In this document: one piece after another, positions 1 to 39,862 of the stretch | How positions within the stretch are numbered: the stretch's first letter is position 1 | Layout of the letters: every line of letters starts with the position of its first letter | NCBI GenBank assembly: GCA_945890645.1 | Contig: CAMDCV010000038.1 | Coordinates: 1-39,862 of the forward strand | Length of the DNA stretch: 39,862 nucleotides | From: Akkermansia muciniphila | Lineage (GTDB): Bacteria; Verrucomicrobiota; Verrucomicrobiia; Verrucomicrobiales; Akkermansiaceae | Direction: 5' to 3' | Made by a program: the position numbers and the translations under genes | The notes under the pieces: model-generated | Seen by the model: only the letters and a program-made list of their open reading frames with translations | What the model was told of the DNA's origin: nothing | Databases searched by the model: none

Positions 1-142
1 GGTTGTGCACGATACATGCCACTCTGTTACGTGAGAGGTGCACGGATTTTTGCGACGAAATGTGCAATTCCGTGCATTTGTGTGAGGCAATCATGCCAGC
101 ATCGATTGATAGCTAAAGGCTTTTCGCGTTATTCAGGAAGCT

Positions 143-649
143 CTAATTATTGCCAATGGATAATTCCACCGCGTTAAGGTCGATGTTCCCGATCCAGTCA
201 ACCCCGGCCGTTAATGTCTGGTTGATCGTTGTGCCCGGACCGTTGTCGCCCCCGCTCCAGCCTACGACTTGTGCAACGGTACCGACCGCGCCGCCGTAGT
301 CTCCGCCGATTTGCAGGACGGCGGCGGTGGCAGGGGTTGTCGGCTGAGGATCCAGATAAATGAGCAAGTCCGAAGTCCAACTGTCCGACACGGCGGAGTC
401 GAGTCTTATGGCAGCGGAAATCGACCTGACGATCGAGCCTGGTGGCAGTGCTCCCTTGGCGATCCATTGTTTAAAACCGGTAGTGCCCGTCGGAATGGTC
501 GTGCCTGCATTCTGAGGTCCAAAATTGTAGGTGTTAGTGGTGGTAATCGCTTGCGCGCTTCCGGGCGTAAAACCCGCCGCCAGCGCGAGCGCCAGTGCGA
601 GGTGTGTGAGAGCCTTTCTCATAGGCTTGCTGATATCTGATGTTTTCAT
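143..649 (-). CDS. small secreted protein of unknown function
   Basis: A 168-residue protein that I do not recognise. An export signal is clear: a basic stretch (SKPMRKA) is followed by an alanine/leucine-rich core and an AQA cleavage-like site near residue 34. An internal ATG at position 622 (residue 10) would give a tighter signal peptide and is an equally good start; neither start has a clear ribosome binding site. The mature part is rich in Gly, Thr, Asn and Asp with alternating hydrophobic residues, as in a secreted beta-sandwich domain. It resembles the body of a PEP-CTERM surface protein, but it ends in ELSIGNN with no sorting tail, and no tail is encoded in the same frame past the stop. 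It is either a complete soluble secreted protein or a truncated surface protein. The coding call rests on the signal peptide and uninterrupted frame. Confidence 0.65.
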   Translation of the reverse strand: MKTSDISKPMRKALTHLALALALAAGFTPGSAQAITTTNTYNFGPQNAGTTIPTGTTGFKQWIAKGALPPGSIVRSISAAIRLDSAVSDSWTSDLLIYLDPQPTTPATAAVLQIGGDYGGAVGTVAQVVGWSGGDNGPGTTINQTLTAGVDWIGNIDLNAVELSIGNN

Positions 650-812
650 AAATGTTTATTGTGTTTTTTACTGAGCTTCTTTCAACGGTGATTTGGGGAG
701 TATTGGCGGGCCTATGGATAAAAAGACAATCTATGCCAAAAATTATTAAAAATACAATTACTCAAAAAATGTTGAGAAGGGAAGAAAATTCTATCACAAA
801 TTGCATTCATCG

Positions 813-1523
813 TCATGGCGGCGGCGCTGCCACAACGGTATCTACGATGGTGCTGATCGTGGGTTGGAGGGCGCCAGGGGTGGCGTAGATGATAAAAATC
901 CGTCGGCTGGCGTTGAGAAACTGCAGTTGACGCTCGGCGAAAGCCACCCATGCGCCGCCTTGCTGGTAATAAAAATTTGTTTGCGCCATGTGGAACTCAT
1001 TGACCTTCTGAACGCGTGGCACCGCGGTGATTTTGCCCGGATTGATCGGCAGTTTGTGCTCGCCGGCTTGGATGGCGGTCTCCACGTTGATCAGGGAAAG
1101 GGCGCGCGATTCACCAGGGGGAAAGGCTTTTTCGGAATCATCGAGCACCACCATGCGGTAGGCCGGTTTGGCGTTGGCGGGAGCGGGTAGGATAATGACT
1201 ATCGCCCGCTTGGTGTTCGGCGGCAGGGTGACGCTGGCGGCTAAACTCGCTGCGGGGTTCTCAGGATCGATGGTGGCTTTGTCATGCAGCACCAGCGTGC
1301 CATTGACCGGCAGCATCAACAAGGGCTGGGTTAGGTCCTGAGGGCGAAAAATGATTTGGTTCAAGGCTCCGGATGGATCGGGGTAAAATAGATCGGCATT
1401 TGGTTTCACGGGATCGTGCAATACGGCGCGAATCATCACTGGCGACGGCTTTTCTTTTTCTTGAGCTTGGCCGACAAGGATCAGTCCGGCGACGGTGAGA
1501 ATGACGAATAATTTGGCGAACAT
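813..1523 (-). CDS. secreted protein encoded directly behind the Verru_Chthon A-like gene
   Basis: A 236-residue exported protein of unknown function. Starting at the ATG at 1523, residues 1-20 form a signal peptide (MFAKLFVILTVAGLILVGQA). A TTG nine bases further upstream is also in frame and would overlap the stop codon of the preceding gene. The mature part has a beta-rich look with phrases such as PLLMLPVNGTLVLHD and a Pro-rich C-terminus (AAPPP). The gene lies 5 bases behind the large pilin-like gene on the same strand, so the two are very probably co-transcribed and may act together at the cell envelope. No catalytic motif is visible. A role as periplasmic partner of the pilin-like protein is inferred from position only. 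Confidence 0.75.
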   Translation of the reverse strand: MFAKLFVILTVAGLILVGQAQEKEKPSPVMIRAVLHDPVKPNADLFYPDPSGALNQIIFRPQDLTQPLLMLPVNGTLVLHDKATIDPENPAASLAASVTLPPNTKRAIVIILPAPANAKPAYRMVVLDDSEKAFPPGESRALSLINVETAIQAGEHKLPINPGKITAVPRVQKVNEFHMAQTNFYYQQGGAWVAFAERQLQFLNASRRIFIIYATPGALQPTISTIVDTVVAAPPP

Positions 1524-1528
1524 GAGAA

Positions 1529-4500
1529 TCAAATTTCATTTTTCGATAGCCAGCGGAAGGAAACTAACTTCATGCGGCGTCCGAAGGTCTTATTAGCAGG
1601 TGAGGCTGAAGTTTCCACTGCGGCATTGAGTGAGGGGCGATCGGCGGGATCGACGTATTCCGGTAGGCGCTGGACGACGGCCTCGGCGTAGGCGCGGGCG
1701 GTAACTTTCCCTGCGGCATCCACGGCTTCGCCATAGGTGCGGACGACGAAGGTATCGCCGCGCACTGTGGCGGTTGGTTCGAGGATGCGGAGCAGATCAC
1801 CTTGGCTGATCCAGCCGGGAGCACCAGCGGCGGGATTGCCTGTAGTGGCTTGCGGGGAGGTGTAGTTGTAGAGCTTGGCATTGGTCAAATCCGCGGTGGT
1901 GATGGGGACTTGGTTCAAAAACGAGTTGAGAGTCGTGGCATCTTGTTTTTCATTGATCTCGGCTTTGGTGATGGCGGCTTCTAGCGCACCGCTCACGGTC
2001 AATGGGCCGCTCGCACCTACGCGGCGGTTGACGAACTCCGACATCGATAAAAACGGACCCCGCTCCCGCACCTCGGCTACAATTTTCACCGCGAGTGTCT
2101 CGATTTCGACATCGGTGAGTTCGCGGTAGCCATTCCAGGCGTTAGCGCGTTGGTTGTCGATTTTGGTGGCATCCAGCGCGGCGGCGGGATTGGCTCCTCC
2201 ATTGACGAGCGACATGGCGGTGATCGGCACGCCGGTGGATTTCTTGATTTCCAATCCGGCAGAGCGCGCCCAGAGGGTGGCAACGTCACTTTTGTTCATT
2301 GAGGAAAGCATCGCTTTCCATGCCTGCACGCTGGTGGAGTTGACATTGAAGGGCCCACGAATCATCTGATACTCGGCAGCGGTTTTGTAGGCCGTGCCAT
2401 TCGGTTTGCCTGAGGCGAAAAGCTCGGCTTTGGCGCTGTCCACGGTTTTGCCGTTAGGCAGGTAGGGCTGAAAGGCTTGTGCGGCCAGTGGCGTGGTGCC
2501 TTTCATAAATTGCTCAAATACCGCAGCGGGGTTCGCAGTGCCCCGGGTGGCAAATGTCGAGAAATAGAAGCGGTCATAGAGCGCATGATTGGCCAGCACG
2601 GAGTGATCTAACATCGGGGTACTGGTGACGCTCGTATTGGTCTCGATCACCTTATTTGCGGACATCAACGGATGAAGAAGGGAATTGCTCACGGGCTGAA
2701 CGAATTGCGGCAGATAGCTGGTAGTGAGAGCATTCGATCGGCGGAAATCAGCAATGGTCTGGAGCGCGCCGGAGGGAACTTCGAGATAGCTGCCGGATTT
2801 GATGCCGGTAGTGGTTTTGTTACCGCTGAGGGAAGGGACTCGATTCGCGGCATCCACATCCATGTAATCTTGGAAGTCCCCTTTGCTCAAAAAGGGCTGG
2901 AAATTGAGCTCATAGGCATGAATGCCCGGCTTTTCCGTGGCGAGATTCGATGTGAAATTCGAGCGTGATGGGTTGTGGAAAAGAAAGGGTTTTCCTGCTA
3001 GGCGTCCGTCCTTGAGGAGGTTAGTCATTGGGCTTTCATTTCCGCTCTTCGTGCGCTTACCGGTTTCATAGACGCCGCCGTTAGTCGTGCGAGAATAGGC
3101 AGAGAAAATGGCGAAGGGATGGACGAATGAGCCCTGACTGGAATAGGTCGTGCCGGGGGGGGCTGCGAATTCGCTCGCTGCAAAGGATCCTACGGGCGGA
3201 TAGCGATACACTCGGTTGTCGAACAGGTTCTGCAAGGTGGATTCATCCTTGTAATCAAACTGGAGCTTTGCAATAGGCTGGAGCGCGCTACTTGACGTGG
3301 CTTGGATTTGGGCGGAAACCGCGAAAGATGGATCAGCCGAGGTGGGGTTGACGGTGGAATCACTCACATACCAATAGGGCCTCACGATTTTGTATTCGAG
3401 GAAGAACCGATCGGTGGTGGTAGAGTCTGAAATTTTCGGGCTGGTGTTTGTATCTCGCAGCAATGTGAACGGGTGACCTCTCCAGGCTCCGGGGAAGTAG
3501 TTTGGTTTCCCCGTTATGTTTGTTCCCGTGGGGTAGTTCGCACTGCGGAAACTACTGATTGTCACCGCAGAGACCTCAAATCCAAGTCCGGGAGTAAAAA
3601 CGGGTTTTGCCTTGATGACGTTAAGGAGATCGCCTTCCCAATCAAACCCTACCGCATTTGAACCACTTTTGGTGTCCTGATCAAACGATGAGTTCGGCGG
3701 CAAGGTGGGTCCGCATACGATGGTTTGTCCGGGTCTCAAGACCATAGGTCCGGAGATCGTTGCATTGTTTTTTAGAGTGTCATCCGTGGCCCAATTGGCG
3801 ATGGATAGAGTAAAACGCTTGTCGTTGCGGGCCAGCTCCCCTGTTTCCGGATTTTTATGACCTTGGTATGCCATCGTATTGTAGCTCTCAAAAGTTCCGG
3901 GGATGACGCTTTGGGAAACTGCTCCACCACCGGAACCATTTTCGAACATGAAATTGAAACCGATCGGAATATTCCGGAATTCCACCTGCATCTTGTGGAA
4001 GGAGATGTTAACGTTGTAAGGATTATGAAGGGTGACTACGGGAGTCACAATCAATGTCACCATGTGATCATAAGTTCCTCCGGCACTACTCGCATTTTGA
4101 ATCCAATGAGCCATGTTGCTCAAGGGTCTAGCCACAACGCTGAAAATTGTATCGACCTTGGCAATGACGGGTGCCGGACTAAAGGCAGTAGGAACCAGAG
4201 CGGAAGAAATGGAGGCTTGGTTTAAGGTCGTACGCGGGCTAGTCTCGATGTTGGCAAGGCTCCTGAAAGAATTATAGTAACTGGCCAAGGCACTCCAGTT
4301 GGGATCGGAAATGCCGGTGATGCCATGCGTGGATTGGTAGAGTTTCTTGCCGGTGAATTCGGTCGGCAGAGTGTTGACGGTGGAAGAACCCATCTCGAAC
4401 ATGGAGGATAAATCCTGCTTGAGTCCTCCGCCGCGCACGTCGGCCACGACACCAAAAGAATAGGGTGAGATGTCATTGCGAAGCGGCTTGATCTTTCCTT

Positions 4501-5320
4501 TCGCTTGATCGAGGAGTTCGACTTGTTCAAGATCGATGATTTTACCAGATGAGGCTGTGGCTTTGACAAAATCGGCAGGTAAAAAATCGGTGGGAAGCAT
4601 GTCTAACAGAGTGCCGTCGGGGCCTTTGATGACCGATGGATCGGGACGATGGCCGGCAAGCAGGGCGCGCTTTTGAGCGAGGGTCGTATTCTGGCTGGGA
4701 TCACGGTACAGATTGATGCGAGCTTTCACGGATTCATCGGCCACATGCCATGCATAAGAGCCCTGCACTTTGTTGTCCCGGGAGACGGGCACCAGACCAG
4801 CGGTCGCCTTCGCGGCATCGGTCGCATTGGTGCCGAGTGATCCCGTGCCCACTAATTCGACGGTCTTGCCCGTCCACGGGTTCGTGGCAAAATCACGGGT
4901 CTTGGGAGCTGACAAATCGCTACTGGATACCAGCCAACGGCGGAAGCGGTTGGTTTTTTCGGCCGTATAGTCCGGCGCGGCGTTTGGATTAAAGTCCCAC
5001 CACGATTCCCACACTCCCGTGGTGTTGGGTTTCGCAACAGTCGTCGATGCCGTAGCGAGGATTTCCGACGTGGCGGTGATCGCACGGTCAGGACCTGCGT
5101 ATTTTTGTAACTCGCCAATCGCAAGCAGGAGAGCCAATTTGGCATTTGCCTGCGCCTCGGCCTGGGCCATGCCTTGCGTGCTATTGCGCAGCGTCACCGA
5201 TGAGAGACCCAACAATGCCACCGCGATCATGGTAAGCAGCATGAGCATCGAAATCGTCACGATCAAAGTAAAGCCCTCTTCCTTCTGGCGGATGGCTGGT
5301 TTGTTCGGTAATAACTTCAT
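1529..5320 (-). CDS. Verru_Chthon cassette protein A-like giant pilin-like protein
   Basis: A 1263-residue protein. The N-terminus is a type IV prepilin-like signal: a short basic leader, then the cleavage context EEGFTL at residues 14-19, then a hydrophobic helix (LMLLTMIAVALLGLSSV). This is followed by a polar helix rich in Ala and Gln (QGMAQAEAQANAKLALL), as in pilin N-termini. Unlike classical pilins, residue 5 after the cleavage site is Val instead of Glu. The long middle region is Ser/Thr/Asn/Pro-rich. The C-terminus (RTYGEAVDAAGKVTARAYAE, then VVQRLPEYVDPADRP) matches what I remember of the TIGR02600 family, 'Verru_Chthon cassette protein A', which is about 1300 residues and normally sits in a four-gene cassette with pilin-like proteins B, C and D. 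Those partners are not visible here. The frame is open for another 76 codons upstream, but the ATG at 5320 gives the proper prepilin leader. Confidence 0.82.
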   Translation of the reverse strand: MKLLPNKPAIRQKEEGFTLIVTISMLMLLTMIAVALLGLSSVTLRNSTQGMAQAEAQANAKLALLLAIGELQKYAGPDRAITATSEILATASTTVAKPNTTGVWESWWDFNPNAAPDYTAEKTNRFRRWLVSSSDLSAPKTRDFATNPWTGKTVELVGTGSLGTNATDAAKATAGLVPVSRDNKVQGSYAWHVADESVKARINLYRDPSQNTTLAQKRALLAGHRPDPSVIKGPDGTLLDMLPTDFLPADFVKATASSGKIIDLEQVELLDQAKGKIKPLRNDISPYSFGVVADVRGGGLKQDLSSMFEMGSSTVNTLPTEFTGKKLYQSTHGITGISDPNWSALASYYNSFRSLANIETSPRTTLNQASISSALVPTAFSPAPVIAKVDTIFSVVARPLSNMAHWIQNASSAGGTYDHMVTLIVTPVVTLHNPYNVNISFHKMQVEFRNIPIGFNFMFENGSGGGAVSQSVIPGTFESYNTMAYQGHKNPETGELARNDKRFTLSIANWATDDTLKNNATISGPMVLRPGQTIVCGPTLPPNSSFDQDTKSGSNAVGFDWEGDLLNVIKAKPVFTPGLGFEVSAVTISSFRSANYPTGTNITGKPNYFPGAWRGHPFTLLRDTNTSPKISDSTTTDRFFLEYKIVRPYWYVSDSTVNPTSADPSFAVSAQIQATSSSALQPIAKLQFDYKDESTLQNLFDNRVYRYPPVGSFAASEFAAPPGTTYSSQGSFVHPFAIFSAYSRTTNGGVYETGKRTKSGNESPMTNLLKDGRLAGKPFLFHNPSRSNFTSNLATEKPGIHAYELNFQPFLSKGDFQDYMDVDAANRVPSLSGNKTTTGIKSGSYLEVPSGALQTIADFRRSNALTTSYLPQFVQPVSNSLLHPLMSANKVIETNTSVTSTPMLDHSVLANHALYDRFYFSTFATRGTANPAAVFEQFMKGTTPLAAQAFQPYLPNGKTVDSAKAELFASGKPNGTAYKTAAEYQMIRGPFNVNSTSVQAWKAMLSSMNKSDVATLWARSAGLEIKKSTGVPITAMSLVNGGANPAAALDATKIDNQRANAWNGYRELTDVEIETLAVKIVAEVRERGPFLSMSEFVNRRVGASGPLTVSGALEAAITKAEINEKQDATTLNSFLNQVPITTADLTNAKLYNYTSPQATTGNPAAGAPGWISQGDLLRILEPTATVRGDTFVVRTYGEAVDAAGKVTARAYAEAVVQRLPEYVDPADRPSLNAAVETSASPANKTFGRRMKLVSFRWLSKNEI

Positions 5321-5579
5321 AAGACAAACGCGGAACTTAATTTGGTACATTCTACATAACTGCATATACTTTGCAATCACAAAAATAAATTTTACGCAAT
5401 TGGGCGGGGGCTTCAGCTTCGTCAGCTCGGACCGTAGCCATGGGCCTTGAAATGATGAGGCAGGCAGTAAGGAAAGGAGGAAAAGAAAAAGAGGCTTGGA
5501 GCAGATTTCCGAATACGGGGTGAGTTGACGGGATGTTTCCGTCGGCACATCTTTTGTCGGAGATTGAATTTGCTGGCTT

Positions 5580-5834
5580 TTACGCTGCTGGCTTCATGTG
5601 AAATTCGTTTTTTGTGAAGTGCTCGCCCCTGAGAACGTAGCATTCCGAAGGCTGGGCAACGTCCGTGGTCTTGAGGAAACGAGCCTTCTTGATCTGCATG
5701 GTTGCCTTATCCAGCGCGAGTCGGAAGTCCCATCCTGAGACTGAACCGAGTGATATCCCATTCGTGTTACTCGTGGGAAAAATGCCATTGATTTCTCCTA
5801 GTATCTCCCGAACGGCTGATCCGTGCCAGCACCG
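5580..5834 (-). pseudogene. short open frame or gene fragment, unknown
   Basis: This minus-strand frame is open from about 5834 down to a TAA at 5580-5582. It reads like protein in its last 70 residues, with phrases such as GWDFRLALDKAT, ARFLKTTDVAQPSECYVLRG and HFTKNEFHMKP. The only ATG, at 5699, would give just 39 residues. I do not recognise a family. It could be the 3' end of a decayed gene or a very small gene upstream of the pilin-like operon. It overlaps the plus-strand helix-turn-helix remnant by about 40 bases, which fits a junction of two decayed sequences. Confidence 0.25.
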
Positions 5835-6001
5835 TCAAGCTACGCCTGAAAGAGCTCATCGAAATAGGCTCCCTCGTGCCGAAAGGACATGGGCGCGGGG
5901 CGTATTATGTGAGGATGGCGGGAAATTTTTCGAGGCAAATTGGATTTTCGATCCTACTTCGTCCCGCTCAAGACTACGAAGGACAAGTTTTTGATTTGTA
6001 G
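5792..6001 (+). pseudogene. remnant of a winged-helix DNA-binding C-terminus
   Basis: Between 5792 and the TAG at 5999-6001 one plus-strand frame reads as the C-terminal part of a winged helix-turn-helix: a Ser/Thr-Val-Lys helix start (RASTVKLRLKELIEIGSLV), then a wing (PKGHGRGAYYVR). This pattern is typical of the DNA-binding tail in Fic-type or RecG-like regulators. There is no start codon and an in-frame stop lies directly upstream (5789-5791), so the N-terminal part is missing. It is most simply a decayed gene end. The family is guessed from a short pattern only. Confidence 0.35.
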
Positions 6002-6008
6002 AGGCAAA

Positions 6009-9000
6009 TTACTTTTTCCCTAAGTTGTGCGTCGCCTCGGCGAAGGCTTTGCCGATGGGGGCCAAGATCTTGGCGGCACCGAGGTAGTGGTAGCCGCCGT
6101 TCGAGACACCTTTCAGACGTTTCCATTCGGCAGTGGTGAATTTTTTTGCCATGTGTTTCATTTTGTTTTCCTGGGAGTCGTCTTTTTCTTCGGCTACCTT
6201 GGCATCGACTTCGGGCCAGGCGGCTTCCATGCGTTCTTGGAGTTCTTGCAGTTCGTCGTCCCAGAACGGGGCGGTGGGCACGGCCATGACGTTGCCTTTG
6301 AATTCTGGTAGCGTTGCCACATTCTTCTGGGCCTCACGGAAATGCTTCTGCGTGCCAGGAGTCTTGTCCACCTTCTCGCCGTCAATTCCCATCACGCCGA
6401 TGACGAAGGGTAACTTGGGTGCCGCTAGATCCTTGCGCACGTCGCGGATGAGCTGAGCCAGCAAAGTACTATAGAGATCGTAGCCGCCGGGTTGATCGCC
6501 TTTTTCATAGGTCCAGTCCGAGACCAAATCATTGAAGCCTTGGAACCAGACGAAGCCGGCTAGTTCGTAGCCCTGCTTTTCATCGTATTCCGGCACCACG
6601 CGTTTGATGTCGCCTAACACTTTTTTAACATGCTCCATCATCGCTCGGTAATAAACACCCGTGGCCTCGATCTTCTCGGCCTTACTTTTTTCGATGTCAT
6701 CTCCCCTCTCCTTGAACTTACCGAGTTCAAAATCGCTCCAAACGTAAGGACCAGATCCTGGCGGACGGAAGTCTGTGTGCAGGCTCCTTCCACCCCATGC
6801 TGTCTTAATGATGAGAACTGGATCACCGAGTTTTTCCATGAAGATGCCGAAGGTGAATTCGGGACCGATTTTGTCATCCGGCGCGCCGAAACCGGCCGTA
6901 AGTTTTCCGGTCTTTTCTGTTAGATCGGAATAAGCATCGCCGAGGCAGCCGATGGAGGAAATCCAGACCTTGTCACAAACTTTCGGTTTACCGTCAGCTC
7001 CGAGCATTTCCTTGAGAAGCGGCGCGGTTTTGCGATCGGCCGCCATGGAGTCAAAGGTGGAAATCGCCGCATGGCCCTGCATGTTCGATTGTCCAGCGAG
7101 GATATACACTTTCAGTGGCTTGCCCTGAGCGCCGGGCTTGCTGGTGCTGCTTGTCGTTTCTTGTGCGGTTTGTTTCGCGATGTAATCTTTGAGAGTGATG
7201 AGCTTCGGTTCGTCGGTACTGGCTTCGATGTCGGCGATGGCCTTGATGAGGATTTTTTGGTTGTTGCTGGGTTCTTGTCCTTCCTCGCGCTTTTGCAGAT
7301 CGCGGCCCAGTTTTTTCAGGGCGGGCAGCATTTCGCGGGCGCTTTTGCCGTAGCGCAGGAGGTAGTTCATGCGCGGTTGCAATTCCAGCCCCCAGCGCCA
7401 CTCGATGCTGGAAACGCAGAGCAGCATGCCCTCGCGGATGTGGCGTTGCGTGAGGATGTCGAGGCCACCTTGGCGGATGTCATCGCCCCACATTTCGTTG
7501 GTGGGGGCGAGCGTTTGAACGGCGTTGGCAAGGGTGGGCAGGAGAGGCGCGAGGTCGCGATCACTGAGCTTGCGGAGTGCGGGAATGACAGCAGCGCGCA
7601 CAACGCTGTCGTCATTTTCCAAAAAGGATTTCATGACCGTGAGGAGCTGCTTGCGATCCACTCCTTCGAGGGAATCGGAAAGGAGGCTGACTGGCTCGCT
7701 ATTGCCCGGATAGGGAGAAAACAAAGCGCGAGAGGTGGCGCGCTGGTGCATGCGGCGTGGGTCGGCAGGCGTTGTTTGGAGGGAAATGGCCAGCAGTTCT
7801 GTGGCGCTTTCTTTATCACCGAGGCGGGTGAGAGCTTCGGCAGCGAGACACTGGAGCCAGGAGTCGGGATCCTTGAGGGCCGCACGCAATGAAGGCAAGG
7901 CACTTGTCCCATTCTTGCCGAGGCGCCCGAGGGCTTCGACGGCACCGTAGCGGGCGTAGCGATCATTTCCGGTGAGCATTTCCAGCAGCGCGGGAGCGAA
8001 ATTTCCCCCGCGTTTGCCGATGGCTTCCGCTGATTGATAGCGCATGGCGGGCGACCAACTCTTCAAGCCATCGAGGAGCTCTTCGTCGTGTCGTTTGTAG
8101 TAGCCGTTTCGTTCGCCTTCGGGGTAGCGGTCGCGTCCGGCGACAATGACGGGCTTCACTTCATCGGGACTCAAAGCAGGTGCGACAGATGGCTTTTTCC
8201 CGAGGATGTGCAGGCTCTTTTGATAGAGACCGAAAGAGAGCAGATAACCGCCGGTGAGGTCCCAATCGTTGTAGTTGTTGTTTTCGTCACCCGCTTCGAT
8301 TTGCTGATAGACGAAGGCGCCTTTCCAGTTGCGGGAGAGATCGTAATACCATGCCTGTTCCTTGAGATACGCGCCCGTAGCATGGGGACCACTGCGCGAG
8401 GCGCCAGGGATGGCCCAGAGCATGTTCCAGAAATTTCCGCAATGTCCCTGCTCGCGGTGATCATAGGCGGCGGTGGCCATTTTGGAGTTGAAGGCGGTGG
8501 CTTCGTGGTCGCCGAGAACGTCGAACAACACAGCGGCACAGGAAGATTTTCCGTTGTCGTCATGGGCATTGCCCCAGGGAGGGTGATCGCCGTAGGGGAT
8601 GGCTCCTTTGTCCACATAGTAGCGCAAAAATGTCGCCGATTTCTCAATGGCCTTGTCCAAGGCGGGATCGCTGACGCCAGCCTCGCGGGCGAGAACGAAA
8701 GAGATGGTCATCGGCAAGCCGATTACGTTCATGCCACCGTAGCCTTCGGAATGTCCGTTGGCTAATGCGGGAGCGTGTCCCCACATGCCATTCATGCACT
8801 GGTTTTTCACGCCGCGCATGGTGACTAGTTTCAATTCGGATAATGCCGATTTTTTTTCAGTGGCGAGCGCATATTCGCTGAGGAAGAGATTTCCATAGGC
8901 GATATACCAGTTCCATGTGTCTTCGTTTTGCACGGATTCCTCAACTTTTTTGGCGTATTTGCCGAGCGTTGAGTGATGTTTTTTGTCGCCGCTGGCGAGC

Positions 9001-9542
9001 AGCGCGAGGGCATTGAGGTGGTCGGGGATATCGGCGTTTTCAAAGCCTCTCTCTTCGATGAGTCGGCAGCCCTGCTCGAAGATCGCCTTTGATTTCGGGC
9101 AATCGTAGGGAGCGGTAGCGCTGTAGGCGCCGAGGACTTGCAGTTTGAGTTCGACCGAGGATGTTTTGCCTTCGCGCCAGATGGTGAGAGGAAGGATGCC
9201 GGTTTTCTCTTCCGCCGCAGCGATGGCGTGACCAAAGCTGCGACGCGCATCGTCGGCGAATGGCTTGCCAAAGACGCCGAGGATCACATCGTTCACTTGC
9301 AGAATGCCATCGGCGGGAGATCCTTTGTCCACGGCGGTGATGATGATTTGCCGGGACGCGGCAGTGAGGTCCTCGTGGCGGAAATACATCCATCCGCGCA
9401 GGCCCGTGGGGCCGAGGAGCCAATCGTGCGATCCATCGGACTTGCCGCCGGTGGTGAAATCTGGGATCGGCGGGCTATCGGCTGCTTTCACTGGCGAAAG
9501 GAAGCCGCCTAAAAGCAAGGCGATGAGGAAGGTGTGTTTCAT
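6009..9542 (-). CDS. exported PDZ / DUF6288-like / HEAT-repeat / SASA esterase fusion protein
   Basis: A 1177-residue exported protein with a signal peptide at residues 1-20 (AL-rich, cleaved after VKA). Residues about 47-130 form a PDZ-like fold (GLRGWMYFRH, then KGSPADGILQVNDVILGV). The next ~330 residues resemble the DUF6288 family of Verrucomicrobia and contain Trp/Gly/His-rich alpha-helical stretches such as GHCGNFWNMLWAI. Residues about 480-590 are HEAT-like repeats (RYGAVEALGRLG, LAAEALTRLG). From about residue 808 there is a sialate O-acetylesterase-like SASA domain with the nucleophile motif GQSNM (Ser819), WGGRSLHTDFRPP, a QGFND block and the C-terminal GGYHYLG block that supplies the likely catalytic His. 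The gene starts 30 bases behind the stand-alone SASA gene and is probably co-transcribed with it. The first 800 residues match the architecture of the gene at 27241-29637. The likely role is deacetylation of acetylated glycans outside the cytoplasm; the substrate is unknown. Confidence 0.85.
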   Translation of the reverse strand: MKHTFLIALLLGGFLSPVKAADSPPIPDFTTGGKSDGSHDWLLGPTGLRGWMYFRHEDLTAASRQIIITAVDKGSPADGILQVNDVILGVFGKPFADDARRSFGHAIAAAEEKTGILPLTIWREGKTSSVELKLQVLGAYSATAPYDCPKSKAIFEQGCRLIEERGFENADIPDHLNALALLASGDKKHHSTLGKYAKKVEESVQNEDTWNWYIAYGNLFLSEYALATEKKSALSELKLVTMRGVKNQCMNGMWGHAPALANGHSEGYGGMNVIGLPMTISFVLAREAGVSDPALDKAIEKSATFLRYYVDKGAIPYGDHPPWGNAHDDNGKSSCAAVLFDVLGDHEATAFNSKMATAAYDHREQGHCGNFWNMLWAIPGASRSGPHATGAYLKEQAWYYDLSRNWKGAFVYQQIEAGDENNNYNDWDLTGGYLLSFGLYQKSLHILGKKPSVAPALSPDEVKPVIVAGRDRYPEGERNGYYKRHDEELLDGLKSWSPAMRYQSAEAIGKRGGNFAPALLEMLTGNDRYARYGAVEALGRLGKNGTSALPSLRAALKDPDSWLQCLAAEALTRLGDKESATELLAISLQTTPADPRRMHQRATSRALFSPYPGNSEPVSLLSDSLEGVDRKQLLTVMKSFLENDDSVVRAAVIPALRKLSDRDLAPLLPTLANAVQTLAPTNEMWGDDIRQGGLDILTQRHIREGMLLCVSSIEWRWGLELQPRMNYLLRYGKSAREMLPALKKLGRDLQKREEGQEPSNNQKILIKAIADIEASTDEPKLITLKDYIAKQTAQETTSSTSKPGAQGKPLKVYILAGQSNMQGHAAISTFDSMAADRKTAPLLKEMLGADGKPKVCDKVWISSIGCLGDAYSDLTEKTGKLTAGFGAPDDKIGPEFTFGIFMEKLGDPVLIIKTAWGGRSLHTDFRPPGSGPYVWSDFELGKFKERGDDIEKSKAEKIEATGVYYRAMMEHVKKVLGDIKRVVPEYDEKQGYELAGFVWFQGFNDLVSDWTYEKGDQPGGYDLYSTLLAQLIRDVRKDLAAPKLPFVIGVMGIDGEKVDKTPGTQKHFREAQKNVATLPEFKGNVMAVPTAPFWDDELQELQERMEAAWPEVDAKVAEEKDDSQENKMKHMAKKFTTAEWKRLKGVSNGGYHYLGAAKILAPIGKAFAEATHNLGKK

Positions 9543-9572
9543 GGAGGTGTTTTTTGGAGAGCTCGAACGGTG

Positions 9573-10820
9573 CTACTTTTTCATCATCTTGAGGTTCGCT
9601 TCCGCGAAGTGCTTGCCCATCAAGGCGAAGGTTTTGGCGCAGCCGAGGTAATGGTAGCCGGCATTAGAGGCACCACGTTTCCAGAGTGCTTGATCGGCGG
9701 GGGAGATCAGATCTGCTTCGTATTTCTTCAGGTATTCCTTCTTCTGCTCGTCAGTCATTTTGCCGTCGGCATTCGCATGGTCTTTGTGATTCGAATTCAG
9801 GAAATGGTTCATTTGACTTAGTTGGGCGCGTTTGGCATCGATGGCACCGAGTTCGTCCGCCCAAAATGGAGCTGTCTGCACAGCGAGGACGTTGCCCTTG
9901 AACGCAGGCATCTCTGCTGGTGCTGCCATGGCTTGGCGGAATGCGACCATGCTGGTGGATTGGTCCTTGAGTCCGCCGACGCCCATGACGCCGATGACGA
10001 ATGGCATTTTAGGGGCGTTCAGATCCTTACGGACATCGCGGATGAAGTGACCTAACAGTTCTGAATATAGGGCAAAGCGATCGGGTTTGTTGTGACCCGG
10101 GTAAACTTGACCATCGACCATGTCGTTGAAGCCTTGGAGCCACGCGAATCCGGCGATCTCGTAACCCTGCGCGGGATCATAATCCGGCATGACCTGTTTC
10201 GGATCGGCCAGAACCTTTTTCACATGCTCCGTCATCAGGCGATAATATACCCCCGTGGCCGCGATCTTTTCGGCATTCCATTTCGGTCGATCCTCGGCCT
10301 TGGGAATCCCGTGGGCGCCCTGAGGATGCTTGTCCCAAACTTCCTGGGTCTCCTTTGGCATCACGTAGGGCCCAGCGCTCGGCGGGCGGAAATCGGTGTG
10401 CAGGCTCTTGCCGCCCCACGCCGCCTTGATGATGAGCACCGGCTCATCGAAAGCCTTGTCCATCGCGAGACCGAAGGTGAATTCCGGGCCGATCTTGTCG
10501 CCGGGCTTGGTAGGCTCCATTCCCCACATCGAGCCGTAGCCTGCGGTGAGTTTGCCGTTGAGGGTGAAGTTTTTATCATACGCACCCGTGAGATAGGAAA
10601 TCCACACTCCGTCGCAGGTGGTGGGTTTGCCATCGGCACCGCGCATCATTTTGAGCAACGGCGCGGTCGCGGGATCATCGCCGATGTAGTCAAAGGTGCT
10701 GACATTCGCGGGACCCTCCATGTTCGACTGCCCGGCGAGGATGAAGACTTTGAGAGGTTTGGCTTCCACGCCAATGACGGTGACAAGCAAGATTGTGAAA
10801 ATTGAGGCGATAAATTTCAT
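9573..10820 (-). CDS. exported sialate O-acetylesterase-like (SASA) hydrolase
   Basis: A 415-residue protein with a signal peptide at residues 1-20 (MKFIASIFTILLVTVIGVEA). The mature enzyme begins almost at once with the SGNH-type nucleophile block ILAGQSNMEG, Ser32 being the predicted nucleophile. It continues with IGPEFTFG, AAWGGKSLHTDFRPP, a block with LQGFNDM (Gly/Asn oxyanion site) and a C-terminal NAGYHYLGCAK containing the expected catalytic His. The family (PF03629, SASA) removes O-acetyl groups from sugars. It is closely similar to the C-terminal domain of the downstream fusion protein, so one probably arose from the other by duplication. It is the first gene of the minus-strand pair. 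Its promoter must lie between 10821 and leader I on the opposite strand. Confidence 0.88.
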   Translation of the reverse strand: MKFIASIFTILLVTVIGVEAKPLKVFILAGQSNMEGPANVSTFDYIGDDPATAPLLKMMRGADGKPTTCDGVWISYLTGAYDKNFTLNGKLTAGYGSMWGMEPTKPGDKIGPEFTFGLAMDKAFDEPVLIIKAAWGGKSLHTDFRPPSAGPYVMPKETQEVWDKHPQGAHGIPKAEDRPKWNAEKIAATGVYYRLMTEHVKKVLADPKQVMPDYDPAQGYEIAGFAWLQGFNDMVDGQVYPGHNKPDRFALYSELLGHFIRDVRKDLNAPKMPFVIGVMGVGGLKDQSTSMVAFRQAMAAPAEMPAFKGNVLAVQTAPFWADELGAIDAKRAQLSQMNHFLNSNHKDHANADGKMTDEQKKEYLKKYEADLISPADQALWKRGASNAGYHYLGCAKTFALMGKHFAEANLKMMKK

Positions 10821-10988
10821 GGGATGCTGTAGTTTTTATCATCATGAGACTGAGGATAGCAGAAGGCAAGGAGGATCTCGATCCTATGAGCCAAATTTGA
10901 TGTTCGATTCTTAGTGATATCAGAAAAGGAATTGCCCTCTGAATCCCGCACCCCAATCGCACCTGATATACACACTCAATGCAAAAAA

Positions 10989-11077
10989 TTTCTTGTAATA
11001 TCGAGGTTTTTTGGGTCTTGTTCATGTGTAGCAAAAACTTGATATAACACGCAAAGTGGCTATGAATAAAAACTGTT
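10989..11077 (+). repeat. cassette-module leader, copy A (attI-like or array-start repeat)
   Basis: This stretch is repeated without gaps at 22789-22877 (I counted 9 mismatches in the 87 bases from 10991) and in more diverged form at 29878-29963. Weaker similarity extends upstream: all three copies are preceded by CCTGATAT about 20-50 bases before and by AAGGAARTGCC before that, so the element may begin near 10919. Similarity ends abruptly at the GTT of the box GTTAGGC (11075-11081), after which the copies differ completely. An inner imperfect palindrome pairs TATCGAGGTTTTTT with AAAAACTTGATA. The position and the sharp right boundary fit an integron attachment site or the common start of cassette arrays. 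No integrase gene is next to it. Confidence 0.7.
11039..11066 (+). promoter_or_regulatory. promoter-like signal in leader A
   Basis: TTGATA (11039-11044) and TATGAA (11061-11066) are separated by 16 bases. The same arrangement is kept in leader B (TTGATA and TACAAA at 22839 and 22861) and leader C (CTGATA and TACTAA at 29924 and 29946). It would read into the cassette genes, like the Pc promoter of integrons. This is a pattern match supported only by conservation among the three copies. Confidence 0.5.
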
Positions 11078-11110
11078 AGGCAAGAAATTTAATATACGAC
11101 ATAACGCAAC

Positions 11111-11461
11111 ATGATCCACTTACGACCATTCCTTCTTGCCGTTCTCGCAGTGGCAGTGCAGCTATTCGTTTCCGCTTGTGAACAACGACCACCTAAGCAG
11201 CCGAGTTTGGACGACTCTCAAGTAAGACAATTTGCCACTAAATATAGAGATGAGTGGATTTCGTCGCAGAAGTCTCCAGAATCAGAGATCTTGGCTCGCA
11301 GCACAATTGACGAGATAGCAACAATTGCCAGCGGATGGAGGGTGAGATTTTCTATTGATGTCAGCGACCAGCCATCAGAGATTGATACTCACTACTTAAC
11401 GATATTTATCGATTTTACAGGCAAGCTGATTAAGGCGGAGACTAGCCGTGTAGTGTCATGA
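11111..11461 (+). CDS. small lipoprotein, first gene of cassette module I
   Basis: A 116-residue protein with a lipoprotein signal peptide: a short basic start (MIHLRP), a hydrophobic core (FLLAVLAVAVQLF) and a lipobox VSAC with Cys23 as the lipidation site. The mature part is charged with a small beta-rich C-terminal domain (WRVRFSIDVSD, HYLTIFIDFTGKLI). No family is recognised. It follows leader A and the GTTAGGC box with 29 bases between box and ATG, and ends 8 bases before the GCCTAAC box of the first palindrome, so it is the first cargo gene of module I. There is no clear Shine-Dalgarno sequence. The sequence is visibly more A/T-rich than the flanking secreted-enzyme genes. Confidence 0.75.
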   Translation: MIHLRPFLLAVLAVAVQLFVSACEQRPPKQPSLDDSQVRQFATKYRDEWISSQKSPESEILARSTIDEIATIASGWRVRFSIDVSDQPSEIDTHYLTIFIDFTGKLIKAETSRVVS

Positions 11462-11469
11462 CATTCCAA

Positions 11470-11596
11470 GCCTAACAAGCCGCGCCACGCAACCGCTAGT
11501 AGCCGTTCTGTTGAGATGATTTCCTGTAACTACAACCCCAAATCCGTGAGTGACTTCCGCCGCCGCTACTAGCGGTGCGTGCGCTCTACATTCGCT
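11470..11596 (+). repeat. attC-like imperfect palindrome I-1
   Basis: The left box GCCTAAC (11470-11476) is a perfect match to the attC R'' consensus RYYYAAC and is followed by AAG. The right box is ATTCGCT (11590-11596), a poor match to GTTRRRY. The inner arms pair well: ACCGCTAGTAGC (11492-11503) with GCTACTAGCGGT, then CACGC with GCGTG. The left arm carries two extra unpaired bases, the kind of asymmetry integrases use to choose the strand. Total length is 127 bp. It is clearly related to the element at 30277-30405: both share CCTAACAAG, GCAACCGC, TAGCCG, ACCCCAA and GCGTGC in order. Confidence 0.65.
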
Positions 11597-11604
11597 AAAT
11601 TTAC

Positions 11605-12327
11605 ATGAAGTTTTCATACAACGACCATTCTCGTAAGAGCGTCAAGCTGATGCTCTGTTTTGTCTTCATGCTCCTTTCTTGCAATGCCGCTACATTGAAG
11701 GTTCTAGTGCCTACTGAAACTGCCATAGGTTTCCCCCATTTCGGCATCGTGCCTCTTGATCAATTCGATGAAATAATCACAGCCCCGCTGAGTGCGTCAG
11801 ACGCTGTTTCTGGAGCAGATGCTTATTGGGTAATTCTCATCGCCGGAGGTGGCGCAACCGCTCCTTTTTATACAAATGATGAGCTGAATTCTCTCTCGTC
11901 AATCCTAAGTTCCAGCGCTCCTGCTGTCATTTTTTTTGAATGGCTGGCTTGGCGAAACTCAAGCCAACAGCTCGCTGGGTTACTTGGCTCAACTTATCTA
12001 GAGTCTGGTCTGCCTGCAGAGGCTGCTCCACAGGGCGATAGTCTTTTGGTTAGGGATATTTCAACCCCCTTATTATTTAGCACGCCTGGAGGATTGTCTG
12101 GTGCGGTAACTCCTGTGTTTGGAGATGTGGTGACCCTAGCAGGACCCAATCAGAATGTCGCACTTATTGGTGACACAACGACTTTTACATCATTCAATCC
12201 CAGTAATCGCCAGTTTGCCGAAAATTTAGGAGATTTTCTGGCCATTCCAGAGCCAACGACGATTTCATTACTTTTGGTGGCTTTGTCTTGCCTATCGCTT
12301 GCTCGTCAACGTAGAGAAACTAACTAA
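11605..12327 (+). CDS. PEP-CTERM surface protein in a cassette
   Basis: A 240-residue exported protein. An N-terminal hydrophobic segment (LMLCFVFMLLSCNA, residues about 16-29) acts as the signal peptide; a second in-frame ATG at residue 16 would also be a suitable start. The middle resembles an alpha/beta fold with repeated Ser/Ala patches (NSLSSILSSSAPAVIFFEWL). The C-terminus is a complete PEP-CTERM sorting signal: the PEP motif in IPEPTTISLLLVALSC, a hydrophobic helix and a basic tail (ARQRRE). Such proteins are processed by an exosortase in bacteria that make exopolysaccharide. The gene lies between two attC-like palindromes, 8 bases behind the right box of the first and 4 bases before the left box of the second. 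Confidence 0.82.
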   Translation: MKFSYNDHSRKSVKLMLCFVFMLLSCNAATLKVLVPTETAIGFPHFGIVPLDQFDEIITAPLSASDAVSGADAYWVILIAGGGATAPFYTNDELNSLSSILSSSAPAVIFFEWLAWRNSSQQLAGLLGSTYLESGLPAEAAPQGDSLLVRDISTPLLFSTPGGLSGAVTPVFGDVVTLAGPNQNVALIGDTTTFTSFNPSNRQFAENLGDFLAIPEPTTISLLLVALSCLSLARQRRETN

Positions 12328-12331
12328 TCGC

Positions 12332-12452
12332 TTCGAACAAGATATCTATCTCAACATCGGCCACTGCATATTCAAGCTGCCATGTCCATTCAACCTTCAA
12401 ACTACAAACGAGGCCTCGCCCTGGTCAGGGGAAATAGGCCTCGCAATTCTGC
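12332..12452 (+). repeat. attC-like imperfect palindrome I-2
   Basis: The left box is TTCGAAC (12332-12338) followed by AAG, as in the other elements; the right box is ATTCTGC (12446-12452). Between them is a perfect 8-base inverted repeat CGAGGCCT (12409-12416) / AGGCCTCG (12436-12443) with an inner CCCTG/CAGGG pair. No T-run follows the stem, so it is not a factor-independent terminator. The boxes fit the family only loosely; placement between two cassette genes is the main support. Confidence 0.45.
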
Positions 12453-12458
12453 GAAAAT

Positions 12459-12848
12459 ATGAATACTACCATCGGCACTTCCACGGTTAAGCGCATCAGT
12501 CCCATGTTGGCGGTGGCCGATATGGACCAAACACTCGACTTCTACACGAGCCAGCTTGGATTTTCCGTGACCATGAAATCCCCCGAGTATTCCATCGTAG
12601 AGCGAGATGGAGCGACGATCCACTTCATGAAGGCTGCTGACGAGAGCGTGATGGCTGCCGTGCGAGGGCACACGGGAATTTATATCGAGGTAGATGATAT
12701 CCAGTCACTCTGGGAACAGGTCGATGCCCAGAGGGGATCCCACAAGATTCGCGATCTATTCGATCAGCCCTATGGCATGACAGAATTCCACATGGAAGAC
12801 CCCAATGAGTGTCTTGTTTTCGTGGGTCAACCGACAAAACAAAAATAG
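12459..12848 (+). CDS. VOC-superfamily (glyoxalase/bleomycin-resistance-like) protein
   Basis: A 129-residue protein of the vicinal oxygen chelate superfamily, matching the usual single-domain length. The N-terminal beta-alpha-beta module contains SPMLAVADMDQTLDFYTSQL and GFSVTMKSPEYSIVERDGA, and the second module contains GIYIEVDDIQSLWEQVD and ends with MTEFHMEDPNECLVFVG. This is the usual glyoxalase/dioxygenase-like pattern; the C-terminal Glu is a likely metal ligand. Members bind or inactivate small molecules such as bleomycin-type antibiotics or act as isomerases; the substrate cannot be told. The ATG lies 6 bases after the right box of palindrome I-2 and the stop abuts the left box of I-3. 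VOC genes are common integron cargo. Confidence 0.88.
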   Translation: MNTTIGTSTVKRISPMLAVADMDQTLDFYTSQLGFSVTMKSPEYSIVERDGATIHFMKAADESVMAAVRGHTGIYIEVDDIQSLWEQVDAQRGSHKIRDLFDQPYGMTEFHMEDPNECLVFVGQPTKQK

Positions 12849-12937
12849 CGCGAACCAGCCGGCACATGCCATGGCGGGCAATGTCTCAATTTGCATTCAG
12901 GCTTTCCACTCCGTCGCGGATGAGTTAGTAGTTCCTC
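12849..12937 (+). repeat. attC-like imperfect palindrome I-3 (88-89 bp family)
   Basis: The left box is CGCGAAC (12849-12855) and the right box GTTCCTC (12931-12937), five bases before the ATG of the next gene. The core aligns with the elements at 23176-23264 and 23809-23896 in module II: GGCGGG, TTTG.ATTC.GGCTT, CC, GGATGAG, TAG occur in the same order and spacing. Its own palindrome is degraded compared with those two, which suggests an older or inactive site. The match to a family in another module is the strongest evidence. Confidence 0.5.
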
Positions 12938-12942
12938 AGAAA

Positions 12943-13449
12943 ATGAAGTGCATCACTGAGAGCCAGATTGATGAGTGGTTGGGTCAGCGATCCATCCACA
13001 AGGATCCGTATCATGGCAATGCTTCACCCACACTCTATCTTCAATTCTACGCACCCACGAATCATGGCAGAATCGATGCGTTTGTTCGCTACTACTATAA
13101 CTTTATCGTGCCCGAAGTGGATTCTCTGATACAAATGACTGATTGGGGGACTTACGAGCAGAGCGAGATGATCGCGATTGAAGGGATTCGTTCGAATTGC
13201 GGCGAAGATCGTATGCTTATTGATGCTCCTGGACACATTCTCCAATTCGGGGAGAAGGAGATTGGGATTTCGCTTTTTAGCCTTTCTGCTTCGTTCGCTT
13301 GGAGTTCTTATCTTTACTCCCCACGGGATCACTCGACTTTATTCAACTGGGAGGGCGAGATATTCGATTTCTGGACGGATAGTGTGCATGCCCTGTCAAT
13401 GATCAGAATCATGCTGAACCAATTCGACCTCACCCTTACACATAAATAA
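12943..13449 (+). CDS. hypothetical protein, last gene of cassette module I
   Basis: A 168-residue, probably cytoplasmic protein that I do not recognise. It is rich in aromatic and acidic residues (LYLQFYAPTN, FVRYYYNFIVPEVDSL, SSYLYSPRDHSTLFNW) and has no signal peptide. The frame is open for another 46 codons upstream, but that part is the attC-like element I-3. The ATG at 12943, five bases behind the right box, is therefore the likely start. No attC-like element follows; instead a REP-like hairpin repeat lies downstream and ends the module. Confidence 0.7.
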   Translation: MKCITESQIDEWLGQRSIHKDPYHGNASPTLYLQFYAPTNHGRIDAFVRYYYNFIVPEVDSLIQMTDWGTYEQSEMIAIEGIRSNCGEDRMLIDAPGHILQFGEKEIGISLFSLSASFAWSSYLYSPRDHSTLFNWEGEIFDFWTDSVHALSMIRIMLNQFDLTLTHK

Positions 13450-13485
13450 GGTAAACGTTGATCTCAATCTAGTTGGCTATCCTCT

Positions 13486-13609
13486 AGCCCTGAAGGGGTG
13501 ACACCATGCGACTTGCCACCATTTGGCTCGCCCCTACAGGGCTCTGGATTCATGAACCGCCAATACCCAGGGCGTTGTCCTGGGCTGGTATGTTGCGCAC
13601 CGTTGGTGC
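13486..13609. repeat. REP-like composite hairpin repeat
   Basis: Three hairpins follow one another: AGCCCTGAAGGGG (13486-13498) with CCCCTACAGGGCT (13531-13543); CCCAGGGCGTTGTCCTGGG (13566-13584); and GCACCGTTGGTGC (13597-13609). I know very similar strings as a dispersed intergenic repeat in many bacterial genomes. It sits between the converging ends of the last cassette gene and the DUF1552 gene and could also serve in mRNA 3'-end protection or termination. Confidence 0.6.
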
Positions 13610-13661
13610 TATAGAGATCCCGAATCGTTCATGACATTGATCGATTGTCCGCACAGGAACG

Positions 13662-15056
13662 TCATGCAATGAAACGGGAGATGGCACCCAATTGATCGAG
13701 TTTGTTGCGGGACATTTCGACATCGAGGTCGCCGTAATGCTTGATGGGGTTGCCGTGGGCATTGAGGAGAGTGGTATACCAGTTGCCGAGGGTCTTGTGC
13801 CCTTCGGTGGCGTGGTAGGGCAAGCGGGTATAGCGACCGGTCATGTCGAGGTTGCAGTTGTTGCCCGCCATGATGATGAAGGGAGCCTCCAGACCGAGGC
13901 CGTGGTGGGATTCGCCGTTCTCCGGGAAATACATGATCATGGTGTTGTCGAACATCGTGCCTTTGCCCTCGGGCTGTGCCTTGAGCCGTTCGACGATGCG
14001 CGCGATCTGCTCCATGTGGCCGATGCGGACTTTCTCGCGGATCGTGTCGGCGGAGACCCCGCTGTAGCTTCCGTTGTGGCCGATGACGTGGAGGGAAATG
14101 CGGTCGCCCTCGTTTCCGGGGAGGCCGAAGATCGGTGTGGAAAGCTCGTCGATGGTGTAGGTCACCACGTTGGTAAGACCGGTGATAAGTGCGGCGATGA
14201 GGATCTCGGTCATCGCTTCCTGCTTCTCGGGCGTAGTGGCGCTCGCCCCGCCGTTGGCGTGGATCTTATCGAGTTGCGGGATGTGTTTTGCGATGGAGCC
14301 GGCCATCTTCGACAGCTTCAGGTTGCGCGCCTGGATCTCTTCGATCGAGTGGATGTGGTTGCTGAGTTTGAGCTTTTCATAGCCCTGCAAGATGCCCGCC
14401 TTGAACGACTCCTCGCCTTCGAGAAATTTCAGCATCGAGTTGTCGGTTTCGACGGCACCCGGGTTGGTCACAGAGCGGAACAGTTCGTTGTGCGCCGTCT
14501 GCGGATCCGCGTAGCAGTAATTCCTCTGATGGGGGCCGGATGCCGAGTAGCCCGCGACGATGCCCGTCCTAAATTTCGAGTAGTCTCCCGTCAGCGACAA
14601 TTCGATGTGGCCGAAGGGTGAGGGGAAAAGTTTCGCCAACTCGAAGTCGATGGTCGCCCTCTTGATGCCGCTGAGGGAATTCGCATTCGATTTGTAGGCG
14701 CCCATGACCGAGGAGTAGGAGGCATGGCCGTTCTCGCTCATTTTGGTGGACAGGCCTTGGAGGATGCAGAGGTTCTCCTTGTGCTTCGCCAGCGAATTCA
14801 TCCATGATGGCAGCTCGTGTTTGTCGAGATCCACTTCAAGGGCCTGTTTCTTTTCATCCTGTGCTTTTTCGGCTGCTGAGAAAGAGGGCAGCGCCAGAGC
14901 GAGCGGCGGTTCGCCATTGGATTTGCGGATGAAGATAAAGCGCTTGGGAAAACCGTTAGCCGGGGCTGCCGCACCAAATGACTTGAGGCAAGGTGTTAGA
15001 GAAAGGGCGCCTACGCCAAGGACAGCGGATCTGAGGAAATCTCTTCTAGTTTTCAT
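13662..15056 (-). CDS. DUF1552 secreted protein (Tat substrate)
   Basis: A 464-residue protein with a twin-arginine signal at the N-terminus (TRRDFLR, then AVLGVGALSL). The body is the DUF1552 family of Planctomycetes and Verrucomicrobia: KRFIFIRKSNGEPP, a GHASYSS patch, LSLTGDY and late blocks such as MYFPENGESHHGLGLEAPF and TLGNWYTTLLNAHGNP. These resemble the alkaline-phosphatase-like DUF1501/DUF1552 group. The frame stays open far upstream inside the neighbouring gene, but the ATG at 15056 is chosen because it gives the Tat signal. It overlaps the end of the DUF1592 gene by 11 bases, so translation is probably coupled. DUF1552 and DUF1592 proteins usually occur as neighbours and probably work together on the cell surface; the biochemical role is unknown. 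Confidence 0.9.
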   Translation of the reverse strand: MKTRRDFLRSAVLGVGALSLTPCLKSFGAAAPANGFPKRFIFIRKSNGEPPLALALPSFSAAEKAQDEKKQALEVDLDKHELPSWMNSLAKHKENLCILQGLSTKMSENGHASYSSVMGAYKSNANSLSGIKRATIDFELAKLFPSPFGHIELSLTGDYSKFRTGIVAGYSASGPHQRNYCYADPQTAHNELFRSVTNPGAVETDNSMLKFLEGEESFKAGILQGYEKLKLSNHIHSIEEIQARNLKLSKMAGSIAKHIPQLDKIHANGGASATTPEKQEAMTEILIAALITGLTNVVTYTIDELSTPIFGLPGNEGDRISLHVIGHNGSYSGVSADTIREKVRIGHMEQIARIVERLKAQPEGKGTMFDNTMIMYFPENGESHHGLGLEAPFIIMAGNNCNLDMTGRYTRLPYHATEGHKTLGNWYTTLLNAHGNPIKHYGDLDVEMSRNKLDQLGAISRFIA

Positions 15057-18000
15057 ATGTTTCGTTCTTGATTGATTTGCGATAGATAAAGGAATCGGAG
15101 GTGAGGAGTGAGATGATGACCGCATCGAAGCTGCCGCCGCTTTGGACGTAGGCCTGATCCGCATCGATGAGTGTTTTGGAATCGGAGAGTGTTTCGTTGC
15201 GCCCCATGAAATAGCGGAAAGCATGGCGGATGATCGACTGCCGTACCTTGGTGGATTTCCCGAGGCGCTCGGCGAGATCGAGGGCGTCCTTGAGTTCGCC
15301 GTCCAGCTGCGGATCATCGGTTCCTTCAAGGTAGCCTCTGGCATCGACGGGCAGGGTTTTGAAAATGTCCCTCAGATCCTCCTGAGGCGGGCCTTTGTCG
15401 GGTCTTTTTTCGAGAAGATTTTCGGGATGCTCCAGGAACTCCTCCATCCGGTAGCGCCCGAAGTCGTCATACATTTCAAACGGCAGGCCCACGGGGTTCA
15501 TCCGCTCGTGGCAGCCCCAGCAATACTCCTCCTTGGTTTTTTTATCGAGACGGGTGCGCAGGGTGTTATGATGATCTTCGGGAATCACGGCATCGACGGT
15601 GATCGGCACGTCGGGGACTGTTCCGGCCAATAGTTTTTCGCGTACCCATTTGCCGCGGCGGATCGGGTCGGTCTCGGTGTTCGCGGCGAAGGCGATGAGC
15701 CACGCCGGGTGCGTGAGGATGCCTTTGCGGTGCGCCATTTTCGTCGGCTGAGTGGTCGGGTAGCTCCAGTTTTTCAAGTCGATGTTGAAGCTCTTGGCGA
15801 TTTCCGGGCCGCGCATCTGTTTCCCTGTCCGCGTCGTGCCCTCGGTCTTACCGTGACCCGGCGTGGAAGAGAATGGAACCGCATTGGCTTGCCCCTTGCC
15901 CAGGAGATCCTCGTAGCTGCTCATCGTGGAGATAAAGCCGCCCATTGCTTCTTTGCCGCCAGAGCTCTTCGCGAGTACTTCGGGATTCACCCCTCTGACC
16001 TCGTTGGCCTTCAGAAACTCGAGATGTTCCTTCAATTTCAATGCGTCAAAGTTCCTCCAGTCCTTGTCCTTGAAATAATCATAGATCTTGCGGACTTGTG
16101 CCGATGACTTCGCCATTTCCTCGTTGTTGCCGGAGTGGAAAACGTAGAAGTCCTCGGTGGTCAGCAGTTTTTCGAACACGTTCTTGTCTTGTTCGAGGAT
16201 GTGCTCCACCAGCATGTCGGCCTCGCTCACAGCGCGACCGGATACGGAAATGTAGTCACCGCCAAAGCGCTTGTTGTCCTTGAAGATGGGCAGCGCCCTC
16301 GGGTAGCCGAAGAACTCGCGGAAGAAGCGCAGTTTCCGGATCGGGATGTTGGTGAAGCTGTCGGCACTGAGCAATTCCACCGACTCGTCGATGATGTAAT
16401 ACTGGCTGCGGATTTTCAACATCCGCTCGACCTCGCGGCGGTAATCTTCGCGGGTGTTGAGCCTGCCGCTGCTGGCCGCTTCGGCGAGCTCTTTGTCGGG
16501 GCTGCTGTCGGTGAGCGCGTAGGCGATCGCATAGCTGGCGTCGCGCGGGGAAAGCATCCTGCGGCCATGCTCGTCCGTTTCCCCCTCGCCGAACTCCTGG
16601 CGATAGACGTAATCGGTGCGGAGGATGAGGGTCTGGATGAGCTTTTCGATGGCCGCTGCGCCACCGGTTTTTTCGACATACGACTTCACCAGCGCGGAGT
16701 ATTCGGCGAACTCCTGCGAATCGGGGGAACGCTCGATGATCTTGTTGAATAGCTGATCCACGAGTTGGCCGATCTGCTCGTCGGTGACGCCCGTTTTCTC
16801 GCGCTCGAGCCTAAATCCATCGCTCCAGTCGCTGATGCACTTGGCGACGATGGTGCGGTAGTTGTCACCGGCCTTGCGATGTTTCAGGAGGGCGGTGCGT
16901 ATGACGGCAAGCTCCGCTTCGGAGGGAGGCTTGGGCACAGCGGGGACGGTCTTCGGCATGCGCTTGAAAAACTCATCCATGTAGATGCGCATGTAGTTCA
17001 CGCGCACCACGATCTCCCTCTCGCTGAGGCCGGCGTTGACCCAATCCTTTTCGGATCTGACGATCATCGCCTCGTCCATTTTCCCGTCCTGCGAATACCG
17101 CCGGATGGCCGCCCAGATTTCCGCGCGATCCTCGTTCGACATCCCCGCATAGTCGAAGCCGGGCAGGTTCACCGGCTTGCCATCGGGCCCGACTTTCACT
17201 GGCGGCGACGGCTTGGTGGCGGTGAATTTCGGCAGCATCGCATCGTGCTTGTCCTTGAAGACATCGAGCAGAAGCGGCTCGATGTTCGCGTTGAGATACG
17301 TGGCGCGATCCGTGAGAATTTTCTCATGCTCCCATTCCTTTCCCATGATCGCATAAATCGCGGGAACGTAAGTCCTGTTTTTCGCGCGCGACATCATGTA
17401 GGCCGATAGCTCTTTTCCGTTCGTGAGCATGGTCAGCAGATGGCCGCCATCCAGCGTTGTCGTGTCGTAGTAGCGGACGCCGCTGTGCGTGGGCAAAAGA
17501 AACGGATTGGTCAGGTTCACCTTCGCACCGCTGCGGTTGTTCTCGCCGATCACCTGATAACGCTTGCCGTCGATGTCGCGCTGACCGACAAACTCCAGCA
17601 GCTTGTTCATTTTTGCGTCGAAGATAAACTCGCTGATCAGCCAGCGCCGGTCGTAGGTGAAACCCGGCAGATCCTTGTATTTACCGGAAAATAATTTATC
17701 GTGATCGACCTTGTTGCCGTAGGCCGGCATGCGGAGCTTGTCCGCCAGCTTCGACGAGTTGTTCGCTTCCAGCACGCCCGCGAGCCAATTCTCCAACTGC
17801 TTGCGCTCTTCCTCGGTGGGCTGATCCTTTTTCTTCGGCGGCATTTCCTCGAAGTGCACTTTTTCAATCATGCGGTTCATCACATCGAGACGTGCGTCCA
17901 AAGGCAACTCCGCGAGATTATCCAAGCGGAATTTGCCCTTTTCCCTACCCTCTTCATGGCAATCGATGCAATATTGATCCAAGAGTTCCGCCACCTCAGG

Positions 18001-18114
18001 AGTGATTTGGAATGGGGCGGGTTCGGCAGCTGCGGCAAACAATAAGGAAAAGATCGCCGCCAGTGCAGCGGCAGAGCCATTGATTTTACTCGAAAATTGA
18101 TTGGGGAAAAACAT
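15046..18114 (-). CDS. DUF1592/DUF1588 secreted cytochrome-like protein
   Basis: A 1022-residue exported protein with an N-terminal signal (AAALAAIFSLLFAAAAEPA). Residues 49-53 form a haem-binding motif CIDCH in a PSCyt1-like domain (DQYCIDCHEEGREKGKFRLD). The middle has the DUF1595/DUF1592 region (DYVYRQEFGEGE, SPRDASYAIAYALTDSSPD). Near the C-terminus lies a DUF1588 block with a second haem-like motif, CWGCH at 865-869 (GCHERMNPVGLPFEMYDDFG). The last ~80 residues (RQSIIRHAFRYFMGRNE) are DUF1585. These multi-domain proteins are typical of Planctomycetes and Verrucomicrobia and are proposed to take part in extracytoplasmic redox chemistry on polymers; this is family context, not shown here. 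It is upstream partner of the overlapping DUF1552 gene and is transcribed away from the GntR-like regulator. Confidence 0.9.
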   Translation of the reverse strand: MFFPNQFSSKINGSAAALAAIFSLLFAAAAEPAPFQITPEVAELLDQYCIDCHEEGREKGKFRLDNLAELPLDARLDVMNRMIEKVHFEEMPPKKKDQPTEEERKQLENWLAGVLEANNSSKLADKLRMPAYGNKVDHDKLFSGKYKDLPGFTYDRRWLISEFIFDAKMNKLLEFVGQRDIDGKRYQVIGENNRSGAKVNLTNPFLLPTHSGVRYYDTTTLDGGHLLTMLTNGKELSAYMMSRAKNRTYVPAIYAIMGKEWEHEKILTDRATYLNANIEPLLLDVFKDKHDAMLPKFTATKPSPPVKVGPDGKPVNLPGFDYAGMSNEDRAEIWAAIRRYSQDGKMDEAMIVRSEKDWVNAGLSEREIVVRVNYMRIYMDEFFKRMPKTVPAVPKPPSEAELAVIRTALLKHRKAGDNYRTIVAKCISDWSDGFRLEREKTGVTDEQIGQLVDQLFNKIIERSPDSQEFAEYSALVKSYVEKTGGAAAIEKLIQTLILRTDYVYRQEFGEGETDEHGRRMLSPRDASYAIAYALTDSSPDKELAEAASSGRLNTREDYRREVERMLKIRSQYYIIDESVELLSADSFTNIPIRKLRFFREFFGYPRALPIFKDNKRFGGDYISVSGRAVSEADMLVEHILEQDKNVFEKLLTTEDFYVFHSGNNEEMAKSSAQVRKIYDYFKDKDWRNFDALKLKEHLEFLKANEVRGVNPEVLAKSSGGKEAMGGFISTMSSYEDLLGKGQANAVPFSSTPGHGKTEGTTRTGKQMRGPEIAKSFNIDLKNWSYPTTQPTKMAHRKGILTHPAWLIAFAANTETDPIRRGKWVREKLLAGTVPDVPITVDAVIPEDHHNTLRTRLDKKTKEEYCWGCHERMNPVGLPFEMYDDFGRYRMEEFLEHPENLLEKRPDKGPPQEDLRDIFKTLPVDARGYLEGTDDPQLDGELKDALDLAERLGKSTKVRQSIIRHAFRYFMGRNETLSDSKTLIDADQAYVQSGGSFDAVIISLLTSDSFIYRKSIKNETYEN

Positions 18115-18269
18115 GTGAGAAACAGAGGGAATATAAAATTGGGCAGATCAGCATAGCTGGGCCATGTGGATGATACGTCGATACGCGAGTGAAAAATACG
18201 GAAGATTGGCGTCTTGCAAAAGAAAAATAATTCTTGCTAACCTGCCCCTTTTGTGGTCATTTGAGGCTC

Positions 18270-19343
18270 ATGTCAAATCAGCGATTTTCCTCCATTGCGG
18301 AACAAGTAGCGCAGCTCCTGCGGGAGGGACTACGGCAAGGTCGATGGCGCGGCACCATGCCGGGGCGGATCAAGCTGGCGGCAGCACTCGGGGTCAACCA
18401 CAAGACGGCCAATGCGGCATTGCAAATCCTTGAAGAGGAGGGTGCTCTCGTTTCGCGAGGAGCTGGGCGTGAGCGCGAGATCGTGGCAACCACACAGGTC
18501 GTTGCAGTAAAATTGCGGGTGGTGATTCTGCTTTTCGAGCCTGAGGACCGACAATTGTATTTTATCGTCGATCTGCGGCATCGGTTGGAGGAGGCAGGGC
18601 ATACTGCGTTCTTTGCCACCAAAACCCTGTGCGAACTGGGCATGAATGTGGCCCGAGTGGCCCGCATGGTAGAAAAAATGGACGCCGATGCCTGGGTCAT
18701 TCAGGCTGGTTCCCGCGATGTTCTGGAATGGTTTGCAGCGCGCCCGGCTCCGGCCTTCGCATTGTTCGGCCGGCTGATGAATGTTCCCCTAGCCAGCACA
18801 TCGCCTAAGAAAGCAGGAGCCTTGCTTGAAATGCTGGAACGCCTCGTTTCTCTCGGACACCGCCGCATTGTAATGCTGGTTCGCGAAGATAGCAGAAAAC
18901 CACAACCGGGCTACTTCGAGCGACTCTTCCTTGATCAGTTGGAAAACTATGGCATATCGACCAGCGCCTACAATCTTCCCGACTGGAACGAACGACCGGA
19001 AGAGCTCCAGCAGATGCTCGGCTCGCTGTTTCGACATACGCCTCCCACAGCGCTTATCGTCGGAGATGTCATCCTTTTTTTCGCGATTCAGCAACATCTC
19101 ACGCGACTTGGATTCATCGCACCCGAGCAGGTTTCACTGGTCTGCACCGATTTCAGTCCGCATTTTGAATGGTGTCGCCCCACGATTGCGCACATTGCCT
19201 GGGACAGCAATCCGGTGATCAATCGGGTGGTGAAGTGGGCTGACAACATCAGTCGGGGCAAAAACGACCGCCGTAAAACTTCGAGCCTAGCAAAGTTCAT
19301 CGATGGCGGCACCATCGGACCGGTGCCAGCGACTAAAAGTTAG
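18270..19343 (+). CDS. GntR-type HTH plus LacI-like ligand-binding transcriptional regulator
   Basis: A 357-residue protein. Residues about 5-75 form a winged helix of GntR type (IAEQVAQLLREGLRQGRWRG, then MPGRIKLAAALGVNHKTANA, then ILEEEGALV). The rest has the periplasmic-binding-like fold used by LacI/XylR regulators, e.g. LVSLGHRRIVMLV, PTALIVGDVI and EQVSLVCTDF. The ATG at 18270 is preferred over one 12 codons upstream because GAGG lies 4-7 bases before it. It is divergent from the DUF1592/DUF1552 operon with about 155 bases between starts. The simplest inference is a sugar-responsive regulator of the neighbouring secreted-protein genes; the ligand is unknown. Confidence 0.87.
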   Translation: MSNQRFSSIAEQVAQLLREGLRQGRWRGTMPGRIKLAAALGVNHKTANAALQILEEEGALVSRGAGREREIVATTQVVAVKLRVVILLFEPEDRQLYFIVDLRHRLEEAGHTAFFATKTLCELGMNVARVARMVEKMDADAWVIQAGSRDVLEWFAARPAPAFALFGRLMNVPLASTSPKKAGALLEMLERLVSLGHRRIVMLVREDSRKPQPGYFERLFLDQLENYGISTSAYNLPDWNERPEELQQMLGSLFRHTPPTALIVGDVILFFAIQQHLTRLGFIAPEQVSLVCTDFSPHFEWCRPTIAHIAWDSNPVINRVVKWADNISRGKNDRRKTSSLAKFIDGGTIGPVPATKS

Positions 19344-19369
19344 TGCTTCGGCTTCATCTGCCTGTCTTA

Positions 19370-22300
19370 TCACCGAAGGGTGATGTTCGCGTCGAGGTTC
19401 AGGAGAGCTTGGGCTAATGTGGTGAAGGTGGCGATTTCGGTTTTGTCTAAGGCTGGGTCGGCGGGCGAATCGCCGATTTTTAATAGGGACTCGGCCATGG
19501 AGGATTGGGTGGTGAACATGTCACGTTGCTCGGTGAGGATTTCTGTGAGTAGGGTGACTTGCTCGGCGGTAGGGATCTGTCCGATGACTTCGCGGAAGGC
19601 CCATGTTACGCGGGCTTCGTCGGTGGTTCCGCCGTTTTTCATGATGCGCTCGGCGAGCTTGCGGGCGGCTTCGACGAATTGGGGGTCATTGAGCATGACG
19701 AGGGCCTGCAACGGGGTGTTGGTGGTCATGCGGCGGGTGGAGCAGGTTTCGCGGGTGGAGGTATCGAAGCTAACCATGTTTGGCGGGGTAGTAGTGCGAC
19801 GCCAAAACGTGTAAAGCGAGCGACGGTAGAGGCCAGCTCCTTTATCGGGCTCGTATTTGGGTAAAAAATTGTTGATATCATTCCACATTGAACCAACTGG
19901 TTGGTATGGTTTTACAGGGGGGCCGCCGATGGTTGGTGCGAGCAGACCGGAGTGGGCGAGAGCGGAGTCGCGGAGCATCTCGGCGGTAAGGCGTCGGGCG
20001 GGGCCGCGGGCGAGCAGCGCGTTGGCGGGATCGCGTTCGCGGAGGGCGGGGGTGGCTTTGGAGTCTTGGGCGTAGGCGGCGGAGAGCACCATTTGTTTGA
20101 TGGCACGTTTTTGATCCCAACCGTGCTGGATGAAGTCGCGGGCGAGCCAATCCAACAACTCGGGGTGGGTCGGGTGTGCTCCTTGAAGACCGAAGTTATC
20201 GGAGGTTTCGACGATGCCGACGCCGAAAATTTCCTGCCAGATGCGATTGATCATGACGCGGGCGGTAAGCGGATGCTCGGGTGAGGTAAGCCATTTCGCA
20301 TAGCCGAGGCGGTTGCGCGGCTGATCGGTGGGAAACGGTGGCAGCCAATCGGGGGTCTCGCGTTCGACCTTGTCGGTGGGCTGGGTGTAGTCGCCGCGGG
20401 CGAGGAGGTAGGCGGGGATGGGCTTTTCCGTTTCGCGCATGGTGACGATCTCGTGGACGGGTTTTTCTGCTTCACGATAGGCAGCGCGGGCGGCGGCGAG
20501 TTTTTCTGTGAGAGCTCGGGTAGCGGGATCGATGGCGGAAAAGTAATAAGCGCGGAGTTGCTCGGGGGTGGTCGCTATTTCTGCGAGGGTTTTGTTGGCG
20601 TGGAGGGCGGCGACTTCTAGCGGGGTGATGGCGCGGGTGTGGATGTGGACTTCATCGATCATGCCGCCGCGTATGCCGGGGTCGCGGCCACGGGCGGTGA
20701 AATTGAGGGCCTCGCCGAGGAAATAATCGCGGGTGAGGTTGTCGCAGACGGTAGTGGTCTCGGCGGCTGTGCCGTTGACGTAGATTTTCAGGCCAGCGGC
20801 TTTGCGCGAGCCATCGTTGGTGACGGTGACGTGGGTCCACTCGCCAAGAGGAAGGGTGTTTTTGGTGCTGATGGAGGCACCGCAGCCGGGGAGTTCGCGG
20901 GCGAGGGTCCAGGTGAGGTGGCCGTTTTCGAGGAGGAGTTCGTAGCCGGAAAAGGGCACATCGAAAGAGGAAGTGTTAGCGAAGACGACAGCGCGTTTGT
21001 GATTTTCAGCGGGCTTGAGCCAGAGAGTAATGGAGAACGGTTGGTCGGCGTGATGGAGGTCGAAATCGGGCAGTGCGGTGAGGCTGTCGCCATCGGCGAG
21101 GAGGCCCTTGCCGTGCTTGCCGGGGGCGAGGCGGTTGCCGCCGGTCTTGGCGGGCTTTTTCGGGGCAACGTCGTTGACGAGAGCGCCCTTTTTTTCATGT
21201 TCGAAGGAAAATTTTCCGACGAGTTCGGGGGTGGGGAAAGTTTTTTCGGAGCTGAGCCAAGTTTGGAAGGCGGGTTCGGCGGCAGCGATGTGGGCGACGC
21301 GCTCGGCCTCGGCGACGGTGATTTTTTCTTGGAGATTGGCGAGATTTTTTTCCTGCTCGGCGGTGGGGAGCAGCAGGGCGGGCTGGGGTAGGACGGTGCC
21401 GCGGGTGCCGCCGCCTTGGATGAGGCCGAATTCATCGACGCTGTTGAAAAACGCGCCCATGGCATAGTAATCCTTGGCGGAGATGGGGTCGTATTTGTGG
21501 TCGTGGCAGCGGGCGCATTCCATGGTAAGTGCCATGAAGGCGATGCTGATGGTGTGGATGCGGTCAGAGACTCCCTCTTGGCGGAATTCTTCGGGAACCG
21601 AGCCGCCTTCGTTGGTTTTGCGGTGGATGCGATTGAAGGCGGTGGCGAGTTTTTGGTCGCGGGTGGCTGCGGGGAGGAGGTCGCCGGCGAGTTGCTGGAT
21701 GATGAATTGATCGATGGGGAGGTTGTCGTTGAAGGCTTTGATGACCCAATCGCGGTAGGGCCAGGCGTTGGTTTCGATATCGGCTTGATAGCCGAAGGAA
21801 TCGGCGTAGCGGGCGACATCGAGCCACGGCGTGGCCATGCGTTCGCCAAATCGGGGTGAGGCGAGCAGGCGGTTGACGACGGTTTCTTTCGCGGTGGGGG
21901 TGGTGTCGGCAAGGAAGGCATCGAGTTCGGCTTGGTGCGGCGGCAGGCCAGTAAGATCGAAGGTGACGCGACGCAGCCAACGCTCGGGCGAGGCGGGCAG
22001 GCTGGGAGTGAGTCTTTCCTTTTCGAGGCGAGCAACGATGAAGTGGTCGATGGAATTTTTCGGCCATGTTTTGTCGGCGATTTCCGGCACGGGAATTTCC
22101 TGCAGCGGGGCGACGAAGGCCCAGTGCGCTTCGTATTTCGCGCCTTGCTCGACCCAAGTTTTGATGATGTTTTTTTCCTGATCGGTGAGGGTCAAGTGGG
22201 ATTTGGGCGGTGGCATTACCTCTTTTCGGTCGGTGGAGAAAATGCGGATCAGCGCCTCGGATTTGGGCGGGTTTTCCAGGTCCCAGGCCATGGCCTCGAT

Positions 22301-22483
22301 GGCATCCGCGCGGACATCGAGCCGCAGATCCGCCTCGCGCTTGTCCTTATCGGGCCCGTGGCAGAAAAAGCACTTGTCCGAGAGGATAGGCAGCACCTCG
22401 CGGGCGTAGGAAATTTTTTGATCCGCCGCCTGGGATGGCTGTAGCGCCAGGAGCAGGACGAGAGATGGAAAAAAGCACTTCAT
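19370..22483 (-). CDS. PSD1-type planctomycete cytochrome protein with LamG-like domain
   Basis: A 1037-residue exported protein. Residues 1-20 are a signal peptide (MKCFFPSLVLLLALQPSQAA). A PSCyt1 domain follows with the haem motif CFFCH at 38-42 (KCFFCHGPDKDKREADLRLD). The DUF1549 (PSCyt2) domain begins near residue 140 (SIDHFIVARLEKERLTPS, FDLTGLPP) and contains ECARCHDHKYDPIS. The centre holds a LamG/concanavalin-like insert (SITLWLKPAENHK, GGMIDEVHIHTRAI). From about 725 the DUF1553 (PSD1) domain runs to the end (AKWLTSPEHPLTARVMINRI, TPLQALVMLNDPQFVEAARK). The frame is open 56 codons upstream, but that part is not signal-like, so ATG at 22483 is used. Such proteins are typically coupled to sulfatases or esterases in Planctomycetes and Verrucomicrobia; the role is unproven. 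Confidence 0.92.
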   Translation of the reverse strand: MKCFFPSLVLLLALQPSQAADQKISYAREVLPILSDKCFFCHGPDKDKREADLRLDVRADAIEAMAWDLENPPKSEALIRIFSTDRKEVMPPPKSHLTLTDQEKNIIKTWVEQGAKYEAHWAFVAPLQEIPVPEIADKTWPKNSIDHFIVARLEKERLTPSLPASPERWLRRVTFDLTGLPPHQAELDAFLADTTPTAKETVVNRLLASPRFGERMATPWLDVARYADSFGYQADIETNAWPYRDWVIKAFNDNLPIDQFIIQQLAGDLLPAATRDQKLATAFNRIHRKTNEGGSVPEEFRQEGVSDRIHTISIAFMALTMECARCHDHKYDPISAKDYYAMGAFFNSVDEFGLIQGGGTRGTVLPQPALLLPTAEQEKNLANLQEKITVAEAERVAHIAAAEPAFQTWLSSEKTFPTPELVGKFSFEHEKKGALVNDVAPKKPAKTGGNRLAPGKHGKGLLADGDSLTALPDFDLHHADQPFSITLWLKPAENHKRAVVFANTSSFDVPFSGYELLLENGHLTWTLARELPGCGASISTKNTLPLGEWTHVTVTNDGSRKAAGLKIYVNGTAAETTTVCDNLTRDYFLGEALNFTARGRDPGIRGGMIDEVHIHTRAITPLEVAALHANKTLAEIATTPEQLRAYYFSAIDPATRALTEKLAAARAAYREAEKPVHEIVTMRETEKPIPAYLLARGDYTQPTDKVERETPDWLPPFPTDQPRNRLGYAKWLTSPEHPLTARVMINRIWQEIFGVGIVETSDNFGLQGAHPTHPELLDWLARDFIQHGWDQKRAIKQMVLSAAYAQDSKATPALRERDPANALLARGPARRLTAEMLRDSALAHSGLLAPTIGGPPVKPYQPVGSMWNDINNFLPKYEPDKGAGLYRRSLYTFWRRTTTPPNMVSFDTSTRETCSTRRMTTNTPLQALVMLNDPQFVEAARKLAERIMKNGGTTDEARVTWAFREVIGQIPTAEQVTLLTEILTEQRDMFTTQSSMAESLLKIGDSPADPALDKTEIATFTTLAQALLNLDANITLR

Positions 22484-22486
22484 GAT

Positions 22487-22530
22487 GGAGGAAACAGCCG
22501 CGTGGGGTAGGCGGGAAAACTTACGGGTGC
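22487..22530 (-). promoter_or_regulatory. shared 5'-leader element, copy 1
   Basis: On the mRNA strand this 44-nt stretch runs from GCACCCGTAAG to GTTTCCTCC and stops 3 bases before the ATG of the PSD1 gene. A clearly similar 41-nt stretch (29645-29685) precedes the PDZ/DUF6288 gene at 27241-29637. Both keep GCACCCGTAAG at the far end and GTTTCCTCC next to the start. CCTCC is complementary to a Shine-Dalgarno sequence, so the ribosome binding site seems replaced by its complement. Function is unknown; a common regulatory leader is inferred. Confidence 0.5.
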
Positions 22531-22563
22531 GAGATCTAGATTCTTTCTGATTCAATAGATTGA

Positions 22564-22625
22564 CAGAGGAATCTATGCTTGTGTGTATTGATGGCTCTCC
22601 CATTCCTCTGCCCATCATTCCTCTG
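22564..22625. promoter_or_regulatory. triple CAGAGGAAT motif, possible operator
   Basis: CAGAGGAAT occurs at 22564-22572 and its complement ATTCCTCTG at 22602-22610 and 22617-22625, within 62 bases upstream of the PSD1 gene. Two copies in one orientation with an opposite copy at this density suggests a protein-binding region. A related CAGAGGGAAT is present at about 18122 between the DUF1592 gene and the GntR/LacI-like regulator, so that regulator is one candidate. Confidence 0.3.
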
Positions 22626-22788
22626 TCCATAAAGGCAAAAATTGCTGCCATTCCCTGCTTTTTACAATCGCTAACTCATTCCATCGTTATTTATATTAGA
22701 TAAGGAAGTGCCACCCAAAACGCCGCGTTGAAAACTGCCTGATATCTTATCGCGTGAGGCGTCGCCTTTTTACGCGACACCTCAAAAC

Positions 22789-22877
22789 TTTCTTGTAAGA
22801 TCGAGGTTTTTTCGGTTTTGTTCATGCGTAGCAAGAACTTGATATAACACGCCAAGTGGCTACAAATAAAATCTGTT
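22789..22877 (+). repeat. cassette-module leader, copy B
   Basis: This is the ungapped copy of 10989-11077, offset by exactly 11,800 bases. It contains TTGATA (22839-22844), 16 bases, TACAAA (22861-22866), and ends at the GTT of GTTCTGC (22875-22881). Upstream, similarity to the other leaders resumes at CCTGATAT (about 22738) and AAGGAAGTGCC (about 22703). In this copy a hairpin TGAGGCGTCGC / GCGACACCTCA lies between these blocks. Downstream of GTT it shares nothing with copy A. Confidence 0.7.
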
Positions 22878-22893
22878 CTGCATTAACTTCCAG

Positions 22894-23208
22894 ATGACGC
22901 TATCCACCTACAGTAGTATCGGAATCGCGCTTTGCTGGCTGGGTTTCGTCGCGATTGCCACATCGATCTTTCTCTTCCTCGCATCGAGCAGAGGCATTTC
23001 GATCGGCGATCCAGATGGAATTCATCTGCACAATACGTATTTCATTTTATTCAGTTGGGGTCATCGTACGATCCTGTTATTTCCTCTGGTTGCCGGGATT
23101 CTGCTAATCTTCACAGGACTTCAGGCTCGTAAGCAGGCCACGACAATGAGCGCAGAATTACAACGAATCCAAGAAGAAGAACAAGCTGGCTCATCCAACG
23201 GCGGGTAA
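22894..23208 (+). CDS. small membrane protein, first gene of cassette module II
   Basis: A 104-residue protein with two predicted membrane helices (IGIALCWLGFVAIATSIFLF, residues 9-28, and ILLFPLVAGILLIFTG, about 60-75). An extracytoplasmic loop contains GIHLHNTYF, and the charged C-terminal tail (RIQEEEQAGSSNGG) is encoded partly by the attC-like palindrome: the stop TAA at 23206-23208 lies inside its left arm. The ATG is 12 bases behind the GTTCTGC box of leader B. No family is recognised. The overlap of the gene end with the recombination-like site is typical of integron cassettes. Confidence 0.7.
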   Translation: MTLSTYSSIGIALCWLGFVAIATSIFLFLASSRGISIGDPDGIHLHNTYFILFSWGHRTILLFPLVAGILLIFTGLQARKQATTMSAELQRIQEEEQAGSSNGG

Positions 23209-23264
23209 CGCTCCTGTTTGAATTCAGGCTTCCTTACCCGCCGTGGATGGCCTAGACGTAGTGC
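23176..23264 (+). repeat. attC-like imperfect palindrome II-1 (88-89 bp family)
   Basis: The left box is GAAGAAC (23176-23182) followed by AAG; the right box is GTAGTGC (23258-23264). The arms CATCCAACGGCGGGTAA (23192-23208) and TTACCCGCCGTGGATG pair over 16 bases with a single extra A in the left arm. The centre has TTTGAATTCAGGCTT. It aligns along its whole length with II-2 and I-3. Confidence 0.65.
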
Positions 23265-23277
23265 TGAAAACCAATTC

Positions 23278-23817
23278 ATGAAACTAAGCATCCTCGTAGC
23301 CGTAGTAATTCGTCTATTCGCAATTTATTGGTCTGTCACTTGTGTGTTGGGTTTCCTTAGCGGTATTGGCATCGTGAGCATGATGTTTCCGAGTAAGAAT
23401 CCTGACGTCTTGCAAGCCGCCATACAGTTTATAATTCCCATCGTATACGGCACGATGGCCCTCTTGGCGTGGATCTTCGCCGGCACAATTAGTCTTCGAG
23501 TAGTGGGTCAAAACGATCCGAAGTTGCAGTTCAATGAAGTATCGGCAGAGAACTTATACACACTGGGAATCCTCGGTTTCGGGCTTTACTATGCAATAGG
23601 CCACTTGGCAGACACCCTTAATTGGATTCACTATTTGATTCTGAATCGTGCCGGACAAGCGCTCGTGAATCAAGAGGGCGGACTATCGCTGTATGATGTG
23701 ACATCAAAGATGATTCCCTGCGTGGCCGGAGCTGCTCTCGCGATACTCTCTCCGAAAATTGCGAAGAGGCTTGTCTCCGCCGGATTGGCGCGGAAGATCG
23801 ATGAAGAAGCAGAATAA
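23278..23817 (+). CDS. multi-spanning membrane protein of unknown function
   Basis: A 179-residue protein with about four hydrophobic segments: residues about 1-33 (VAVVIRLFAIYWSVTCVLGF), 45-70 (FIIPIVYGTMALLAWIFAGT), a segment with LGILGFGLYYAIGHL and one with GAALAILSPKIA. It ends in a charged tail (LARKIDEEAE). I do not recognise a family, although short membrane proteins of this type are frequent cassette cargo. The frame is open 20 codons further upstream, but that part is the attC-like element, so the ATG at 23278, 13 bases behind the right box, is preferred. The stop TAA forms part of the left box GCAGAAT of the next palindrome. Confidence 0.72.
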   Translation: MKLSILVAVVIRLFAIYWSVTCVLGFLSGIGIVSMMFPSKNPDVLQAAIQFIIPIVYGTMALLAWIFAGTISLRVVGQNDPKLQFNEVSAENLYTLGILGFGLYYAIGHLADTLNWIHYLILNRAGQALVNQEGGLSLYDVTSKMIPCVAGAALAILSPKIAKRLVSAGLARKIDEEAE

Positions 23818-23896
23818 GCTAGCTTATCCAACGGCGGGTAGCGTCCAGTTTGAATTCGGACTTCCCTCCCCGCCATGGATGAGCTAGAGGTTCGGC
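23809..23896 (+). repeat. attC-like imperfect palindrome II-2 (88-89 bp family)
   Basis: The left box is GCAGAAT (23809-23815) followed by AAG, nearly the exact complement of the GTTCTGC right boxes found elsewhere; its own right box is GTTCGGC (23890-23896). The arms TTATCCAACGGCGGG and CCCGCCATGGATGAG pair imperfectly. The left half reads GGCGGGTA as in II-1, with TTTGAATTCGGACTT in the middle. Confidence 0.62.
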
Positions 23897-23907
23897 AAAG
23901 AAAAAGC

Positions 23908-24477
23908 ATGAATCGATTTACCATCAGAAGATACTCGAGAGACGATGTTGATGCGATCTACGCAGCAGCTGATGAATCGCGTGAACATGTTGCTCGGTGG
24001 ATGGGTTGGATGACTCCAGAATATTCTAAAAAAGATGCCGAGGAATGGGTGTCACATGCGACGTCATCTTGGCAGAATGAGGCGAGCTACGAACACGTAA
24101 TTGTTGATGCTGCAACGCAGAAAGTGATAGGATCATGTGGACTCAATCACCTCAACAAGATCGATTTGGTCTGCAATCTCGGATATTGGGTATCTCGTAG
24201 CTACCTTGGGAGAGGTGCCGCTGTAGATGCTGTGCTTGCTCTTAAAGAGTTTGCATTTGATTCACTTGGATATGCGCGACTGGAAATTGTCGTCGCGGAA
24301 TCGAATCACGCAAGTTATCGTGTAGCCGAGAAGTCCGGAGCTGTCCATGAAGGAATCCATCGTGCGCGGCTGCGTATTCAAGGTCTGTCCCATCCCGCCC
24401 ATATTTTCGCTCTCATAAATCCAAAAGCCGAACAAGCCAGCACTGGGAAACTCGCTGCCCACACCGAGACGAAATGA
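23908..24477 (+). CDS. GNAT-family N-acetyltransferase (RimJ/RimL-like)
   Basis: A 189-residue acetyltransferase of normal length. The N-terminal strand-helix unit (FTIRRYSRDDVDAIYAAADE) and the acetyl-CoA-binding motif A (WVSRSYLGRGAAVDAVLALK), then motif B (LEIVVAESNHASYRVAEKSG, AVHEG), are all recognisable. RimJ/RimL-like members acetylate protein N-termini or small molecules including antibiotics; the target cannot be told. The frame is open upstream, but the ATG at 23908, 11 bases behind the right box of palindrome II-2, gives the standard N-terminus. It is the last gene of module II. Acetyltransferases are classical integron cargo. Confidence 0.88.
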   Translation: MNRFTIRRYSRDDVDAIYAAADESREHVARWMGWMTPEYSKKDAEEWVSHATSSWQNEASYEHVIVDAATQKVIGSCGLNHLNKIDLVCNLGYWVSRSYLGRGAAVDAVLALKEFAFDSLGYARLEIVVAESNHASYRVAEKSGAVHEGIHRARLRIQGLSHPAHIFALINPKAEQASTGKLAAHTETK

Positions 24478-24486
24478 CCTTTTTGA

Positions 24487-24522
24487 CGACAACACTTACC
24501 CCTATTGCGGATAGGCGGGGTA
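24487..24522. other. possible decayed attC-like hairpin after module II
   Basis: Ten bases behind the GNAT stop is CGACAAC (24487-24493), a loose left-box match. It is followed by the inverted repeat TACCCC-TAT / ATA-GG-CGGGGTA (24497-24522). No right box is evident. It could be a worn terminal attC or a terminator without a T-run. Confidence 0.25.
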
Positions 24523-24665
24523 TAATGGAAACTGGGGAGATTGAAACAGGCGAGAAGCCCTTTTGCCGAGATCACCGCTTAGCGGGACAGACGCGCTGAG
24601 CTCCTGTCGTTCTTGAAAATTCAAGAGATTGCCAGCGGCGGAAAGGGTCGCTAGGCTAGCCGGGA

Positions 24666-27233
24666 ATGAAGAGCCAATCCAAATACGCGCGCACTCCGGT
24701 CAAACCCGTTGAGAAGGGTGGTGCGGTGATTGTATTGTTGGTGTTTGTTTCGGGCTTTGCGGGATTGGTCTATCAGGTGTTGTGGATGAAGCAGCTGGGG
24801 TTGTTGTTTGGCAGCACTTCGCAGGCGGCGGCGGCGACACTGGCGGCGTTTTTTGCAGGGCTGGGGGCGGGCAGTTGGTGGTGGGGGAAACGGGTTTCCA
24901 CGGTTGCGCGTCCGCTGCGCTTGTATGCGTGGTTGGAATTTGGCATCGCGATTTCTGCGCTGACTTACTTTGGGGTGTTGAAACTTTTTCATGCGATTTA
25001 TCCTTCGCTCTACGGATCGATTTCGGGGACGCACTGGATGTTAGTGGTGAAATTTGCGCTGGCTTTGTTGTTAGTGTTTCCGGCGGCGTTTTTCATGGGC
25101 GGCACAGTGCCCGCGATGGGACAAGCGGCGATCCGACAACCGGAACGCCTGGGCCGTACGGGGGCGCTACTGTATGGCGTCAATACCTTAGGCGCGGCGC
25201 TCGGGGTCGGGTTTGCGGCGTTTACGCTGATTCCTTCGTTGGGCTTTACGATGACGTATGTGGTTGCTTTGGTTTTTTCGTTAGGCGTCGGTGCCGTGGC
25301 TTGGCGTTTGCCGGCACCGGCAGAATTACCGAAGGCCGCTCTCGCAAAATCTAATCAAAAAGCTGATGCCGGGGTTTCACGCACGGAGAGCATCGCGGTG
25401 GCGGGGCTGTGTTTTATCTCGGGCTTCGTGATCCTTGCCTTAGAAGTGGTGTGGACGCGGATCTTTGCCCAGGTGCATGAAAACTCGGTGTATTCGTATG
25501 CGATCATTTTGATGGTGGTACTTGTGGGATTGGCGATCGGTGCGGGGATCAGCTCGCTGGTTTCCCGTTTTGTGAAAAACCCTTGGGCGGCACTGGGCGT
25601 CATGACATTGCTGGGCGGCGGTTTGTTAGTGTTAGGGCCATCGCTCTTGATGCATGTCACGCAGGGACTCAAGGCAGTGAGCACGGTGGAGCCTTGGGAC
25701 GATTATGTGAATGGACTTTTCCGCACAGGATTTCGGGGCGTGGGCATCGTGGTCATTGCGATGGGGACGGTGTTTCCTTTCCTGATGAAACTCGCGGAAC
25801 GCGGCGACGCCGCACCGGGCTGGAAGTTGGGTCGGCTTTTGGCCATCAACACGGCAGGTGCCATCGCGGGGGCTTTGCTTTGCGGATTCGTGATGCTGCC
25901 CGCGTGGGGGATGTGGGCCACGCTGCAGGTGTTAGCGTCGATTTATTTGATGGTGGGAATTTTACTGCCCATGGGTTGGGGGAAATTTGGCATCATCGTG
26001 CGAGTCATCGGCGTGGGATTTTTGATCTTAGCGTTCACGGCACTCAGTCCCCGTGGGCTACCCGTCGCGGGGAATTTGTTAGCCAATCATGATGGCAAAG
26101 TGTTGCAAGCGTGGGAGGAAAGTGATGGCACGGTGACGGTGATCGAGCGACCCAGTGGCCATCGCGTGATCAAGGTCAATGGTGGCTACGGCTTGGGATC
26201 GACCGAGGCGTATTGGGAGCAGGCGAATCAAGCGCGGATTCCGCTGTATCTTTTTCCAGAGACGGAGAGCATTTGTTTTATCGGACTGGGCACGGGCATT
26301 TCTGCAGGGGCGGCGCTCGATGAAACATTTCCGCAGGTGCGTCGCGTGCTGAGTTGTGAACTAATTCCCGCGGTGGTGGAGGCATCCAAGAAATGGATCC
26401 CCGCGGAGATGACCGGTGGCGTTTTTACTGATCCGCGCTCGACGATCTTGATCGAAGATGGCAGGCATTTGCTGCAAGCATCCGAGGAAAAATTTGACAT
26501 GATCAATGCCGACTTATTTCTCCCGTATCAACGCGGCGCGGGCAGTCTCTATAGCCTCGATCATTTCCGTGTGGTCGAGTCGCGTTTGAATGACGATGGC
26601 GTGTTCGTGCAATGGCTGCCCCTCTATCAGCTCACCGAATATGAATTCGGAGTAATCGCCCGTACGATGTTAGAAGTCTTCGGTGAAGTGACCCTGTGGC
26701 GTAACAATTTCCGACCTGGGCAAGAAAAAGTCGCGTTGATCGGCAGGCGCAAGTCATCACCATTCGCAGTGCCACCAACTGGCAAAAAAGACGCCATGCT
26801 CGCTGCCGTCGATGGCCTCACTTGGCATGTCAGCAATCCTGATATGTTCCGTGTCGCCGCCGAATCCATGCCGTTTCTCTACGCCGGAAATCTCACCGAA
26901 TGCAAAACTCTTTTCAATAGCTACCCCATCAATACCGATGACAGACCAGTCATCGAATATCAAACACCGAAAACCTTCCGCAAAGTGGCGGAACATGACA
27001 AAGTGATTTGGATGGTCGGCCCGCGATTGGTTGGATGGATTGATAGGCTGCTAGAAACCTGTCCACCAGAGAAAGATCCGGTGTGGGCGGGCCACCCGGA
27101 GTCGAGCCTGCATCTGGTCAGAGCGGGTGCGTCCTTTCACAGCGCCATGGTGGCGAAAGTGAAGGGCGACTACATCGCCGCCGAGACCGAATGGCAGATT
27201 TTCCTCAGCGAGTGGAGAGAGGGAGCGAAGTGA
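24666..27233 (+). CDS. fused membrane protein and spermidine-synthase-like protein
   Basis: An 855-residue protein. The first ~470 residues are a polytopic membrane domain with repeated hydrophobic segments (GGAVIVLLVFVSGFAGLVYQ, FFMGGTVPAMGQAA, SFRTGFRG-like loops and LLAINTAGAIAGALLCGFVM), as in the fused MFS/spermidine synthase proteins of many bacteria. From about residue 480 the spermidine synthase-like domain follows, with the S-adenosylmethionine-binding glycine motif CFIGLGTGISAGAAL, the acidic CELIPAVVEASKKW and the DGRHLL / DMINADLFLP segment. These proteins are often annotated as aminopropyltransferases, but whether they make polyamines is not established, and the usual polyamine-binding Asp pattern is not clear to me. 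It lies on the plus strand behind module II, convergent with the next gene with 7 bases between. Confidence 0.85.
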   Translation: MKSQSKYARTPVKPVEKGGAVIVLLVFVSGFAGLVYQVLWMKQLGLLFGSTSQAAAATLAAFFAGLGAGSWWWGKRVSTVARPLRLYAWLEFGIAISALTYFGVLKLFHAIYPSLYGSISGTHWMLVVKFALALLLVFPAAFFMGGTVPAMGQAAIRQPERLGRTGALLYGVNTLGAALGVGFAAFTLIPSLGFTMTYVVALVFSLGVGAVAWRLPAPAELPKAALAKSNQKADAGVSRTESIAVAGLCFISGFVILALEVVWTRIFAQVHENSVYSYAIILMVVLVGLAIGAGISSLVSRFVKNPWAALGVMTLLGGGLLVLGPSLLMHVTQGLKAVSTVEPWDDYVNGLFRTGFRGVGIVVIAMGTVFPFLMKLAERGDAAPGWKLGRLLAINTAGAIAGALLCGFVMLPAWGMWATLQVLASIYLMVGILLPMGWGKFGIIVRVIGVGFLILAFTALSPRGLPVAGNLLANHDGKVLQAWEESDGTVTVIERPSGHRVIKVNGGYGLGSTEAYWEQANQARIPLYLFPETESICFIGLGTGISAGAALDETFPQVRRVLSCELIPAVVEASKKWIPAEMTGGVFTDPRSTILIEDGRHLLQASEEKFDMINADLFLPYQRGAGSLYSLDHFRVVESRLNDDGVFVQWLPLYQLTEYEFGVIARTMLEVFGEVTLWRNNFRPGQEKVALIGRRKSSPFAVPPTGKKDAMLAAVDGLTWHVSNPDMFRVAAESMPFLYAGNLTECKTLFNSYPINTDDRPVIEYQTPKTFRKVAEHDKVIWMVGPRLVGWIDRLLETCPPEKDPVWAGHPESSLHLVRAGASFHSAMVAKVKGDYIAAETEWQIFLSEWREGAK

Positions 27234-27240
27234 TGGGCGG

Positions 27241-29637
27241 CTAGAGTCCTAACTTCACCAACTCGGGCTTTTCGGTCATGGCTTTGATTTCTTGGATCGT
27301 TTTGCGAACGGCGTCGGCTTTCTGCAGGCTGAGGCTTTTGGGGAAATCTTTTTCCTCGTTTTCGAAGTAATGGATCGCTTTCTCCAGTTGGGGGATGGCG
27401 CGTTGGGCATGCGCGCCGTAGCGCTTGAGCATATCGAGCAATCGTGGCACTGATTCTTGACTGCCGTGCGGTTTGACCAAGCGGACATAGTCAGCGAGCA
27501 GCTCGATCCCCTCACTGACGTGATGCTTGCTGAAGAGATCCAGCCCCGCGTATTGAATTTGGCCATCAAACATTTCGCCACTGGGTGACTTGTCTTTGAT
27601 CGCGGCGACGATGGTCGGCATCAGGGGCTTGAGTTGCTCAAAGGGGAGGTTTTGGTAAATCGAAGAAAAAGCACCTCTGGCGTGTCCATCCTCGTTGCGC
27701 AAACCAGCACGAACCACTTGAAACAAAAGTTCACGATCCACACCTTCCAGCGACCTACCGAGGATTCCGCTTCTCGTATTAAAGAGGATCTTCACGAGGT
27801 AGCGTTGTTCCATGCCGCGAGGGTCCTCGGCGGAGGGGCCCTTGGCGGCCATGCGCAGCATGTCGGGCACGGCGACCATCGCGGGTTTGCCAATCGCACT
27901 GAGTGCCTCGGCAGCTTTCACCCGCAACCACAGATGATCCGCCTGGAGGGTTTGATGGAGCTTAGGAATCGCGGGGGCGGCTCGGTCTTTAAACTGGGCC
28001 AGCGCCTCACACGCGCCAAGGCGTGCCTCGATCGACGGGTCATCCAGCAGGCGCAGCAAGGGCTCGATGGGCATTTTACGCCGCGCATAGGTGCTGCTGG
28101 CTCGCGCGCGAACGATAGGAGACCAACTGGTGAGCAACTCCAGCAAGTGATCGGGCGCCAAGTCATCGTAGGCAGTGAACGTGCCGTAGCCCGCAAACCC
28201 ACGACCATCGCGCACCACCTGCCGCGCCTTTGCCTGATCCAACGCCGTGAAGGTGGGCGCTTTGCTGCCAGTCAATCGGATCGCTTTCAAAGGCATGGCG
28301 TAGGCAATCAAATAAACCCCCGTGGCATCCCATTTGGCATAGGAATCATCGCGCGCTTGGGCTGGCCCTTGATGGGGAAACATCCCATCGGATTGGCGAG
28401 CCAGATCGAAATACCAACTGCCGAATTCCTCCATCCAGGCTCCCGTTGCCTGAGGTCCACCAAGTGCCACACTAGGCATCGCCCAAGTCATGTTGAAAAA
28501 ATTGCCGGTGTGTCCTTGATCGCGCTCGTTGCCATGCGAGGCGGTGCTCATTTTAGCGAAAAACTCGGCTCCTTCTTTTTCGCCGAGTTGATCGAAGAGA
28601 ACCGCACCCATGCCGCATTTACCGTTATCCTCATGACTTTGCATGAAAGGCTCGTGATCGCCGTACGGAATCGAACCCTTGCCGACAAAAAAGCGCAACA
28701 AGTTGCCGCTGCGCTTGATCGCGGTGGCCACTACGGGGTCATTCACTCCCGCCTCGCGTGCCAGCACCAAGCCCACGGTCAATACCACACCGGGCGAGTT
28801 CATCATACCGTAGCCGCTAAGCCTGCCGTCGGGTAGAGCAAATTTGTGCCCCCATGAACCAACGGCACTCTGGCCGGTGGAGGCTTCCACGGCGATGCGA
28901 CGCAGACCGGGCAAAACGGATTTGTCACCCGTTGCCAATACATACTCCGCGAGAAATACCGTGACATAGCCATACCACCAGGCTTGGTAGCCGCCTTCCG
29001 CATAGGCGGCCGCCCACTCGGCTTCTTTTTTGATCACGGGAAGGTATTTCGGATTCCCACTAGCCAAGAGCCCGAGCGCATTGAGTGAACGAGAAATCGC
29101 ATTCTCCTTGTAGCTTGGCTCTGCGATTCGCTTGGCAAGCACCTCACAACTCCGTTCGAGGATACGTTTTGATTTTTCGCAATCGTAGGGAGCGGTCGGG
29201 CTATAACTTCCAAGCACTGGCAGAGTGATGACGATCTCTTCCGTCTTTCCGGCGCGCCAACGGGTGAGAGCGAGTTTTCCGTCCTTGGCCTCAGCAGCAG
29301 TCAGCGCCTTGCCCATCTCCTGACGCGGATCATAAGAAAAGGATTTCCCCGCGACGCCCAGCAACACATCACCCACCGCTAACAAACCATCGCCAGGAGA
29401 ACCCTTTGTCACTTGGGTGATAGAGACCTGCCGTGCTTGAACAGTGGCGTTGTTCGACGTGTAGATCCAACCGCGAACACCCGTAGCTCCGAGGTTCCAG
29501 TCTTTCGGCGCTTCTTTCGGGATGGTTTCACCCTTGGTGAAATCCGGATTCGGCATGGGCTGCGGCGCGGCCTGGAGCGAAGCGCCAAGAAACAGCGGGA
29601 TCAAAAGGGCGAACGGAATAAATTTCATGGTAGTCAT
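27241..29637 (-). CDS. exported PDZ / DUF6288-like / HEAT-repeat protein
   Basis: A 798-residue exported protein, paralogue of the first 800 residues of the gene at 6009-9542. Signal peptide: residues about 4-23 (KFIPFALLIPLFLGASLQAA); an ATG three codons downstream (29628) is an alternative start. PDZ-like domain at about 50-140 (GVRGWIYTSNNATVQARQ, KGSPGDGLLAVGDVLLGVAG). The DUF6288-like region contains GHTGNFFNMTWAMPS, corresponding to GHCGNFWNMLWAI in the paralogue. HEAT-like repeats at about 500-620 (LGACEALAQFKD, RVKAAEALSAIG). It lacks the C-terminal SASA esterase domain. It is a single gene between the spermidine-synthase-like gene and module III. It shares a 41-nt 5'-leader element with the PSD1 gene. 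Confidence 0.82.
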   Translation of the reverse strand: MTTMKFIPFALLIPLFLGASLQAAPQPMPNPDFTKGETIPKEAPKDWNLGATGVRGWIYTSNNATVQARQVSITQVTKGSPGDGLLAVGDVLLGVAGKSFSYDPRQEMGKALTAAEAKDGKLALTRWRAGKTEEIVITLPVLGSYSPTAPYDCEKSKRILERSCEVLAKRIAEPSYKENAISRSLNALGLLASGNPKYLPVIKKEAEWAAAYAEGGYQAWWYGYVTVFLAEYVLATGDKSVLPGLRRIAVEASTGQSAVGSWGHKFALPDGRLSGYGMMNSPGVVLTVGLVLAREAGVNDPVVATAIKRSGNLLRFFVGKGSIPYGDHEPFMQSHEDNGKCGMGAVLFDQLGEKEGAEFFAKMSTASHGNERDQGHTGNFFNMTWAMPSVALGGPQATGAWMEEFGSWYFDLARQSDGMFPHQGPAQARDDSYAKWDATGVYLIAYAMPLKAIRLTGSKAPTFTALDQAKARQVVRDGRGFAGYGTFTAYDDLAPDHLLELLTSWSPIVRARASSTYARRKMPIEPLLRLLDDPSIEARLGACEALAQFKDRAAPAIPKLHQTLQADHLWLRVKAAEALSAIGKPAMVAVPDMLRMAAKGPSAEDPRGMEQRYLVKILFNTRSGILGRSLEGVDRELLFQVVRAGLRNEDGHARGAFSSIYQNLPFEQLKPLMPTIVAAIKDKSPSGEMFDGQIQYAGLDLFSKHHVSEGIELLADYVRLVKPHGSQESVPRLLDMLKRYGAHAQRAIPQLEKAIHYFENEEKDFPKSLSLQKADAVRKTIQEIKAMTEKPELVKLGL

Positions 29638-29644
29638 GGTAGCG

Positions 29645-29685
29645 GGAGGAAACGGCGGAGTGGGAGGCGGAAACCTTACGGGTGC
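29645..29685 (-). promoter_or_regulatory. shared 5'-leader element, copy 2
   Basis: This is the second copy of the element at 22487-22530. On the mRNA it runs GCACCCGTAAGGTTTCC ... GTTTCCTCC and ends 7 bases before the start at 29637. Compared with copy 1 it has three single-base gaps and few substitutions, and the two ends are identical. The two genes share no coding similarity, so common ancestry of the leader or common regulation is more likely than duplication of the genes. Confidence 0.5.
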
Positions 29686-29877
29686 AGAGGAAACAATCTA
29701 TCTGGTAAGACAATATTGCTGTTCCCATTTTGGGGCGACAAAGATTCAGAATCAACTAATTTCTCTGTGTTCCGTCTTTCTTATACCCGCCTCTTCTCTG
29801 TTAGTTCAGGAAGGAAAGTGCCCCTAACTCTCGTTGCTGAAAAAAACCCTGATATACGAACCCGCCTCAATATAATC

Positions 29878-29963
29878 CTTGCTAGAACTAAGAATTTTGA
29901 GTCTTCTTCAACTGTCGTGCCCACTGATATCACACTGCGGGAAACTACTAATAAGCAACTGTT
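29878..29963 (+). repeat. cassette-module leader, copy C (diverged)
   Basis: A more diverged copy of leaders A and B that keeps CTTG at the start, GTCTTCTTCA, TGATATCACAC, the promoter-like CTGATA-N16-TACTAA (29924-29951) and the end CAACTGTTAGG. The total from CTTG to GTT is 86 bases, as in copy A. Upstream it also keeps CCTGATATAC (about 29848) and AGGAAAGTGCC. The box GTTAGGT (29961-29967) fits the attC/attI core consensus GTTRRRY, and AGAAATT follows as in copy A. Confidence 0.6.
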
Positions 29964-29985
29964 AGGTGAGAAATTCAGTTCTGTA

Positions 29986-30282
29986 ATGATTAGCGCGTTT
30001 TCATTTTCTACATGGCTCATGCCTTGCCTCTTGATTGCGCTCGGTGCTGTGTGTGCGATAGGAAATTGGACATCACTCATTGGCGCCCTTAAGTCGAACA
30101 GCTCGACGTCATTTGCTCCGATAGTAGGAGGTTTAATGCTGTTTGCTGGATTATCTTTACTCCCGATTTCTATGCCTAGTTATATTCCCTACCTAGCGTT
30201 TATTATTGATTTTGGATGTATTCCTTGGGCGGTTTGGGTAATCTGTTGCCTGCTCTTTTCCAAGAAACGAGAAAACACCTAA
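29986..30282 (+). CDS. small membrane protein, first gene of cassette module III
   Basis: A 98-residue protein with three predicted membrane helices: about residues 8-26 (TWLMPCLLIALGAVCAIG), 41-60 (IVGGLMLFAGLSLLPISM) and 70-90 (FIIDFGCIPWAVWVICCLLF), ending in a basic tail (SKKRENT). No family is recognised. The frame is open far upstream through leader C, but ATG at 29986, 18 bases behind the GTTAGGT box, is the first that gives a protein without leader sequence. The stop codon TAA (30280-30282) is part of the ACCTAAC box of the following palindrome, as often seen in integron cassettes. Confidence 0.68.
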   Translation: MISAFSFSTWLMPCLLIALGAVCAIGNWTSLIGALKSNSSTSFAPIVGGLMLFAGLSLLPISMPSYIPYLAFIIDFGCIPWAVWVICCLLFSKKRENT

Positions 30283-30405
30283 CAAGACGAGACACAGCAA
30301 CCGCCACTAGCCGCCTTGTCGGCAACGTCTACCGTATCATGAACCCCAACTCCCGTCTCGACGTCCGCCCTCGCTATTGGCGGCGCGTGCTCTTTGACGT
30401 TCTGC
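30277..30405 (+). repeat. attC-like imperfect palindrome III-1
   Basis: The left box is ACCTAAC (30277-30283), a perfect RYYYAAC match, followed by AAG; the right box is GTTCTGC (30399-30405). Length 129 bp. The inner arms CCGCCACTAGC and GCTATTGGCGG pair with one mismatch and the left side has extra bases. It is homologous to palindrome I-1 (11470-11596) along most of its length. Confidence 0.62.
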
Positions 30406-30416
30406 CAGAAAAAGAC

Positions 30417-31004
30417 ATGCGCAGACGCATCAAGAGAATCTTCATTTGGCTGCTTATTGCGGGTCTTGCCTGGTGCGTCATTCTAGGAACCATCGTTTGG
30501 AGAAACGGAACGCATGACCGAGCGGCCAAGTCTGATTGTATCATCGTTCTTGGAGCAGCAGTTCAGGGGACTACAGCATCACCCGTATTTGAAGAGCGCA
30601 TTCGACACGGTATCAGTCTCTACGATTCCGGCTATGCTCCCAAGCTTCTGTTTACCGGAGGCATTGGCGACGGGCAGATTCATTCGGAGGCTAGCGTCGG
30701 GCGATCCGCTGCTATTCAGCATGGGATCCCTGCCGCGAATATTCTCGTTGAGGAGAAGTCGCGAACGACTCAACAGAACCTCTCAGAAGCACTTGCCGTG
30801 ATGAGGCAGCATGGGATTAAGTCCGCAATTATTGTGAGTGACCCACTGCACATGAAGCGATCGATGATGATGGCGGATGACTTGGATATTGCTGCTGTTT
30901 CGTCACCAACGCCAACATCCCGATACCGATCACTCAAGACGCAGCTTGGCTTCCTACTTCGTGAGATCTATTTCATCCATCACTATTCCGCCACCGGACA
31001 CTGA
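30417..31004 (+). CDS. DUF218 (YdcF/SanA-like) membrane-anchored protein
   Basis: A 195-residue protein. A basic start (MRRRIKRIF) and one membrane helix (IWLLIAGLAWCVILGTIVW, residues about 9-27) precede a DUF218 domain: DCIIVLGAAV, then EERIRHGISLYDSGYAPKLL, FTGGIGDG, EKSRTTQQNLSEA and SAIIVSDPLHMKRS. These motifs match the YdcF/SanA/ElyC family linked to envelope integrity and vancomycin tolerance in enterobacteria; the function here is unknown. The frame is open 67 codons upstream, but that region is the attC-like element III-1, so the ATG at 30417, 11 bases behind the right box, is chosen. It is the last gene of module III and no attC-like element follows. Confidence 0.87.
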   Translation: MRRRIKRIFIWLLIAGLAWCVILGTIVWRNGTHDRAAKSDCIIVLGAAVQGTTASPVFEERIRHGISLYDSGYAPKLLFTGGIGDGQIHSEASVGRSAAIQHGIPAANILVEEKSRTTQQNLSEALAVMRQHGIKSAIIVSDPLHMKRSMMMADDLDIAAVSSPTPTSRYRSLKTQLGFLLREIYFIHHYSATGH

Positions 31005-31074
31005 AAAAAGGATGATCGACACTAAGTCGTAGCTGCGAAATAGATCTCTTCTCTGAGTGAGCAAGAGGGAAAAA

Positions 31075-33975
31075 CTAGTGCGTGATGAGCAAACGCAGAA
31101 AGTGGCGGTCGTCATTGGCCACTGGGGAAGAGTGGACATGGGTGTATGGTTGGCCTGAGAAGAGGAGGTGAGTAATTTCAGTTTTGCCCCATAGGGAGAG
31201 ATTGGGAGAGGCTTCTATGTAAAATCGCAAGCCAGTTGTGGTGGCAGGAGTGAAGCTGAGTTGTAATTTGTCGTTTTTGATTTCGGAAGAAATTTGGGGG
31301 GTCGAAGAGGATGAAGTTGGCACCGTGCCGAGGGCGTATTCGAGCAGGTTATTGGCTCCATCGAGATCGAAGTCGGCGTTTTCGGCGGCGTTGCCGAGAG
31401 GGAGGATGGTGCTGAAGTGCAGGCGACGCCATGCTTGCGCGGGTGTGTCCTGCGGGACACTGTGGGTGATTTGAACATCGTCGATGCGATAACTCGTGGA
31501 TTGCAGTGGCCAAAGACTGCTGGACGGTGAAACGATGAACTCGATGTTGGAGACGGCAGGATTAAACCCCGCGTTGGTGGCTTCGTTGAGGGGGAACTCG
31601 ACTTCGGTCCATGTTTGGCCAGGGATGGTCACGCGGTGCGTGAGTGTTTGGTTGTTGCCGGATTTGAGGATGATGTCGATAGGAGAGTTGGCGTTGAGGC
31701 CGGACCAGAGCCTGAGTTTGATGGTGTAATCGCCGAGGTTGTTGAGTGCAAGCCCTGGAGGGGTGGGAAGTGATGTTCCCATGCCGGCATACCAGTAACT
31801 CGCGGTGGGAGTAGTGACGGTAACGGCATGTTGCAGAGCGGATGCGTTGGTGCTGAGTGCGCCACTGACTCCAGCATCACCTTGATACGACCACCAGGCA
31901 TGGGAGGCAGAGAAATTTTGTTGATAGAGAGTAGTGAGGATTCGATCACGCACGCTGAGGCGGAAAGTTTGCGTGTCGCTTCCTTGCGCGTTGTTGGCGG
32001 TGATAGTAATAGAAAAATCGCCAGCGGCACGGGGCGTGCCGAGGAGTTGTGCGTTGGGGGCATCGAAGGTGATGCCGTCGGGTAAATGGCTCGCGGTGAA
32101 AGTCACGCCATTGCCGGAGGCAATGAGTGCATGGGTGAAAGGTTGATCGATCACTCCGATGGCACCTTCTGCGGAGGAGATTATGGGTTGCTCGGCAAGA
32201 AGAGCGGGCAGCGTGAGGACGGTGACGGAAAGCGGAGGCGCGGTATACGTGAGCGCAGATCCGCTGCGAGAAAGAGTGAAATTTTCGCGAGTGTTGTTCG
32301 AGAGGACTGGCGGGATTTGCAGGGATTTTAGACGTTGTTCTTCGTCTTGGGTTTTGCCGTAGCGCGAACCTGTGAGAGTGGTTTCATGGCCCGTGAGATC
32401 CGTGGTTTGAAGTGTGAGATTGAGAGCATGGGTGGTGTCCGCTTTGTTGAGGATGAGAAATGTGTAGTCCCCGGAAGCACGGAGCGCGGCGAAGACGGTG
32501 AGGTCGTGACTGTTTGTGTTAAGAGGCGATAAAGCGGAGGCGCGGTAGATGACATCACCGGGTCGGGAAAATTCCTTGAGGAGCGCGAAGGCATGGAAAG
32601 TCGGAAATTTCACGCCAGCAAACATACCAGGCCAGGTCAGCGAAGTAGGGCTGGGGGTTTGGCCTGTCTGGGGGGCATCGGCAATGAGACCCCAGTTGTG
32701 GTATTTCCGCCAACCGGTGGTGGAGGCGCTGTTGTATTGAGAGGAGCCAGAGGTGAAGGTGAACCAGCAGAGATTGGCGACGTCGTTTTGCAAAGCATCA
32801 GCAAAGGAGCGTGCGAGGTTAACGGCGTTGTTGACGGTTGTGGAGTAGGGTACGGATTCGTTATCCGACCAATTGAGTTCTGTGACGTGGATGCGCGGCT
32901 GCGAGCCTTGCCCCGGAGCGAGGTAGGCATTGAGAGCTCCGCGCAGGAGGTAATTGTTGTTCCACTCGAAATCAGTCTGCTGCGTGTAGCGGTGGGCGAT
33001 GATGAAATCGGGCGTGACACCGAGTTCTCGAAGACGTGTGAGCACGACTGGCGTCCAAGCTTTCGTGGTGCCTGACGGACCCGGGAAAAGATAAGGCACG
33101 GCAGGGCTGTCGGTGTCGTTAGCGGCTTGCGTAAAGTATCCTGCGCTGGCACCAACCTTGATGGTGGGATCGACCTGTTTCATCAACGCGGTAGCAGCGG
33201 CATAAAAATTCGCATAGGTGTGAGCGTCTGCTCGACGACCACCAAAGCCGGTGGCTCCTTGCGTGATGGAGTTTTCCCCCAGCAAGCGGTAGCGCAGGCA
33301 GGGAACAAATGAGTAATCGGCCTCATTCCCGCACTCAAAGTATTGCACTGGAAACGGCGCGGGATGATTCAGGCGGAGTTTGTTAAATCCATCGTCCACG
33401 GGCAACGGTGCCGAGGCGCGGAGGTTTGCCCAAAATCCCACCGTGCGCCAATCTCGCGTGCGAGTGAAGGGAGAAATAAGGGAAGGCTCTACTACGGCGG
33501 AACCGAGCGATCGATTGAGAATTTCCGTAGAGGCATCTGTCGGCACGCGGAGGTAAGCAACGAGGGCGGCAGCCTGGGCAGGACTGCCTGCGCCGTAATT
33601 GATGTGGATCTGACCCGTCGTACCTGTGGCGATCAGAAATCGCCCGAAGTCTGCTAAGCGTTGGGCTCCATAGTAATCGACGGCGGTGAAATCCCATTGA
33701 TTGACCGCACCCTGCACGGTGTGTGGATCGTTGTACGTGCCGGGGTGGTAACGGAAAACCGTTAGCCCCGCCTCTTGGGCAGCGGCAGTGAGGGTCGGAC
33801 CACTCACCTCGGACCAATAGCCTATGTTCGCTCCGAAAAAAGTGCTCGGTACGGAGTCCGACAATCGAGCTGAGGGGGAAAGATCCAATGCACGATCAAA
33901 TGTAGCAGCTTGAACATCGTGAAAAACGACTAATAAAAATGAAAGCAATAACGAGAATATTTTGAAGATGGGCAT
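31075..33975 (-). CDS. secreted clan GH-A glycoside hydrolase with Ig-like and C-terminal anchoring modules
   Basis: A 966-residue exported enzyme. The ATG at 33975 gives a signal peptide (PIFKIFSLLLSFLLVVFHDV, then QAATF), so the 35 codons upstream are excluded. The first ~540 residues look like a clan GH-A (beta/alpha)8 glycosidase close to GH39/GH51 arabinofuranosidase-type proteins. The acid/base is probably Glu218 in FECGNEADYS and the nucleophile Glu366 in HVTELNWSDNE, 148 residues apart as expected for strands 4 and 7. Then comes a putative Ig-like domain (ASHLPDGITFDAPNAQLLG), a jelly-roll segment of carbohydrate-binding type and a C-terminal module with DFDLDGANNLLEYALGT shared with the protease at 37938. 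It probably cleaves plant or algal polysaccharide; substrate unknown. Confidence 0.82.
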   Translation of the reverse strand: MPIFKIFSLLLSFLLVVFHDVQAATFDRALDLSPSARLSDSVPSTFFGANIGYWSEVSGPTLTAAAQEAGLTVFRYHPGTYNDPHTVQGAVNQWDFTAVDYYGAQRLADFGRFLIATGTTGQIHINYGAGSPAQAAALVAYLRVPTDASTEILNRSLGSAVVEPSLISPFTRTRDWRTVGFWANLRASAPLPVDDGFNKLRLNHPAPFPVQYFECGNEADYSFVPCLRYRLLGENSITQGATGFGGRRADAHTYANFYAAATALMKQVDPTIKVGASAGYFTQAANDTDSPAVPYLFPGPSGTTKAWTPVVLTRLRELGVTPDFIIAHRYTQQTDFEWNNNYLLRGALNAYLAPGQGSQPRIHVTELNWSDNESVPYSTTVNNAVNLARSFADALQNDVANLCWFTFTSGSSQYNSASTTGWRKYHNWGLIADAPQTGQTPSPTSLTWPGMFAGVKFPTFHAFALLKEFSRPGDVIYRASALSPLNTNSHDLTVFAALRASGDYTFLILNKADTTHALNLTLQTTDLTGHETTLTGSRYGKTQDEEQRLKSLQIPPVLSNNTRENFTLSRSGSALTYTAPPLSVTVLTLPALLAEQPIISSAEGAIGVIDQPFTHALIASGNGVTFTASHLPDGITFDAPNAQLLGTPRAAGDFSITITANNAQGSDTQTFRLSVRDRILTTLYQQNFSASHAWWSYQGDAGVSGALSTNASALQHAVTVTTPTASYWYAGMGTSLPTPPGLALNNLGDYTIKLRLWSGLNANSPIDIILKSGNNQTLTHRVTIPGQTWTEVEFPLNEATNAGFNPAVSNIEFIVSPSSSLWPLQSTSYRIDDVQITHSVPQDTPAQAWRRLHFSTILPLGNAAENADFDLDGANNLLEYALGTVPTSSSSTPQISSEIKNDKLQLSFTPATTTGLRFYIEASPNLSLWGKTEITHLLFSGQPYTHVHSSPVANDDRHFLRLLITH

Positions 33976-34097
33976 AAACTTTTTTACGCCACTATCTAAC
34001 TTAGAATCCACGTCATTGCACCAGAAAATTTTGTTCCGCCTAGCGAGACGACGATCATGCTCTCTTGCGAGACGATTCAAAGAGTAGATCTGCCATT

Positions 34098-37000
34098 CTA
34101 ACGCGATTTAGTCGTGCTTGTGTAGCGGTAATACACTTCGAGAGTGAGCACCGAGAGACAAGTGCGGAGGTGAGCGGCGGATTTTCCGTCTAACAAGTTT
34201 GCCATTCCTGCACAGGATGCTGGTTGTCCAGGATCGGTGAAGGAGCCATCGGGTGCTTGGGCTTTGAGAAGTTCGGGAAGCAGGGAAGCATTGAATTTCG
34301 TCCAAGTATCGCCTCCTTGATGAAACATTGCATGGGTGTCGAAGTAGAGAGTCCATAAATCCGTTTGCGCGGGAGCCCAGCGGAAGGGAGTTGGTTTGCT
34401 GATCGCTTGATAGGCGGCGCGTGCTGCGGGGATCTCGCTTTTATCCCAGATCTGATAGCTGAGAGATAGCATGCCGGCAGGGTCTTTGCGATCCTTCAGC
34501 GCAGTGATGGATTGGGAAATGCATGCAGCGAGTCCGCGAAAGTCGAGACCTGTGTGTTTGCAGGCTTTGAGGGCTTGGAGGTTGAGGCAAGTCAGCAAGG
34601 TGTCGGCGGATTGTCCTTCTTTGCTGAGCGCCCACCCACCTGATTTTAAGGAGCTATTGATGATGCGCTGACCCGCTAAGCGAACGGCTTCATCCAGACC
34701 TGGCACGGTGATCATGAGTTGTTTATTGAAGACGCAGGCCTCGGCCAAAGCCATAGTGGCAATGGCATGTTCGTGCGGGGAAAGAGGGTCGTTGGCTTGG
34801 TCGATGAGCAGTCCTTGATGGGCATTCGATTGACTTACTAGAAACATAGTAGCTTTCAGAACCGACTCGCCGTATTTCTCGGACAGGGGTGTTTCGCAAT
34901 GACCGAGATAGGCAAGGAGCGCGAGCCCTGTAGCGGCGGCGCGGTGGGTATCGCACCAACTGCCATCGGGCTTTTGCTGTTGTTTGATCCAATCGAGAGA
35001 TTTCACGACAACGACTTCGCAAGCGGGTGTGCCACCATTGGCTGCGAGGCGTTCGAGTCGATCTTCCTGCGAGCAACGTTTGCGCATGGTGGCGGGAATG
35101 GCGCCAAATCCGCCTCCCCCGCCGCCGCCATCTCCTCCACTGCCCCAGCCGTCGCCGAAGTCTTCTGAGTTGCCGAAATTGCCAGAAGGACTGATGCCAT
35201 GCGGTATTTCAAGTGGCACGGGGATGGTGGTAGCTGAGCCGCCTTCGGTGAGGTGTTGTGCATCGACCGCGACGAAACTTGTGAACGGTGTAAGCAATGC
35301 ATAGGTGGTGCCCAGCTCGATGATTTGTTTTTTGATAGCGAAGTGCGGCTTACCGGATTCCTTGCGCGCAGCGTGCTGGATCGTGAGGTCCTCAACTTTC
35401 GCGCGCGCCCACTGCGGAGCGAGGACGGCATTTTCCGCATTCTGTTCAGGCAAGGTGATCGTGAGATCGCGTTGATAGGGTCCGGCGGCATTGCTTCCAG
35501 TCAAACGCACAACGCCGGTGCCGGCCTTAGTGTAGCGGCCTTTGATCACGACGGGTTGATTGGCAAATAAATCAGTCGGACGAGACGGGTAAATTTCCTC
35601 GACTGCAAGCTCACCGAAATCAAGCGCGAGATCAGTCAACACTGGGGCGTCGATGCGTTCATAAAAACGTGTAGCGGCGGCTTCGGCAGTGCTATGCGAA
35701 AGCACGAATTGCGCATCGCCCTTGCCTTCTTGAGCCATGGAACTCAGGAGGAACCGATTCACCGAACTGCCGATGCCGAAACTGAATACGCGTGTGGTGC
35801 GCGCATGATTTTTGACGGCGGTAATAATTTCTTGATCATTGCCGACATAGCCATCGGTGAGAAAACAAACGATGCGGACTTTGTTCGGATCGAGGTTGCC
35901 TCCTAGTGCGGTGTCGATGGCTTTCATCATTTCGGTGCCACCGCCGCCTTCCAGGGTATCGATGAAACGCAGGGCACGTTGGCGATTGGGTGCGGTGTTA
36001 TTGAGTGGCTTGGGTGCCATGATGGCCGTGCTTCCAGCGAAGGTGATAAGATTGAAGCGGTCATCCGGGCGTAGATTATTGATGGCTTTTCGCATGAGTG
36101 CCTTCGATGTCTCTAACGGAAATCCAGACATCGATCCGCTGGTGTCGAGCACGAAGATCAATTCGCGCGGCACGACTTGCTCCGGCTTCACGCGGGCGGG
36201 TGGTTGCAACACGATGGTGAAAAATTTTCCTCTCTCATCGGTGTGGGTCAGCACCGAATCAGTGATTGTTTCGCCAGCGGTGCGGTAGCTCATGGCGAAG
36301 TCGCGGTCGGGCAAGGTGGTGCCTTCTTTCAATCGAATGAGCGCGCGTGATTTGTCACCTTCGGGTTCATCGATGGTGATCTCGTGCGTGTCGCATTTGA
36401 TTTCCTCGATCGGGATGCCGGCGTGAATTTTCACGGTGACAGAGAGATCATGTCCGGCGCGGTATCCTTCGCGAGCGACTGGTGGCGAGATGCGATGCGC
36501 ATCGGGCACTAGATCGGTGGGCGTGGCGGGTGTGGCGTTATAGACAGGTGTTTTACTGAGATCTTTGGCTTGTGGTGTGGCGGCAGGAAATAGCGATGGC
36601 ATAGCCTTGGCAGCTTCAGGCGTAATGGGCGCACCGGGAATGTAGCGCGGACCCACAACAGTCGGCACATCGAATTCATAACGTCCGTCTTTCCAAGTTA
36701 GTGTTAGGGAGTAGCGGATCATGATGGTCACCTGCTGACCTGGCTCGATGTTCGCAACAGCCTGAGTAAAAATGTTCGGACGTTCTTGATCGAGCAGCGA
36801 GGCAACATGACCTTTGCTTTTGGCATTGGTGTAGATTTTTTTCGCTTCGTCGCGCTCCTTGACGAGTCCCTTGATCAAGCGCTCGCCGATCTTCATTTCC
36901 ATGTCATCCACTGCCGAATCCTGGTGCAGCGGAAACACATAAACGGCTTCGATTTTTTCTGGAAACGGATTGTGAAATTGCTGCGTAACCGAAACGCGTG

Positions 37001-37178
37001 CCACCATGCCACTGAGTTCCGCCTCGATTGCGGTGTGCTTGAGTGGACATGAGCCGAGACTCGCGCCTGCTGCATTCACGGCATCGAGTCGGCCTGCGGG
37101 ACGATTCTCGTCAGCCGCCCAAGCGAAATTGACAACAACGGATGAAATGGTAGCTAGTAAAAAAAGACGAAGGCTCAT
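34098..37178 (-). CDS. VIT / vWA / terpenoid-cyclase-like toroid protein
   Basis: A 1026-residue exported protein with a signal peptide (LRLFLLATISSVVVNFAWAA). Residues about 25-160 are a VIT domain (AELSGMVARVSVTQQFHNPF, PEKIEAVYVFPLH). A von Willebrand A domain starts near 337 with a complete MIDAS motif (Asp345-x-Ser347-x-Ser349 in LDTSGSM) and FLTDGYVGN. A glycine-rich linker (GSGGDGGGGGGG) leads to a C-terminal alpha/alpha toroid of prenyltransferase/squalene-cyclase type (WIKQQQKPDGSWCDTHRAAA, LALLAYLGHCETPLSEKYG). VIT/vWA proteins bind proteins or polysaccharide in a metal-dependent way; the toroid addition is common in Planctomycetes/Verrucomicrobia. The start codon sits right at a 10-bp inverted repeat. 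It is 122 bases upstream of the glycosidase gene on the same strand. Confidence 0.88.
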   Translation of the reverse strand: MSLRLFLLATISSVVVNFAWAADENRPAGRLDAVNAAGASLGSCPLKHTAIEAELSGMVARVSVTQQFHNPFPEKIEAVYVFPLHQDSAVDDMEMKIGERLIKGLVKERDEAKKIYTNAKSKGHVASLLDQERPNIFTQAVANIEPGQQVTIMIRYSLTLTWKDGRYEFDVPTVVGPRYIPGAPITPEAAKAMPSLFPAATPQAKDLSKTPVYNATPATPTDLVPDAHRISPPVAREGYRAGHDLSVTVKIHAGIPIEEIKCDTHEITIDEPEGDKSRALIRLKEGTTLPDRDFAMSYRTAGETITDSVLTHTDERGKFFTIVLQPPARVKPEQVVPRELIFVLDTSGSMSGFPLETSKALMRKAINNLRPDDRFNLITFAGSTAIMAPKPLNNTAPNRQRALRFIDTLEGGGGTEMMKAIDTALGGNLDPNKVRIVCFLTDGYVGNDQEIITAVKNHARTTRVFSFGIGSSVNRFLLSSMAQEGKGDAQFVLSHSTAEAAATRFYERIDAPVLTDLALDFGELAVEEIYPSRPTDLFANQPVVIKGRYTKAGTGVVRLTGSNAAGPYQRDLTITLPEQNAENAVLAPQWARAKVEDLTIQHAARKESGKPHFAIKKQIIELGTTYALLTPFTSFVAVDAQHLTEGGSATTIPVPLEIPHGISPSGNFGNSEDFGDGWGSGGDGGGGGGGFGAIPATMRKRCSQEDRLERLAANGGTPACEVVVVKSLDWIKQQQKPDGSWCDTHRAAATGLALLAYLGHCETPLSEKYGESVLKATMFLVSQSNAHQGLLIDQANDPLSPHEHAIATMALAEACVFNKQLMITVPGLDEAVRLAGQRIINSSLKSGGWALSKEGQSADTLLTCLNLQALKACKHTGLDFRGLAACISQSITALKDRKDPAGMLSLSYQIWDKSEIPAARAAYQAISKPTPFRWAPAQTDLWTLYFDTHAMFHQGGDTWTKFNASLLPELLKAQAPDGSFTDPGQPASCAGMANLLDGKSAAHLRTCLSVLTLEVYYRYTSTTKSR

Positions 37179-37179
37179 G

Positions 37180-37254
37180 ACGATACGGGTTTACGGTTTC
37201 CAAAGGGTTCAACGCGCCAACAGATTTTTCCTTGGAATGATTTTCCCGTATCGT
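37180..37254 (-). promoter_or_regulatory. 10-bp perfect inverted repeat at the start of the VIT/vWA gene
   Basis: ACGATACGGG (37180-37189) and CCCGTATCGT (37245-37254) are perfectly complementary with 55 bases between. On the mRNA the second arm ends one base before the ATG, so pairing would put the start codon at the foot of a stem. It could also be a double operator. Confidence 0.4.
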
Positions 37255-37296
37255 CCGCGTATGGGCTTATCTCAATGATCTAACAAAAATTATTTT

Positions 37297-37917
37297 TTAT
37301 TCTAACCATCGCATGCGTATCATGACAGCGGCGATGAGGCAGCCGATGAAATTGAAGATCAAATCCCAGCCGGTGTTGAGGTAACCACCGACGTTGGTAT
37401 TGGGAATGGTCAGGACGGCGATGAATTCGATGACTTCATTGAGTGCGCCGAAACCCATGCCGCCGGCCGTCGCAAGCGTAAGCATGCCGATGGTGGGAAA
37501 TACTTTTTCTTGCGAACGGGCGAGCAATTGTCGGTGCAACCCATGCCAGCAAATCCAGGTGGTGATGGCAAAGCCATAGGCGTGAACGAGTTGATCGTAT
37601 TTTAAATAATCGGGCACTATCCACAAGCTATACAACACGCGCGAGCCACCATCGATGGGCCAGCTAGACGGCACGGGAATGAGACCGCCTGCCATATGCA
37701 TAAGCCCCCAGATTGATAGGGCCCACAACTGCGCGCTCAACAATGGCATGCGCCGATGAATCAGCATCACGGCTCCGATCAATACGAGCATCGTGATGAT
37801 GTAGAACAAAAATTCTTTGTTGCCGAATCGCAGCGCCGCCAGCACGGCGACGATCATGTAAGCGCCCGTGAAAATCGCGAGTGGCACGAGTCGGACGTTT
37901 GAGGGTTGGGGGTTCAT
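37297..37917 (-). CDS. DUF2238 (YjdF-like) membrane protein
   Basis: A 206-residue integral membrane protein with about six helices. The family signature YLKYDQLVHAYGFAITT and GFGALNEVIEFIAV followed by VGGYLNTGWDLIFNFIGCL match the DUF2238/YjdF family, including its conserved His, Glu, Asn and Asp residues within the membrane. Function of the family is not known. It lies between the VIT/vWA gene and the protease, both on the same strand, with 20 bases to the protease stop, so they may be co-transcribed. Length is normal for the family. Confidence 0.88.
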   Translation of the reverse strand: MNPQPSNVRLVPLAIFTGAYMIVAVLAALRFGNKEFLFYIITMLVLIGAVMLIHRRMPLLSAQLWALSIWGLMHMAGGLIPVPSSWPIDGGSRVLYSLWIVPDYLKYDQLVHAYGFAITTWICWHGLHRQLLARSQEKVFPTIGMLTLATAGGMGFGALNEVIEFIAVLTIPNTNVGGYLNTGWDLIFNFIGCLIAAVMIRMRWLE

Positions 37918-37937
37918 GATCTTATGTTAGAGAAAAA

Positions 37938-39272
37938 TCACTCGCTCATCGTCACGCGCACGCGACCGAAACGACTCGGGCTGTCTTCACGCGTCACGGC
38001 ATCGATCACCTTCACGCGCTCCCATCGCTCGTTGATCGACGTGACATTGACCGTGCCGACTGTTTCCCACTCATCCAGATCGGAAGAAAATTCATGCGTG
38101 TAGGTGAGTGCCGCTCCGTTGCTATTTTTGCGGCGGAGAAATTCGATCGTGAGACGTTCATCGCCCTCGATCAGTTCCTTGCGAATCAGGGGCAAGCCGC
38201 GAAATCCCGTAGCGGCATCGACAATTTTCTGCTCGTTAAAAATCGGGTCGAGATGAAAAGCATACTCTAACAGATTAACGATGCCATCTGCATCGAAGTC
38301 CGCCAAAGGCCCGCTTTGCACGGGCGCGGCAATCTGCGCAGGAGTAAAATAGAGCTTCTGCCACGCGGTGAAATTTTCCATCGCAATCGTGCCTGCTTCT
38401 GGCGCGATGTCTATAATTTCGGACAAAGAAGCGGAAATACGCGAGGCATAAAACGCACTGGGCTTGTCATCGACCTCTTCTGCAATCGGAAACCATGTTC
38501 CATCCTTGTATTCCATGCCACCACAGTCAAACAGCGCAGCGAGATACCCTTCGTTCCCTTCCGATAAATCTTTTCGAAACGGTCCGTCCACCGAGAAATT
38601 GATACCTGCCAAACGCCAAAGTCCCTCTTCTAGCACAAACAAGCCACCTCCCGAGTCTCCGCCGCTGAGATGGCATTCATTGGCGATGCTGTTTCGGTTG
38701 AAATCACAGTAGAGTAGTTCGCCAAACCCCGGCAACGTTATAAAACCTGTCACCACATTTCGCCCCCAGCGTTGTACCGCATCTGCAGTGCCGTGCTTCC
38801 AACCCTTCAGTTCGGATGCTTTGGTCACAGCCACACCGCGCCGAGTGCCCCGGCCCATCACCGTTGCCAAAGCACCGATATCATTCACCCCACTCGACAA
38901 CGGCGCGTAACTAGGAAACGGCTTGGCATGATTCACTTCCCAAATTTGCAAATCGGTGTCTGGGATGTCATGGAAGGCAATCGTGGTGTAAGCATCACCG
39001 TGAAAGTGAAACACTGTGCCGATGTGACTACTTGCACTCCCGCCTAAAATATGTGTCGCCGTGATGAAAAAGTGTGGCGCGATGGGCACACCCTGTAACG
39101 AAAAAAATTTCCCCTCATACTGCCAACCCGAATTGTCACCCGGTGTAGTGGTATTATGAGCGGGATCCGCCGTTTCCCAAAACATTACCGCCATGGCCGG
39201 GTTGGTGCAGAGTGCAGACCCTAACCATACGGCATAACACGATTCCCTAAAACGCATATGAAACATTATCAT
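37938..39272 (-). CDS. secreted trypsin-like serine protease with C-terminal LEYA-type module
   Basis: About 444 residues from the ATG at 39272. The catalytic triad is visible: His74 in FITATHILGG, Asp105 or Asp107 in PDTDLQIW, and Ser207 in LSGGDSGGGLF, the hallmark of chymotrypsin-fold proteases. The C-terminal ~150 residues begin with ADFDADGIVNLLEYAFHLDP, the same kind of module as at the end of the glycosidase (31075-33975), and finish in a beta-rich domain with SSDLDEWETVGTV. The N-terminal hydrophobic segment (YAVWLGSALCTNPAMAV) is a signal peptide; ATGs at 39272, 39266 and 39257 are all usable and 39368 is also open. It probably acts outside the cell. It is transcribed away from rpsL. 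Confidence 0.8.
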   Translation of the reverse strand: MIMFHMRFRESCYAVWLGSALCTNPAMAVMFWETADPAHNTTTPGDNSGWQYEGKFFSLQGVPIAPHFFITATHILGGSASSHIGTVFHFHGDAYTTIAFHDIPDTDLQIWEVNHAKPFPSYAPLSSGVNDIGALATVMGRGTRRGVAVTKASELKGWKHGTADAVQRWGRNVVTGFITLPGFGELLYCDFNRNSIANECHLSGGDSGGGLFVLEEGLWRLAGINFSVDGPFRKDLSEGNEGYLAALFDCGGMEYKDGTWFPIAEEVDDKPSAFYASRISASLSEIIDIAPEAGTIAMENFTAWQKLYFTPAQIAAPVQSGPLADFDADGIVNLLEYAFHLDPIFNEQKIVDAATGFRGLPLIRKELIEGDERLTIEFLRRKNSNGAALTYTHEFSSDLDEWETVGTVNVTSINERWERVKVIDAVTREDSPSRFGRVRVTMSE

Positions 39273-39692
39273 GCCCACCCCATTCCGCAATGAATTCCCT
39301 GCGTAACCATAAAAATCTTCGCTAAAGGTAGACAAAATTCTCAAATTTAACTCGAAAAGGCTCATCAATTCAAAGAATTTTTGCGTATTTTCCTACTAGG
39401 ACACCGCAATTTATCGTAAAAATCCTCGAAAAAAATTCTCGGAACCCTTGATAAATCAATGATTGCTAAAAAAATCTCAAAAAAATTCAAATTGGTGCTT
39501 GCGCTAAAGTCGAAAATAGCGAGAATCCGCGCCCCACATCGCGCCACGCGAAAGGCATTCCCGCCCTACGCCGCGCTTTAACTAACTTTTGCTATCGGGT
39601 GCAGCTCCGGAAAACAGGCTCCTGCGAAGAATTTCGCGGCCTGCGGAATGTCCCCTGATGGCAGACATCTAACCAACAATCGCAGGAATCTC
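39273..39692. promoter_or_regulatory. intergenic region between the protease and rpsL
   Basis: This 420-base stretch has no credible gene. The left half is rich in A and T with runs of A, as upstream elements of strong promoters are. Possible rpsL promoter: TTGCGC (39499-39504), 17 bases, AGAATC (39522-39527), a weak -10. The rest, up to the ribosome binding site AGGAA (39684-39688), would be a leader of about 160 bases; I see no clear attenuator in it. Confidence 0.3.
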
Positions 39693-39862
39693 ATGCCGAC
39701 CATCAATCAACTAGTTCGCAAAGGGCGTAAAACACCCGTGGACAAGTCCAAATCTCCCGCCCTCGCTAACTGCCCGGCCCGCCGTGGTGTTTGCTTGCAG
39801 GTGATGACCCGTACGCCCAAGAAGCCCAACTCCGCGTTGCGTAAAGTGGCGAAAGTGCGTCT
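39693..39862 (+). CDS. rpsL: 30S ribosomal protein S12, N-terminal part (cut by the window edge)
   Basis: The first 56 residues of ribosomal protein S12 are encoded, with the universally conserved [15 protein letters not shown] start, [11 protein letters not shown] and [19 protein letters not shown]12 lies at the decoding centre of the small subunit. Lys43 is the wild-type residue at the position where changes cause streptomycin resistance, so the visible part looks drug-sensitive. AGGAA about 5 bases before the ATG is a good Shine-Dalgarno sequence, in contrast to the cassette genes. In most bacteria rpsL begins the str operon (rpsL-rpsG-fusA-tuf); those genes would lie beyond the right edge. 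Confidence 0.98.

Follow-up and report, generated by a model that had tools for sequence, protein, structure and literature searches.

Sedentary chromosomal integrons are among the closest described counterparts of the cassette arrays reported here. The two share attC hairpins with compensated stems, an attI site divergent from the integron-integrase gene (intI), a palindromic LexA-like box before intI, and cassettes of 182 to 1188 bp (the range of self-validated sizes in our set). By contrast, the core reads GTTCKSY here rather than GTTRRRY, the integrase (IntI) has a predicted helical N-terminal stretch of approximately 100 aa, and genomes of the genus have many attI sites with at most one intI match. 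Cassettes at non-integron loci also recall the attG genomic secondary sites, which in the work of Loot et al. from 2024 reportedly have just a short core in common, whereas about 170 bp are conserved here.

Clusters of attC sites without an integron-integrase (CALIN) occur several to a genome in Xanthomonas, according to PMC12444791, and such elements are reviewed in PMC8618304. The genome studied here likewise has several arrays with no intI close by; model-supported attC number 2 in array A, 2 in array B and 1 in array C. Unlike CALIN, whose usual description mentions no attI, all three begin with an attI copy; because of this, they resemble integrons minus intI rather than cassettes inserted off target. 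In class 1 and 2 integrons, the delta-attI-type cassettes described in PMC12901181 also place attI sequence apart from its intI. Their attI pieces are mostly 14 to 18 nt long (244 nt in one type) and sit downstream of the cassette ORF, whereas here copies of about 170 bp lie ahead of arrays at separate loci. A literature search, with subscription journals mostly outside it, returned no title on attC or attI of this lineage. The boxes described below are very probably integron attI and attC cores with a lineage core GTT(C>A>G)(G/T)(G/C)(C/T), which would stand in for GTTRRRY, in arrays at orphan attI sites.

Orphan attI copies at the head of three arrays

The window, the whole 39,862-nucleotide stretch of Akkermansia muciniphila DNA that we analysed, contains three intI-less cassette arrays, A (10.9 to 13.5 kb), B (22.7 to 24.5 kb) and C (29.8 to 31.0 kb), each of which opens with one copy of an element of approximately 170 bp:

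10914..11081, + strand: attI copy A (orphan), core GTTAGGC at 11075-11081, R1 match
22690..22881, + strand: attI copy B (orphan), core GTTCTGC at 22875-22881, R1 match
29800..29967, + strand: attI copy C (orphan), core GTTAGGT at 29961-29967, R1 match

The R1 model was built from ten copies of this genome, with window copies A, B and C included. We take the element as the attI of the lineage because a copy adjoins intI in all four intI-bearing genomes of the genus, upstream of the gene and divergent from it. Between the element and intI, 228 to 271 bp before the attI core, all four have an exact TGTTC-N4-GAACA box, reportedly the LexA motif of Verrucomicrobia (Erill et al. are said to have described it in 2016). 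The window copies have the sequence and core of the intI-adjacent copies, but no intI. Twelve copies are scattered over their own genome, and all 10 genus genomes examined have matches to attI copies away from intI. Copy B has a palindromic insert of approximately 28 nt at about 22749-22777.

The attI core and the R'' box of the first attC pair at 4/4 letters in 14 of 21 cases; the other 7 pairs fall short of this, some presumably reflecting missed intermediate sites. An exact 7-letter complement of the attI core lies 100 to 2500 bp downstream in 21 of 46 loci, against an expectation of at most about 7 of 46 (2400/4^7 per locus).

Core letters in the window and across the lineage

For attC sites we used 2 covariance models, R2 (26 sites, of which relatives supply 24 and further contigs of the same genome 2) and R3 (13 sites from relatives). 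Neither contains a window site, and the window attC are matched by one or both. E-values are those of the window search unless marked; for two sites the whole-genome value is given as well. An Rfam search gave no match at gathering thresholds. A hairpin-only search was dropped as not discriminating, and a reverse-complement scan is invalid as a control, since AAC..GTT is its own reverse complement.

11470..11596, + strand: cassette A1 attC, with R'' GCCTAAC complementing the attI A core exactly and R' ATTCGCT, R2 E 2.2e-25, bottom-strand hairpin
12332..12452, + strand: cassette A2 attC candidate, weak or decayed, with R'' TTCGAAC and R' ATTCTGC, R2 E 0.12
12849..12937, + strand: cassette A3 attC, decayed, with R'' CGCGAAC and R' GTTCCTC, R3 E 6e-4 (window) or 0.06 (genome)
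23176..23264, + strand: cassette B1 attC, with R'' GAAGAAC and R' GTAGTGC, R3 E 1.3e-13, R2 E 7.7e-10, hairpin
23809..23896, + strand: cassette B2 attC, with R'' GCAGAAT and R' GTTCGGC, R3 E 2.2e-6 (genome 2e-4), hairpin
24427..24456, + strand: cassette B3 attC, possible left half, with R'' GCCGAAC complementing GTTCGGC at 23890 exactly, weak R2 match, E 0.16; right half not recognisable
30277..30405, + strand: cassette C1 attC, with R'' ACCTAAC complementing the attI C core exactly and R' GTTCTGC, R2 E 1.1e-22, hairpin

The consensus stem of the attC has 14 pairs, 13 of them with compensatory changes, and left-arm columns 16 and 24 are unpaired. Paired arms with such extrahelical positions characterise attC hairpins, and the window sites fit the models. 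Signs of decay are seen at 12332-12452, at 12849-12937 and in GTAGTGC at 23258.

A sequence-only reading had taken GTTCTGC (22875 and 30399), ATTCTGC (12446) and GTTCGGC (23890) as non-canonical right boxes, and GCAGAAT (23809) as a left box close to the complement of GTTCTGC, beside sites with canonical letters. All these letters are present, as are the canonical GTTAGGC at 11075 and GCCTAAC at 11470. The boxes at 30399 and 23890 are indeed attC R' boxes, because model-found attC end there; the one at 22875 is instead the core of attI copy B, and the one at 12446 ends no more than the weak A2 candidate. GCAGAAT is correctly a left box, the R'' of the attC whose R' is GTTCGGC at 23890. Its near-complementarity to GTTCTGC also holds, but its partner is the start of its own cassette, GTAGTGC at 23258 (3 of 4 letters), and not 22875; the near-complementarity follows from the cassette rule that R'' pairs with its own cassette start. 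As bare 7-mers the words are common on the + strand of the window (GTTCTGC 3, ATTCTGC 3, GTTCGGC 7 and GCAGAAT 6 times), and their non-randomness lies in their placement, not their frequency.

The cassette rule itself comes from neighbouring pairs of sites. The cassette start matches its own R'' at 4/4 letters in 54 of 81 pairs, compared with 6% for random pairing and 10/135 inside integrated sites; some of the 27 pairs below 4/4 presumably reflect missed intermediate sites. In the window, 3 of the 7 readable junctions between cassette start and R'' are exact by eye. The core letters are thus cassette-borne. In the proposed mechanism, the six letters that follow the crossover in G|TTNNNN would move with the cassette and, in the excised circle, would pair with the R'' of the cassette's own attC; because they move with it, they would differ among cassettes yet stay self-complementary.

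To characterise the core across the lineage, we built a logo from 135 distinct attC found by a scan. Nearly all belong to Verrucomicrobiota; they fall into 83 clusters at about 80% identity and come from 53 of 152 scanned sources (the window plus 151 loci). Since AAC, GTT and the AA after AAC were fixed in the scan, the logo is blind to sites lacking these letters and gives no independent view of AAC in R'' or GTT in R'; sites without this AA and exact duplicates were dropped before counting, and the threshold excludes every window site. The set is scan-found, not hand-curated, and at least one site, from locus L203, looks false; it is in alignment A5 and was removed from A6, the basis of R3.

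The R' box of these attC reads GTT-C-K-S-Y. Position 4 is C in 90 of 135 sites and in 52 of 83 clusters (p 2e-9 versus background), and positions 5, 6 and 7 are K, S and Y in 128, 122 and 128 of the 135. GTTRRRY is found in 10/135 attC (RRRY in 5/83 clusters), and the literal RYYYAAC..GTTRRRY, a letter consensus and not a functional definition, fits both boxes in 0/135 and one box in 18/135. On the sequence-only reading's further expectation, that standard attC profiles would miss such sites, this comparison covers the literal letters. The background after GTT is 31% C, 31% T, 28% G and 10% A; although T follows GTT that often, it occupies position 4 in just 1/135. From these background letters, composition alone neither removes T nor favours K at position 5. 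One locus, L154, supplies 23 of the 135 sites; without it, C stands at position 4 in 73/112. The few out-of-family sites, from Opitutaceae (L249) and Rhodocyclaceae (L250), both have A there.

Among model-placed sites of the window's own genome (28 of the 29 places found, one partial match being omitted), R'' ends in AAC in 25/28 and R' begins with GTT in 18/28, of which 16 have C next and 0 are GTTRRRY; in 10/28, R' does not begin with GTT. A class-1 control yielded just 4 sites under the identical filter; at looser settings C stood at position 4 in 2/14 and 1/18 box pairs, not all of which are attC. For 20 intI regions from other genera, 7 had no attC passing the filter. The best 80 of 545 confirmed contig-scan loci are by title 79 Verrucomicrobiota and 1 Rhodocyclaceae, a make-up that says nothing on spread because the ranking follows resemblance to the query.

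The sequence-only reading had named a logo conserved no further than TT as the result that would count against it; instead, positions 4 to 7 are conserved and differ from RRRY, and its proposal of a different core is supported, as GTTCKSY. These comparisons support a lineage-specific attC core. An integrase that recognises or prefers a GTTC core is what we infer. IntI1 is already described as needing only GNT (PMC10127599), and the core letters could be inherited with cassettes. Relaxed core requirements have reportedly been described by Frumerie et al. in 2010.

Integrase, proposed use in trans and alternative readings

In the family, 62 of the 195 genomes score over the TIGR02249 cut-off, the 4 of the genus included, and no genus genome has more than one intI match. 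An IntI segment of the genus around residues 320-350, which we take to be the IntI-specific additional part, aligns with IntI1, and the two features together mark the protein as an integron integrase. The helical stretch lies ahead of the usual domains and is predicted from an AlphaFold model (mean pLDDT 71.6, pTM 0.47) that was used for the helical N-terminus alone. The "local" recombinase of the sequence-only reading was not found: an IntI search of the window's own assembly gave no match over cut-off, and the flanks of its 12 attI copies hold no intI remnant at E <= 0.01. The window arrays therefore lack the intI in cis of a complete integron, and, since neither gene nor remnants were found, present activity in this genome is doubtful. 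The orphan attI would be used in trans by an IntI encoded elsewhere, now or formerly, and this IntI would recognise or prefer the GTTC core.

Two rival readings concern the letters. Mutational decay of ordinary GTTRRRY sites, in a genome whose integrase has been lost, could have produced the GTTC boxes, as the missing intI and the decayed look of ATTCTGC, GTAGTGC and GTTCCTC would have it. We hold this to be highly improbable, since arrays beside open intI in relatives (L154, L163 and L171 among them) carry the same letters, T is nearly missing from position 4, and the letters remain complementary to the R'' of the same cassette. Decay is thus contradicted for the lineage, though it may apply to single window boxes. 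That the letters reflect shared descent of the attC and cassette pool, or base composition, rather than integrase specificity seems unlikely to us, though it deserves weight. The attC of the lineage resemble one another, and the same letters go with different IntI types, long ones as well as the divergent or shorter ones of L154 and L162. Against this, the excess of C at position 4 persists among the clusters, and the background explains neither the missing T nor the K at position 5.

The other two concern the attI copies. The element could be no attI but the promoter or leader of some other, dispersed mobile element, and the palindromic insert seen in 7 of the 37 copies inspected indicates that it can host other elements; yet its end is a core, mostly G|TT, where cassettes begin, and it lies beside intI and divergent from it in 4/4 genus genomes and near an intI in G069, of another genus, so this has very little probability. 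Inert relics of complete integrons, loaded with cassettes while intI was in cis, are a less than likely but serious alternative, as 5 of the relatives' 38 orphan loci have intI remnants alongside (a 39-residue intI-like match in L044, E 0.5-1, is not counted). It is opposed by an orphan locus shared by two species, G023 and G042, with flank and attI 86% identical, arrays that differ from about the attI core onward, and no intI remnant in either. Their common ancestor was probably already orphan there, and different cassettes at one orphan attI of two species suggest use in trans. The case consists of two locus pairs, one with arrays and one with an insert of approximately 550 bp in which no attC was recognised. 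An empty or ancestral version of the G023/G042 site was sought in seven other genomes, where the left neighbour gene was not found in the stretches compared, so this search is uninformative. For array A, relative G080 keeps the flanking gene pair without array A (about 146 bp between the two genes versus about 2835 bp here); its exact insertion borders could not be placed, the intergenic DNA being too diverged.

Building on loading in trans at orphan attI, we tentatively propose, at somewhat below even confidence, a distributed integron in Akkermansiaceae: one SOS-inducible, N-terminally extended IntI would serve as many as a dozen attI platforms or more at scattered chromosomal positions, every platform bearing a small array of its own, the core specificity of the whole system having shifted from GTTRRRY to GTTCKSY. 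A lineage-wide core outside GTTRRRY means that literal-consensus searches overlook integrons of a whole family, and the lineage may offer a natural pair of integrase and core for probing the role of R box positions 4 to 7. Dispersed attI, if true, would replace the usual view, a single platform bearing a long array, by many small, separate platforms, and cassettes could be expressed in many chromosomal contexts under a single integrase.

Cassette contents

Four window cassettes have open reading frames with profile matches:

11605..12327, + strand: cassette A2 ORF, PEP-CTERM match under the curated cut-off (18.2 versus 20.7 bits)
12459..12848, + strand: cassette A3 ORF, glyoxalase/VOC family, Pfam PF00903, E 3e-11
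23875..24477, + strand: cassette B3 ORF, GNAT acetyltransferase, Pfam PF13302, E 1e-28
30216..31004, + strand: cassette C2 ORF, DUF218 family, Pfam PF02698, E 1e-28

The open frame of C2 begins within the preceding cassette, and its true start is probably downstream of 30405.

Cassette arrays and attC sites of the window

The boxes cited by the sequence-only reading fall within three short + strand arrays (A, B and C) of the window, which is one entire contig (C38) of a 3.82 Mb genome in 66 contigs (97.55% completeness). One copy of an element of approximately 170 bp opens each array, its 3' end reading CTGTT plus four variable letters, and downstream of these copies lie cassettes with attC sites. 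The element is taken as attI. Ten copies were found in the own genome by BLAST and reading of the matched regions, and R1, a sequence-only model, was made from them.

In a scan for candidate attC sites, AAC and GTT were the only fixed letters; a spacing of 38-150 nt was allowed between them and a stem score of 24 or more was required. This gave 41 matches, not all of which are attC, in 385 kb around attI copies, versus 2 after one shuffle per stretch. Once AA after AAC was required and exact duplicates were removed, 135 distinct sites remained; they come from 53 of the 152 sources scanned, which were the window plus 151 loci. When 26 sites are aligned, the fold has 14 pairs, 13 of which show compensatory changes. 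Two covariance models were used, both excluding window sites: R2 (the 26 sites, 24 from relatives and 2 from other own contigs) and R3 (13 relatives' sites). Across the whole own genome each has 22 matches at E <= 0.1, in 29 distinct places combined, two of which are R2's own members.

attI copies and attC sites of the window (E-values from the R2/R3 search)
10914-11081, +, attI element copy, array A
11470-11596, +, attC, E 2.2e-25
12332-12452, +, weak attC match, E 0.12
12849-12937, +, attC, E 6e-4
22690-22881, +, attI element copy, array B
23176-23264, +, attC, E 1.3e-13
23809-23896, +, attC, E 2.2e-6
24427-24456, +, weak attC match, E 0.16
29800-29967, +, attI element copy, array C
30277-30405, +, attC, E 1.1e-22

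Core letters and cassette pairing

Recombination by IntI takes place at G|TT, between attI and the bottom strand of attC in its folded form. The published attC consensus is RYYYAAC for the left box (R'') and GTTRRRY for the right box (R') (PMC12901181), and IntI1 has been described as requiring no more than GNT (PMC10127599). The sequence-only reading had proposed that the local core departs from GTTRRRY, and this is borne out as a lineage feature: position 4, the letter after GTT, is C in 90 of the 135 sites (A 25, G 19, T 1), and R' fits GTTRRRY in 10 sites versus GTTNKSY in 114. Position 5 is mostly G (83; T 45, A 6, C 1), position 6 G or C (65 and 57; A 7, T 6) and position 7 C or T (92 and 36; A 4, G 3). 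Both boxes are canonical in 0/135 sites and either one in 18/135. The array at locus L154 contributes 23 sites; without it C stands at position 4 in 73/112, so the result is not carried by one array. At least half of the sites have C there in 38 of 53 loci, and when the sites are clustered at approximately 80% identity, leaving out the boxes, 52/83 clusters have C (p 2e-9 versus its background frequency after GTT) and 5/83 have RRRY. A class-1 plasmid control passed through the identical filter yielded 4 distinct sites only, all with GTTRRRY; under looser settings, C occupied position 4 in 2/14 and 1/18 box pairs, not all of which are attC. The same position is C in 30 of 46 recognised attI cores of the genus (A 8, G 8). 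In the own genome, R' begins with GTT in 18 of 28 model-found places and otherwise in 10 (one partial match excluded); C follows GTT in 16 of the 18, and none has GTTRRRY.

The letters following G at a cassette start would be expected to pair with the R'' box of the attC that closes the same cassette, since excision as a circle brings the two together. Of 81 pairs of neighbouring sites, 54 pair at all four letters (random pairing, 6%), 7 at three, 11 at two, 6 at one and 3 at none; R'' and R' within one integrated site match at 4/4 letters in 10/135. The 54 pairing-validated distinct cassettes (13 from L154) have C at position 4 in 38, A in 10 and G in 6, and GTTRRRY in 3. The attI core pairs at 4/4 letters with the first attC in 14 of the 21 loci in which such a site was recognised, and its exact 7-letter complement lies 100-2500 bp downstream in 21/46. 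By eye, seven window junctions have a readable R'': 11075/11470, 29961/30277 and 23890/24427 are exact, 22875/23176 and 23258/23809 agree in 3/4 letters, 11590/12332 in 2/4 and 12446/12849 in 1/4. This rule explains the complementarity that the earlier reading had seen between GTTCTGC-type and GCAGAAC-like boxes. Its letters are all in place (GTTCTGC at 22875 and 30399, ATTCTGC at 12446, GTTCGGC at 23890, GCAGAAT at 23809), but part of the roles assigned to them did not hold; for example, 22875, which opens the cassette ending at the 23176 site, is the attI core. Compared with published integron sites, the lineage retains G|TT and the pairing rule, whereas positions 4-6 carry other letters, which may reflect a preference of the lineage IntI or inheritance within the cassette pool.

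The integrase of the lineage

A TIGR02249 search at E <= 1e-60 found an integron integrase in 4/10 genus genomes (G033, G042, G059, G080) and in 64/195 family genomes, 62 of which exceed the curated cut-off. In 25 of the 64 there are two to four matches each, some of which are fragments; genomes with several integrons therefore look common in the family. In all four intI-bearing genus genomes, one element copy lies upstream of and divergent from intI, separated by 433-486 bp from where the IntI match ends, and an exact palindrome, TGTTC-N4-GAACA, which we take to be the Verrucomicrobia LexA motif, precedes the attI core by 228-271 bp. G069, from another genus, has the same element and intI neighbourhood, 449 bp apart.

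Measured between stop codons, the open frame of genus IntI spans 428-444 aa. A conserved stretch of approximately 100 aa, predicted to be helical, precedes the SAM-like and catalytic domains and has no Pfam match within it. It contains several invariant Trp residues (L078, L079, L080, L081; alignments A2/A3). Divergent or shorter family IntI (L154, L162) go with the same core letters, which speaks against tying the core in a simple way to the extension. No attC passing the filter was found in 7/20 intI regions from other genera (L152, L153, L160, L164, L165, L166, L169), which argues against a uniform picture; these may be empty platforms, short contigs, or carriers of attC of another kind.

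Dispersed attI copies

The dispersed attI copies are the less anticipated result. R1 matches the own genome 12 times at E <= 1e-5 and 14 times at E <= 0.01, and each of the ten genus genomes between 2 and 23 times at E <= 0.01, where the weakest matches may be chance; at E <= 1e-5 it matches 15 of 78 family genomes searched, spread over 6/16 genera. The own genome has no IntI above the cut-off, its two strongest matches resembling XerC/D-type recombinases, and no intI remnant at E <= 0.01 near the 12 copies (at least about 1 kb upstream covered). Remnants of intI accompany 5/38 orphan loci of relatives (L128, L133, L138, L142 and L139, the last weak, 27 residues) and are absent from the other 33; some of the orphans are therefore decayed integrons. 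The TGTTC-N4-GAACA palindrome is exact before the orphan copies of L128 and L133 and one letter off before that of L138.

Between G023 and G042, a common gene neighbourhood has 86% DNA identity from the left gene through attI to approximately 10 bp past the core; the next 5.8 and 5.2 kb are unlike apart from three matching segments of 77-128 bp, of which one or more is attC, and flank identity then returns at 83%. The G051/G088 pair matches at 85% across attI, followed by approximately 550 bp unmatched, in which no attC was recognised, before the flanks resume. Array A is absent in G080, where the same two genes lie approximately 146 bp apart versus approximately 2835 bp in the window.

Several own-genome attI copies (contigs C49, C40, C57, C11, C39) lie near contig ends, as though the assembly had failed within repetitive arrays, and this genome probably holds more array content than was counted. 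G048, a single-contig genome of another genus, has an attI-like match (C1:1281019-1281188, E 1.8e-6) that is distant from all three IntI matches of that genome and may be an orphan. In the window, minus-strand neighbours at 6009-9542 and 9573-10820 share stretches of 73-77% DNA identity; these genes are related, perhaps by tandem duplication. Within 7 of 37 inspected attI copies, from several species, lies a palindrome of approximately 28 nt (ATCGCGTGAGGC..GCCTTTTACGCGA; window ~22749-22777; own C49 and C25; G010 C7 and C57; G088 C19; G051 C31), with its start 134-142 nt ahead of where the attI match ends; it resembles a REP or MITE that has inserted at a single position of attI.
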